From: Solirubrobacterales bacterium
Lineage (GTDB): Bacteria; Actinomycetota; Thermoleophilia; Solirubrobacterales; Solirubrobacteraceae
NCBI GenBank assembly: GCA_025964155.1
Contig: JAOPZJ010000379.1
Coordinates: 1 to 40,956, forward strand
Length of the DNA stretch: 40,956 nt
Direction of reading: 5' to 3'
Under the pieces are notes generated by a model. It did not search any database. It was not told the DNA's origin and worked only from the letters and a program-made list of their open reading frames with translations. Position numbers and translations under genes: made by a program. How positions within the stretch are numbered: the stretch's first letter is position 1; each line of letters opens with the position of its first letter. Shown piece after piece: positions 1 to 40,956 of the stretch.

Positions 1-480
1 GGCGGGGTGCGCGGCGCCGAGGCGGCGACGCTGGCCATCATGGCCGGCGGCCCGACCGCCGCGCTCGACCGCGCCCAGCCGCTCTTCGACGTCCTCGGGG
101 CCGAGACCTACCGCTTCGGCGAGCGACCCGGCGCGAGCCAGGCGGCCAAGCTCGCCAATCAGGTGATGATGGCCGTGGCGATCGCCGGGACCCACGAGGG
201 CCTGGCGCTGGCCCGCGACTACGGCGTCGACGAGGCGACGGTCATCGACGCCATCGGCGCAAGCACCGGCGCCAGCTGGCCGCTGGCCCACTGGGATTGG
301 ATGCGCAGCCTGTGGGAGGAGTACGAGCCCGACAACGCACTGGACATCCTCGACAAGGATCTGCGCGCGGTCGTCGCGGCGGTGGCGACGCGGGACGTCG
401 ACCTGCCGGTCACCGACGCGGTGTTCACCCGCCTCACCGACCTGTGGGGCGCCGCGCGCCGTGCGGCGGCCGACCGATGA
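1..480 (+). CDS. 3-hydroxyisobutyrate dehydrogenase-like protein, C-terminal part (5' end outside window)
   Basis: The reading frame is open from base 1, so the gene is cut by the window edge; about 159 residues remain. The first visible residues (GGVRGAEAATLAIMAGG) match the substrate-binding segment that follows the DxPVSGG motif of beta-hydroxyacid dehydrogenases. The catalytic lysine sits in AAKLANQ, and an all-helical C-terminal NAD-binding domain follows. The N-terminal Rossmann domain lies upstream. The family oxidises 3-hydroxyisobutyrate or reduces tartronate semialdehyde with NAD(P). It ends 26 bases before the stop of the convergent FadR-type regulator, so it belongs to an operon that enters the window from the left. 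A full-length paralogue lies at 6306-7220. Exact substrate unknown. Confidence 0.85.
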   Translation, partial: GGVRGAEAATLAIMAGGPTAALDRAQPLFDVLGAETYRFGERPGASQAAKLANQVMMAVAIAGTHEGLALARDYGVDEATVIDAIGASTGASWPLAHWDWMRSLWEEYEPDNALDILDKDLRAVVAAVATRDVDLPVTDAVFTRLTDLWGAARRAAADR

Positions 481-506
481 GCCCGCGCCCCGTCGGCCGC
501 CCGCGC

Positions 507-1214
507 TCAGCGCAGGTCGAAGAAGCGGACGAAGTAGTCGAGGTGACGGGCCATCGCCTCCTGGGCGGCCGCGCCGTCGCCCGCCTCGACCGCCGCGACG
601 ATCTCGTCCAGGTGGGCGAAGATGCGGTCGCGTTCGACGCCCTGCACGTCGTCGCTGAAGCGCCGGAACGCCGTGGCCGTCGCCCCCGCGAAGCCGACGA
701 TCAGCGGGTTGTGGCCGCACTCGGCGAGCGCGCGGTGGAACGCGAGGTCGAGTGCCAGGACGTCGTCCTCCTCGCTCGGCGGCGCGGTGGGCTCGGGCAG
801 GGCGGCGCGCAGGCGCACCAGGTCCTCGTCGGTGCGGTGCTCGGCCGCCGCGGCCGCGCTGCGCAGCTCCAGCGCGTAGCGGACCTCGAACAGTTGCGCG
901 TACGTCAGGGTCTTCATGCTCAGCGACAGCGAGATCACCTCGGCGACGCTGGTGTCCAGCGCGCGCAACGACATCTCGGCCACCCGGTAGCCGCCGGTGC
1001 GCCCGCGGGAGGAGACGAGCACGTGCTCCGACCGCAGCGTGCGCAGCGCCTCGCGCACCGTCGGACGGCTGACGCCGAACATCTCGGCCAGCCGCTCCTC
1101 GCTGGGAAGCCGGTCCCCGGGCGCGAGCGTGCCGTCCAGGACCGACGCCTTGAGGTTCGCGGCGATCTGCTCCGGGGCGGACTGCACGCGGCGCGGCGTC
1201 AACGGGGAGGACAC
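507..1214 (-). CDS. FadR/FCD-type GntR transcriptional regulator (regulator 1)
   Basis: The protein has 235 residues. An N-terminal winged helix-turn-helix spans about residues 12-78, with the recognition region FGVSRPTVREALRTLR and wing GRTGGYRV. An FCD ligand-binding domain fills the rest; its likely metal-binding residues are in LDLAFHRALAECGHNP and the late RHLDYF. Such regulators bind a small acid or metal-acid complex and usually repress nearby catabolic genes. It is divergent from hyuA1, with 50 bases between the starts, so control of hyuA1-hyuB1 is likely. That spacer has a short dyad (1223-1232). It is clearly paralogous to the regulator at 12301-13011, sharing VLDGTL-PGDRLP and the HNP-IVGF block. 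The effector is unknown. Confidence 0.9.
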   Translation of the reverse strand: MSSPLTPRRVQSAPEQIAANLKASVLDGTLAPGDRLPSEERLAEMFGVSRPTVREALRTLRSEHVLVSSRGRTGGYRVAEMSLRALDTSVAEVISLSLSMKTLTYAQLFEVRYALELRSAAAAAEHRTDEDLVRLRAALPEPTAPPSEEDDVLALDLAFHRALAECGHNPLIVGFAGATATAFRRFSDDVQGVERDRIFAHLDEIVAAVEAGDGAAAQEAMARHLDYFVRFFDLR

Positions 1215-1264
1215 GCCGGCAACTGTAAACAGATCAATGGGTTGGCAATGGACGGGAGTCGCAC
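1215..1264. promoter_or_regulatory. Divergent promoter region between FadR-type regulator 1 and hyuA1, with a short dyad
   Basis: These 50 bases separate two divergent starts. They contain the inverted repeat CTGT-AA-ACAG at 1223-1232, a plausible half-site pair for the adjacent regulator. A purine-rich GGGAG about eight bases before the GTG at 1265 is the likely ribosome binding site for hyuA1. No convincing -10/-35 pair was identified. The operator role is inference. Confidence 0.4.
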
Positions 1265-3352
1265 GTGACCTATCTGGTGGGCATCGACGTCGGGGGGACG
1301 TTCACGGACTTCGTGATCGTCGACGAGCGCGACCGCTCCTACCGCGCGCACAAGTCGCCGAGCACTCCGGCCGACCCGTCCGAGGGGCTGCTGCGCGGGC
1401 TGCGGGAGATCGCCGAGCTGCTCGGCCTGGCGCTCGAGGACTTCCTGGCCGAGCTGTCGCTGATCGTCCACGGCACGACGGTCACCACCAACGCCGTGCT
1501 CACGGGCCGCGGTGCGGGGACCGGCCTGCTCACGACCGAGGGCTTCCGCGACGTCCTGGAGATGCGGCGCGGCGTTCGCAGCCGCGAGCACCTGTACGAC
1601 AACACCTACGTCGCGCCGCCGCCGCTGGTGCCGCGCGCCCGGCGGCTGCCGGTGCCCGAGCGCGTCGACGCGGCCGGCGAGGTGCGCACGCCGCTCGATC
1701 GCGAGGCGCTGGCCCGAGCCGTCACCCAGCTCGTGGATGACGGGGTGGAGGCGCTCGCCGTGTGCTTCATGCACGCCTACGCCAACGACGAGCACGAGCG
1801 GCAGGCCCGAGCGGTGATCGAGGAGCTCGCGCCCGACCTCTTCCTGTCGGTGTCCAGTGAGGTGCTGCCGCAGGTGCGCATCAATGACCGGGTCAGCACC
1901 ACGGTGATGAACTCGTACGTCGGCCCGGTGCTGCGGCGCTACGTCGACCGCCTCGTCGCCGGCCTCGCCGAGCTCGGCTTCCCCGGGCTCCTGCTGGTCT
2001 TGCAGTCCAACGGCGGCGTCGCGACGCCGGAGCTCGTCAGCCGGCTGCCGGCGACGACGGTGCTCTCCGGGCCGGCGGGCGGCCCGGTCGCCGGGCTCGC
2101 GCACGCCCGCGAGCGCGGGGTGAGCGACTGCATCGTCGTCGACATGGGCGGGACGAGCTACGACGCCTCGATCGTCAAGGACGGCGAGGTACAGACCACC
2201 CGGGAGGGCGAGATCGACCGCCATCCGATCTCGCTGCCGATGACCGACGTGCACACGGTCGGGGCAGGTGGCGGGTCGATCGCGTGGCTCGACGACGGCG
2301 GCCTGCTGCATCTGGGCCCGCAGAGCGCCGGAGCTCATCCGGGCCCGGCCGCCTACGGCCGCGGCGGGACCGAGCCGACGTGCACCGACGCCGACCTCGT
2401 CCTCGGATACCTGGATCCGCAGTACTTCCTCGGCGGCCGGATGGCCCTGCGTCCCGACCTGGCGCGGGAGGCGATCGAGCGGAGGATCGCTCAGCCACTG
2501 GGCCTCGACGTCACCGCGGCGGCCGGCGCCATGCTCGAGGTCATCACGCTGATCATGGCGGCGGGGACCAAGGACATGGCCTTCAAGCGCGGCTTCGATC
2601 CGCGCGAGCTGCTGCTCGTCTCCGCGGGCGGGGCGGGCCCGCTGCACGCCGGGATGATCGCCGAGGAGCTCGACATCGAGCGCGTCGTCATCCCGCGGAT
2701 GTCGGCGGTCCTGTGTGCGTTCGGAATGCTGCTCGCCGACCTGCGCCACGACTACGTCCGCAGCTACAGCCGCCCGTGGGACCAGCTGGACCCGGCGCAC
2801 GCCGGTGACCTGGTCGACCGCATGGTCGCGACCGGGATGGCCGCGCTCGAGCAGGAGGGGATCGCGCCCGCCGACCGGTCCGCCGTCGGCAGCGCCGACC
2901 TGCGCTACCGCGGCCAGCACCACGAGGTGTCGGTGACCTTCGACCCGGCGAGCCTCTCGGCGGAGGGCCTGGGGGCAATCGAGGACGCGTTCCACCGGCG
3001 GCACGAGGAGCTCTACGGCTTCAGCTCCCGCGGGCGGCCGATGGACATCGTGTCGCTGCGGGCGACGACGCTCGGCCGCCGGCCCGACCTTCGCCTGCAG
3101 CCCGCCGCGGCCGGCGACCCGAGCCGCCTGCCGTGCCGGACGCCGCGGCCGGTGTACCTGCCCTCGACCGGCACGATGGAGACCGTTCAGGTCTACGACG
3201 GCGATCTGCTCGTCCCCGGCCACCGCATCGTCGGGCCGGCGGTCGTCGAAGCGGCGACGACCACGCTGTTCGTCCCGGAGCGCTTCGACGTCCTCGTCGA
3301 CCGGTCCGGCAACCTCATCATGCACCGCAAGGGCCTGGAGGAGCACATCTGA
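1265..3352 (+). CDS. hyuA: Hydantoinase/oxoprolinase family protein, subunit A (HyuA-type, copy 1)
   Basis: The protein has 695 residues, normal for the family. It carries the ASKHA-type ATPase signature at the N terminus (VGIDVGGTFTDFVIV), the family block VHGTTVTTNAVL (about residues 69-80) and the second phosphate motif VDMGGTSYDASIV. With a HyuB partner, such proteins hydrolyse or carboxylate cyclic amides and ketones at the cost of ATP: N-methylhydantoinase, 5-oxoprolinase, caprolactamase and acetophenone carboxylase all belong here. The GTG start at 1265 is chosen because it precedes the conserved N terminus directly and has GGGAG upstream. It overlaps hyuB1 by one base (TGATG). The substrate is not readable; only the family is certain. 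Confidence 0.93.
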   Translation: MTYLVGIDVGGTFTDFVIVDERDRSYRAHKSPSTPADPSEGLLRGLREIAELLGLALEDFLAELSLIVHGTTVTTNAVLTGRGAGTGLLTTEGFRDVLEMRRGVRSREHLYDNTYVAPPPLVPRARRLPVPERVDAAGEVRTPLDREALARAVTQLVDDGVEALAVCFMHAYANDEHERQARAVIEELAPDLFLSVSSEVLPQVRINDRVSTTVMNSYVGPVLRRYVDRLVAGLAELGFPGLLLVLQSNGGVATPELVSRLPATTVLSGPAGGPVAGLAHARERGVSDCIVVDMGGTSYDASIVKDGEVQTTREGEIDRHPISLPMTDVHTVGAGGGSIAWLDDGGLLHLGPQSAGAHPGPAAYGRGGTEPTCTDADLVLGYLDPQYFLGGRMALRPDLAREAIERRIAQPLGLDVTAAAGAMLEVITLIMAAGTKDMAFKRGFDPRELLLVSAGGAGPLHAGMIAEELDIERVVIPRMSAVLCAFGMLLADLRHDYVRSYSRPWDQLDPAHAGDLVDRMVATGMAALEQEGIAPADRSAVGSADLRYRGQHHEVSVTFDPASLSAEGLGAIEDAFHRRHEELYGFSSRGRPMDIVSLRATTLGRRPDLRLQPAAAGDPSRLPCRTPRPVYLPSTGTMETVQVYDGDLLVPGHRIVGPAVVEAATTTLFVPERFDVLVDRSGNLIMHRKGLEEHI

Positions 3353-5046
3353 TGCGTACTGATCCGATCCTCACCTCGATCGTCGCCAGCCGGCTGAAGA
3401 CCATCGGCGAGCGCATGGGCGTCGTCGTCGAGCGCAGCGCGCGCTCACCGCTGCTCGTCGAGGGGCGCGACTTCTCGGTCGGCATCTACGACGTGGACGG
3501 CACGCTCGTGGAGCAGACCGAGTACATCCCCGTGCTCGGGTACGCCACCACGCCGGCGATGAAGCACATCGCCGGGCGCTTCGCGGGGCGCGTGGCCGCC
3601 GGCGACGTGATCCTCCACAACGACCCGTACACCGGCGGCAACCAGCTGTCGGACTGGCGGGTCACGAAGCCCGTCTTCAACGCCGGCGAGCACGTGGCGT
3701 GGGTCGTCATCGTCGCCCACCAGGCGGACATCGGAGGGAACGTGCCGGGCTCCTACAACCCGTTCGCGACCGACATGTGGCAGGAGGGGCTCCGGATCAC
3801 CCCGGTGAAGCTCTACGACGCGGGGGTCCGCCGCGACGACGTCTGGGACCTCGTCTTCGGCAACGTGCGCCTCGACGTGGTGGCGGATGACGTGACCGCC
3901 ATGATCGGTGCCTGCACCGTCGGCGAGCGCGAGCTCGTCGCCCTGCTCGAGCGCTACGGCATCGAGCGCTACCGCACCGCCGTCGCCGGGCTTCTGGACG
4001 CGGCGGAGAGCAGCGCCCGGGTCGTCATCAACGGGATCGCCGACGGCGTCTACCGCGCCGACTGGGTCGTCCACGACGACGGCATCGACCACGACGGGCG
4101 GTGGACGATCCGCCTCGCCGTCACGGTCGCCGGGGACCGCATGACGTTCGACTTCGCGGGGACCGACGACCAGGCGACCGGGTACATCAACACCCCGCGT
4201 GCCGTGACGATCTCCGCGGTGATGATCGCCTTCTTCATGGTCGCCGAGGATGAGCTGCCCCACAACGACGGCGTCCTGCGCTGCATCGACGTGCTGACGC
4301 CGGAGGGCAGCCTCGTGAACCCGCGCTTCCCCGCGCCCACCTGCTTCGGCAACCACGTCGCCGACCAGCTTGCGGCGGTGATCATGCTGGCGCTCGTCGA
4401 CGCCGTGCCACGCCGCGTTACCGCCGCCTGGAACCACCTGCTCGCGTCGATCGTCAGCGGCTGGGACGAGCGCGTGCAGGCGCCGTACGTCGACATCCTC
4501 ATCAACGCCTGCAAGGGCGGCGGCGGCGCGACCTTCGGCGCCGACGGCTACGACCACATCGGGCTGATCGGCTCCGGCGGCGCGATCGCGGCGCAGGACC
4601 CGGAAATGTTCGAGGTCGTCAACCCGCACCTGCTGCACCGCTTCGAGTACCTGCCGGACTCGGCCGGAGCCGGCACCTGGCGCGGTGGCCTGGGCGTGAT
4701 CACCGAGCTCGAGTTCCTCGACGACGGCGCGCAGATGAGCATCTTCGGGGACGGCGACACGGAAGCGACGACGGCGTTCGGCATCCTGGGCGGCACCAGC
4801 GGCTCCACGAACGAGATCACGTTCACCTACCCCGACGGGACGGTCCACCGGCCGCGGCTGAAGGACCTGGTCTCGGACATCCCGCGCGGCACGATCTACC
4901 GCCAGCGGGCAGGCGGCGGGGGCGGATACGGGCACCCCAGCGAGCGACCGCGCGAGCGCGTCCACGCGGACGTCGTGAACGGCGTGCTGTCGGTGGAGCG
5001 TGCGCGCGAGCTGTACGGGTACGAGCCCGACGCGCCGGCGGGGTAG
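3352..5046 (+). CDS. hyuB: Hydantoinase B/oxoprolinase family protein, subunit B (HyuB-type, copy 1)
   Basis: The protein has 564 residues. It starts with the family pattern DPILTSIVASRL-IGERMG-ERSARSP-DFSVGIYD and continues with HNDPYTGGNQLSDW, the metal/substrate-binding HNDPY region typical of HyuB. It ends with the glycine-rich block AGGGGGYGHP and the terminal DVVNGVLSVERARELYG. It is the partner of HyuA, and the two subunits form one ATP-dependent enzyme. Its start codon shares a base with the hyuA1 stop, so translation is coupled. The stop lies only six bases from that of the convergent M28 peptidase, and no hairpin separates them. The reaction is the same open question as for HyuA copy 1. 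Confidence 0.93.
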   Translation: MRTDPILTSIVASRLKTIGERMGVVVERSARSPLLVEGRDFSVGIYDVDGTLVEQTEYIPVLGYATTPAMKHIAGRFAGRVAAGDVILHNDPYTGGNQLSDWRVTKPVFNAGEHVAWVVIVAHQADIGGNVPGSYNPFATDMWQEGLRITPVKLYDAGVRRDDVWDLVFGNVRLDVVADDVTAMIGACTVGERELVALLERYGIERYRTAVAGLLDAAESSARVVINGIADGVYRADWVVHDDGIDHDGRWTIRLAVTVAGDRMTFDFAGTDDQATGYINTPRAVTISAVMIAFFMVAEDELPHNDGVLRCIDVLTPEGSLVNPRFPAPTCFGNHVADQLAAVIMLALVDAVPRRVTAAWNHLLASIVSGWDERVQAPYVDILINACKGGGGATFGADGYDHIGLIGSGGAIAAQDPEMFEVVNPHLLHRFEYLPDSAGAGTWRGGLGVITELEFLDDGAQMSIFGDGDTEATTAFGILGGTSGSTNEITFTYPDGTVHRPRLKDLVSDIPRGTIYRQRAGGGGGYGHPSERPRERVHADVVNGVLSVERARELYGYEPDAPAG

Positions 5047-5052
5047 CGCCGC

Positions 5053-6309
5053 TCACCGACAGGGAGGCAGCTCCCCGCCTTCGGCGGTCGCCAGCCACAG
5101 AGCGACCGAGGCGCCCGCGCGGGCGTCCTGCGCCAGACGCGTCGGATCGACCCACCGCGGGACGTCGCCGGCGCTGTGGTAGTACGGGTGCGGCGGCGGG
5201 TGGCGCCAGAGCAGGCAGGTCTCGACGCCCGCGTCGGCGAACGGCGCGTTGTCGGTATAGGGGAAGTTTCGGGCGTCGATCGACTGCTCGGCGTGCCACC
5301 CGGTGCGGGCCGCGCATGCGACCGCCGCGTCCCGGAGCCCCGGCGTGGCGATCACCGTGCGCGTTGCGTCGACGGGTGGGCCGAGCGCGTCGAAGTTGAC
5401 CATGCCTGCCATCGTGGCGGGGTCGCCGGCCGTCACGTGATGGGCGGCGCCCCAGGCGGCGGGCTCCTCGGCAGCGAAGGCGACGAACGTCATCGTCCGG
5501 CGGAACGGGAGCGCGCTCCAGCCGCGGGCCAGGGCCAGCAGTGCGGCCAGGCCGGTGGCGTTGTCCGACGCACCCGGGCTCTCGCGCTGCGTGTCGTAAT
5601 GGGCGCCGACGACGACCCGCTCCCCGGGCGTGGTGTCGCCGCGGATCTCGCCCACGACGTTCGCGGTCGTGCGCTCGGCGTACGCGGCGACGTGCCGCAC
5701 CGTGACCCGGACGGGGCCGGCCACGAGGGCGGCGAGCAGCCGCCCGCCGGCGCGTGCCTCCACCGAGACGCCGGGGAAGTCGAGCACCCGGCCCGTCCAC
5801 GGCGGACCGGCCGGCGCGGGGTGGAAGGTCGCCGTGAAGTGCCCGACCAGGCCGTCCGGCGTCGCGCCGACGTGCACGAGCGCCGCGATCCCGTGCCCGG
5901 CCAGGCGCGTCGCGACCGCCAGCACGAGGTCGGCACGAACGACGACAACCCGGCCCCGCAGGTCGATGCCGGCTGTCCGCGCCGCGTCGATCTCCTCCGC
6001 GGACCCCGCCCCGAGGAAGAGCGCCTCGCCGGCCGCCTCCGCGGCGGCCGTCCCCTGCAGGCCGGCACAGGGAAGCTGCAGGCCGTCGTCGGTGACGCAG
6101 CTCGCCTCGTCTGGCAGGTAGGCGAGGTAGCGGAAGCGCTCGTGCCGAACCGCGGCGAGTCCGGCCGTCCCGAACGCCTCCGTGAGCAGGTCGCGGCAGT
6201 GGGTCTCGCCCGGGGTGCCGCAGAAGCGCGGGCCGAGCCCCGCGATCCGCTCGACGTCGGCGAAGAGGGCTCCGGCGTCGAGCGCAAGCGGGTCGGCGGA
6301 GTGGATCAG
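5053..6309 (-). CDS. M28-family metallopeptidase with PA-like insert, probable CTG start
   Basis: About 418 residues. The di-zinc site of M28 peptidases is visible: AHYDT (His237, Asp239), GASDNATG (Asp249), FAAEEP (Glu281-282), NFDALG (Asp307) and YYHSAGD (His378). A PA-like insert covers about residues 95-165. Members are aminopeptidases or carboxypeptidases acting on small peptides or N-acyl amino acids. No signal peptide is visible, so it is probably cytoplasmic. The frame has no ATG, GTG or TTG near the conserved N terminus. A CTG at 6309 overlaps the upstream stop in the arrangement CTGA, mirroring the ATGA overlaps of the same operon, and is the best start. The next ATG (6495) would read through about 190 bases of the upstream gene in arginine-rich shadow sequence. 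It is the last gene of the creatinase-like/hyuB2/hyuA2 operon. Confidence 0.85.
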   Translation of the reverse strand: MIHSADPLALDAGALFADVERIAGLGPRFCGTPGETHCRDLLTEAFGTAGLAAVRHERFRYLAYLPDEASCVTDDGLQLPCAGLQGTAAAEAAGEALFLGAGSAEEIDAARTAGIDLRGRVVVVRADLVLAVATRLAGHGIAALVHVGATPDGLVGHFTATFHPAPAGPPWTGRVLDFPGVSVEARAGGRLLAALVAGPVRVTVRHVAAYAERTTANVVGEIRGDTTPGERVVVGAHYDTQRESPGASDNATGLAALLALARGWSALPFRRTMTFVAFAAEEPAAWGAAHHVTAGDPATMAGMVNFDALGPPVDATRTVIATPGLRDAAVACAARTGWHAEQSIDARNFPYTDNAPFADAGVETCLLWRHPPPHPYYHSAGDVPRWVDPTRLAQDARAGASVALWLATAEGGELPPCR

Positions 6310-7220
6310 GGTGCGTCCTGGATGAGGAGCGTCGCACCCGTCTCCTCGGCGCGCAGAGCGACGAGCACGGAGAAGTCGCGGTCGCCGTAGCCGCGGTCGC
6401 GCACCTCCTCGAACGTCTCCTGAGCCAGCTTGCCGGCCCGCAACGGCACGCCGATCTCGGCGGCGTAGGTCTCGAGCAGGCCCATGTCCTTGCACATGAG
6501 GCGCACGGCGAAGTCCGCCTCGGTCCTGCCGGCCAGGACGGTGCGCGGCATCCAGTCGCTGAGGATCCAGCTGGCCCCACTGCCGCCGTCGATCGCCTCG
6601 CGCACGCGGTCCACGTCGGCGCCGGCCTTCGCCGCCAGCGCGAGCCCCTCGGCGATGCCGACGGCGATCACGGAACCCATCAGGTTGTTCGCGAGCTTCG
6701 CGATCTCGCCGTGGCCCACCGGGCCGACGTGCACCGGTCGCCCCATGGTCTCCAGGACGTTCCGGCAGCGCGCGTACGCCTCGGGATCGGCGCCGACCAT
6801 GATCGCGAGCTCGCCCTGGCGCGCGACGACCGGCCCGCCGCTGACCGGCGTGTCCAGGATCCCGACGCCGAGCGGGGCCAGGCGCGCGGCGAGCGCCTGC
6901 GGCGTCGCGGGCAGCACGGTGCTGGCGACGAGCACCGAGGCGCCCTCCGCCAGGCCGGCCTCCAGCCCGTCCTCGCCGTCCAGACAGGCCAGGATCTCCG
7001 GCGTGTCGGGCAGCAGGAGCAGGATCACGTCGCAGGCGGCGGCGAGCTCGCGCGGCGTCGCCGCGGCCGTGATGCCGAACGGGGCGAGTGCCTCGACGCG
7101 CGCCGGGTCCAGGTCGTGGGCGTGGACGGCGAAGCCCTGCTCGGCGAGCCGTTCAGCGATGCCCGCGCCGAGCGAGCCGACGCCGAGAACGCCGCAGGTC
7201 TGCTTCATGTCAGCGGACAT
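6306..7220 (-). CDS. 3-hydroxyisobutyrate dehydrogenase / tartronate semialdehyde reductase-like protein
   Basis: A complete 304-residue beta-hydroxyacid dehydrogenase. It has the Rossmann motif GVLGVGSLGAG (residues 10-20), the substrate motif DTPVSGGPVVARQG (about 123-136), the catalytic Lys175 in GEIAKLANN and the helical C-terminal domain. The acidic residue after beta-2 (HAHDLDP) suggests NAD+ rather than NADP+. ATG 7220 overlaps the hyuA2 stop by one base (TGATG); a second ATG four codons in (7208) is also possible. It is the fourth gene of the operon starting at 12215, so it probably processes a hydroxy acid or semialdehyde arising after HyuAB action. It is a paralogue of the partial gene at window position 1. 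Substrate unknown. Confidence 0.9.
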   Translation of the reverse strand: MSADMKQTCGVLGVGSLGAGIAERLAEQGFAVHAHDLDPARVEALAPFGITAAATPRELAAACDVILLLLPDTPEILACLDGEDGLEAGLAEGASVLVASTVLPATPQALAARLAPLGVGILDTPVSGGPVVARQGELAIMVGADPEAYARCRNVLETMGRPVHVGPVGHGEIAKLANNLMGSVIAVGIAEGLALAAKAGADVDRVREAIDGGSGASWILSDWMPRTVLAGRTEADFAVRLMCKDMGLLETYAAEIGVPLRAGKLAQETFEEVRDRGYGDRDFSVLVALRAEETGATLLIQDAP

Positions 7221-9307
7221 CACGCCACCACCCCATGGAGCTGGGCGGCAAACGCCGCGCCGCGTTCGCCGCTGTGGACGGCGAAGGCACCGTAGGCGTC
7301 CACGTCGAGCGTGAAGTGCTCGGGGACGACGATCGTCGTGCTCGAGAGCTCGACGATCGCGGGGCCGTTGAACGTGAAGCCCGCCGGCAGCGCCGACCCG
7401 TCCCACACCGGGGCGTCGACGAGCGCGCGCTCGGTGGCGGACCAGACGGGCCGCGTCCCGATCTGCACATCGCGGTCCGGATCCACCTCGTCGGTCCCGG
7501 TGAGCCCGGGCTTTTCGGTGCGCCCGATAGCGCCGAGCCGCACGGCGAGCACCTCCACCGGGGCGCCCGGTGAGGCATGGCCAAAGAGGCGGTCGTGCTC
7601 GCGGTGGAAGGCCTCGGCGGCCTCGGTGAGGTCGAGCGGCAGCTCGACCGCGACCGTGAGCTCGTGCCATTGGCCGATGTAGCGGAGGTCCAGGGCGGCG
7701 CGCAGCTCGATCCGGTCGGCCGGCACGCCCTCGCGTTTCAGCGTGTCGCGGCCCGTCGTGCCCATGTCGTCGAACAGCGCGGCAAGCTGGGCGCCGTCGG
7801 CGGCGGCCAGCGCTGCCTTGTACGCGCGCACGTAGTCGTGCTTGAAGTCGGACATCAGCATGCCGGCGGCGCAGAAGATCGACGACTCCCGCGGGACGAG
7901 CAGGGCCGGGATGTCGAGCTCACGGGCGATCGCCGCCGCGTGCAGCGGGCCAGCGCCGCCCGCCACGACGAGCGGGAAGTCACGCGGGTCAAGGCCGCGC
8001 CGCACGCTGATGTCGCGCACGCCTGTCGCCATCGTCACGTTCACGAGGTCGTAGACGCCGGCCGCCGTCTGGTCCACCGTCAAGCCCAGCCGTTCCGCCA
8101 GCGGGGTGAAGGCCGCCACGGCGGCGGCGCGATCGAGCGTCATGCCGCCGTGGCGGAAGGACTCCTCGCCGAGGTCGCCGAGCACGAGGTCGGCGTCGGT
8201 GACCGTGGGCTGGGTCCCGCCGCGGCCGTAGCAGGCGGGGCCCGGCTGGGCGCCCGCGCTCTGTGGGCCGACATGCAGCAGCCCGCCGTCGTCGAGCCAG
8301 GCGATCGAGCCGCCGCCGGCGCCGATCGTGTGGATGTCGATTGTCGGCAGCGCGAGGCGCCAGCGGTCGACGATGCCGTCGACCATCAGCAGCGGCTCGC
8401 CGTCACTCACGAGGGCGGCGTCGAAGCTCGTGCCGCCCATGTCGACGGTGATGCAGTCCTTCAGGCCGTGCGGCGCGAGCTGCCAGAGGCCGGCGGTCGG
8501 TCCCGAGGCCGGGCCAGACAGCAGCGACAGCGCGGCACGCTCGCTGATCTCCGCGGGCGTCGCGACGCCGCCGTTGGACTGCATGATGAGGAGCGTCCCA
8601 CCGAAGGCGAGGTCGCGCAGGCGCCCGGTGAGCGCGTCCAGGTAGCGCGAGATGATCGGCCCGACGTAGGCGTTGAGCACGGTCGTGCTCGTGCGGTCGT
8701 AGTAGCGCACCTGCGGCAGCAGGTCGCTGGACGCGGTGACGTACACGTCCGGCAGCAGCTCGGCGAGCAGATCGCGGGCACGGGCCTCGTGGTCGGCGTT
8801 CGCCGGCGAGTGCATGAAGGAGATCGCGACCGCCTCGACCTCGTCGTGCGCGAACGCGGCCGCGGCGGCGCGCACGTCCTCCTCGTGCAGCGGCTCCAGC
8901 TCCTTGCCACTGAAGTCCAGCCGGCCGCCGACGGGCAGGCGCCCGTGGCGCGGGACCAGCGGCCGGGGCGGCTGCAGGCGGTTGTCGTAGGGCTCCTCGC
9001 GGGTGCCGTCGCGCAGCGCCAGGACGTCGCGGAAGCCCTCGGTGACGAGCAGCCCGGTCCGCGCGCCGCGGTGGGTCAGGACCGCGTTCGTGGTGACCGT
9101 CGTGCCGTGCACGATCAGGTCGAGCTGCGCGACGAAGGCGCCGAGGTCGAGGCCGAGCTGCCCCGCGATCTCCTCCAGGCCGGTGACGAAGCCGCGCGAG
9201 GGGTCGTCCGGCGTGGAGCTCGTCTTGTGGACGAGGCGCACCTCATCGCCGATGAGGAGGAAGTCGGTGAAGGTGCCGCCCACGTCGATGCCGATGCGAT
9301 AGCTCAT
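7220..9307 (-). CDS. hyuA: Hydantoinase/oxoprolinase family protein, subunit A (HyuA-type, copy 2)
   Basis: The protein has 695 residues. The same motifs as copy 1 are present: IGIDVGGTFTDFLLIG, VHGTTVTTNAVL and VDMGGTSFDAALV, plus the GAGGGSIAWLDDGGLLHVGP block that both copies share almost exactly. It is the ATP-handling subunit of a HyuAB enzyme. ATG 9307 overlaps the hyuB2 stop in an ATGA arrangement, so the order here is B then A, the reverse of the first pair. The middle and C-terminal parts differ clearly from copy 1, so this is an old paralogue and probably has a different substrate. The overlap downstream couples it to the dehydrogenase gene. Confidence 0.93.
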   Translation of the reverse strand: MSYRIGIDVGGTFTDFLLIGDEVRLVHKTSSTPDDPSRGFVTGLEEIAGQLGLDLGAFVAQLDLIVHGTTVTTNAVLTHRGARTGLLVTEGFRDVLALRDGTREEPYDNRLQPPRPLVPRHGRLPVGGRLDFSGKELEPLHEEDVRAAAAAFAHDEVEAVAISFMHSPANADHEARARDLLAELLPDVYVTASSDLLPQVRYYDRTSTTVLNAYVGPIISRYLDALTGRLRDLAFGGTLLIMQSNGGVATPAEISERAALSLLSGPASGPTAGLWQLAPHGLKDCITVDMGGTSFDAALVSDGEPLLMVDGIVDRWRLALPTIDIHTIGAGGGSIAWLDDGGLLHVGPQSAGAQPGPACYGRGGTQPTVTDADLVLGDLGEESFRHGGMTLDRAAAVAAFTPLAERLGLTVDQTAAGVYDLVNVTMATGVRDISVRRGLDPRDFPLVVAGGAGPLHAAAIARELDIPALLVPRESSIFCAAGMLMSDFKHDYVRAYKAALAAADGAQLAALFDDMGTTGRDTLKREGVPADRIELRAALDLRYIGQWHELTVAVELPLDLTEAAEAFHREHDRLFGHASPGAPVEVLAVRLGAIGRTEKPGLTGTDEVDPDRDVQIGTRPVWSATERALVDAPVWDGSALPAGFTFNGPAIVELSSTTIVVPEHFTLDVDAYGAFAVHSGERGAAFAAQLHGVVA

Positions 9308-11061
9308 ACCCGTGCCTCCGCCCGCAGGCGCTGTGTCTCGTCTTCGTCGATGGTCCGGCCGTCGGCGCTGACCGCGACGCCGTAGTCGCGGGCGGCCGCG
9401 TCGCGGCCCAGCAGGCCGTCGCGCACCTCGGCGCGCACCAGCTCGGGGTCGCGCAGGAAGGCGTCCCCGTACCCGCCGCCGCCGCCGTTGACGGACTCGC
9501 AGACGGTGCCGGGCGGGATGTGGTCGATGATTTCCTTCGAGCCCCAGTCGCGGACGCTGCCGTCCGGGAGCCGCAGCCGCAGCTCGTTGAGGCTGCCGGG
9601 GCCGCCGCCGAACAGGCCGTGGGCCGGCTCGGCGCCCTCGGAGGCCATGTCGTCGCCGATGGTCGTCCCCGCCTCGTTCTCGCCGTAGAAGGTCCAGCTC
9701 GAGCGGGTGCCGTACCCGCCGCGCCATTCGCCGTGGCCGGCAGAGTCCGGCAGGTACTCGTTGTAGTGCATGAGGTGGGGGGTGGAGAGCTCGAACATCT
9801 CCATGTCGGGGGACCGCATGCTGCCGGGCGTGCCGGTGAATCCGAGCGCGTCGTAGCCGTCGGCGCCGCGCATCGCGCCGGGGCCGCCGCGCTGGAAGAT
9901 CGTCAGGGAGACGGACGGTTCGCCGGTGCGCGGATCGGTCGCGCTCAGAGCCGTGCACAGGAACTGGTTCCAGCCGGCCGTGACGCGGTCGGGCAGGATC
10001 TCGGCGAGCGCGCGCATGATCGACTCCAGGACCTCGTCGCACATCTGGTTGCCGAAGATCGTCGACGCCGGGAAGTGCGGGTCGATCAGGGAACCCTTGC
10101 GGAAGACCGTGTGGATCGGGGCGAACAGCCCGTGGTTGGCGGGCGTGGACAGCCCGCCCGCAGTGACCAGCATCAGGAAGGCGATGCGGATCGCGCCGAT
10201 CGCGGCCGCCGCGGGCATGTTCGTAAAGCCGGGCGCCTGGTCGTCGGTCTCGCTGAAGTCGAAGGTGATCTCCGACCCGGCGATCGTCACGGCGACCGCG
10301 ATCCGGTAGCGCTTGGAGGGGTCCAGGCCGTCGGACTGCATGAAGCTCTCGCCGTGGTAGGTCCCGTCGGGCCAGCGCTCGATCTCGGCGCGCACCTGCC
10401 GCTCGGAGGCGTCGATCACGTAGTCCATGTGCGTGTCGAACGAGGCCACGCCGTAGCGCTCGAGGACGGCGCCGAGGCGTCGCTTGCCGATCGTGCAGGC
10501 GCCGATCATCGCCTTGATGTCCTCGGCCACGATCTCCAGGCGGATGTTCGCGCGGACAAGGTCCCACACGTCGCGGCGGAGCTTGCCCTGCTCCTGGATC
10601 TTCAGCGGCGGGATGCGGAACGCCTCCTGCCAGACGTCGCGGGCGCGCGGATCGTAGCCGCCGGCCGTCATGCCGCCGATGTCGGCGACGTGGCCCTTGC
10701 TCGCGCTCCAGGCCACGAGCTCGCCCTCAAAGAAGATGGGGAGGAAGACGCCGACGTCGGCGTTCTGGTTGCCGCCGGTGTAGACGTCGTTGTGGAGGAT
10801 GACGTCCCCGTCGTGCAGGTCCTCGCCGAAGTACTCGATGATGTGCGCGAGCGGCGGCTGGGCGCCGTTGGCGATGATCGACGCGTACTCCGTCTGCGCG
10901 AGCGTGCGGCCCTGGCGGTCGAAGATCACGGTGACCAGGTCGCCGATCTCGTTGAAGATCGGTGAGCGCGAGGAGCGCATGAGAACGGTGGCCATCTCGT
11001 GCGTGATGGCCTGAACGCGCCGCTGCAGCACGGACGCGAGGATCGGATCGGCTGAGCTCAT
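9304..11061 (-). CDS. hyuB: Hydantoinase B/oxoprolinase family protein, subunit B (HyuB-type, copy 2)
   Basis: The protein has 585 residues, about 20 more than copy 1. Family marks are DPILASVLQRRVQAITHEM at the start, LMRSSRSPIFNE, the HNDVYTGGNQNAD metal/substrate region (copy 1 has HNDPY), and NGGGGGYGDAFLRDPE near the C terminus. It works with HyuA copy 2. ATG 11061 overlaps the stop of the creatinase-like gene by four bases, and its own stop overlaps the hyuA2 start by four. Both overlaps show one polycistronic message. The proline-to-valine change in the HND-Y motif sets the two B subunits apart. Confidence 0.93.
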   Translation of the reverse strand: MSSADPILASVLQRRVQAITHEMATVLMRSSRSPIFNEIGDLVTVIFDRQGRTLAQTEYASIIANGAQPPLAHIIEYFGEDLHDGDVILHNDVYTGGNQNADVGVFLPIFFEGELVAWSASKGHVADIGGMTAGGYDPRARDVWQEAFRIPPLKIQEQGKLRRDVWDLVRANIRLEIVAEDIKAMIGACTIGKRRLGAVLERYGVASFDTHMDYVIDASERQVRAEIERWPDGTYHGESFMQSDGLDPSKRYRIAVAVTIAGSEITFDFSETDDQAPGFTNMPAAAAIGAIRIAFLMLVTAGGLSTPANHGLFAPIHTVFRKGSLIDPHFPASTIFGNQMCDEVLESIMRALAEILPDRVTAGWNQFLCTALSATDPRTGEPSVSLTIFQRGGPGAMRGADGYDALGFTGTPGSMRSPDMEMFELSTPHLMHYNEYLPDSAGHGEWRGGYGTRSSWTFYGENEAGTTIGDDMASEGAEPAHGLFGGGPGSLNELRLRLPDGSVRDWGSKEIIDHIPPGTVCESVNGGGGGYGDAFLRDPELVRAEVRDGLLGRDAAARDYGVAVSADGRTIDEDETQRLRAEARV

Positions 11062-12215
11062 CGGACCTTCCAGATATCGCGTGAAACCGCGGAAACGGGG
11101 GATGCGCCTGCGGGACCGACGACGAACGTGTCGGCCATGTAGCCGATCGCGCGTTTGTCGTCGTCGATGACGAACGGGTGCAGGGAGAGGACCATGCCCG
11201 CGGCGAGCGGGTCGGGCGGCGGCGCGTCGCGGTCCTGCACGACGTCTAGGCCGACCCAGGGCTCCTCGATGACGTCCTGGCCGATCCCGTGGCCCGACCA
11301 GTAGGCGCAGCCGGCGCCGTGGCCGGCGACCGCGGCGACGATCGCGCTCTGGGTGGCGTCGGGCGTGTCGCCGGCGCGCAGGGCGCCGGCGCCGGCGTCG
11401 AGCCCGGAGCGCACCGCTGCGTTCATGCGCAGTTGCAGCTCGTCGGGCTCGCCGACGCAGACCATCCGGGACAGCTCCATCCAGTAGCCGAGCGGGCCGA
11501 CGAGCTCGAAGGAGAACGTGTGCATGTCCCCTCGCTGCAGGACGCGGTCCGCCGGCTGGCCGAAGTGCCCGGAGACGGTGCCGTCGCCGAGGGGGCGGCC
11601 GTACATGGTCAGGAACAGCAGGTCCTCGCCGCCGAGCGCGAGCGCCCGGGCCGCGACCTCGGCGCCGATCGTCCGCTCGCTCACGCCGCTGCCAGCGACC
11701 TCGAGCAGCCGCTCGAAGGAGGCGTCGGCGATGCGTGTCGCCTCGCGGACGCCCTCTAGCTCGGTCGGCGACTTGGCCGCGCGGAGCCGCTCGAACGCCG
11801 GGCTCGCGTCGATGATCTCGGCGTCGGGGAAGGCGGCGCGGATCGCCAGGTAGTCCTCCACTTTCATGATCTGGCCAAGGCCGACGATCCCGATCCGCCC
11901 GGGCGTACCGGTGGCGCGCAGTGCATCCGCGAGCCCGTCGCCCATGTGCCGGACGTGGTCGACCGGCGTGTCCCAGTCCCCGACCGGGTTCATCGCGAGG
12001 TTCACCGGGAGCAGCAGACGCGGCTCGCGCCCAGGGGCGGCGATCGCGTAGCCGTAGCGGTGGGCGAGGTTGAGGTCGCCGACCCACCGGAGCGTGCCCT
12101 TATGACCGCGGTAGTCGTTGGCGGCGAGCACGAGCACGTCAAGCTGCTGCTCGCGCAGGAGCTGTTGCAGGAGCTCCCAGCGGCGGTCGCGTTCGGCGAG
12201 GGGTAGGGCGGTCAT
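11058..12215 (-). CDS. Creatinase/Xaa-Pro peptidase-fold protein (M24) lacking most metal ligands
   Basis: The protein has 385 residues: an N-terminal creatinase-type domain (about 1-145) and a C-terminal pita-bread domain (150-385) with SGHGIGQDV (His309) and GMVLSLHPFV. Of the five metal ligands of methionine aminopeptidase-type members only His309 is in place. The two aspartates become Ser/Glu (HTFSFELVG, ELSRM with Glu247), and the last two glutamates become His346 and Ala361. Creatinase, a metal-free C-N hydrolase of this fold, has similar substitutions, and His217 and Glu247 could take its base and substrate-binding roles. ATG 12215 is chosen because the fold begins right after it. It is the first gene of the hyuB2-hyuA2 operon, so it may hydrolyse the ring-opened amide product. 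Function inferred. Confidence 0.82.
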   Translation of the reverse strand: MTALPLAERDRRWELLQQLLREQQLDVLVLAANDYRGHKGTLRWVGDLNLAHRYGYAIAAPGREPRLLLPVNLAMNPVGDWDTPVDHVRHMGDGLADALRATGTPGRIGIVGLGQIMKVEDYLAIRAAFPDAEIIDASPAFERLRAAKSPTELEGVREATRIADASFERLLEVAGSGVSERTIGAEVAARALALGGEDLLFLTMYGRPLGDGTVSGHFGQPADRVLQRGDMHTFSFELVGPLGYWMELSRMVCVGEPDELQLRMNAAVRSGLDAGAGALRAGDTPDATQSAIVAAVAGHGAGCAYWSGHGIGQDVIEEPWVGLDVVQDRDAPPPDPLAAGMVLSLHPFVIDDDKRAIGYMADTFVVGPAGASPVSAVSRDIWKVR

Positions 12216-12300
12216 TGCAACGATCAGACCACAGTGCCTGGCGGGCTTCAACGGACATTTTGTTATGTTTTGCAGTCGGACCCGGTACAGTGCCGACTAT
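12216..12300. promoter_or_regulatory. Divergent control region between creatinase-like operon and FadR-type regulator 2
   Basis: This 85-base spacer holds two direct copies of ACAGTGCC (12231-12238 and 12287-12294, 56 bases apart). It also has an inverted repeat AGTCGG (12274-12279) / CCGACT (12293-12298) around the second copy. For the plus strand, TACAGT (12286-12291) is a possible -10 box with TTATGT (12263-12268) 17 bases upstream as a weak -35. The repeats are good candidates for sites of regulator 2, which would then control both directions. Role inferred; repeats seen directly. Confidence 0.5.
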
Positions 12301-13011
12301 ATGAGCGTCACGTTCGGTCGGCGGACGGTCCTCTCGGCTCCGCAGCAGATCTGCGCCTCGATCGAGGCGCTCGTGCTCGACGGCACGCTCCGGCCCGGCG
12401 ACCGCTTGCCACGGGTCGACCTGATGGCAGAGCGCTTCGGCGTGTCGGCGCCGACCGCCCATCGGGCGCTACGGTCGCTGCGCGAGGCGGGCGTGCTGGC
12501 GGCGACCCGGGGCCGCAACGGCGGCTACCGCGTCACCTCGGCTGCGCTCGACGCGATCGACGCCGGCGGCGAGGAGTGGCTCGCGGTGCCGACGTCCGTG
12601 GGGTACGCGCAGCTCCTCGAGGTCCGCGAGGTCCAGGACGTGCTGACCGCGCGCGCGGCCGCCGCCAAGCGCACGGAGGCCGACATCGACGCGCTCGAGG
12701 CGGTGTTGCCGTCGACGCTGCCCGCGGACCCCGAGGTCGCGTTTGCGCTCGACCTGCGCTTCCACCGGTCGCTCGCCCAGTGCACCCACAACCCGGTCAT
12801 CGTCGGCTTCACGGGTGCGACCGCGCTGGCGCTGCGGCGCTTCCCGCGATCGAGCGAGCTCGCGCCCGCCGAGATCGTCGCGGAGCTCGATGGCGTCGCC
12901 AGCGCGATCCGCCGGCGCGACGGCAACGCGGCGGCGCAGGCGATGCGCCGCCATCTGCGCCGGTCGGCGGACTTCTTCGACCGCGCTTCCCTGCCACCGC
13001 TCGATGCCTGA
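12301..13011 (+). CDS. FadR/FCD-type GntR transcriptional regulator (regulator 2)
   Basis: The protein has 236 residues with an N-terminal winged helix (about 14-80) and an FCD domain (about 95-230). The recognition region reads FGVSAPTAHRALRSLR; the usual PTVREAL is altered to PTAHRAL, so its operator may differ from that of regulator 1. The FCD block LDLRFHRSLAQCTHNPVIVGF and the late RHLRRSADFF supply the likely metal ligands. ATG 12301 directly follows a TACAGT box with nine bases between, suggesting a very short leader. It overlaps the SDR gene by eight bases, so it is co-transcribed with SDR and the carboxymuconolactone-decarboxylase-like gene. Divergent to the creatinase-like operon, it probably regulates that operon and itself. 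Confidence 0.9.
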   Translation: MSVTFGRRTVLSAPQQICASIEALVLDGTLRPGDRLPRVDLMAERFGVSAPTAHRALRSLREAGVLAATRGRNGGYRVTSAALDAIDAGGEEWLAVPTSVGYAQLLEVREVQDVLTARAAAAKRTEADIDALEAVLPSTLPADPEVAFALDLRFHRSLAQCTHNPVIVGFTGATALALRRFPRSSELAPAEIVAELDGVASAIRRRDGNAAAQAMRRHLRRSADFFDRASLPPLDA

Positions 13012-13753
13012 GCCGCTGCCCTTCGCCGGCCGGGTCGCGATCGTGACCGGCGCCGGCCGGGGCACCGGGCAGGCCATCGCGGCCACGCTCGGCGCCCGCG
13101 GGGCCCGTGTCGTCGTCGCTGACATCGACGGTGCGGCCGCCGCACGAGTCGCGCACGAGCTCGGCCCCCGCGGCGTCCCCGCGACGGTCGACGTCGCGGA
13201 CTGGGCCGCCGTGCACGCACTCGTGGACGACACCGTGGTGCGGGAGGGCCGGCTCGACGTGCTCGTCAACAACGCCGCCCGCAGCGTCGCACGGAGCTTT
13301 TGGGAGATCGACCCGGACGAGTGGGACAGCGTCATCGCGACGAACCTGCGCAGCGTGTTCGCCGGATGCCGGGCCGCCGGCGCCCACATGCGCGAGCGCG
13401 GAGTGGGCCGCATCGTCAACCTCGCGTCGCTCGCCGGGCAGCAGGGCGGGGTCAACGGCGGGGCGCACTACGCGGCGTCCAAAGCCGGCATCGTCGTGCT
13501 CACGAAGATCGCGGCGGCCGAGCTGGCCGGCAGCGGCGTGACCGTGAACGCCATCGCCCCGGCCGCGATCTCCGGGCCGATCCTGGATGCGCTGCCCGTC
13601 GAGCGCCAGGCGGCCATCGCCGCGTCGATCCCCGTCGGCCGTGTCGGCCGCCCCGAGGAAGTGGCCGCCACCGTGGCGTTCCTCGTCTCCGACGAGGCGG
13701 CGTACATCACCGGCACGACGATCGACGTCAACGGCGGCCTCTTCATGCGCTGA
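13004..13753 (+). CDS. Short-chain dehydrogenase/reductase (FabG-like)
   Basis: A classical 249-residue SDR. The cofactor motif is TGAGRGTG (15-22); the NNAA motif is at 89-92; the catalytic residues are Ser142 (NLASLAG), Tyr156 and Lys160 (YAASK). Asp40 after beta-2 (VVVADIDG) favours NAD+. Such enzymes interconvert alcohols and ketones, including 3-oxoacyl or hydroxy-acid substrates. The start ATG lies inside the end of regulator 2 (8-base overlap), which shows coupling. Neighbouring carboxymuconolactone-decarboxylase-like and beta-oxidation genes suggest a role in the same catabolic path. The substrate cannot be deduced. Confidence 0.92.
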   Translation: MPEPLPFAGRVAIVTGAGRGTGQAIAATLGARGARVVVADIDGAAAARVAHELGPRGVPATVDVADWAAVHALVDDTVVREGRLDVLVNNAARSVARSFWEIDPDEWDSVIATNLRSVFAGCRAAGAHMRERGVGRIVNLASLAGQQGGVNGGAHYAASKAGIVVLTKIAAAELAGSGVTVNAIAPAAISGPILDALPVERQAAIAASIPVGRVGRPEEVAATVAFLVSDEAAYITGTTIDVNGGLFMR

Positions 13754-13779
13754 CCAGACCGAGAGAACCGAGAGGACCC

Positions 13780-14184
13780 ATGACCGAGTCACACCAGGAC
13801 CGCCGCGCCCGCGGTGTCGCCGCGTTCGCCAGCCAGTTCGACCTGCCCGAGGGTGAGGTCGTGGCGTTCATGGACAACATGCTCGGGCCGTGTATGGCCG
13901 AGGAGGCGCAGCGGGCGAACGCGGCCGCGTGGACCGATGATGCCCTCTCGATGCGCGACCGCAGTCTCGTCGTCATTGCGAGTCTTGTCACCCAAGGGGG
14001 CGTGGAGCCGCGGCTGCGGGGCCACCTGCAATGGGCGATCCGCAACGGGGTCACCCGAGCCGAGCTGGACGCGCTGATGGCGATGCTCGCGGTCTACGTC
14101 GGCTATCCGAAGGCCTCCACGGGCATGCAGCTGCTGCGCGAGGAGCTCGGACCGGGCGAAGGCGAGGCCGGCGATGCCCGCTGA
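13780..14184 (+). CDS. Carboxymuconolactone decarboxylase-family protein
   Basis: The protein has 134 residues. The segment RDRSLVVIASLVTQGG-PRLRGHLQWAIRNGVTRAELDALM (about residues 63-105) is the hallmark of gamma-carboxymuconolactone decarboxylases, with the conserved His in GHLQWA. No CxxC pair is present, so it is not an AhpD-type peroxidase. The true PcaC reaction decarboxylates an intermediate of protocatechuate breakdown, but most family members outside pca operons have unknown roles. GAGAGG lies about nine bases before the ATG. It follows the SDR gene by 26 bases and overlaps a short SRPBCC-like stump at its end. Confidence 0.85.
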   Translation: MTESHQDRRARGVAAFASQFDLPEGEVVAFMDNMLGPCMAEEAQRANAAAWTDDALSMRDRSLVVIASLVTQGGVEPRLRGHLQWAIRNGVTRAELDALMAMLAVYVGYPKASTGMQLLREELGPGEGEAGDAR

Positions 14185-14287
14185 CGATCCGCACGCCCAT
14201 TACGCCAGCGTCGAGGTGGCCGCGACCGCCGCAAGGGCATTCGCCTTCCTAGCCCTCCAGGATGAACCAGACGGGGCAGTTAGCTGA
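14174..14287 (+). pseudogene. Truncated SRPBCC-like (polyketide cyclase/START-fold) gene stump
   Basis: An ATG at 14174, inside the last codons of the preceding gene, opens a 37-residue frame ending at TGA 14285-14287. The peptide (HYASVEVAATAARAFAFLA) resembles the first beta strand and helix of SRPBCC proteins, which typically begin with a pattern like V-VEI-A-PE-VFAFLAD. The rest of the roughly 140-residue domain is missing. The overlapping start resembles a real operon gene, so it looks like the remains of a third gene behind the SDR and decarboxylase genes, cut off where the thiolase promoter begins. It could also be a chance frame; similarity is judged by eye only. Confidence 0.4.
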
Positions 14288-14322
14288 CATATCAGCGGGG
14301 TAAAGTGTTGTATGTTTGCACC
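14283..14322 (+). promoter_or_regulatory. Thiolase operon promoter with perfect 5-bp-arm dyad
   Basis: The inverted repeat GCTGA-CATA-TCAGC occupies 14283-14296. A -10-like TATGTT (14311-14316) lies six bases before the ATG at 14323, so the message is probably leaderless. The dyad then falls about 27-40 bases before the start, where a repressor would block the -35 region. The stop codon of the SRPBCC-like stump lies inside the dyad. Operator function is inferred; a FadR-type regulator from this window is a natural candidate. Confidence 0.45.
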
Positions 14323-15531
14323 ATGCCCGGAGCCTGGATCATGGACGCGCTGCGCACACCCGTCGGCCGCCACCGCGGTGCGCTCGCCGCGGTACGGCCC
14401 GACGACCTTGCGGCGCGGGTCGTCGGCGCCGTCGTTGATCGCAGCGGGGTGGATCCAGCGGTCATCGACGACGTCTACCTCGGCTGCACGAACGGCGTGG
14501 GCGAGGACAGCCGCAACGTCGCGCGGATGGCCGTCCTCCTCGCCGGGCTCCCGGACGCGGTCCCCGGCGCGACGGTGAACCGTCTATGCGGCTCGGGGAT
14601 GGAGGCGGTCGCCGGCGCCGCGCGTGTGGTGCGCTGCGGCGAGGGCGACGTCATCCTCGCAGGAGGCGTCGAATCGATGAGCCGTGCCCCGTGGGCGATG
14701 CTCAAGCCCGAGCGGGCGCAGCCGTGGGGTGACGCCGAGCTGGCCGACACCACGATCGGCTGGCGGTTCGTCAACCCGGGCATGCCCGAGCGCGCGACCG
14801 TCTCGATGGGCGGTACGGCCGAGAACGTCGCGGAGCGGTTCGCCGTCAGCCGCGCCGACCAAGACGCCTTCGCGCTGACCTCGCACCGCCGCGCCGTGGC
14901 GGCGCAGGCGGCCGGCCGCTTCGCCGACGAGCTCGTGACGGTGTTCGTGCCTTCCCGCCGCGCAGAGCCCGTCGCCGTCGATACCGACGAAGCCCCGCGT
15001 GCGGACACGAGCCTCGACGGCCTGGCGAAGCTACGCCCGGCCTTCCGGGACGGCGGCTCGGTCACCGCCGGGAACGCGTCATCCCTCAACGACGGGGCGG
15101 CGGCACTGGTGTTGGCCAGCGACGCCGGGCGGGAGCGGTTCGCCCGGCCCCCGCTGGCGCGCATCGTGGCGAGTGCCACCGCCGGCGTCGATCCGGCGCT
15201 CATGGGCATGGGTCCGGTGCCGGCCGTCCGGACGGCCCTGCGGCGGGCAGGCCTGACCCTCGACGACATCGGCGTCGTGGAGCTGAACGAGGCGTTCGCG
15301 TCACAGTCGCTGGCCTGCATCCGCGAGCTCGGAATCGACCCCGAGATCGTCAACCCCAACGGCGGAGCGATCGCGCTCGGTCACCCACTCGGCAGCACTG
15401 GCGCGCGGCTGCTGGCCACGCTGGCGTGGGAACTGCGCCACCGCGGCGTCCGCTACGGCTTGGCGACGATGTGTATCGGCGTAGGCCAGGGCATCGCCGT
15501 CGTCCTCGAGAACCCCGAGGTGACGACATGA
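14323..15531 (+). CDS. Acetyl-CoA acyltransferase (thiolase)
   Basis: The protein has 402 residues. The catalytic set is complete: Cys89 in VNRLCGSGMEAV, the GHP histidine in ALGHPLGSTGAR, and the C-terminal cysteine in ATMCIGVGQG. The N-terminal DALRTPVGRHRGAL is typical of degradative thiolases of the FadA/PcaF group. It cleaves 3-oxoacyl-CoA to acetyl-CoA and a shortened acyl-CoA. ATG 14323 is preferred over GTG 14305 because TATGTT stands six bases upstream and the conserved N terminus starts here. Its stop overlaps the next start (ATGA). With the next two genes it forms a near-complete beta-oxidation cycle, lacking only an acyl-CoA dehydrogenase and ligase. PcaF-like 3-oxoadipyl-CoA thiolase is a possible alternative. 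Confidence 0.93.
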   Translation: MPGAWIMDALRTPVGRHRGALAAVRPDDLAARVVGAVVDRSGVDPAVIDDVYLGCTNGVGEDSRNVARMAVLLAGLPDAVPGATVNRLCGSGMEAVAGAARVVRCGEGDVILAGGVESMSRAPWAMLKPERAQPWGDAELADTTIGWRFVNPGMPERATVSMGGTAENVAERFAVSRADQDAFALTSHRRAVAAQAAGRFADELVTVFVPSRRAEPVAVDTDEAPRADTSLDGLAKLRPAFRDGGSVTAGNASSLNDGAAALVLASDAGRERFARPPLARIVASATAGVDPALMGMGPVPAVRTALRRAGLTLDDIGVVELNEAFASQSLACIRELGIDPEIVNPNGGAIALGHPLGSTGARLLATLAWELRHRGVRYGLATMCIGVGQGIAVVLENPEVTT

Positions 15532-16697
15532 GCATCGCCACGCCCGCGCGGCTCGGCGTCGTCGGGGCAGGCACGATGGGCGCGGGCATCGCCGGCCTCG
15601 CCGCCCGGTGCGGACTCGTCACCACGCTGTTCGACATCGCCGAGGCACCGCTCGCCATCGGCCGCGAGCGGATCGACGTGTCGCTCGACCGGGCCGTGGC
15701 GAAGCGCCGCGTGGGAGCCGACGATGCGGCCGCCGCCCGCGCGCGCCTGACCACGACGACGGCGCTCGCCGACCTCGTCGCCTGCGAGGTCATCATCGAG
15801 GCGGCCCCCGAGCGGGCTGACCTCAAGGGCGAGCTCCTGGCCCGGCTCGCCGAGGTGGCGCCCGGCGCCGTGCTCGCGTCGAACACGTCGTCGATCGCGA
15901 TCGCCGACCTGGCCGAGCGCTCCGGCGTACCCAGGCGCGTCGTGGGCCTGCACTTCTTCAACCCACCCGCCGCGATGCCGCTCGTCGAGCTGGTGGCGAC
16001 CGCGCGGACGGACGCCAGCGCGGTGGCGCGGGCGCGGGCACTGGCCGAGGCGCTTGGCAAGGACGTGGTCGACGTCTCCGATGGACCGGGGTTCCTCGTC
16101 AATCGCTGCGCACGGCCGTATTACCTGGAGGCGCTGCGCATCGTCGAGGACGGCGCCGCGACGTTCGCGCAGGTCGACCGGGTCTGCGTGGAGGACGGCG
16201 GCTTCCCGCTCGGGCCGTTCGAGCTGATGGACGTCATCGGCGTCGACGTCTCGCTCGCGGTGACGCGCTCCATGTGGGAGCAGTCCTTCGGGGAGCCGCG
16301 CTGGCGACCCAGCCCGCTGCAGGTGCGGCTCGTCGGCGGCGGGCGTCTCGGCCGCAAGACGGGAGGGGGTTTCTACGAGGCGGGGGCCGGCTGGGCCGAC
16401 CTGCCCGCGCCGGCTCCCGCGGCCCGCACCACGATCCTCGACCGCATCCTGGCGCAGCTCGTGAACGAGGCGGCCTTCGCGGTCACCGCGGGAGTCGCGT
16501 CCGCCGCCGAGATCGACCGAGCCATGGTGGTTGGGCTCAGCCACCCGCGGGGACCCGGCGCCTGGGCGTCGCTGCTCGGACACGACCGGGTGATCGCCAC
16601 GCTGGACGACCTGTGGACGCGCGAGCACGATCCCCGCTACCGCGTGGCCCCGGGGCTGCGGCGTGCCGCTGCCGCGGCGGTGGGCATCGATGCCTGA
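15528..16697 (+). CDS. 3-hydroxyacyl-CoA dehydrogenase with duplicated C-terminal domain (PaaH-like)
   Basis: The protein has 389 residues. An NAD-binding Rossmann domain has VVGAGTMGAG (residues 11-20); Asp36 ends beta-2; the catalytic His142 is in GLHFFNPP; GPFELMDVIGVDV marks the first C-terminal helical domain. A second helical domain (about 300-385) contains LVNEAAFAV and SHPRGPGAWA, as in PaaH-type enzymes. It oxidises (S)-3-hydroxyacyl-CoA to 3-oxoacyl-CoA with NAD+. No crotonase domain is fused; that activity is encoded by the next gene, which overlaps by eight bases. The start overlaps the thiolase stop (ATGA), so the three genes are translated as one coupled unit. Confidence 0.93.
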   Translation: MSIATPARLGVVGAGTMGAGIAGLAARCGLVTTLFDIAEAPLAIGRERIDVSLDRAVAKRRVGADDAAAARARLTTTTALADLVACEVIIEAAPERADLKGELLARLAEVAPGAVLASNTSSIAIADLAERSGVPRRVVGLHFFNPPAAMPLVELVATARTDASAVARARALAEALGKDVVDVSDGPGFLVNRCARPYYLEALRIVEDGAATFAQVDRVCVEDGGFPLGPFELMDVIGVDVSLAVTRSMWEQSFGEPRWRPSPLQVRLVGGGRLGRKTGGGFYEAGAGWADLPAPAPAARTTILDRILAQLVNEAAFAVTAGVASAAEIDRAMVVGLSHPRGPGAWASLLGHDRVIATLDDLWTREHDPRYRVAPGLRRAAAAAVGIDA

Positions 16698-17460
16698 CGG
16701 GGTCCGCTTGGAGCGGGACGGAGCGGTCGCCGCGCTGGTCCTCGACCGTCCTGAGCGCCGCAACGCGCTTACCGACCATGTGCTGGAACTGCTTGCCGAT
16801 CACGCTACAGCGTGCGATCTGGACCCCGACATCCGGTGCATCGTCGTGGAAGGCGGAGACGAGGTCTTCGCCGCCGGGGCCGACGTGCGGGCGCTCTCGG
16901 CGCACTCGGCGGTCGAGATCCGCGCCGGCGAGCGGGCTCGACACTGGGACGTGCTGCGGCGCGTGCGCACGCCGATCGTCGCGGGGGTCTCCGGGCTCTG
17001 TCTAGGCGGCGGCTGCGAGCTCGCGATGCTCGCCGATGTCGTCATCGCCTCCACCTCCGCCCGCTTCGGCCTGCCGGAGACCGGCCTCGGTCTCGTGCCG
17101 GGGGCGGGTGGCACGCAGCTGCTACCGCGGGCCGTCGGGAAGGCCATCGCGATGGACGTGGCGCTCACCGGCCGGCTGCTGAGCGCCGAGGAGGCCGAGC
17201 GGGCCGGGTTGGTCTCGCGCGTGGTCGCGCCGGACGAGTGGCGGTCGACGGCACACAAGCTCGCGGCCCGGATCGCGTCCCGTCCCGCCGTCGCCCAGCA
17301 ACTGGCGAAGGAGCTCATCGCCGCGTCGTTCGAGACGCCGCTCCAGGCCGGGCTCGCGGCCGAGCGCAGCGGCTTCGCCGTCGCCTTCTCGTCCGAGGAC
17401 GCGCGCGAGGGGATGTCCGCGTTCCTCGAGAAGCGCGACCCCGCGTGGCGTCACCGCTGA
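16690..17460 (+). CDS. Enoyl-CoA hydratase/isomerase
   Basis: A 256-residue crotonase-fold protein. The oxyanion-hole segment reads FAAGADVRAL, and the catalytic glutamates stand 20 apart as in classical hydratases: Glu110 in GGGCELAMLADV and Glu130 in GLPETGLGLVPGAGGTQ. It hydrates trans-2-enoyl-CoA to (S)-3-hydroxyacyl-CoA. Its ATG is within the last codons of the dehydrogenase gene, and it is last in the operon. A strong hairpin begins 43 bases after its stop. Both glutamates argue for a true hydratase, not only an isomerase. PaaF-like specificity is possible given the PaaH-like neighbour. Confidence 0.92.
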   Translation: MPDGVRLERDGAVAALVLDRPERRNALTDHVLELLADHATACDLDPDIRCIVVEGGDEVFAAGADVRALSAHSAVEIRAGERARHWDVLRRVRTPIVAGVSGLCLGGGCELAMLADVVIASTSARFGLPETGLGLVPGAGGTQLLPRAVGKAIAMDVALTGRLLSAEEAERAGLVSRVVAPDEWRSTAHKLAARIASRPAVAQQLAKELIAASFETPLQAGLAAERSGFAVAFSSEDAREGMSAFLEKRDPAWRHR

Positions 17461-17503
17461 GCAGGTCACAGACCACAGCCAAGGTCGACCCGCTCCGAGG
17501 CGC

Positions 17504-17549
17504 CGAACGTCGATCATCACCGGCCCTGGGCCGTGATGATCGACGTTCG
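17504..17549. terminator. Perfect 17-bp hairpin between convergent operons
   Basis: Arms at 17504-17520 (CGAACGTCGATCATCAC) and 17533-17549 are exact reverse complements around a 12-base GC-rich loop that can itself pair. It sits between the enoyl-CoA hydratase stop (17460, plus) and the membrane-protein stop (17566, minus), so it can terminate both directions. No run of T follows on either side, common in high-GC actinobacteria. A transcript-stabilising or protein-binding role is possible. Confidence 0.75.
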
Positions 17550-17565
17550 AGGCTCTCAACCCCGG

Positions 17566-17808
17566 TCAGCGTTCCACGGCTCGCACGGCGGACACCGCCA
17601 GGCGCATGCCTTGCACGACGCAGCCCACGGCGGCGAGGACGAAGAGCACCGCGACGACGACGCTGAGCCACCAGATCAGGCCGGCGACCATGAGGGCCAG
17701 CACCGCACGGATGAACCACCGGCGCGCCTCCCGCTGCAAGCCGGCCGCACGGACCTCCGCCTGCTCGCGACGCTCCGCCGCCTTCGCCCGCTCATGTTGC
17801 CGGGCCAC
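17566..17808 (-). CDS. Small membrane protein of unknown function
   Basis: An 80-residue protein. A charged, helical, Arg/Glu/Ala-rich N terminus (about 1-30) is followed by one long or two short hydrophobic segments (about residues 34-66, LALMVAGLIWWLSVVVAVLFVL) and a short basic tail. The charged start suggests a cytoplasmic coiled helix anchored in the membrane. GTG 17808 lies one base after the stop of the upstream gene, so translation is probably coupled to it. The family is not recognised. The neighbour is a protein with a possible nuclease-like core, but no shared job can be read from the sequence. Confidence 0.6.
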   Translation of the reverse strand: MARQHERAKAAERREQAEVRAAGLQREARRWFIRAVLALMVAGLIWWLSVVVAVLFVLAAVGCVVQGMRLAVSAVRAVER

Positions 17809-17809
17809 G

Positions 17810-18499
17810 TCAGGATCCCGTCAGGGTCGCGCGGCGGTGCAGCGGTGCGCGGCTGCGCTTGCCCGCCGGCTCGATGAGCTCCATGAGATGCAGGCAATAG
17901 GCGGTGCGCTGGGCGAGCATCGTGCGGCAGCCGAGGAGCGTCGCGAGCTCGCGGGTGCTGAACGGCTCCTGTGGCAACGGGGGGAGCGCCGCGAGGATGT
18001 CGGCCGGCGTGCGCAGCTCCACGCGCTCGAGCACGTCGACCAGGCGGCGCTCACCGCTGTCCCGCGTCCGCCGGCGCTTCGTGACCGGCGCCGCGCCGCG
18101 GATGTGGTCCTCGCGCGTGAGCAGCACCTCGACGACGAGGTTGGGGTGGGCCAGGAGCGACGGGAACGTGACGAGCTTGTCGAACAGCTCCACGAGCGTC
18201 GCGCGCCGCGGCGAGCGCCGGCTCGACAGCACCTCGCCGTGCGCGTCGAGGCGCACGATGCGCCGCTCGGCGGCGACCGGATGGACGATGCGGACGCGAT
18301 GATCGTCCAGGAGCGCGTCGAGCTTGGGTCCAAGCGGGCCGAAGCCGCCGGTCTGCACCTCGACGAGCTCGCCGTCGGCGCGGACGAGGTCGATCACGAA
18401 GCGGCCGACGGGCACCTCCATGCGGTCGCCGGGTCGCGCGAGCATCGCCTTGACGGCCGCGTGGAGCGGTCCTTCGCGAAGCACGCCGATGCCCGACAC
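17810..18499 (-). CDS. Unknown protein: possible PD-(D/E)XK-like core plus C-terminal winged helix
   Basis: About 229 residues from GTG 18499. Residues 25-62 read like a PD-(D/E)XK nuclease core: VGRFVIDLVR (Asp37), then LVEVQTGGFG (Glu47-x-Gln49), then KLDALL (Lys59). Gln replaces the usual lysine of ExK, known in some active and some inactive members. The C-terminal part (about 165-225) resembles a winged helix, with PFSTRELATLLG as the turn and KRSRAPLHRR as the wing. The GTG start is preferred because TAGCCT stands eight bases upstream (leaderless); an ATG at 18547 in the same frame is the alternative. It diverges from the zinc-ribbon gene at 18536. Function not established; the nuclease-fold idea is inference. 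Confidence 0.65.
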   Translation of the reverse strand: MSGIGVLREGPLHAAVKAMLARPGDRMEVPVGRFVIDLVRADGELVEVQTGGFGPLGPKLDALLDDHRVRIVHPVAAERRIVRLDAHGEVLSSRRSPRRATLVELFDKLVTFPSLLAHPNLVVEVLLTREDHIRGAAPVTKRRRTRDSGERRLVDVLERVELRTPADILAALPPLPQEPFSTRELATLLGCRTMLAQRTAYCLHLMELIEPAGKRSRAPLHRRATLTGS

Positions 18500-18535
18500 G
18501 AGGGCGGAGGCTACCCGCTTCCTAGACTCGTCCTC
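18500..18535. promoter_or_regulatory. Compact divergent pair of leaderless promoters
   Basis: Only 36 bases separate the GTG at 18499 (minus) from the GTG at 18536 (plus). On the plus strand TAGACT (18523-18528) ends seven bases before GTG. On the minus strand TAGCCT (18513-18508) ends eight bases before its GTG. Each fits a -10 box for a message whose first bases are the start codon. The two polymerase footprints would overlap, so the two genes would compete or be co-regulated. Confidence 0.55.
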
Positions 18536-18856
18536 GTGACGTTCCATCGTGGTATCGACGAGCCGGGCCCGATCCGCCCCGGGCCGGTGGGGGGACTGGC
18601 CGGGGCCTACGACCATCGGCAGCGCACGAGATCCTCGCGCCTGGCCGTCGGGACGCTCGCCTGCCCGGCGTGCGATGCGCCGGTGCTCCCGGCCGGCCGC
18701 CCGATGACCCCGGCGGACCGGATCGTGTGTCCCGTCTGCCATGAGACCGGGGTGGTGCGGGACTTCCTGTCTCTCGCCACGCCGACGCGGCCGGCCCGCG
18801 TCGTCGTGCGCGTGATCCAGTCGCCGGTGGGCGCGGGCCGTCGCCAGCGTCAGTAG
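18536..18856 (+). CDS. Small zinc-ribbon-like protein
   Basis: A 106-residue basic protein. Two cysteine pairs, Cys43-x2-Cys46 (LACPACDAP) and Cys65-x2-Cys68 (IVCPVCHE), 19 residues apart, make a zinc ribbon. The N-terminal 40 residues are Gly/Pro/Arg-rich and probably unstructured; the C terminus ends in a basic [11 protein letters not shown] 18536 is chosen because TAGACT stands seven bases upstream and the frame has no better start before the ribbon. Its stop overlaps that of the convergent response regulator by a few bases. Zinc ribbons bind nucleic acid or protein partners; the partner is unknown. The shared promoter region links it to the divergent unknown gene. Confidence 0.65.
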
Positions 18857-19284
18857 CCGCGGCCGGGCAGCTTCACGACGCTCTCGAAGAACTCGTCGAT
18901 CTGGCGGACGACGTCGATGAAGCGCTCGAAGTCCACCGGCTTGGTGACGTAGGCGTTGGCGTGCAGGTCGTAGGAGCGCAGGATGTCCTCCTCCGCGTCG
19001 GAGGTGGTCAGGACGACGACGGGGATCGCACGCAGCGCTTCGTCGGCCTTGATCTCCCGCAGGACCTCGCGACCGTCCTTGCGCGGAAGGTTCAGGTCCA
19101 GGAGCACGAGGTCGGGGCGCTGGCAGTCCGGCGAGCGCAGCAGCTCCAGGGCCTCGACGCCGTCGCTGGCCACGAGGAGCGTGTTCTCCAGCTTGTGGTC
19201 CACGAACGCCTCACGGATAAGCAGGACGTCACCAGGGTCGTCCTCCACGAGCAGGACGGTGATGGGACGGGCGGCGGCGCTCAT
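18850..19284 (-). CDS. Single-domain response regulator (receiver only)
   Basis: A 144-residue receiver domain with no output domain. The acidic pocket is VEDDPGD (residues 13-19), the phosphoacceptor is Asp63 in [12 protein letters not shown], Thr93/Thr94 are in VVVLTTSD, and Lys115 is in YVTKP. The LNLPRKDG and TKPVDFERF sequences resemble the Rcp1/CheY-like regulators that pair with phytochrome-type kinases. ATG 19284 overlaps the stop of the kinase gene (ATGA), making the kinase its likely phosphodonor. It acts by protein contact, not by DNA binding; the target is not visible here. Confidence 0.92.
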
Positions 19285-20852
19285 GTGATGGGGACCTCGT
19301 GGTCATCGGGGGTATGGACGTCGGCGACGTCGGCGTCCGGCGCGGCGCCGGCGATCGGCACGGTGAAGCGGAAGGTCGTGCCAGGCTCGTCGTCCGCGGT
19401 GTCCAGCCAGATACGGCCACCGTGATATTCCACGATCTTGCGGCACATGGCCAGCCCGATCCCCGTGCCGCCGTAGCGCTCCTTGGGGTGCAGACGCTGA
19501 AAGATCACGAAGATCCGGTCGGCGTACTCGTCGTCGATCCCGATGCCGTTGTCGTGAATGGCGACCTCGCACTCGCCCGCCGCCTCGGTGATGGTGATCC
19601 GCACCCGCGGTGCCGTGCCGTCGACGCGGAACTTCACGGCGTTCCCGACGAGGTTCTGGAAGACGAGTGCCATGAGCCCGGGGTCGACGACCACGGTGGG
19701 CGGCGTGCCGCGGATCTGGACGATGGCGCCGGACTCCTCGATGGCGCCGGCCAGGTCGGTGAGCGCCCGGTCCAGCACGTCCTGCAGCGGGACGGCCTGC
19801 TGCTCGCGGACCACGCGACCGACACGGGAGAAGGCGAGCAGGTCGTTGATGAGCTCCTGCATGCGCTTGGCGCCGTCGACCGCGAAGAAGATGTACTGAT
19901 CGGCTTTCTCGTCGAGCTGCCCCTCGTACCGGCGCTGGAGCATCTGCGTGAAGCTCGCCACCTTCCGCAGCGGCTCCTGCAAGTCATGGGACGCGACGTA
20001 GGCGAACTGCTCAAGCTCGGCGTTCGAGCGCTGCAGATCCTCCTGGACGGCCTGCACGGCGGTGAGCTCCTGCAGGATCCGGGCCCGCATCGAGTCGACA
20101 TCCTCGGCGAGGGCCACGACGTCACGCGGCCCGCTCGCCTCGACCCCGCGCTGGAAGTCGCCGTCCGCCACTCGCCGCACCTCATCGCCGAGGGCGGCGA
20201 TCGGGAGGGTGATGCCCCGCCGGATGAAGAGCGCGGCGGCGATCCCGCCGAGCGCCAGCAGCACGGCCACGAGCGCCAGCACGCGGTCCAGGTTCCGGGC
20301 GCTGTCGTCGAGCCCCATGCGGGCCTCGCTACGGGCGTTCGCGAGCTCCTGTTGCAGGGAGTCCAGCCCGCGGCGCAGGCGCTCGAAGCGGGCACGGCCG
20401 GCGCCGACGTTCACATCGTCGTCCCGCGACTTGGTCCGGCGCGCCTCGATCGCCGGGATCGCGAACCCCTGCTGCCACCGCTGGCCCAGCGCGGTCACGT
20501 CGGCCAACTTACGCGCGGCGACGGCCAGGGACGGGTCGTTCGCGGTCAGGACGCGCAGGCGATCGGCGGCACGACGCTCCTCCACGCGACCGGTGTCGAA
20601 CGGTACCCGGAACCGCGGGTCGCCGGCCAGGACGAAGCCGCGCACGCCGGTCTCCTGGTTGAGGTAGGCGTTCTGGAGGCGGAGCACGCTGAGCTGGGCG
20701 GGGTCGATGCGCAGGACCAGGCGGTCGCGCATGTCCGAGAGGTGCATCGAGGAGCGTGCGCTCGCGACGATCCCCGCGGTCAGAAGCAGGCCCAGGACCG
20801 CGATGACGAGCGCGAAGCGCTGGCCGACGCGCAGGCGACCGGCACGCCTCAA
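19281..20852 (-). CDS. CHASE3-HAMP sensor histidine kinase, TTG start
   Basis: About 523 residues. TM1 is about 12-30, a CHASE3 sensor domain about 37-180 ([14 protein letters not shown] is its typical core), TM2 about 190-210, HAMP about 211-263. The HisKA domain has His289 in [16 protein letters not shown], a form common in phytochrome-like kinases. The ATPase domain has [17 protein letters not shown] and GGTGIGLAM. It senses an unknown signal through CHASE3 and phosphorylates a receiver, most likely that encoded next. No ATG/GTG is near the N terminus; TTG 20852 overlaps the phosphatase stop as TTGA, the same coupling geometry as ATGA, and is followed directly by the basic start of TM1. 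Confidence 0.92.
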
Positions 20853-22090
20853 CCCACGGCGTCCAGGTCGGGGCGCTGGGCGATCACGAGCATCGCCGCG
20901 TCGTCGGACAGCGGCCCGCCGTTGGCGTCCTGCACGGCGGCGATCGTCGCGTCGATGAGCGTGGTCGGGTCGGCCCACCACATCGGCATCCGGCGGGCCT
21001 GGGCGGTGGCCACGGCGCACAGGGCATCGTCGCCGAGACGCTCACGACCACCGGCGGCCCGACCCTCGGTGAGCCCGTCGGAGTACAGGACGACGCTGTC
21101 GGTGGGCTCCAGACGCATCCGGACCAGTGGCGCCTGCGTGCCCCACGAGACGCCGAGGGGCGGACGGCGCTGCACCTCGTCGACGTCGACGACGAAGGCG
21201 CGGCCGTCGCCGCTGACGACGATCGGCGACGGGTGCCCGGCCAGGCGGAGCGCGAGGGTGCCGCTCGCGCAGTCGACCTCGACCATGCACATCGTCGCGA
21301 AGGCGTCCTCGTCGTGCCGTTCGTGGAGGAGCACCTCCTCGAGGACCGCAATCGTGTGATCGGGCTCGGCACCGGCCAGCTGCAGCGTGCGCCAGGCGAT
21401 CCGCAGGCACACGCCGAGGGCCGCCTCATCAGGGCCGTGCCCGCTGACATCCCCCAGCAGCGCATGGACCACGCCATCGGCGGTCTGCACGGCGTCGTAG
21501 AAGTCGCCTCCGAGCAGCGCGCGCCGGCGGCCGGGAAGGTACCGGGCGCCGACGTTCAGGCGGGGGTGGCTGACGAGCAGGGTGGGCAGCAGCCCCCGCT
21601 CGAGGCGGCGGTTCTCCTCAGCGGCGCGCTCGGCGTCGCGCAGCGACCGTGATGCGCTCTCCGCGCGAGAGCGCTGGACGGCGTACCGGATCGAGCGGTC
21701 CAGGAGGTCCTCGTCGACGTTGCTCTTGACGAGGTAGTCCTGCGCGCCGGCCGCGACCGCCGCCAGGCCCCGAGCGCGGTCCACGTCGCCGGTCAGCACG
21801 ACGAGGGCGATGCCGGGGGCGGCCGCGCGGATGCCCGTCAGGGCGTCCAGGCCGGCGGCGTCGGGCAGGCCGAGGTCCAGCAGGACGCAGTCCGGCGCCG
21901 GGCCGGAGGCAAGCATCGCACGGGCCTCGCCCACGCTCGTCGAACGCGCGACGTCGATGTCGGCCTCGGCCAGCAGCTCGCTGACGAGGAACGCGTCCCC
22001 GTCATCGTCCTCGACGAGCAGGATCCGGAGCCGCTGCGCGTCTTCGGCCAGGCCGGCGTTCGGCATCATCTTCGGGGTATCGGTTGCCAT
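20849..22090 (-). CDS. Receiver-linked PP2C (RsbU/SpoIIE-type) serine phosphatase
   Basis: About 413 residues. The N-terminal receiver (about 21-140) has VEDDDGD, phosphoacceptor Asp72 in VLLDLGLPD and Lys122. A helical linker (about 141-170) leads to the PPM phosphatase domain with LGGDFYD (193-199), GDVSGHG, YSDGLTEGR and the terminal SDDAAMLV; all acidic metal ligands are present. Such proteins dephosphorylate anti-anti-sigma factors in response to phosphorylation of their receiver, steering stress sigma factors. No anti-sigma or STAS gene is in the window. ATG 22090 is chosen; a GTG at 22111 in frame is an alternative. It is first in a coupled operon with the kinase and response regulator. 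Confidence 0.9.
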   Translation of the reverse strand: MATDTPKMMPNAGLAEDAQRLRILLVEDDDGDAFLVSELLAEADIDVARSTSVGEARAMLASGPAPDCVLLDLGLPDAAGLDALTGIRAAAPGIALVVLTGDVDRARGLAAVAAGAQDYLVKSNVDEDLLDRSIRYAVQRSRAESASRSLRDAERAAEENRRLERGLLPTLLVSHPRLNVGARYLPGRRRALLGGDFYDAVQTADGVVHALLGDVSGHGPDEAALGVCLRIAWRTLQLAGAEPDHTIAVLEEVLLHERHDEDAFATMCMVEVDCASGTLALRLAGHPSPIVVSGDGRAFVVDVDEVQRRPPLGVSWGTQAPLVRMRLEPTDSVVLYSDGLTEGRAAGGRERLGDDALCAVATAQARRMPMWWADPTTLIDATIAAVQDANGGPLSDDAAMLVIAQRPDLDAVG

Positions 22091-22223
22091 TGCTCGGGGG
22101 CGCGCGATCACCGTGCCACGACCCGAAATGGGACACTAGCGACATTCCTCCGACGCACTGGTTTGTGTTGATGTGTGTACGCAGACGCCGCTCAAGTGGC
22201 ACATGGTGTCCCGCTTTCCCCGG

Positions 22224-23312
22224 CTACCCGGCGAGCCGCAGCGCGGCCTCGAGCGCCGGTTTGTACGTCGGGTCACGCAGCAGCGCCTGCCGGATGCCTT
22301 CCCCGAGGATGCCCGCCTCACCGCGGGACGCACCCAGGATCGTCCACTCACGCTCCACCGCGTCGTGGCCGCGCCCCGAGCGGCGGTAGTGCACACGCAG
22401 CCCGCCTGTGCCACGGTCCAGGCGCAGCGCCCGGCCAGAGGCGGCCGCCAGCGCGACCCCGGAGAGCCCCGGGACCGTCATGGTCGGATCTGCCTCCAGC
22501 TCGATCGCGACGTCCTGGCGCCTGGCGTGCGCCTTCCCGGTCCGGGTCGCCGCCGGCCCGTCGCGAGTCAGGAGCGCCCCGACCTCCCAGTCCAGGCGCG
22601 ACGCCAGCCAGCCCACGAGCAGCAGCGCCGCCGCGGCGGACTCCGGGTGATGGCGCACGCCGACGTGCGACAGCAGGTTCAGGTCACCGCGCACGGTGGC
22701 CGGGTCGAAGGTCGCGGCGATGCGCTCGCGCCACGGGGTGGAGCGCAGCCACGCGAGGTCGACGACGTACAACTCGGAGGAGAGGTCCCACGAACGGTGA
22801 AGCGCATCGTCGAGGTCAGGCTCGGCGACGCTGTCCAACAGCACGATCTGGCTCATGCTGCGCAAGGCGTCGACGGCCTCGGGATGTCCGTGCGGCGCCC
22901 ATATCATCGTCGGCAGGTCCGTCACGACGAGCGGGTCGACGATCGTGTCCAGGTGCGCGAGATGCCGCGGCCCGCACGTCACGACGACCGTCTCGCGCAG
23001 GACGGCGAAGCCGCCCGGCCTCGTGTCGGCCGGCCCGGCGACGGTCGCCACGGCGTCGAGGGTCGTCCGGTAGTCCTCCACGGCGCAGACGACGGTCCGC
23101 GACGGGTGGTAGCGGCCGACGTTGCGCAGGCGGTTGGCGATCTCGCCGCTCCACGCCTTGTCCACGATGCACACGAGGTTCATCACGCGGGCGGGGACGT
23201 ACGCGCGGTTCGTCTCGTGCGCCTCGATGAGCAGGCGCCCCATGGCTTCGGCGATGGCCGCCGGGCTCGTGTTTCGCTCACGCCAGACGCCGTCGATCGT
23301 GCCGCCCGGCAT
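22224..23312 (-). CDS. opcA: OpcA, glucose-6-phosphate dehydrogenase assembly protein
   Basis: A 362-residue member of the OpcA family, known from cyanobacteria and actinobacteria as an allosteric or assembly factor for glucose-6-phosphate dehydrogenase. Recognisable parts are the N-terminal RVMNLVCIVDK, the central LPTMIWAPHGHPEAVDALR and the WLASRLDWEV segment near the middle. It directly follows zwf (16 bases between), the usual order zwf-opcA. It has no enzyme motif of its own and is last in the sugar operon. ATG 23312 is the first good start after the zwf stop and gives the family's typical N terminus, with TIDGVWRER at its front. Confidence 0.9.
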   Translation of the reverse strand: MPGGTIDGVWRERNTSPAAIAEAMGRLLIEAHETNRAYVPARVMNLVCIVDKAWSGEIANRLRNVGRYHPSRTVVCAVEDYRTTLDAVATVAGPADTRPGGFAVLRETVVVTCGPRHLAHLDTIVDPLVVTDLPTMIWAPHGHPEAVDALRSMSQIVLLDSVAEPDLDDALHRSWDLSSELYVVDLAWLRSTPWRERIAATFDPATVRGDLNLLSHVGVRHHPESAAAALLLVGWLASRLDWEVGALLTRDGPAATRTGKAHARRQDVAIELEADPTMTVPGLSGVALAAASGRALRLDRGTGGLRVHYRRSGRGHDAVEREWTILGASRGEAGILGEGIRQALLRDPTYKPALEAALRLAG

Positions 23313-23328
23313 CAGCGGCGCTCCGGCA

Positions 23329-24836
23329 TCAGATCGCCCGCCAGCGGTCGTCGCCCAGCAGCAGGTTGTTCGCCTCTTCCGGCCCCTGCGAGCCGGCCTC
23401 GTACTGCGGGAGTGGTGTCTTGTCCTGCGCCCACATCTGGACGATCGGATCGATGATGCGCCACTGCGCCTCGACCTCGTCGTTGCGCGTGAAGAGCGTC
23501 GCGTCACCGCGCATCGCGTCCATGATGAGGCGCTCGTACGCCTCCGGGGACTGCGACATGAACGTGGTGCCGTAGAGGAACTCCATGTTCACCGGGCGGA
23601 TGCGCATCCGGTTGCCGGGGATCTTCGCGCCGAGCGACAACGCGACGCCTTCGTTGGGCTGGATCGTGAGGATGAGCTGGTTGGGCCGCACGCCGATCGA
23701 GCCCTCCTCGCCGAACGCGTGATGCGGGACCGGCTTCATCGTGATCGCGATCTCCGTCACCTTGCGCGCCAGGCGCTTGCCGGTCCGCAGGTAGACCGGG
23801 ACGCCGGCCCAGCGCCAGTTCTCCACGTGCAACCGCAGCGCGGCGTACGTCTCGGTGGTCGAGTCGGGCGGCACGTTCTCCTCCTGCAGGTATCCGGGCA
23901 CCTCTTCGCCACCGACGGCGCCGGGCCCGTACTGTGCGCGGAAGACCGCGTCCGGGCCGGGCGGCGGGATGGCGCGAAGGACCTTGACCTTCTCGCTGCG
24001 GACCTCGTCGGCGGAGAAGTCCACCGGCGGCTCCATGCACAGCAGCGTCAGCAGCTGGAGCATGTGGTTCTGCACGAGGTCGCGCAGGGCACCCGCGTTG
24101 TCGTAGTAGCCGGCGCGGCTGCCGATGCCGATGTCCTCCGCCGCGGTGATCTGGACGTTGTCGACGTAGTTGCGGTTGAAGAGCGGCTCGAACATCGAGT
24201 TGGCGAAGCGGAACGCCAACATGTTCTGGACCGTCTCTTTGCCCAGGTAGTGGTCGATGCGGAAGACCTGGTGCTCGTCGAGTACCGACAGCACCCGCCG
24301 GTTGAGGTCACGCGCCTCCTCGAGCGTGGTCCCGAACGGCTTCTCGATGATGACCCGGACCTCGGCGCGCTCGTCCCGCGTCAGCCCGGCGTTCCCGAGC
24401 GACTCGATGATCACCGGGAAGAACTCGGGCGCGGTGGAGAGGTAGAAGGCACGGTTCAGCGGCTGACCGGCGGCCTCGTCGAAGGCGCTGAGCTCCTCCT
24501 TGAGCCGCCCATACAGCTTGGTGTCGTCGAACGTCCCCGGGACGTACTTGACCTCCTTGAGCAGCTCTTCGAGAACCTTCTCGTCGGGCTCGCGGCGGCT
24601 GAAGGCGCGGATGGCCTCCTCCGCCTCCCGCGCGAAGTCCTCGTGTCCCTTCTCGCGTCGTGACACCCCGATGAGGTGGAAGCGCTCGGGTAGCGAGCCC
24701 TCGTGGGCGAGGTTGTAGAGCGCCGGCAGGAGCTTGCGCTTGGCCAGGTCGCCCGTGGCCCCGAAGATGACGAGCGTCGTGGGGTGGACGGGCAGACGTT
24801 CCAGGCCCTTGACGAGCGGGTTCTCTGCGAGTTCTG

Positions 24837-24840
<4 letters not shown>
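23329..24840 (-). CDS. zwf: Glucose-6-phosphate 1-dehydrogenase
   Basis: The protein has 503 residues, the full length of bacterial enzymes. The cofactor motif is FGATGDLAKRKLLPALYNL (26-44), Arg61-Arg62 after beta-2 suit the 2'-phosphate of NADP+, IIEKPFG is at 165-170, and the active-site signature RIDHYLGKE is at 194-202. It oxidises glucose 6-phosphate to 6-phosphogluconolactone, the entry to the pentose phosphate pathway. ATG 24840 overlaps the gnd stop by four bases. opcA follows as expected for an OpcA-dependent enzyme. No 6-phosphogluconolactonase gene is present in the operon. Confidence 0.97.
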
Positions 24841-25766
<926 letters not shown>

Positions 25767-25794
25767 CAGTGCTGGTCCTTGGTCGTGGTGGAGG

Positions 25795-27447
25795 TCAACG
25801 GCTGAGTCGCGGTGCGCCGAGCACGAGCGTCACGCGCTCGATGAGATGCTCGACTGCGGCCACCGCATCGCCGTGGAGCGTCACGCGGTGGGCGGGCAAG
25901 CCGTGCAGGCGCAAGGTCGTCAGGTCCCCGATGGCCTGCGCGGCCTTCAGCGTCTCGAAGCTGTAGTCCTCCCCGGGGATCGGGACGTCGCGCGGCGCCG
26001 GGTGCACGAGCTCCAAGAACCGGCCGTTCTTCGGACCACCCTTGTGCAGCTGTCCGGTGGAGTGCAGGTAACGGGGGCCGTAGCCGAACGTCGTCGTGGC
26101 CTGCGTGGCGTCACGGATGAGGGCACGCAGCTCGGCGATCGCCGCGTCGAAGGCCTCGCTCGGTGCCGTGTAGCCCAGGATCGCGACGTAATCCGGGGGG
26201 CCGGCGTCACGGAGCAGCAGCTCCAGGTCGTGGTCGGTCGCGTCGACCTGCGCGGCGGCGCGGGCGGCCAGCGCCTTGCTCGTGTTGTCCTTGGCCTCCT
26301 GCACGTTGGGCTGGTCGAAGGGGTTGATCCCCAGGACCCAGCCGGCCACCGCCGTCACCATCTCCGCGGTGAAGAACAGGCTGCCGAGCTCGCCGGCGGC
26401 GGCCTGCTCGGCGTAGTCCATGGTGATCGTCGGGTGCCCGGCCTGCGCGAGCTCCGCCAGGCGGGTCTCGTGGTCGTCGTGCGGCGTCTCGCCGTTGCGG
26501 ACGTGGACGAAGACGCGGTCATGACCGTAGACCTCGACGGTCCCCAGCGGCTCGTCGGCGACGGGCAGGATGCCCTTGCCGCGCTTGCCGGTGGACTCGG
26601 CGACGAGTTGCTCGACCCACAGCCCGAACGAGTCCAGCGGCGCGTCGATGAAGAACGTCAGCTTGTCCATGCGATGCGCGGCCAGTTCGCCGACGGCCAC
26701 CCCGAGCCAGAGGCCGACGGTGGCGACCTTCGTGTCCAGCGGACGGCTGGCGGCGGCCGCGACCTCGGCGCCCTGCAGCAGCGCCTGCACGTCGGCCCCG
26801 ATGAGCGCCGCCGGGACGAGGCCGAAGTACGACAGCGCGCTGTAGCGCCCGCCGATGTCCGGGTCGTTGAGGAACGTCCGGCGGAAACCGTGCTCCTGGG
26901 CCAGGTCCGCGAGCCCGGACCTGGGGTCGGTGATCGCCACGAAGTGGCTGCCGTCCGGTTGCAGGGCGTGGAAGTGGGCGAACCCGCTGAGCGTCTCGAT
27001 CGTCCCGCCGGATTTCGTCGCCACGATGTACAGCGTCGTGCCCGGGTCCGTGGCCGCCTCGACGTCCAGGACCGCCTCTGCGTCGGTCGTGTCCAGGACG
27101 TGCAGCGCAGGGAAGCCGGTCGCCGAGCCCAGGCTCCGTCGTAGGACCTCCGGCGCCAGCGAGCTGCCGCCCATGCCCAGCAGCACGACGTCGGTGATCC
27201 CGTCGGCGCGCACGCCGTCGGCGAACGCGACGAGGTCGTCGACCTCGTGCGCCATGCGGTCGGCGATGTCCAGCCAGCCCAGGCGGTTGGCCACCTCGGG
27301 CTGCCCGGCCTCGCCGAAGACCGTGTCGTCCTTGGCCCAAATGCGGGCCAGGACGTCCTGCTCGGCGGCCGCGATGAGCCGAGCCTCCACCGCGCTGCGG
27401 ATCGGCTCCGGCAGCGTCGCGCGGATGTTGTCGGGGGCGCGGCTCAT
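25795..27447 (-). CDS. pgi: Glucose-6-phosphate isomerase, long form akin to transaldolase-isomerase fusions
   Basis: The protein has 550 residues. Two SIS sugar-isomerase folds are visible: LLGMGGSSLAPEVLRR and ATKSGGTIETLS in the first, KRGKGILPVADE and NPFDQPNVQEAK in the second. The overall make-up resembles the isomerase half of bifunctional transaldolase/phosphoglucose isomerases, here as a separate gene directly behind tal. It interconverts glucose 6-phosphate and fructose 6-phosphate. ATG 27447 has GAGGG about eight bases upstream; an in-frame ATG at 27498 would add 17 residues. The 58-base gap to tal has no hairpin. Assignment to Pgi is firm; fine kinetics unknown. Confidence 0.94.
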   Translation of the reverse strand: MSRAPDNIRATLPEPIRSAVEARLIAAAEQDVLARIWAKDDTVFGEAGQPEVANRLGWLDIADRMAHEVDDLVAFADGVRADGITDVVLLGMGGSSLAPEVLRRSLGSATGFPALHVLDTTDAEAVLDVEAATDPGTTLYIVATKSGGTIETLSGFAHFHALQPDGSHFVAITDPRSGLADLAQEHGFRRTFLNDPDIGGRYSALSYFGLVPAALIGADVQALLQGAEVAAAASRPLDTKVATVGLWLGVAVGELAAHRMDKLTFFIDAPLDSFGLWVEQLVAESTGKRGKGILPVADEPLGTVEVYGHDRVFVHVRNGETPHDDHETRLAELAQAGHPTITMDYAEQAAAGELGSLFFTAEMVTAVAGWVLGINPFDQPNVQEAKDNTSKALAARAAAQVDATDHDLELLLRDAGPPDYVAILGYTAPSEAFDAAIAELRALIRDATQATTTFGYGPRYLHSTGQLHKGGPKNGRFLELVHPAPRDVPIPGEDYSFETLKAAQAIGDLTTLRLHGLPAHRVTLHGDAVAAVEHLIERVTLVLGAPRLSR

Positions 27448-27505
27448 GGGGTGCCCTCGCCGCTCGCGCACGGAATCCGAGCGCCCTGGGCGAGGCATTT
27501 CGCCG

Positions 27506-28621
27506 TCATGCCTGCTGCCTCTTGGACTCGATGCCCGCCAGCAGCGACTGCATGGGGGTGACGAAGGCGGTGATGCCGTCGCTGAGCAGCGTGTCGGTGA
27601 CGTCGTCCATGTCGATCCCCGCCTCGGCGAGGGCCCTCAGGTCGTCCGTCGGGTCGATGTCGGCGGTCGCCGGGTTGTCCGGGTCCACGACCGCGTGGTC
27701 GGCGGCGGCCTTCAGCGTGGCCATCGGCATCGTGTTCACCGTCTGCGGCCCGAGGAGGCCGTCGACGTACATCGTGTCGGGATAGGACGGGTCCTTCGTG
27801 CCCGTCGACGCCCACAGGGGACGCTGGACGTGCGCGCCGGCGGCCGCGAGCTCGGCGAAGCGCTCGCCGTGGAAGATCGACTTGAAGCGCTTGTAGGCGG
27901 CCCGGGCGTTGGCCAGGCCCGCGCGCCCGCGGAGCTCTTCGTGCCCGAGGGCCTTCAGGCGCTTGTCGACCTCGGTGTCGACCCGCGAGACGAAGAACGA
28001 GGCGACGGACTGCACGTCCGCCGGCTCGCCGGCAGCCCGACGCGCCTCCAGGCCCTTGATGAAGGCCTCGGCCACCTCGGCGTACGCCTCGACGGAGAAG
28101 AGCAGCGTCACGTTGACGTTGATGCCCTCGGAGATGGCGGTCTGGATCGGGCCCAGCCCGGCGGGGGTGCCGGGGATCTTGATCATGAGGTTGGGGCGGT
28201 CCACTCGGGCCCAGTACTCCCGGGCCTGGGCGATCGTCTTGTCCGAGTCGTGGGCGAGGTCGGGGTCGACCTCGAAGGAGACGAACCCGTCGCTGCCGCC
28301 GGACTCGTCGTAGACGACGCGCAGGATGTCGGCGGCGTCCTGGACGTCCTTGATGGCGATCGCCTGATAGATCTCGCGGGCGTCCTTGCCCTCCTTGACG
28401 AGCTCGGCCATCTGCTCGTCGTACTCGTGGGCCCCGAGAATCGCCTTCTCGAAGATGGCCGGGTTGGACGTGAGGCCGCGGAGGCAGTATTCGGAGACCA
28501 TCGACGCGAGGTCGCCGGTCTGGATGAGCCCGCGGCTGATCTGGTCGAGCCACACGCTCGTGCCGGCAGCCGTGATCGCAGCGAGGCGCGCGTTGACGGA
28601 AGTGGTGTCGATCTGGCTCAT
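27506..28621 (-). CDS. tal: Transaldolase
   Basis: The protein has 371 residues, the actinobacterial/cyanobacterial length class. The TIM-barrel motifs include LRGLTSNPAIFEKAI (48-61), a family signature, and NLMIKIPGT with the Schiff-base Lys148, then SEGINVNVTLLFS and FFVSRVDTEVDKRL. It moves a dihydroxyacetone unit between sedoheptulose 7-phosphate and glyceraldehyde 3-phosphate. ATG 28621 overlaps the rpiB stop (ATGA). Transketolase, its usual companion, is not in the window. The next gene is pgi, matching the order seen inside Tal-Pgi fusion proteins. Confidence 0.97.
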   Translation of the reverse strand: MSQIDTTSVNARLAAITAAGTSVWLDQISRGLIQTGDLASMVSEYCLRGLTSNPAIFEKAILGAHEYDEQMAELVKEGKDAREIYQAIAIKDVQDAADILRVVYDESGGSDGFVSFEVDPDLAHDSDKTIAQAREYWARVDRPNLMIKIPGTPAGLGPIQTAISEGINVNVTLLFSVEAYAEVAEAFIKGLEARRAAGEPADVQSVASFFVSRVDTEVDKRLKALGHEELRGRAGLANARAAYKRFKSIFHGERFAELAAAGAHVQRPLWASTGTKDPSYPDTMYVDGLLGPQTVNTMPMATLKAAADHAVVDPDNPATADIDPTDDLRALAEAGIDMDDVTDTLLSDGITAFVTPMQSLLAGIESKRQQA

Positions 28622-29088
28622 GGTGTGACTCCTGACGGTGGTGGTGAAGGGGGGATGGCCGCGGTCTCGATCGCGGCGACCTGCTGCAGGCGGCGGACGT
28701 GACGCTCCTCGCCGCTGAAGGAGGCGGTGACATAGGCCTGGACGAGGACGTCGGCAAGGGCGGGCCCGATGACGCGGGCGCCCAGGCACAGCACGTTGAC
28801 GTCGTCGTGCGAGACGCACTGCGCGGCGGTGTAGGTGTCGTGGCAGCACGCGGCACGGATGCCGCGCAGCTTCGTGGCGGCGACGGCGACGCCCGCCCCG
28901 CTGCCGCACACGAGGATCGCGCGCTCGTGCGTGGCGTCGAGGATCGCCCTGCCGGCGGCGACCGCGGCCATCGGATAGTCGTCCCAGGTGCCGAGGTCGG
29001 TGCCCTCGTGGCCGGCGTCGCGGACCGCCTTCACGACGGCGTCGCGCAGCGGGACGCCCGCGTGGTCGAAGGCGATCGCGACCTTCAT
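28618..29088 (-). CDS. rpiB: Ribose-5-phosphate isomerase B (RpiB/LacB family)
   Basis: A 156-residue protein. Family marks are AIAFDHAGVPLR (5-14), the active-site Cys61 in LVCGSGAGVAVAATK, GIRAACCHD and SHDDVNVLCLG. It interconverts ribulose 5-phosphate and ribose 5-phosphate. The last roughly 20 residues are Pro/Ala/Ser-rich and extend beyond the fold. It is coupled on both sides by ATGA overlaps, to the ROK gene before it and tal after it. Allose-6-phosphate or galactose-6-phosphate isomerase activity exists in the same family but the operon points to ribose 5-phosphate. Confidence 0.93.
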   Translation of the reverse strand: MKVAIAFDHAGVPLRDAVVKAVRDAGHEGTDLGTWDDYPMAAVAAGRAILDATHERAILVCGSGAGVAVAATKLRGIRAACCHDTYTAAQCVSHDDVNVLCLGARVIGPALADVLVQAYVTASFSGEERHVRRLQQVAAIETAAIPPSPPPSGVTP

Positions 29089-30014
29089 GCGCGCGCTCCC
29101 ACGTCGAGCTCGAGGCGCGCGAGCAGTGCGGCGCCGAGGACCCCGGCATGGTTCTGGTGCCGGGCCAGGCGGATGGTGGTCGTCGTCCCGATGCCCGGCA
29201 GCACGAGTGGCCAGGCAGCCTCGATCGCGGGCTGCAGCAAGAGGTCGCCCGCCGCCGAGACCCCGCCCCCGACGACGACCTCCTCGGGGTCGAAGGTGTT
29301 GATGAGGTTGGCGATGCCGACCCCGAGGCGGCTGCCGACGAGCGCCACGGCTCTGATCGCGTCCGCGTTGCCCTGCTGGGCGGCCTTGACGGTCGCCGGG
29401 GCGCCCGCGTAGCCGAGCTCACGGCCGAGGGCGTCGAGCACCCGGCCGGAGGCGTGCGCCTCCAGCGAGGCGGGCTGCGGGAACTTCGGGTGGCCCGGGG
29501 GAGCCCCGTGCGTAAGATCGGCCGCGACGATCATGTGCCCGAGCTCGGGGGCGGCCCCGGTCGCACCACGGAAGATCCGGCCGCCGATGATGAGGCCGCC
29601 GCCCACACCCGTCCCCACGGTGAGCATCGTGAGGATGCCGACGACGACGTCACCGGTCTCCACGTCCGTCGCCTCCGCGAGGGCGGCGACGGTTGCGTCG
29701 TTGTCGACGACCACCTCCAGCCCGGTACGGCGGCCGAGCTCCTCGCGTAGCGGCACGTCCTTGAGCGGGATGTTGACCGACGTACGCGCGGTCCCGGTCT
29801 CGAAGTCGATGACCGACGGACAACCGATGCCCACGAGCGCGTCACGGTCCCCGTCGGCGGCACCGAGGATCAGCTCGGTGAGCTGGTCCAGCAGCGCCTC
29901 GGTGGACGACAGCTCTGTCGGCTGCGACACGGGGGTAGACAAGGTCGCGCCGTCCAAGACGGCGGTGGCGACCTTCGTGCCGCCGATGTCGACTCCGATG
30001 TAGCGCTGCGCCAA
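29085..30014 (-). CDS. ROK-family sugar kinase (probable glucokinase) lacking the zinc-binding cysteines
   Basis: A 309-residue ROK kinase. The phosphate motif is GVDIGGTKVATAVLDG (7-22), catalytic Asp106 is in VDNDATVAA, GTGVGGGLIIGG lies at 134-145, and the sugar-contact ELGH at 157-160. The segment after ELGH, which in the family holds a CxCGxxGC zinc site, reads THGAPPGHPKFPQPASLEAH here with no cysteine, though the SLEAHASG end of the motif region remains. TTG 30014 is chosen: GGAG is about eight bases upstream, and the conserved N terminus follows at once. It heads the pentose phosphate operon, so phosphorylation of glucose is the best guess; another hexose or N-acetyl sugar is possible. 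Confidence 0.88.
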   Translation of the reverse strand: MAQRYIGVDIGGTKVATAVLDGATLSTPVSQPTELSSTEALLDQLTELILGAADGDRDALVGIGCPSVIDFETGTARTSVNIPLKDVPLREELGRRTGLEVVVDNDATVAALAEATDVETGDVVVGILTMLTVGTGVGGGLIIGGRIFRGATGAAPELGHMIVAADLTHGAPPGHPKFPQPASLEAHASGRVLDALGRELGYAGAPATVKAAQQGNADAIRAVALVGSRLGVGIANLINTFDPEEVVVGGGVSAAGDLLLQPAIEAAWPLVLPGIGTTTTIRLARHQNHAGVLGAALLARLELDVGARA

Positions 30015-30050
30015 CGAGACTCCGATGCCTAAGGGATGTCCAGATCATCG

Positions 30051-30056
30051 ATCCTA
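30051..30056 (-). promoter_or_regulatory. Candidate -10 box of the pentose phosphate operon
   Basis: Read on the minus strand this is TAGGAT, matching TANNNT, 36 bases before the TTG of the ROK kinase gene. No strong -35 partner is visible. A leader of about 30 bases would include the GGAG ribosome site. It is the only good -10-like hexamer seen close upstream of the seven-gene operon. Confidence 0.35.
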
Positions 30057-30196
30057 GACACCTCTCGGTCGGTCCTCGTGACGATTCGCCGAAAACGCTG
30101 GGCGGATGCTGGGTTCACAGGTGGTCTGTAACGCGCTGCGGCCGGGCGGACAGAGATGGGGTACGGGTCGCCGGCTCGTCCCCGTCGGGTAGGAGA

Positions 30197-30261
30197 CCAC
30201 GCCGATCGAGCGTCACAGATCCGCCACCTGGTAGCGGAAACGTGACACTCGATCGGCGTGG
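30197..30261. terminator. Large hairpin downstream of the SnoaL-like gene
   Basis: Outer arms of 14 bases (30197-30210, CCACGCCGATCGAG, and 30248-30261) are exact complements. Inside them, after a one-base mismatch loop, GTCAC (30212-30216) pairs with GTGAC (30242-30246), then CCGC (30221-30224) with GCGG (30234-30237). The hairpin starts 14 bases beyond the SnoaL-like stop on the minus strand, the right place for a terminator that separates it from the sugar operon. No T-run follows. The rest of 30015-30274 shows no gene. Confidence 0.7.
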
Positions 30262-30274
30262 GCGAGCGCTGTCG

Positions 30275-30637
30275 CTACGCCCCGGGCGCCTCCAGGAACC
30301 CCGTCACGCTCTGCATCCGGCCGTCTGGCGTCAGCGTCGCGAAGTCGATGCCCAGCGCGACGGGCTCGCCGCCGTGGGGCGCCAGGTGCCAGGAGAAGCG
30401 CACCCGGTCGTTGTGGGTGTCGGGGCCGGCCGCGAGCGTGAGCTTCAAGCCCGGGAACCGCTGTTGCACGCCGGCGATCATCGTGTCGATGCCGTCCGTG
30501 CCCGCCCCAGCCATCTGCGGGTCCAGGTAGTCGGCGTCGGCGGCGAAGACCCGACTCACGAGGGCCCGGCGGGCGGTTGCGTCGGTCTCGTTCCAGGTGG
30601 CCAGGTAGTCCTCGACGAGGGTGGTCACATCGGTCAT
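30275..30637 (-). CDS. SnoaL-like (NTF2-fold) protein
   Basis: A 120-residue protein with the SnoaL/NTF2-like pattern: an N-terminal helix (VEDYLATWNETDATARRALVS), the acidic DADYLDPQM, then IDTMIAGVQQRFPGLKLTL and strands with RFSWHLAPHGG and GIDFATL. The family includes cyclases, isomerases and many uncharacterised small-molecule binders. GGAGG lies seven bases before ATG 30637. It diverges from an MmyB-type regulator gene, which probably controls it. The TPDGRMQSVTGFLE end is typical of the family. Reaction unknown. Confidence 0.8.
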   Translation of the reverse strand: MTDVTTLVEDYLATWNETDATARRALVSRVFAADADYLDPQMAGAGTDGIDTMIAGVQQRFPGLKLTLAAGPDTHNDRVRFSWHLAPHGGEPVALGIDFATLTPDGRMQSVTGFLEAPGA

Positions 30638-30705
30638 CGCTACCTCCGGTGTTCGTGTGGGTTGACCGGACGGACAGTGCCGCGCGGACCGATGGCGGGT
30701 CGATG

Positions 30706-30747
30706 ACCTCACAGGTAAGCGTCGGCGGCGGATCGCGCCGATACCGT
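30706..30747 (+). promoter_or_regulatory. Promoter of the XRE regulator with short dyad
   Basis: TACCGT (30742-30747) stands six bases before ATG 30754, so a leaderless message is likely. The perfect inverted repeat ACCT-CAC-AGGT (30706-30716) lies about 26 bases before that box, overlapping the expected -35 region, and between the two divergent starts. It is a candidate site for autoregulation by the XRE protein. Arms are only four bases, so chance is not excluded. Confidence 0.4.
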
Positions 30748-30753
30748 CCTGAC

Positions 30754-31557
30754 ATGGCCGAGACCGTGATGCCGCCCAAGCGTGTCGGTGACCTGCTGCG
30801 CGACTGGCGGATGCGCCGTCGCCTGAGCCAGATGGAGCTCGCGCTGGAGGCCGGCGTCTCCGCCCGTCACGTGTCGTTCGTGGAGACCGGACGCGCCAAC
30901 CCGAGCGCCGAGATGGTGCTGCATCTCGCCGAGCAACTCGACGTCCCGCTGCGCGAGCGCAACCACCTGCTGCTGGCGGCAGGCTTCGCTCCGGTCTACA
31001 GCCAGCGCGACCTGGATGAGCCGGACATGGGCCCGGCACGCGCCGCGCTGGAGCAGGTGCTGGCGGCGCACGAGCCGTCCCCGGCGCTGGCCGTGGACCG
31101 GCACTGGGGCATGGTCGCCGCGAACAAGGCCATCGCCGTGATGCTGACCGGCGTGGCGGAGCACCTGCTCGCGCCGCCCGTCAACGTGCTGCGCCTGACC
31201 CTGCACCCGGACGGCATGGCGCCGCGCATCGTCAACCTGGACCAGTGGCGCTCGCACGTGCTGGACCGCCTGGCGCGGCAGGCGACCCAGACGGGGGACC
31301 CGGCGCTCGCCGCGCTGCACGCCGAGCTGCTGGCGCTGCCCGGCGGCGCCGACCGGCACGCGCACGAGGAGCTCGCCGACCTCTTCGTGCCGCTGCGCGT
31401 GCGCGCCGCCGACGGCGAGCTCTCCTTCATCTCGACCGTCACGACCTTCGGGACGGCCACCGACATCACGCTCGCCGAGCTTGCCGTCGAGGCGTTCTTC
31501 CCGGCCGACGCCGCAACCGCGGACGCCATGCGCGCGGCGGCGGCAAGGCTGCAGTGA
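30754..31557 (+). CDS. XRE-family regulator with MmyB-like ligand-binding domain
   Basis: The protein has 267 residues. The XRE helix-turn-helix covers about residues 10-65 (MRRRLSQMELALEAGVSARHV, SFVETGRANPSAEM). The rest is the MmyB-like ligand-binding domain, marked by LDVPLRERNHLLLAAGFAPVY, the VDRHWGMVAANKAIA segment, and the late FISTVTTFGTATDITLAELAVEAFFPAD. Actinobacterial members of this group usually sit divergently to one or two redox or NTF2-fold genes and regulate them in response to fatty acid-like or other small ligands. It ends exactly where the stop of the convergent LLM gene begins (TGA next to TCA). Confidence 0.9.
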   Translation: MAETVMPPKRVGDLLRDWRMRRRLSQMELALEAGVSARHVSFVETGRANPSAEMVLHLAEQLDVPLRERNHLLLAAGFAPVYSQRDLDEPDMGPARAALEQVLAAHEPSPALAVDRHWGMVAANKAIAVMLTGVAEHLLAPPVNVLRLTLHPDGMAPRIVNLDQWRSHVLDRLARQATQTGDPALAALHAELLALPGGADRHAHEELADLFVPLRVRAADGELSFISTVTTFGTATDITLAELAVEAFFPADAATADAMRAAAARLQ

Positions 31558-32496
31558 TCAGGGCCGCGCCGTCGCGAGCGCGTCGATCATCCGCGGCAGG
31601 TCGTCCGGCGTCGTGATCGGCGTCAGGACGAAGGTCGTGATGCCGCCCTCGGCGAACTCGGTCAGCCGCTCGCGCATCGCGGCCTCCTCGCCGAACAGGA
31701 AGATCTCGCGGATGAGCTCCTCGCTCACGAGCTCCAGCGCCCCGGAACGGTCACCGCCGTGCCACGCCTCGGCGACCGGGTCGATCGCCGCGCCCCAGCC
31801 CAGCCAGCGGAAGAACTCGGTGTAGACGGGGACCGGCCCATAGGCCGCGAACATCCACTTCGCCAGGCCCATCGCCTCCTCCGCGGGCTGCGGGATGCAG
31901 AAGAAGCGGCACACGAGCTCCTTGTCGGGCGCGCCGAAGGCGTCGGCCACCTGCCGTGCGCCGCTGACCGGCAGCCAGTTCGTGAACGCGCCGTCGGCGA
32001 CCTCGGCGGCGAGGCCCAGCATCTTGCCGCGCAGCGCCGCCAGGACGATCGGGATCTCGTAGGCGGGCTTGGTCTCGAGCTTGAAGCCACCCGTGCCGCG
32101 CTCCCCGGCCAGGACCGGACGCAGGGTCGCCACGGCCTCACGGACCTTCGACAGCGGCTTGACGAACGGCACGCCGTTCCAGCGCTCGACGATGACGTTC
32201 GAGGATGAGCCCAGACCGAGGACGAAGCGCCCCTGCGAGGCGTCGGCCAGCGCCGCCGCGTGCTGCGCTAGCACCGACGGACCGCGCGTGAACGGGTTGA
32301 CGATGCCCGTGCCGAGACGGACGCGATCGGTGACCGCGGCGGCGAGGGCCAGCGGCGTGAAGCCGTCGGCCCCCGAGGTCTCACCGGTCCACAGGTCGTC
32401 GTAGCCGGCGGCCTCGGCGGCGCGGAAGAGGTCCGCGTGGCGGGCCAGTGGCACCCCGGTGAACGGGACCGTCAGGCCCCAGCGGACGTCAGTCAT
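31558..32496 (-). CDS. LLM-class flavin-dependent (possibly F420-dependent) oxidoreductase
   Basis: The protein has 312 residues. Luciferase-like monooxygenase marks are GYDDLWTGETSGADGFTPLALAAA near the start, VRLGTGIVNPFTRGPSVLAQHAAAL and RFVLGLGSSSNVIVERWNG; the C-terminal FAEGGITTFVLTPI is also typical. Enzymes of this TIM-barrel class use FMN or coenzyme F420 and act on varied organic substrates. Which cofactor applies cannot be decided here; many actinobacterial members use F420. It is convergent with the XRE gene without any spacer and divergent from an unknown plus-strand gene. Confidence 0.9.
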   Translation of the reverse strand: MTDVRWGLTVPFTGVPLARHADLFRAAEAAGYDDLWTGETSGADGFTPLALAAAVTDRVRLGTGIVNPFTRGPSVLAQHAAALADASQGRFVLGLGSSSNVIVERWNGVPFVKPLSKVREAVATLRPVLAGERGTGGFKLETKPAYEIPIVLAALRGKMLGLAAEVADGAFTNWLPVSGARQVADAFGAPDKELVCRFFCIPQPAEEAMGLAKWMFAAYGPVPVYTEFFRWLGWGAAIDPVAEAWHGGDRSGALELVSEELIREIFLFGEEAAMRERLTEFAEGGITTFVLTPITTPDDLPRMIDALATARP

Positions 32497-32613
32497 CGGT
32501 CTGCACCGGGCGGTCGGTGGTCGCGGCCTCATCGCCGGTGACGTGCGCCTGCACGATGGGCGCGAGGGTGCCGTGCTCCTGAACGGGATTCACCACGGCG
32601 CAAACCTACCCGG

Positions 32614-32619
32614 TAGCGT
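32614..32619 (+). promoter_or_regulatory. -10 box of a leaderless message
   Basis: TAGCGT lies seven bases before ATG 32627. The spacing equals that seen before 33064 and 34749, which supports both the start choice and leaderless transcription. Confidence 0.5.
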
Positions 32620-32626
32620 GCCCGCG

Positions 32627-33028
32627 ATGGAGGCACTGGACGGCATCGCCGGGGCCGACGCCCGCCTGGGGCAGCCGTTCCCGCTGCCCGCCGAGGCGCT
32701 GCCGCTCACTCGCTGGGTGCAGGTGCGGACGGTGGGGGACGGCGCCGAGGTCGAATGGAACCTGGACGACTCGCGGGGCGCCACCCCGGGGCGCCTGGCC
32801 CTGTACGCCGGGACGGTCGCGCCACCCGAGCAGCTCACGGGCCAGGTGCAGCGCACCACGACGCAGGACGGCTGGACGATCAGCCGGTCGGCGTTAGGCG
32901 AGGCCGAGCCGTCGCTCCGGCCCGTCGTGCAGGTGACGTGGCGCCACGACGCACTGCACCTGCGCCTGACCGCCCAGGGGCCCTGGGACCTCACCCGGGT
33001 CCTGACCATCGCCCGCTCCGTGGGCTGA
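32627..33028 (+). CDS. Conserved-looking hypothetical protein, 133 residues
   Basis: No family is recognised. The protein is soluble, acidic at the front (ALDGIAGADARLGQPFPLPA) and rich in beta-strand-like stretches (WVQVRTVGDGAEVEWNLDD, PGRLALYAGTVAPP, RPVVQVTWRHDALHLRLTAQ). Codon use is like that of its neighbours, with strong third-position GC, which supports a real gene. ATG 32627 is set by the TAGCGT box seven bases upstream. The next gene on the same strand starts 35 bases after its stop with its own promoter box. Confidence 0.65.
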   Translation: MEALDGIAGADARLGQPFPLPAEALPLTRWVQVRTVGDGAEVEWNLDDSRGATPGRLALYAGTVAPPEQLTGQVQRTTTQDGWTISRSALGEAEPSLRPVVQVTWRHDALHLRLTAQGPWDLTRVLTIARSVG

Positions 33029-33050
33029 CGCCGCCGACGCGCGCGATCGA

Positions 33051-33056
33051 TACCCT
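33051..33056 (+). promoter_or_regulatory. -10 box of a leaderless message
   Basis: TACCCT ends seven bases before the GTG at 33064. It decides the start of the glycoside-hydrolase-like gene, because no ribosome site precedes that GTG. Confidence 0.5.
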
Positions 33057-33063
33057 CCGGCCG

Positions 33064-34725
33064 GTGTCAGGGGCCCCGACCAAGCGCCGCCGTGCGTGGA
33101 TCACGACAGCGCTCGCGACGGCCGTGGCCGTCGTCGTGCCGGCACCAGGCGCCGCTGCGAGCGCGACGCAGGAGAACGTCTTCCAGGACGACAACCTCCT
33201 GTTGTTCCGCGGCGACGACACCTCCGACAAGACGCTGCGCGAGCTCAAGAGCCTCGGCGTCACCCGAGTCCGCCTCACCGTGCCCTGGCGGGCCTTCGCG
33301 CCCGCCCACCGGGCGACGAAGCGGCCCGCGTCGTTGAAGGACCCCACGGACCCGCGTCAGTACGACCCGATCGTCTTCGACCTGCACGACCACGTCGTGC
33401 GCGTCGCCAACCGGCTCGGGATCAAGGTCCTCTTCAACGTCACCGGCGGCGCACCGATCTGGGCGACCGGGACGCGCCGGGGCCTGCATCCGGGCCTGCA
33501 GTACAGGCCCGACCCCAAGCAGTTCCGCCAGTTCGTGCAGATGCTCGCCACCCGCTACGACGGCACGTACAAGGACGAGAACCAGGGCAACGTCCCGGTG
33601 CCGCGCGTCGACGCCTGGTCGATCTGGAACGAGCCCAACCAGGGCGCCGGCCTGCAGCCGCAGTGGGAGCGCAACAGCAGCGGGCGTCTGCTGCCCGTCG
33701 CGCCGCGGATCTACCGTGCCCTGGCGCAGAGCGCGATCAGCGCACTGAACGCCACCGGCCACGGCAAGGACATCATCCTGCTCGGGGAGACCGCCCCACG
33801 CGGCGTCGACCGCCGCACGACGACCGGCAGCCTGCGTCCCGTGCCGTTCCTCGCCGGCGTGCTCTGCCTGGACGCCACGACGCTCAAGGCACTGCGCGGA
33901 CGCGCCGCCCGCGACCAGGGTTGTGACCGCAAGAGCGCCACGCGCAAGCTCGGGGTGACGGGCTACGGCCACCACCCGTACTCGATCGTCTCCTCACCGT
34001 CGACACCCGACGCCGACGTCCGCGACATCACGCTCGCGGACGCGCCGCGCCTGGGCCGTCTGCTGGACGCGGGCGCCCGCCTGGGCCGCCTGCCGAAGAA
34101 CCTGCCGTATTGGTGGACGGAGTACGGCTGGCAGACGCTGCCGCCGGACCCGATCCGCGGCGTCGACCCGCTCCTGCAGGCACAGTGGATCGCCGAGGCC
34201 GAGCAGCAGACGCGGGCGGACGGACGCACGGCGGCACTCACACAGTTCCTGCTGATCGACGACCTGCCGCGCGACGAGCCGGGCCAGACGCTCGACCGCA
34301 AGTGGGGGACGTACCAGACAGGCATCAAGCTGGCCGACGGGACGCCGAAGCCAGCGTACGACGCGTATCGCCTGCCGTTCGTCATCGCCCCGGACGCCCG
34401 CGCCGGCGGCACGGTCGATGTGTGGGGGCTCGTGCGTCCGGTCAGCGGGGGCGCGGTCACCGTCCCCGGCACCGCGCGGCTGCAGTTCGCGGCGCCCGGC
34501 ACCGACAGCTTCCAGGACATCGGCGACCCGATCGCGGTCGCCGCGGACGGCGTGGTCCGCGGACAGATGCTGCTGGCGCAGGCGGGCCGCTACCGCTTCC
34601 GGTGGTCCCCACCGCCCGGTCCCGCCACCCGACCCACCGGACTTCAGGGCATCATCAATCCCACCCCACAGGCCGCGGCGCCAGCGGTCTTCACGAGCGC
34701 TGTCGCCACCGTCCGCGGCGCCTGA
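33064..34725 (+). CDS. Secreted glycoside hydrolase-like protein (clan A TIM barrel)
   Basis: The protein has 553 residues. A basic N terminus (TKRRRAW) and a hydrophobic stretch to about residue 33 ending in PGAAASA form a signal peptide. The barrel shows VTRVRLTVPWRAFAP, GIKVLFNVTGGAPIWA, the acid/base Glu190 in WSIWNEPNQG and a probable nucleophile Glu353 in YWWTEYGWQT, the two-glutamate layout of clan GH-A enzymes such as GH5 and GH39. A beta-rich C-terminal region (about 455-553) with VDVWGLVRPVSGG may be a separate domain. It probably cleaves a polysaccharide outside the cell; specificity unknown. The start is fixed by TACCCT seven bases before GTG. Confidence 0.82.
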   Translation: MSGAPTKRRRAWITTALATAVAVVVPAPGAAASATQENVFQDDNLLLFRGDDTSDKTLRELKSLGVTRVRLTVPWRAFAPAHRATKRPASLKDPTDPRQYDPIVFDLHDHVVRVANRLGIKVLFNVTGGAPIWATGTRRGLHPGLQYRPDPKQFRQFVQMLATRYDGTYKDENQGNVPVPRVDAWSIWNEPNQGAGLQPQWERNSSGRLLPVAPRIYRALAQSAISALNATGHGKDIILLGETAPRGVDRRTTTGSLRPVPFLAGVLCLDATTLKALRGRAARDQGCDRKSATRKLGVTGYGHHPYSIVSSPSTPDADVRDITLADAPRLGRLLDAGARLGRLPKNLPYWWTEYGWQTLPPDPIRGVDPLLQAQWIAEAEQQTRADGRTAALTQFLLIDDLPRDEPGQTLDRKWGTYQTGIKLADGTPKPAYDAYRLPFVIAPDARAGGTVDVWGLVRPVSGGAVTVPGTARLQFAAPGTDSFQDIGDPIAVAADGVVRGQMLLAQAGRYRFRWSPPPGPATRPTGLQGIINPTPQAAAPAVFTSAVATVRGA

Positions 34726-34735
34726 GCACTTCGGA

Positions 34736-34741
34736 TAAGGT
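34736..34741 (+). promoter_or_regulatory. -10 box of a leaderless message
   Basis: TAAGGT ends seven bases before GTG 34749, just after the stop of the glycoside-hydrolase-like gene. Confidence 0.5.
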
Positions 34742-34748
34742 CGCCACC

Positions 34749-35207
34749 GTGGACTTCAGCAAGCTCAGGCAGGGCGAGGTCGTGGCCGTCGTCGGCGGCC
34801 TGCTCCTCATCTTCGGCGTGTTCTACAAGTGGTATGAGTCCGTCAGCGATCTCGCCGTCATCGGCGGCGTCACGGGGAAGGGGACGTACAGCGCATGGGA
34901 CGTGCACTCGATCATGCGCTGGCTCCTCATCGCCGCCGCGCTCGCGCCGATCATCCTCGCCTACATCATCGCCCGCGACCACCAGCTCAGCTGGCCGCGC
35001 GGCCAGCTGACGTCCGTCGTGGCGATCGCCGCGATCGGCCTGATCTTCTACAACGGCATCATCGACCGCCCCGGCGACCCGTCCGGGGAGATCGAGCTCG
35101 AACTCGGCTGGTACTTCGCGTTCGTGGGCGCGATCCTCATGCTCGGCGGCAGCGTCATCCGCCAGCAGGAGACGGAGACGCGCCGCAAGCCGCCCGGCAC
35201 GGTGTAG
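34749..35207 (+). CDS. Four-helix integral membrane protein of unknown function
   Basis: The protein has 152 residues. Four hydrophobic segments are visible at about 10-27, 58-75, 88-104 and 120-137. Between the first two lies a loop with the aromatic FYKWYESVSD and GTYSAWDVHS. The C terminus is charged (RQQETETRRKPPG) and probably cytoplasmic. Similar small four-helix proteins are frequent in actinobacteria, with no agreed function. GTG 34749 follows TAAGGT by seven bases. It precedes glpX by 56 bases on the same strand. Confidence 0.7.
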   Translation: MDFSKLRQGEVVAVVGGLLLIFGVFYKWYESVSDLAVIGGVTGKGTYSAWDVHSIMRWLLIAAALAPIILAYIIARDHQLSWPRGQLTSVVAIAAIGLIFYNGIIDRPGDPSGEIELELGWYFAFVGAILMLGGSVIRQQETETRRKPPGTV

Positions 35208-35263
35208 GTGGCTTTAGGGAAGATCCCCGCGACCGCTGTCCCCTCTCCCCAAGGATTCCATCG

Positions 35264-36268
35264 ATGACCGAGAGCTCTTCGCTCGGCCGGCCTGATCGCA
35301 ACCTCGCGCTCGAGCTTGTCCGCACCACTGAGGCGGCCGCCCTGGCCGCCGCCCGCCTCGTCGGGATGGGCGACAAGATCGCCGCCGATCAAGCCGCCGT
35401 CGATGCGATGCGCATCGTGCTCGAGACGGTGAGCATGGATGGCGTCGTCGTCATCGGTGAGGGCGAGAAGGACGAGGCACCGATGCTCTACAACGGCGAG
35501 CACATCGGTGACGGCAGCAGCCCGTCGGTCGACATCGCCGTGGATCCGCTGGAGGGGACGACGCTCACCGCGAAGGGCATGCCGTCGGCGCTGAGCGTCA
35601 TCGCGCTGGCGCCCAAGGGCACGATGTTCGACCCGGGCCCGTGCTTCTACATGGCCAAGCTGGCCGGCGGCGAGGACATCGCCGACCTCCTGGACCTGGA
35701 CCGGCCGCTGGCGGACACCCTGCGGCTCATCGCCAAGCGCAAGAGCATCGACATCCGCGACGTGATGGTCGTGGTGCTCGACCGGCCGCGCCACGATGAG
35801 GGCATCGCCGAGATCCGTGACGCGGGGGCCCGCGTCCGCCTCATCAGCGACGGCGACGTCTCCGCCGCACTGCTGGCGGCCTCGCCCAACACGCCTGTGG
35901 ACCTGCTGTGGGGCATCGGCGGCACGCCGGAGGGCGTCATCAGCGCCGCGGCGCTGAAGTGCATCGGTGGCAGCCTGGTCGGGAGGTTGTGGCCGCGCGA
36001 CGAGACCGAGCGCACCGCCGCCATCGCCGCCGGCTACGACCTGGACAGGCAACTCACGAAGGACGATCTCGTCACGGGTGACGACTGCTTCTTCAGCGCG
36101 ACCGGCGTCACCGACGGCGACGTGCTGCAGGGGGTCCGCTACCAGGGCCAGCGCTCGGCGACCACCGAGTCGCTCGTCATGCGCTCGCGCTCGGGCACCG
36201 TGCGCCGGATCATGGCGACGCACAACCGCGACAAGCTGCGCGGGTACCACGGCGAGCGGTACGGGTGA
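35264..36268 (+). CDS. glpX: Fructose-1,6-bisphosphatase class II
   Basis: The protein has 334 residues, the family's usual length. Metal- and phosphate-binding motifs are VVIGEGEKDEAPML (62-75) and VDPLEGTT (93-100), with KGMPSALSVIAL following, and GDVSAALLAA and WGIGGTPEGVI in the second half. It removes the 1-phosphate of fructose 1,6-bisphosphate in gluconeogenesis, giving fructose 6-phosphate that the pgi-tal-zwf operon can use. AAGGA lies eight bases before ATG 35264, so this gene, unlike its plus-strand neighbours, has a leader. It is convergent with the SDR fusion gene; the 49-base gap shows no clear hairpin. Confidence 0.95.
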   Translation: MTESSSLGRPDRNLALELVRTTEAAALAAARLVGMGDKIAADQAAVDAMRIVLETVSMDGVVVIGEGEKDEAPMLYNGEHIGDGSSPSVDIAVDPLEGTTLTAKGMPSALSVIALAPKGTMFDPGPCFYMAKLAGGEDIADLLDLDRPLADTLRLIAKRKSIDIRDVMVVVLDRPRHDEGIAEIRDAGARVRLISDGDVSAALLAASPNTPVDLLWGIGGTPEGVISAAALKCIGGSLVGRLWPRDETERTAAIAAGYDLDRQLTKDDLVTGDDCFFSATGVTDGDVLQGVRYQGQRSATTESLVMRSRSGTVRRIMATHNRDKLRGYHGERYG

Positions 36269-36317
36269 CATCCGCACCCAGGGGGCTCGGATCTCATCGC
36301 GATTGCTCGCCCGCGGC

Positions 36318-37991
36318 TCAGACCGACGCCCGGTCCCGCGCCTTGGACGGCTCGGGCGTCTCCTCGGCGGTCGACGGCATGGCGAATTTGCCGGTCACCG
36401 ACTCGTCGAGCTCACGCCTGAGCAGGCGACGCAGGAAGCCGTACGTCACGAGCACGTGGATGCGTGACTGCGTGTTCGTGTAGACGAACTTGCTCAGCCA
36501 GTGCGCGACCTGCGGGTAGAAGTTCGCGACCTCCACCTCGACGTTCACGCGCTCCAGGCCCGGCTGCGTCTGGCCGACCCGGCGCACGTCGATCTCCAGA
36601 TAGCCGTCCCTTTCGCGGCCGGCGCGGGCGACGAGGATGCCCTTCTCGATCGGCCAGCGGACGATCCCGCGGCCCGAGTTCATCTCGTACTCGGGGACCT
36701 TGAAGCTCAGCAGCACGAACGGTCGTCGCAGCAGGACGATGTCCCGGCCGGTGTCGCGGTACTGCATGCGGATGAGCCCGAGCGTGCAGCTCGAGAGGAA
36801 GGCCCAGTACGTCCGGGCCAGGCGCTCGAGGGTCGCCGGCGTCCAGAGCTCGCCGAGGGCGTCCAGCGGCAGGTCGATGTCGGCCGATTGCACCGACCGC
36901 ACGGAACCGTCGGCACCGACCGTCGTGTCGTCGGTGGGATGGTGCATCACGGCACCCCTGATGACCGCCTTGTGCGGCAACAGGCGTCGCACGAGGGTGA
37001 CGGCGACGGCGGCGACGGCGGCGAGGACGGCAATCAGCGCAGCGAAACGCATGGAGCCGCCATCATGACGATCGGCCTGGGACAGAGCGCTGCGGACAGC
37101 GTCGTCGAAGCCGAGCGGCACGTCATTGATGCCCGGCGGCGGCAGGACGCGGACGACGGTCTCGGCACTCAGGCCGTCGACCAGCGGCCGGACGAGACCG
37201 ACCTCGACCGGCGTGAAGAGCGCCACCCAGAGCGACGAGAGGCGGGGGGTGAGGACCGGGACCCTCAGGATGAGCGGCGCCCGCCGCTGTGAGACGGAGG
37301 CGAAGCGGGACATCATCTCGCGATAGGTCAGCACGTCGGCCCCACCCAGCTGGACCTCCGGCGGGAAGTGGTCCCGCCCGGCCAGCGCCGCGAGCGCGGT
37401 GACGACGTCGTCGATGGCGATCGGCTGTGACCGCGTGTCCACCCAGCGCGGGGTGACCATGAGCGGCAGGCGCGTCACGAGGTGGCGCAGGATCTCGAAT
37501 GAGACGCTGCCGGAGCCGACGACCATCGCGGCGCGCGCGTACGCGAGCGCGGGCACGCGCTCGCGCAGGAGGTCGGCGACCTCATGACGGCTGCGCAGGT
37601 GCTCGGAGCTGTCCGTCGCGCTGCCGCCCTCCAGTCCGCCGAGGTAGACGGTGCGGGGGACCCTGGCGCGAGCGACGGCGTCGCCGAACGTCCGCGCCGC
37701 CTGCCGGTCGCTCTGCGCGAAGTCCGTGCTCCTGCTGCCTCGGCCCATCGAGTGCACGAGGTAATACGCGACGTCGGCACCCGAGAGCGCCGCGTCCAGC
37801 CCCTCGCCGCTGAGGACGTCCCCCCTGAGCACCTCCACGCCCGCCGGGAGCGTCCTGCGCGCACGGTCGGCATCACGGACCAGGCAGCGGACGGTGTGCC
37901 CTAGCTCGAGCAGCACCGGTGCCAGCTCCCCGCCCACGTACCCGGTGGCCCCCGTCAGCAGGATCGTCTTCTGTCGGTGCCCAGCGTTCAC
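36318..37991 (-). CDS. NAD(P)-binding NmrA/SDR-type protein fused to a membrane helix and unknown C-terminal domain
   Basis: The protein has 557 residues. Residues 8-300 form an atypical SDR with LLTGATGYVGGEL (11-23), VYLGGL and the YARAAMVVGSGS region, as in NmrA-type or complex-I-like dehydrogenases of actinobacteria. Residues 314-336 (MRFAALIAVLAAVAAVAVTLV) form a membrane helix. Residues 340-545 are a separate domain with LWTPATLERLARTYWAFLSS, LLRRPFVLLSFKVPEYEM, VEVEVANFYPQ and NTQSRIHVLVTYGFLRRL; no catalytic motif is recognised. The stretch 310-314 (HDGGSM) looks like a gene junction, and an ATG at 37052 could start the second part alone. The GTG at 37991 is taken as start. Function unknown. 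Confidence 0.78.
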   Translation of the reverse strand: MNAGHRQKTILLTGATGYVGGELAPVLLELGHTVRCLVRDADRARRTLPAGVEVLRGDVLSGEGLDAALSGADVAYYLVHSMGRGSRSTDFAQSDRQAARTFGDAVARARVPRTVYLGGLEGGSATDSSEHLRSRHEVADLLRERVPALAYARAAMVVGSGSVSFEILRHLVTRLPLMVTPRWVDTRSQPIAIDDVVTALAALAGRDHFPPEVQLGGADVLTYREMMSRFASVSQRRAPLILRVPVLTPRLSSLWVALFTPVEVGLVRPLVDGLSAETVVRVLPPPGINDVPLGFDDAVRSALSQADRHDGGSMRFAALIAVLAAVAAVAVTLVRRLLPHKAVIRGAVMHHPTDDTTVGADGSVRSVQSADIDLPLDALGELWTPATLERLARTYWAFLSSCTLGLIRMQYRDTGRDIVLLRRPFVLLSFKVPEYEMNSGRGIVRWPIEKGILVARAGRERDGYLEIDVRRVGQTQPGLERVNVEVEVANFYPQVAHWLSKFVYTNTQSRIHVLVTYGFLRRLLRRELDESVTGKFAMPSTAEETPEPSKARDRASV

Positions 37992-38028
37992 TCAAGGCCA
38001 TGTACCCACGGGGACCGGGCAGAAGAAC

Positions 38029-38058
38029 GTCCCTCAAACAGGCGCTGCCGTGAGGGAC
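38029..38058. repeat. 8-bp-arm inverted repeat upstream of the SDR fusion gene
   Basis: GTCCCTCA (38029-38036) and TGAGGGAC (38051-38058) are exact complements around a 14-base loop. It lies 38-67 bases before the start of the minus-strand SDR fusion gene and about 108 bases after the SGNH stop. It could end the upstream message, act as an operator or form a leader hairpin. The remainder of 37992-38165 shows no gene. Confidence 0.4.
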
Positions 38059-38165
38059 CCGTCTCGCGGCGCCTGGCATCCAGAACCGAGCCCGCCCGCC
38101 CGCCCTCAGCGGGGCGCCTCAGTTGAAAGACGTCCTGAGCCCAGGTTCCGTCGTCAGGTGACCGG

Positions 38166-39473
38166 CTACCGCCGTCGGGCCACCGCCGGCTCGTCCAGCC
38201 ACGTCGTCGCGCGCAGCGCCTTGATGACCGCGTCGGCGGCGATCGACGCGCCGGCGTTCGACAGGTGCACGCCATCATCGGCGCGCACGCGCACCTCTTG
38301 GCCGTCGCGGCTCAGCGTCTCCGTGTACCGCCCGCCGGGACTGATGCTCGCCCCGAGGTCGAGCGTCTGGACATCCGCCAGGTCGACGGCGGCCTGCCGC
38401 ACGGCGCGGTTGACCTGCGCGGTGATCGCCGCCTTGCCCGCGTCGCGCGGCACGGGCAGCTCGAGCCACAGCAGGTGGCCGTCACCGCGCGTGTACGTCC
38501 GCATGAGCATCCGGGCGCGCTCGGCGTACTCGGCGACCCACGCCTCGTCACAGCAGGTCACGGTCGCGCCCGCTGCCGTCCGCATCCCGAAGCCGTCGTT
38601 GGCGCCGAGCGAGATGATCGTGACCTGGGGGTGCAGGCGAGCGACCTGGCTGCCGGCGGCCTGGGGCCAGGACACGTCGCTCGTCTTGGACAGACCGGTG
38701 CCGGGGCGGGACGCGGACGTCGTCTGCGCCGCCGTGCCCAGGCGCTCGCCGACGTAGCTGTCGATCCCTTCGATGGTGGAATCGCCGGTGGCCAGCAGGA
38801 CCGCGCCCGTCGTGCTCTTGACGGGCGCGGCGGTCCCGACCCCGACGTGCTGGAGCGTGCGATGGCCGTCCAGGCTGACGGCGACGCGCAGGACGCCGGA
38901 CCGCCTGACAACCACGCGGCGCGTCACGCCGGCGTCCTCGCGGTTCAGGCGGACGAGGGCGCAGCGATGGCGCACGCCGGCGCCGCTGACGCAGACGCGT
39001 ACGCGACGGTCTCCCAGGCGCCAGCGGTCCACGATGCGCACCGTGGCGGCGGCGCGCCGACCGACGTGACGCGGCACGGCGACCGTGAGGCGGCCCGCAC
39101 ACGAGGGGGTGCGGATCTCGAAGACCGCGTCCTTGACGGTGCCCTCGACCGTTGTCGTGCTCGCGCCGAACCGCCGCGACAGGCGGTCACAGCGCCACGT
39201 GGCGGCGCGCAGCAGCGGGGCGAAGCCGTTGGCGCCGGTCACGGTCGCGGCCAGCGGTCGCGGGGTGCCGGAGATCGTCTCGGTGAAGCGGACGGGGGCG
39301 TTGGGTGGGCCGACGAACCCCAGGTCGACGACCCCGGTGTGCTCGAGCGACGCGACGAGTCCGACGTCGGGGGAGAGTGCCGCCTGCGCGGCGGCGAGCG
39401 GCGTGACGCCGGCCAGCAGCACGGCCAGCGCGGCGCGACGCCGGCGCCGTGAGGGGTTCCGCCTCCCGATCAT
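38166..39473 (-). CDS. Secreted SGNH/GDSL-type hydrolase with N-terminal beta-rich domain
   Basis: The protein has 435 residues. A twin-block basic start (RRNPSRRRRR) and hydrophobic stretch to about residue 32 (AALAVLLAGVTPLAAAQA) make a signal peptide. Residues 35-215 are beta-rich with four cysteines (95, 125, 161, 171). The SGNH hydrolase part begins at about 224: block I LATGDSTIEG with Ser232, block III SLGANDGFG with Asn292, block V ADDGVHLSNAG with Asp400 and His403; a Gly of block II is in SRPGTGLS. The class removes acyl groups from lipids, sugars or peptidoglycan. Its ATG is only six bases after the moeA stop, so it is transcribed with moeA though no functional tie is apparent. Confidence 0.87.
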   Translation of the reverse strand: MIGRRNPSRRRRRAALAVLLAGVTPLAAAQAALSPDVGLVASLEHTGVVDLGFVGPPNAPVRFTETISGTPRPLAATVTGANGFAPLLRAATWRCDRLSRRFGASTTTVEGTVKDAVFEIRTPSCAGRLTVAVPRHVGRRAAATVRIVDRWRLGDRRVRVCVSGAGVRHRCALVRLNREDAGVTRRVVVRRSGVLRVAVSLDGHRTLQHVGVGTAAPVKSTTGAVLLATGDSTIEGIDSYVGERLGTAAQTTSASRPGTGLSKTSDVSWPQAAGSQVARLHPQVTIISLGANDGFGMRTAAGATVTCCDEAWVAEYAERARMLMRTYTRGDGHLLWLELPVPRDAGKAAITAQVNRAVRQAAVDLADVQTLDLGASISPGGRYTETLSRDGQEVRVRADDGVHLSNAGASIAADAVIKALRATTWLDEPAVARRR

Positions 39474-39479
39474 CGCGTG

Positions 39480-40667
39480 CTATTGCAGCAGTTCCACGTC
39501 GACGAGGACCCCGGCAGCAAGCTCGCCTTCGCCGGCCGGGATCCGCGCCAGGCCGTCGGCCCCGAGCATGGAGGTCAGGACGTGCGACCCCTGCGGCCCC
39601 GTCAGCGTCGCCGCGTCATCCACGAAGGTCACGCGCACGAGCTCGTCACGACCGGCGGTCTGCGGCACCGGCTGGGCCAGTGGCATCCGGACGCGCCGCG
39701 CGGCCGGGTCAGCACCCTGGAGTGCCCGCAGGGCGGGGCGGGCGAAGAGGAGGAAGGTGACCATCGAGCTCACCGGGTTGCCCGGGAGGCCGAAGACGAG
39801 CTGCTCGCCGCGGGTCCCGAACCACGTCGGCTTGCCCGGCCTGAGGGCGACGCGCCAGAAGTGCTCGACGACGCCGGACGCCTCCAAGGCCGCCTTGACG
39901 TGGTCGTGCGGCCCGACGGACACACCGCCCGAGAGCACGAGGACGTCCGCGTCGTCGAGCGCGGCGGCGATCGCGTCGCGCGTGGCCTCCGCACGGTCCG
40001 GCACGTGGTCGACGAGGACGACGTCGGCGCCCGCCTCGGTGGCCAGCGCCGCCAGCGTGAGCGAGTTGGAGTTGTGGATCTGGCCCGGCAGGAGCGGAGC
40101 CCCCGGGGGGACCAGCTCGTCGCCCGTGGCCAGCACGGCGACGCGGGGCCGGCGCGCACAGCTCAGCGAGCCCGCGTGCGCCCCCGCGGCGACGCCGACG
40201 GCAGCGGCGCGGATGACCGTCCCGGCGGGGAGGACGACGGAGCCTGCGCGCATGTCCTCGCCGGCGCCGCGCACGTTCTGACCGGGCGTCACCACGGCGT
40301 GCAGCCGCACGGTATGCGTGCTCGGGTCCTCCTCGGTGCGCTCGACCATGATGACCGCGTCGGCACCGTCGGGCAGCATCGCCCCGGTGGAGATGCGGAT
40401 CGCGCTGTCGTCCGTGACGGCGGTGTCGGCGGGGGCCCCGGCCCGCGACTCGCCGACGATGCGCAGCACGCGGTCGGCGGGGCCGGAGCGGACGGCGAAC
40501 CCGTCCATCGCGCTGTTGGTGAAGGGCGGGACGTCGCCACCGGCGTGCAGGTCTGCGGACAGCACGCGGCCCAGGGCGCCGGCCAGGGGCACCGCCTCCA
40601 GCGGCAGCCGGCGCACCGCGGCCAGCACGCGGTCACGGGCCGTCTGGACGTCCAGGAGAGCGGGCAT
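39480..40667 (-). CDS. moeA: Molybdopterin molybdenumtransferase
   Basis: The protein has 395 residues. Family motifs are PPFTNSAMDGFAVRS (47-61), ISTGAMLPDGADAVIMVE (92-109), VAVLATGDELVPPG (177-189), HNSNS (198-202), VLSGGVSVGPHDHVK (244-258) and VFGLPGNPVSSMVTF (291-305). It inserts molybdate into adenylylated molybdopterin, the last step of molybdenum cofactor synthesis. ATG 40667 is supported by CAGAAT on the minus strand, six bases upstream, implying a leaderless message. It is coupled in one transcript to a secreted SGNH hydrolase. Other Mo-cofactor genes are not in the window. Confidence 0.96.
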   Translation of the reverse strand: MPALLDVQTARDRVLAAVRRLPLEAVPLAGALGRVLSADLHAGGDVPPFTNSAMDGFAVRSGPADRVLRIVGESRAGAPADTAVTDDSAIRISTGAMLPDGADAVIMVERTEEDPSTHTVRLHAVVTPGQNVRGAGEDMRAGSVVLPAGTVIRAAAVGVAAGAHAGSLSCARRPRVAVLATGDELVPPGAPLLPGQIHNSNSLTLAALATEAGADVVLVDHVPDRAEATRDAIAAALDDADVLVLSGGVSVGPHDHVKAALEASGVVEHFWRVALRPGKPTWFGTRGEQLVFGLPGNPVSSMVTFLLFARPALRALQGADPAARRVRMPLAQPVPQTAGRDELVRVTFVDDAATLTGPQGSHVLTSMLGADGLARIPAGEGELAAGVLVDVELLQ

Positions 40668-40673
40668 CGGCGC

Positions 40674-40679
40674 ATTCTG
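40674..40679 (-). promoter_or_regulatory. Candidate -10 box of moeA (leaderless)
   Basis: Read on the minus strand this is CAGAAT, six bases before ATG 40667. It matches the -10 consensus at four of six positions and repeats the spacing of the other leaderless genes here. Confidence 0.4.
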
Positions 40680-40775
40680 TCGCGGGACGCCCGTCGGCGG
40701 CGGCCGGGCCGGGGAATCACCGCAGGTTGCGGGCTGCTGACCGATCGCGTCGGGTTCTGGTGATATCCACCGCAG

Positions 40776-40956
40776 ATGCCCGACGCGGGAAGACTCCTCG
40801 GTCGCCGTCCGCGACCCGTCGCCGGACTGCCGTCGCCCGCCGGCGCGGCGGTGGCCAAGGCTTGGCTGCTGGAGCTGCTCGCGCACACCGCGCTGGAGGA
40901 CATCGCCACGGTCCCGACCGCGCTGCTGGCTCGTGAGGCGCCGGCGCTCTGCGAGG
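40776..40956 (+). CDS. N-terminal fragment of an unknown protein (3' end outside window)
   Basis: ATG 40776 opens a frame that stays open to the window end, giving 60 residues. The start is Arg/Pro-rich (GRLLGRRPRPVAGLP) and is followed by a helical stretch AAVAKAWLLELLAHTALEDI and LLAREAPALCE. Such helical leaders precede GGDEF or similar signalling domains in some Solirubrobacterales, but the diagnostic part is outside the window, so no function is assigned. It diverges from moeA with 108 bases between. A TATCCA six bases before ATG may be its -10 region. Confidence 0.5.
   Translation, partial: MPDAGRLLGRRPRPVAGLPSPAGAAVAKAWLLELLAHTALEDIATVPTALLAREAPALCE

What the first reader, a model, noticed from the sequence alone, without database searches (positions are those of the whole stretch)
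1265..12215. Two unlike HyuAB enzymes side by side, with reversed subunit order and a creatinase-like leader gene
hyuA1-hyuB1 (plus) and hyuB2-hyuA2 (minus) meet tail to tail, separated by a dehydrogenase and a peptidase gene. The pairs are diverged: B1 has HNDPYTGG, B2 has HNDVYTGG. Each has its own adjacent FadR-type regulator. HyuAB-type enzymes use ATP to open hydantoins, 5-oxoproline or lactams such as caprolactam, or to carboxylate ketones. The second pair is co-translated with a creatinase-fold protein, a hydroxy-acid dehydrogenase and an M28 peptidase, and the beta-oxidation genes lie close by. This looks like an unassigned pathway for one or two cyclic amides or imides: ring opening, C-N hydrolysis, hydroxy-acid oxidation, then CoA-linked breakdown. 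The substrate and order of steps are inference.
Basis: partly seen in the sequence, partly recalled or inferred. Interest (0 to 1): 0.72.

Follow-up and report, generated by a model that had tools for sequence, protein, structure and literature searches.

The report
Paired ATP-dependent lactam-opening enzyme operons
A soil actinobacterium carries two related gene cassettes for ATP-driven enzymes that probably pry open a stable nitrogen ring, and close relatives of one cassette sit in a known gene cluster for degrading skatole, where they may fill a missing step.

Summary
The window carries hyuA1-hyuB1 (+) and M24-hyuB2-hyuA2-dehydrogenase-M28 (-), meeting tail to tail, each pair with its own FCD/GntR regulator. 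The window is one whole contig of a Solirubrobacterales MAG.

The pairs are ancient paralogous cassettes: A1/A2 51% identical, B1/B2 44%, regulators 48%. Both keep every tested catalytic motif of the CapAB lactamase family but form two clades distinct from caprolactamase and far from N-methylhydantoinase.

M24-B2-A2 is conserved in many actinobacteria, and A1-B1, where present, is usually linked to it. In Rhodococcus aetherivorans the M24-HyuB-HyuA triad lies inside the published skatole (ska) cluster, just behind SkaA. SkaA makes 3-methyloxindole, a lactam; the steps after it are open. Twelve loci also carry aniline-dioxygenase-type genes.

Best explanation: HyuB2A2, with the M24 protein, opens an oxindole-type aryl lactam to an arylamine acid; pair 1 acts on a related ring or step. 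The hydantoin reading is not supported, and the M28 and beta-oxidation genes are not part of the conserved core. The window's genome has no SkaA or aniline-type glutamine synthetase, so its own substrate stays unknown. New variant of a known kind.

The parts
1..480 (+). 3' end of a second 3-hydroxyisobutyrate-dehydrogenase-family gene (DH2), cut by the contig edge
   Evidence: 69% identical to DH2 at the same place in Conexibacter MAG L043; readable protein in frame 1
507..1214 (-). reg1: FCD/GntR regulator of cassette 1
   Evidence: Pfam FCD 4e-23, GntR 2e-19; beside A1 or its M24 partner in G164, G084, G108 and G013, near the B2 block in G132
1265..3352 (+). hyuA1: ATP-binding subunit of lactamase-type pair 1
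   Evidence: Pfam Hydantoinase_A 2e-91; DVGGTFTDF, DMGGT, GAHPGP motifs; best PDB 6yra CapA
3352..5046 (+). hyuB1: metal/hydrolysis subunit of pair 1
   Evidence: Pfam Hydantoinase_B 7e-145; all four CapB metal ligands kept; own clade of 13 rows
5053..6309 (-). M28 peptidase, probable CTG start overlapping the dehydrogenase stop; accessory
   Evidence: Pfam M28 2e-26; one orthologue among 7 relatives, in G108 beside an ABC transporter of the same type and a CMD gene
6306..7220 (-). DH: 3-HIBDH-family dehydrogenase of cassette 2
   Evidence: Pfam NAD_binding_2/11; follows A2 in G164, G163, G084, G227
7220..9307 (-). hyuA2: ATP-binding subunit of pair 2, orthologue of a ska-cluster gene (skaK by order)
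   Evidence: Pfam Hydantoinase_A 4e-90; 61% to R. aetherivorans ska cluster
9304..11061 (-). hyuB2: metal/hydrolysis subunit of pair 2, orthologue of a ska-cluster gene (skaJ by order)
   Evidence: Pfam Hydantoinase_B 1e-136; 67% to R. aetherivorans; own clade of 25 rows, all actinobacterial
11058..12215 (-). M24-fold protein, orthologue of a ska-cluster gene (skaI by order)
   Evidence: Pfam M24 6e-22; predicted pita-bread fold, pLDDT 88.5; altered metal-ligand positions
12301..13011 (+). reg2: FCD/GntR regulator of cassette 2
   Evidence: Pfam FCD 1e-17; beside M24 in G164 and G084
13300..14184 (+). carboxymuconolactone-decarboxylase-family gene; start uncertain
   Evidence: Pfam CMD 6e-14; near reg2 in G164 and G084
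14305..17460 (+). thiolase (3-oxoadipyl-CoA type), 3-hydroxyacyl-CoA dehydrogenase and enoyl-CoA hydratase genes; adjacent, not shown to belong
   Evidence: Pfam and NCBIfam; not found as a set beside the block in relatives

Best explanation
Two paralogous catabolic cassettes, each with an FCD regulator, a CapAB-type ATP-dependent lactamase (HyuA activates the amide with ATP, HyuB hydrolyses it at a metal site) and a 3-HIBDH-type dehydrogenase. HyuB2A2, translated together with a non-peptidase M24-fold protein, most probably opens the lactam ring of an oxindole or closely related aryl lactam to give an arylamine carboxylic acid. HyuA1B1 probably acts on a related ring or an adjoining step of the same pathway. 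Shown by sequence: gene content, motifs, clades, conserved linkage and orthology to the ska cluster. Inferred: the oxindole-type substrate, the order of steps, and the roles of M24 and of the dehydrogenases.
For: M24-B2-A2 is conserved across Actinomycetota. In R. aetherivorans DSM 44752 it lies directly behind SkaA in gene order C-D-Z-E-F/G-H-A-I-J-K-R-L-B; the gap between the skaA stop and the skaB start computes to 7,057 bp, against 7,058 bp in PMC13101512. [quoted passage not shown] A group-E flavin monooxygenase gene lies within about 13 kb of B2 in eight independent genomes. Aniline-type glutamine synthetase lies within about 7 kb of B2 in 12 of 25 B2-bearing genomes, with Rieske dioxygenase genes, and with catechol 1,2-dioxygenase in Arthrobacter. 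In Solirubrobacter pratensis the neighbour is a molybdenum hydroxylase, a class known to turn N-heteroaromatics into lactams. Pair 1 and pair 2 lie about 5-14 kb apart in 7 genomes besides the window. HyuAB-type IaaCE was proposed to hydrolyse 2-oxoindolacetate (PMC8453981). Motifs and tree.
Against: The window's genome has no group-E monooxygenase and no aniline-type glutamine synthetase, and neither do the Conexibacter or Solirubrobacter relatives, which are more complete assemblies; this lineage may use a different lactam. No biochemistry is known to me for any of these HyuAB or M24 proteins. M24 is missing upstream of B2 in Solirubrobacter pratensis and Arthrobacter CAU 1506. IaaCE could not be placed in the tree. 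By plain identity HyuB2 is as close to N-methylhydantoinase (33.6%) as to CapB (32.2%).
Confidence: 0.5

Rival explanations
1. The pairs are aliphatic lactamases (caprolactam or valerolactam type); the amino acid product goes through dicarboxylate beta-oxidation using the neighbouring 3-oxoadipyl-CoA-type thiolase, 3-hydroxyacyl-CoA dehydrogenase and enoyl-CoA hydratase.
For: CapA/CapB are the best NCBIfam matches for both pairs and 6yra the best PDB match for pair 1; the thiolase is 3-oxoadipyl-CoA like.
Against: Scores fall below the curated cut-offs (656 and 683, 389 and 344, against 1000). The CapB vicinal cysteine pair, which lines the putative caprolactam pocket, is absent. The thiolase set is not found with the block in relatives. 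No aminotransferase was seen among the genes scanned.
Confidence: 0.15
2. Hydantoin, N-methylhydantoin or creatinine-type pathway: HyuAB opens the ring and the M24 protein acts like creatinase on the carbamoyl or amidino product.
For: Family names; N-methylhydantoinase is the second-best PDB match for HyuA1 and HyuB1; M24 has the creatinase fold; an NCS1-type permease, a family that includes hydantoin transporters, is in several loci.
Against: N-methylhydantoinase falls in a distant part of the HyuB tree and has Gln where both window pairs keep the CapB metal-ligand His. M24 is under 20% identical to creatinase in the structure alignment. Conserved neighbours in other genomes are aromatic and indole oxidation genes.
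Confidence: 0.1
3. The HyuAB pairs carboxylate a ketone or other carbon acid, as acetone and acetophenone carboxylases do.
For: Shared fold and motifs; CapAB itself needs bicarbonate (PMC8453981).
Against: The extra small subunits of the carboxylases were not identified in the locus; HyuB1 and HyuB2 are only 24-28% identical to ApcD; the ApcD row is an extreme outlier in the tree.
Confidence: 0.06
4. Pairs 1 and 2 form one mixed enzyme, an (A1B1)(A2B2) assembly, rather than two enzymes.
For: Persistent genetic linkage; [quoted passage not shown]
Against: Opposed operons with separate regulators, a separate M24 partner for pair 1 in several genomes, and genomes with only one of the pairs.
Confidence: 0.07

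Closest known systems
ska cluster of Rhodococcus aetherivorans (PMC13101512), genes skaI-skaJ-skaK by order
   Same: Same three genes in the same order (M24, HyuB, HyuA), 46%, 67% and 61% identical to the window's
   Different: The window has no skaA/B, no dioxygenase, glutamine-synthetase or amidotransferase genes; it has a second HyuAB pair, FCD regulators instead of LuxR, and 3-HIBDH-type dehydrogenases
Caprolactamase CapAB (6yra), Pseudomonas jessenii
   Same: Two-subunit ATP-dependent amide hydrolase family; all tested ATP motifs and metal ligands
   Different: 32-36% identical in HyuB, below NCBIfam cut-offs, no vicinal cysteines, separate clade
IaaCE hydantoinase-like hydrolase of Aromatoleum (described in PMC8453981)
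   Same: HyuAB-type enzyme proposed to open 2-oxoindolacetate
   Different: Anaerobic pathway; sequence not available here, relationship not tested
N-methylhydantoinase (7hk5)
   Same: Same superfamily
   Different: Fused single chain, distant in the tree, Gln at the CapB His124 position
Creatinase, ectoine hydrolase DoeA, prolidase (M24 family)
   Same: Predicted pita-bread fold, Foldseek probability 1.0
   Different: 16-22% identity; prolidase ligands D,D,H,E,E replaced by Ser or Glu, Glu, His, His, Ala

Membership tests
HyuAB / CapAB ATP-dependent amidohydrolase superfamily | Hydantoinase_A and Hydantoinase_B domains over full length | tested here: met
   Pfam E 1e-90 to 1e-145 for both pairs
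HyuAB / CapAB ATP-dependent amidohydrolase superfamily | ATP motifs DxGGTFTDF, DMGGT, GxxPGP in the A subunit | tested here: met
   Present in HyuA1 and HyuA2
HyuAB / CapAB ATP-dependent amidohydrolase superfamily | Four metal ligands Asp, His, Asp, His in the B subunit | tested here: met
   Aligned to CapB Asp41, His99, Asp102, His124 in both pairs
Caprolactamase | NCBIfam equivalog cut-off (1000 bits) | tested here: not met
   A 656 and 683, B 389 and 344 bits
Caprolactamase | Vicinal Cys410-Cys411 in the CapB pocket | tested here: not met
   Not conserved in B1 or B2
N-methylhydantoinase | Groups with the characterised enzyme | tested here: not met
   7hk5 lies in a different, well supported clade
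5-oxoprolinase | Groups with eukaryotic-type oxoprolinases | not tested
ska (skatole) cluster | M24-HyuB-HyuA module | tested here: met
   Orthologues in the same order
ska (skatole) cluster | Group-E monooxygenase and aniline-type dioxygenase/glutamine synthetase genes | tested here: not met
   No group-E monooxygenase or aniline-type glutamine synthetase in the window's genome; its one Rieske dioxygenase is only 38% identical
M24 metallopeptidase | Five canonical metal ligands | tested here: not met
   Only the central His is kept
Oxindole hydrolase | ATP-dependent opening of an oxindole lactam | not testable with these tools
   Needs an enzyme assay

The most novel reading that the evidence does not exclude
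M24-HyuB-HyuA is a previously unassigned enzyme module for aerobic opening of oxindole-type lactams, in which the M24 protein is a new kind of creatinase-fold enzyme with a Glu-Glu-His-His site working with the ATP-dependent lactamase. Together with the linked second triad it forms a general actinobacterial route for indole-derived lactams, filling the open step of skatole degradation.
Probability: 0.25. Interest if true: 0.7.

Novelty: new variant of a known kind. Interest (0 to 1): 0.5.

Why it matters
If right, a gene set annotated only as 'hydantoinase/oxoprolinase' becomes a specific candidate for the step after 3-methyloxindole in skatole and indole degradation, which the 2026 skatole paper leaves open. 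It gives a marker for a lactam-opening pathway across actinobacteria and a defined test in a cultured strain. It would also give the creatinase fold another non-peptidase role.

Tried and rejected
Hydantoin/creatinine pathway: rejected on tree and context. Caprolactam pathway: below cut-offs, no vicinal cysteines. Plasmid search with M24 gave no match; HyuB plasmid hits were at most 39% identical, and two inspected loci (Azoarcus pAZKH, Corynebacterium p48A) had unrelated neighbours. Proteobacterial outgroups of HyuB2 (Desulfobacula, Rhodospirillaceae) had TRAP transporter, CoA-ligase or carboxylase neighbours and did not help. Indoleacetate degradation papers searched for hydantoinase terms gave nothing. 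The preprint on aniline dioxygenase in R. ruber R1 and the DMU1 transcriptome paper are not held. My first search for M28 orthologues used a wrong frame; it was repeated correctly.
Full report
What is there. The window is an entire contig (C179, 40,956 bases) of a 4.69 Mb MAG, 89% complete, with relatives in Solirubrobacterales such as a Conexibacter MAG, Patulibacter medicamentivorans and Solirubrobacter pratensis. Genes of the second operon overlap by one to four bases (M24-B2-A2-DH, then M28 from a probable CTG), and A1-B1 overlap by one base. The left edge holds the end of a second 3-HIBDH-family gene.

Two paralogous cassettes. A1 and A2 are 50.6% identical, B1 and B2 43.7%, the two FCD regulators 48.5%. 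Each cassette so has a regulator, a HyuAB pair and a 3-HIBDH-type dehydrogenase, and the second also has M24. In a tree of 109 HyuB proteins, B1 falls in a 13-row clade and B2 in a 25-row, all-actinobacterial clade. Both lie in a 49-row group with 99% SH-aLRT support that excludes caprolactamase CapB, and N-methylhydantoinase is far away (quick method, midpoint root, no oxoprolinase or IaaCE). The same genome has a third, more distant HyuAB pair on contig C433.

Catalytic features. HyuA1 and HyuA2 carry DVGGTFTDF, DMGGT and GxxPGP. HyuB1 and HyuB2 keep all four CapB metal ligands and lack the CapB vicinal cysteines (roles from PMC8453981). NCBIfam names caprolactamase as the best match for both pairs but well under cut-off. 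Working like CapAB is therefore well supported; being caprolactamase is not.

The M24 protein. AlphaFold2 gives mean pLDDT 88.5. Foldseek matches prolidases, creatinase, ectoine hydrolase and DMSP lyase, nearly all at 16-22% identity. In the alignments the prolidase ligand positions read Ser or Glu, Glu, His, His, Ala, and the two Glu and two His are invariant in 23 proteins, including the paralogous M24 that partners pair 1 elsewhere. A peptidase role is unlikely; its reaction is unknown.

Conservation. The layout CMD-reg2-M24-B2-A2-DH / B1-A1-reg1-DH2 is found in the Conexibacter MAG, and in pieces in Patulibacter (two contigs), G163 and G108. M24-B2-A2 recurs in Georgenia, Nocardioides, Pseudonocardia, Arthrobacter, Cryobacterium, Leucobacter, Geodermatophilus, Microtetraspora and Rhodococcus. 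A second triad M24'-A1-B1 lies in the same locus in Nocardioides soli, two Pseudonocardia, Arthrobacter mangrovi and G160. Pairs 1 and 2 are about 5-14 kb apart in seven genomes besides the window; two Leucobacter have them apart. B2 itself is rare: no other of 396 genomes sampled across the phylum matched at a strict threshold. M28 has one orthologue among seven relatives, beside an ABC transporter of the same type, so it is accessory.

The link to skatole degradation. Neighbours in the wider set are Rieske dioxygenase alpha/beta, a glutamine-synthetase-like and a glutamine-amidotransferase-like gene, ferredoxin and reductase, with catechol 1,2-dioxygenase in Arthrobacter and Cryobacterium. 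That combination is the aniline dioxygenase signature (established knowledge; [quoted passage not shown] Group-E flavin monooxygenase genes lie within about 13 kb of B2 in eight independent genomes. In R. aetherivorans the gene order matches skaCDZEFGHAIJKRLB, and the skaA-skaB gap computes to 7,057 bp against the published 7,058. M24, HyuB and HyuA are then skaI, skaJ and skaK by order; the paper's Table S6 was not read. [quoted passage not shown] its main text does not mention a hydantoinase. A lactam made by SkaA next to an ATP-dependent lactamase gives a simple inference: the lactamase opens the oxindole ring. IaaCE, a HyuAB-type enzyme proposed for 2-oxoindolacetate in anaerobic Aromatoleum, is a precedent (PMC8453981).

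Limits. The window's genome and its closest relatives have the lactamase module, and several relatives have rbs-type ABC transporter genes beside it, but the window's genome, Conexibacter and Solirubrobacter have no group-E monooxygenase and no aniline-type glutamine synthetase. They may take up a ready-made lactam or make one otherwise; in Solirubrobacter pratensis the neighbour is a molybdenum hydroxylase. The dehydrogenases could oxidise a beta-hydroxy acid formed after ring opening, and amidase or M28 genes nearby could remove a conjugate, but both are speculation. The adjacent thiolase set may serve an aromatic pathway and was not found with the block elsewhere. The tree is a quick one, and the identity of HyuB2 to CapB and to N-methylhydantoinase is about equal, so the CapB-side placement rests on the tree.

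Verdict. Observation confirmed. Interpretation partly supported: ATP-dependent ring opening is likely, hydantoins are not. The family is known; the conserved M24 partnership, the doubled cassette and the proposed oxindole role make it a new variant of a known kind, testable in a cultured Rhodococcus.

Noticed in passing
   Followed up: yes
5053-6309: The M28 gene appears to start at CTG (CTGA overlap with the dehydrogenase stop); no ATG, GTG or TTG start lies between that stop and 5925.
   Followed up: partly
14305-17460: Thiolase closest to 3-oxoadipyl-CoA thiolases, a 3-hydroxyacyl-CoA dehydrogenase near the PaaH family and an enoyl-CoA hydratase; could be the tail of an aromatic pathway.
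   Followed up: partly
18850-22111: Response regulator, CHASE3 histidine kinase and a SpoIIE-type phosphatase with receiver domain in a row.
   Followed up: no
22224-30014: Pentose phosphate block: OpcA, zwf, 6-phosphogluconate dehydrogenase, phosphoglucose isomerase, transaldolase, ROK kinase.
   Followed up: no
39480-40886: MoeA-like molybdopterin biosynthesis gene at the right end of the contig.
   Followed up: no
L012 (G000:C433) 5152-8617: A third HyuAB pair in the same genome, only about 27-37% identical to the window's pairs.
   Followed up: partly
L050 7342-10229: In Solirubrobacter pratensis a molybdenum-hydroxylase pair sits divergently beside HyuB2-HyuA2-DH in place of M24.
   Followed up: partly
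L062 3426-3716: A conserved roughly 96-residue protein with no Pfam match sits between the dioxygenase beta subunit and the amidotransferase in many loci (skaZ by order).
   Followed up: no

What the first reader, a model, noticed from the sequence alone, without database searches (positions are those of the whole stretch)
14174..14322. SRPBCC-like gene stump joined to a new promoter with a perfect dyad
A 37-codon frame that starts inside the preceding gene looks like the first strand and helix of an SRPBCC protein and then stops. Its stop codon falls within GCTGA-CATA-TCAGC, the dyad ahead of the leaderless thiolase gene. One reading is a deletion that removed most of the gene and brought the thiolase operon, with its operator, directly behind it, fusing two catabolic units.
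Basis: partly seen in the sequence, partly recalled or inferred. Interest (0 to 1): 0.5.

Follow-up and report, generated by a model that had tools for sequence, protein, structure and literature searches.

The report
Truncated gene at a rearrangement junction
A soil-type actinobacterium carries the first thirty-three codons of a gene that is complete in some relatives, broken by a one-base shift and cut off where a separate set of breakdown-pathway genes with its own promoter has been joined on: a real but ordinary gene remnant.

Summary
The 37-codon frame (14174-14287) is the 5' remnant of an SRPBCC-fold gene. Three of the four close CMD relatives found among 398 other class genomes carry a complete 149-161 aa version right behind CMD; a model of one matches solved SRPBCC/START folds. 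First, the frame is ended by a frameshift: after one extra base near 14255, codons 28-33 continue in the next frame (14256-14273; 49 of 72 bases match four intact genes, 0 of 7962 controls). Second, homology stops at 14273/14274, just before the gene's most conserved block. A thiolase-HBD-ECH set follows with a probable own promoter. In its closest relatives thiolase stands beside a salicylyl-CoA-hydroxylase-type operon; in this genome that operon's homologue is on another contig. So a rearrangement fits at least as well as a simple deletion. The rest of the gene was not found in the 89%-complete MAG. The dyad is not conserved, is near chance, and is not supported as an operator. The junction is known from one MAG; a chimeric contig is unlikely but not excluded. 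Ordinary pseudogene biology; low interest.

The parts
12265..13011 (+). GntR/FCD regulator gene, first gene of the left unit
   Evidence: Pfam GntR 1.5e-12, FCD 1.1e-17 (run on 12118-13008); gene bounds
13004..13753 (+). SDR oxidoreductase gene
   Evidence: Pfam adh_short_C2 4e-58; 70% identical gene before CMD in L064
13780..14184 (+). CMD-family (carboxymuconolactone decarboxylase-like) gene
   Evidence: Pfam CMD 1.1e-14; 54-70% identical genes in 4 of 398 other class genomes
14174..14254 (+). codons 1-27 of the SRPBCC remnant, original frame
   Evidence: 14-20 of 27 residues identical to six intact genes; profile E 2.5e-4
14253..14255 (+). run of C that holds one base more than the six intact copies compared: frameshift
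   Evidence: DNA alignments
14256..14273 (+). codons 28-33 of the remnant in the shifted frame (SRMNQT)
   Evidence: 49 of 72 bases match four intact genes; 0 of 2654 in-frame and 0 of 7962 all-frame controls; two further copies, L137 and L138, match 8 and 11 of 18
14274..14293 (.). junction zone; no match to the SRPBCC gene's conserved WALGS block
   Evidence: 17 of 72 bases, reached by 2243 of 2654 controls; 4-5 of 18
14283..14296 (.). dyad GCTGA-CATA-TCAGC, contains the stop 14285-14287 of the 37-codon frame; probably chance
14294..14322 (+). probable promoter of the thiolase set (TATGTT at 14311-14316, ATG at 14323: leaderless if that ATG is used; a GTG at 14305 behind GGGG 14297-14300 is an alternative start)
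   Evidence: AGC.GGGT.A..TGT.GTAT.TT shared with L092 and L093 within two bases of the same distance from the start (14 and 15 of 500 shuffles as good); not found by the strict sigma-70 scan
14323..15531 (+). thiolase gene (3-oxoadipyl-CoA thiolase-like, below the PcaF cut-off)
   Evidence: Pfam Thiolase_N/C; NCBIfam PcaF 534.7 bits, cut-off 597
15528..16697 (+). 3-hydroxyacyl-CoA dehydrogenase (HBD) gene
   Evidence: Pfam 3HCDH_N 2.5e-52
16690..17460 (+). enoyl-CoA hydratase (ECH) gene
   Evidence: Pfam ECH_1 2e-65 (run on 16663-17457)

Best explanation
The feature is a pseudogene remnant at a junction between two gene sets. Shown: an SRPBCC-fold gene that stands complete behind CMD in three relatives survives here only as codons 1-33, with one extra base after codon 27, and its homology ends at 14273/14274. 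Shown: what follows is a thiolase-HBD-ECH set whose relatives live in other neighbourhoods. Inferred: a rearrangement or insertion joined this set, with its own promoter, to the 3' side of the GntR-SDR-CMD unit, and the rest of the SRPBCC gene was lost. Inferred: the 37-residue peptide has no function of its own, and the thiolase set is read mainly from its own promoter, with possible read-through from the CMD transcript. The confidence given is for the remnant and the junction; within that, I put about twice as much weight on rearrangement or insertion as on a plain deletion.
For: CMD relatives at 54-70% identity in 4 of 398 other class genomes; 3 of these 4 carry an intact SRPBCC gene directly after CMD. 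A profile of those three proteins finds 10 near-full-length copies at E<=2e-30 in 7 of 398 other genomes (3 of the 10 are the ones it was built from), two weak ones at E about 8e-4, and in this MAG only residues 1-27 at the stump, with 9 of 54 candidates scored there; a search of the MAG with one intact protein, all 8 candidates scored, also found only the stump. Shifted codons 28-33 match (0 of 7962 controls) and the next 18 bases do not, although intact copies agree at 13-18 of 18 bases there. The model of an intact relative has strand 8-15 and helix 19-27, and Foldseek gives 178 PDB matches at E<=0.001, best CqsB2 6ipv at 7.5e-8. In the closest thiolase relatives L092, L093 and L094 the gene stands beside another operon, whose homologue is on contig C142 of this MAG. 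No terminator-like site in 12000-18000 (0.9 expected in shuffles).
Against: The junction is seen in one fragmented MAG only. The fourth CMD relative (L065) has no SRPBCC gene behind CMD. The match of the thiolase upstream region to relatives is weak: of five compared, one reached 1 of 500 shuffles, two 14 and 15 of 500, two none. The SRPBCC copies of G376, G217, G132, G068 and a second one of G380 show no CMD-like gene in the 1.5-kb flanks, so the pairing with CMD is not general. Six of the eleven close thiolase relatives have neither the divergent arrangement nor its parts as read here, so the ancestral place of the thiolase set is itself uncertain.
Confidence: 0.83

Rival explanations
1. Simple deletion: the SRPBCC gene and the thiolase set once stood near each other, and one deletion removed the SRPBCC 3' part and the genes between. 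This is a variant within the best explanation, so its odds overlap with those.
For: The missing SRPBCC part was not found in the MAG; a deletion needs a single event.
Against: No relative examined has the two units near each other: behind SRPBCC stand an amidase (L063; L066 by eye from a partial frame) or an FAD oxidoreductase (L064); none of the eleven close thiolase relatives shows a CMD-like gene near thiolase at blastp E 1e-8. At most 18 kb around each was examined, some contigs end close by (L068 ends at the thiolase gene), and the MAG is incomplete.
Confidence: 0.3
2. The contig is chimeric: the assembler joined two unrelated pieces of DNA at 14273/14274.
For: MAG of 451 contigs, 89% complete; junction and frameshift lie within 20 bases of each other; the CMD gene has no match at E<=1e-10 in the 60 other relatives searched; the 14-kb left piece is less like the two right pieces in tetranucleotides (0.863, 0.824) than these are like each other (0.909), and is more like a piece of another genome, G224 (0.892); a 19-base match with one mismatch on contig C11 spans the junction.
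Against: No long repeat at the junction: of the 40 matches scored (69 candidates), the longest perfect one is 19 bases and lies in the stump, short for an assembler's word length (recalled). G+C is 72.7% left and 71.7-72.4% right, without a step at the junction; in 7-kb pieces left-right and right-right correlations overlap. Repeats shared with other organisms of the sample could not be tested.
Confidence: 0.1
3. The 37-codon frame is a real small gene.
For: Its ATG overlaps the CMD stop, as the gene of L063 does, and its 27 matching residues have not drifted further than intact copies from each other (14-20 versus 12-18 of 27).
Against: The 10 strong homologues are near full length; codons 28-37 of the open frame are the remnant read in a wrong frame plus junction DNA.
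Confidence: 0.03
4. The dyad is an operator of the thiolase set.
For: Position: just upstream of the probable -10 region, where a repressor could act. The 10-base pattern occurs at 6 places in the MAG, the control pattern at 1.
Against: Absent upstream of thiolase in the five relatives compared; near chance; of the five genome sites read (of six), three lie inside predicted genes, one between converging genes, and the fifth is this one.
Confidence: 0.1

Closest known systems
Intact SRPBCC gene behind CMD in Patulibacter medicamentivorans I11 (L064/L083), Conexibacter sp. MAG RYN_242 (L066/L082) and Actinomycetota MAG SZAS-11 (L063/L084)
   Same: Same place behind CMD and matching first 33 codons. 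HyuA, HyuB and M24 genes also shared with L064 and L066; a GntR gene with L066 and, by eye from the frame, with L064
   Different: There 149-161 aa and complete, followed by an amidase or FAD oxidoreductase; here frameshifted, cut at codon 33 and followed by thiolase
Thiolase-HBD genes beside a bifunctional salicylyl-CoA 5-hydroxylase/oxidoreductase-type operon (L092; L093 and L094 by gene order and size; L096 a short contig with part of it)
   Same: Thiolase 67-75% identical, HBD directly behind it
   Different: There read divergently from the SDR-ECH-RidA-ACAD-hydroxylase operon; here behind the SRPBCC remnant, with that operon's homologue on contig C142
CqsB2 of Streptomyces exfoliatus (6ipv) and other SRPBCC/START-fold proteins
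   Same: Fold of the intact relative; weak profile match to 6ipv (E 0.015)
   Different: 19% identity; only the first strand and helix are left here

Membership tests
SRPBCC (START/Bet v1-like) superfamily, for the intact relatives | helix-grip fold: strand, helix, antiparallel sheet, long C-terminal helix | tested here: met
   model of the L083 protein, mean pLDDT 77, three-sequence alignment, E8-15 H19-27, further strands, H120-158; 178 PDB matches at E<=0.001, the 50 listed led by CqsB2 with START, PR-10 and PYR-type proteins, TM-scores 0.46-0.64 on the query (that these are SRPBCC is recalled)
SRPBCC (START/Bet v1-like) superfamily, for the intact relatives | match to a curated SRPBCC family model | tested here: not met
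   Polyketide_cyc2 PF10604 at 16.7 and 17.1 bits, cut-off 27.4, in 2 of 3 proteins; none in the third
SRPBCC superfamily, for the stump itself | a complete domain | tested here: not met
   only codons 1-33, in two frames; no Pfam match
Pseudogene (truncated, frameshifted) | homologues are clearly longer | tested here: met
   10 of 10 homologues at E<=2e-30 near full length; 3 of them built the profile
Pseudogene (truncated, frameshifted) | reading frame disrupted | tested here: met
   extra base near 14255; codons 28-33 in the next frame
Pseudogene (truncated, frameshifted) | no working product made | not testable with these tools
   no transcript or protein data
Operator site | conserved in orthologous promoters or repeated before co-regulated genes | tested here: not met
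   one of the six genome sites was not read

The most novel reading that the evidence does not exclude
The junction made a new hybrid catabolic operon: the GntR regulator of the SDR-CMD unit now also controls the thiolase-HBD-ECH set by read-through, tying the SDR-CMD step to 3-oxoadipyl-CoA-type cleavage, and the SRPBCC step was given up.
Probability: 0.12. Interest if true: 0.35.

Novelty: new member of a known kind. Interest (0 to 1): 0.22.

Why it matters
It shows, nearly to the base, how one bacterial catabolic unit lost a gene and gained a neighbour. That is routine genome change, but it gives an ancestral-versus-derived pair for an unnamed SRPBCC-fold family that stands behind CMD in three relatives. 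It would matter more only if the joined genes proved to be co-regulated.

Tried and rejected
Looked for the missing SRPBCC part in the window and in the MAG. In the window the best match outside the stump was 35 residues at 34122-34220 (E 0.023, one of three queries, out of frame inside the predicted gene 33064-34725); I took it as chance, though with that query it scored better than the stump itself (E 0.19). The weak own-genome hit on C203 lies in a LysR-like gene by eye and was taken as chance. Tried to fix the right-hand edge of the joined set with the gene at 17810-18616: found in 7 of 36 other genomes; six of the seven surroundings were read, and none shares the window's neighbours, so it gave no ancestral site. 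Promoter and terminator scans found nothing in 12000-18000. No Rfam match and no tRNA in the window, so no tRNA-linked integration sign. A plasmid search with CMD gave 96 records, all below 60% identity and none covering 80% of the query. The tetranucleotide comparison was inconclusive. Papers: three searches were seen as listings with the starts of abstracts; none was opened, and nothing here rests on them.

Full report
What is in the sequence. The window is contig C179 of a 4.69-Mb MAG, 451 contigs, 89% complete. The frame 14174-14287 has 37 codons, overlaps the CMD stop by 11 bases and ends at TGA 14285-14287 inside GCTGA-CATA-TCAGC 14283-14296; thiolase begins at ATG 14323, or at GTG 14305 if the longer frame is used. 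The letters of the observation are right.

Ancestral state of the left side. The CMD protein matches at 54-70% identity in 4 of 398 other genomes of the class; the remaining matches (43 of 398 genomes match at E<=1e-8 in all) are at most 47% identical. It has no match at E<=1e-10 in 60 other relatives. In three of the four (L063, L064, L066) the next gene after CMD is a 149-161 aa gene whose start matches the stump; in the fourth (L065) it is not. The intact gene is followed by an amidase in L063 and an FAD oxidoreductase in L064, and in L066 by a partial frame that reads like an amidase start (by eye). L064 and L066 also share the hydantoinase-type pair and the M24 gene next to the unit. L064 has the SDR before CMD; L066 lacks it, with GntR directly before CMD; in L063 an M28 peptidase-like gene precedes CMD. 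So GntR-SDR-CMD as a block is seen in L064 only.

What the gene is. Pfam gives only a sub-threshold match to Polyketide_cyc2 in two of three intact proteins. The AlphaFold model (three-sequence alignment, mean pLDDT 77) has strand 8-15, helix 19-27, further strands and a long C-terminal helix. Foldseek against the PDB gives 178 matches at E<=0.001, first CqsB2 (6ipv); the 50 listed include START, PR-10 and PYR-type proteins. A profile of the three finds 13 places in 10 of 399 genomes, the window's own included: 10 places in 7 other genomes have E<=2e-30 and are near full length (three of them built the profile), two are weak (E about 8e-4), and the window's covers residues 1-27 only (up to 9 candidates were scored in a genome).

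Where the remnant ends. Codons 1-27 share 14-20 of 27 residues with six intact copies; these share 12-18 with each other. Intact genes continue with six codons and then a block that reads (H/R/T)WALGS. In the window one extra base near 14255 shifts the frame; codons 28-33 then read SRMNQT at 14256-14273 and match 11, 14, 12 and 12 of 18 bases of L064, L063, L066 and L131, 49 of 72 together. None of 2654 in-frame and none of 7962 all-frame 18-base stretches from seven window genes reaches 49 (first seen with three copies). The two other copies, L137 and L138, which were not in that count, match 8 and 11 of 18. The next 18 bases match 17 of 72, reached by 2243 of 2654 controls, although intact copies agree at 13-18 of 18 there. 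So homology ends at 14273/14274, and the 37-codon frame is ended by the frameshift, not by the cut.

The right side. Thiolase relatives at 67-75% identity occur in 11 of 398 other class genomes at E<=1e-165 (4 candidates scored per genome). The surroundings of all 11 were read as far as their contigs or the fetched stretches reach. In L092, L093 and L094 thiolase, followed by HBD, is read divergently from an operon; in L092 this holds ECH, RidA, acyl-CoA dehydrogenase and a fused FAD/FMN protein that NCBIfam names bifunctional salicylyl-CoA 5-hydroxylase/oxidoreductase above its cut-off; in L093 and L094 the same is inferred from order and size. The SDR next to thiolase was called in L093 and L094 and read by eye in L092. 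L096 is a short contig with SDR, thiolase, HBD and ECH. L067 is rearranged, with HBD on the other strand. The other six have different neighbours, and L068 ends at the thiolase gene. In this MAG the end of contig C142 carries SDR-ECH-RidA-ACAD-hydroxylase at 68-77% identity, behind another acyl-CoA dehydrogenase gene and with no thiolase in the 10 kb read; C448 carries a second hydroxylase. It looks as if the thiolase set was separated from this partner, but the partner's arrangement in the ancestor is inferred from a few relatives. The similarity of the window's thiolase upstream region to relatives starts about 14294 with L092 and L093 (14 and 15 of 500 shuffles as good) and about 14275 with L096 (1 of 500), and is not seen with L094 and L067.

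The dyad. None of the five thiolase upstream regions compared has it; the shuffled stretch has one like it in 5-23% of trials. The 10-base pattern occurs at 6 places in the MAG against 1 for the control pattern. Five places were read: three in predicted genes, one between converging genes, and this one. I treat it as chance; the excess of 6 over 1 is unexplained.

Mechanism and doubts. A rearrangement or insertion explains both the loss of the SRPBCC 3' part and the thiolase set's new place; a plain deletion would need the two to have been neighbours, which no relative examined shows. A chimeric contig is the main technical rival. Against it: no long repeat at the junction (longest perfect match 19 bases, in the stump; a 19-base match with one mismatch does span the junction; 40 of 69 candidates scored) and no G+C step. 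For it: tetranucleotide likeness of left and right (0.863, 0.824) is below that of the two right pieces (0.909) and the left piece is closer to a G224 piece (0.892), though 7-kb pieces overlap. Reads were not available. Whether the joined genes are transcribed together is not known; no terminator-like site was found between them.

Noticed in passing
L111 (own contig C448) 797-3184; L112 (own contig C142) 9288-10217: Two different copies of a fused FAD_binding_3/Oxidored_FMN protein (salicylyl-CoA 5-hydroxylase/oxidoreductase type by NCBIfam for the C448 copy), 84% alike over 830 bases; one beside an AMP-binding enzyme, one at the end of an SDR-ECH-RidA-ACAD operon with a PaaX-type regulator gene upstream.
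   Followed up: partly
window 1265-5046 and 7220-11061: Two hydantoinase A/B-type gene pairs facing opposite ways in one cluster, with a GntR/FCD gene at 507-1187 and another at 12265-13011; both pairs are kept in Conexibacter MAG RYN_242 (L066) at 78-87% identity.
   Followed up: partly
window 17810-18616: A 268-codon gene without Pfam match (E<=1e-4), 59-78% identical copies in 7 of 36 other related genomes; none of the six surroundings read shares the window's neighbours.
   Followed up: partly
L131, L138, L139 (genome G376): One genome has three near-full-length copies of the unnamed SRPBCC-fold family, none with a CMD-like gene in the 1.5-kb flanks; the copy in L131 is the closest of six to the window's stump (20 of 27 residues).
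   Followed up: partly
L092, L093, L094 upstream of thiolase: Thiolase genes of the closest relatives start with little or no leader behind a TATATT- or TATATA-like box; in L092 a second such box (GTATAC) faces the divergent operon. By eye only.
   Followed up: no
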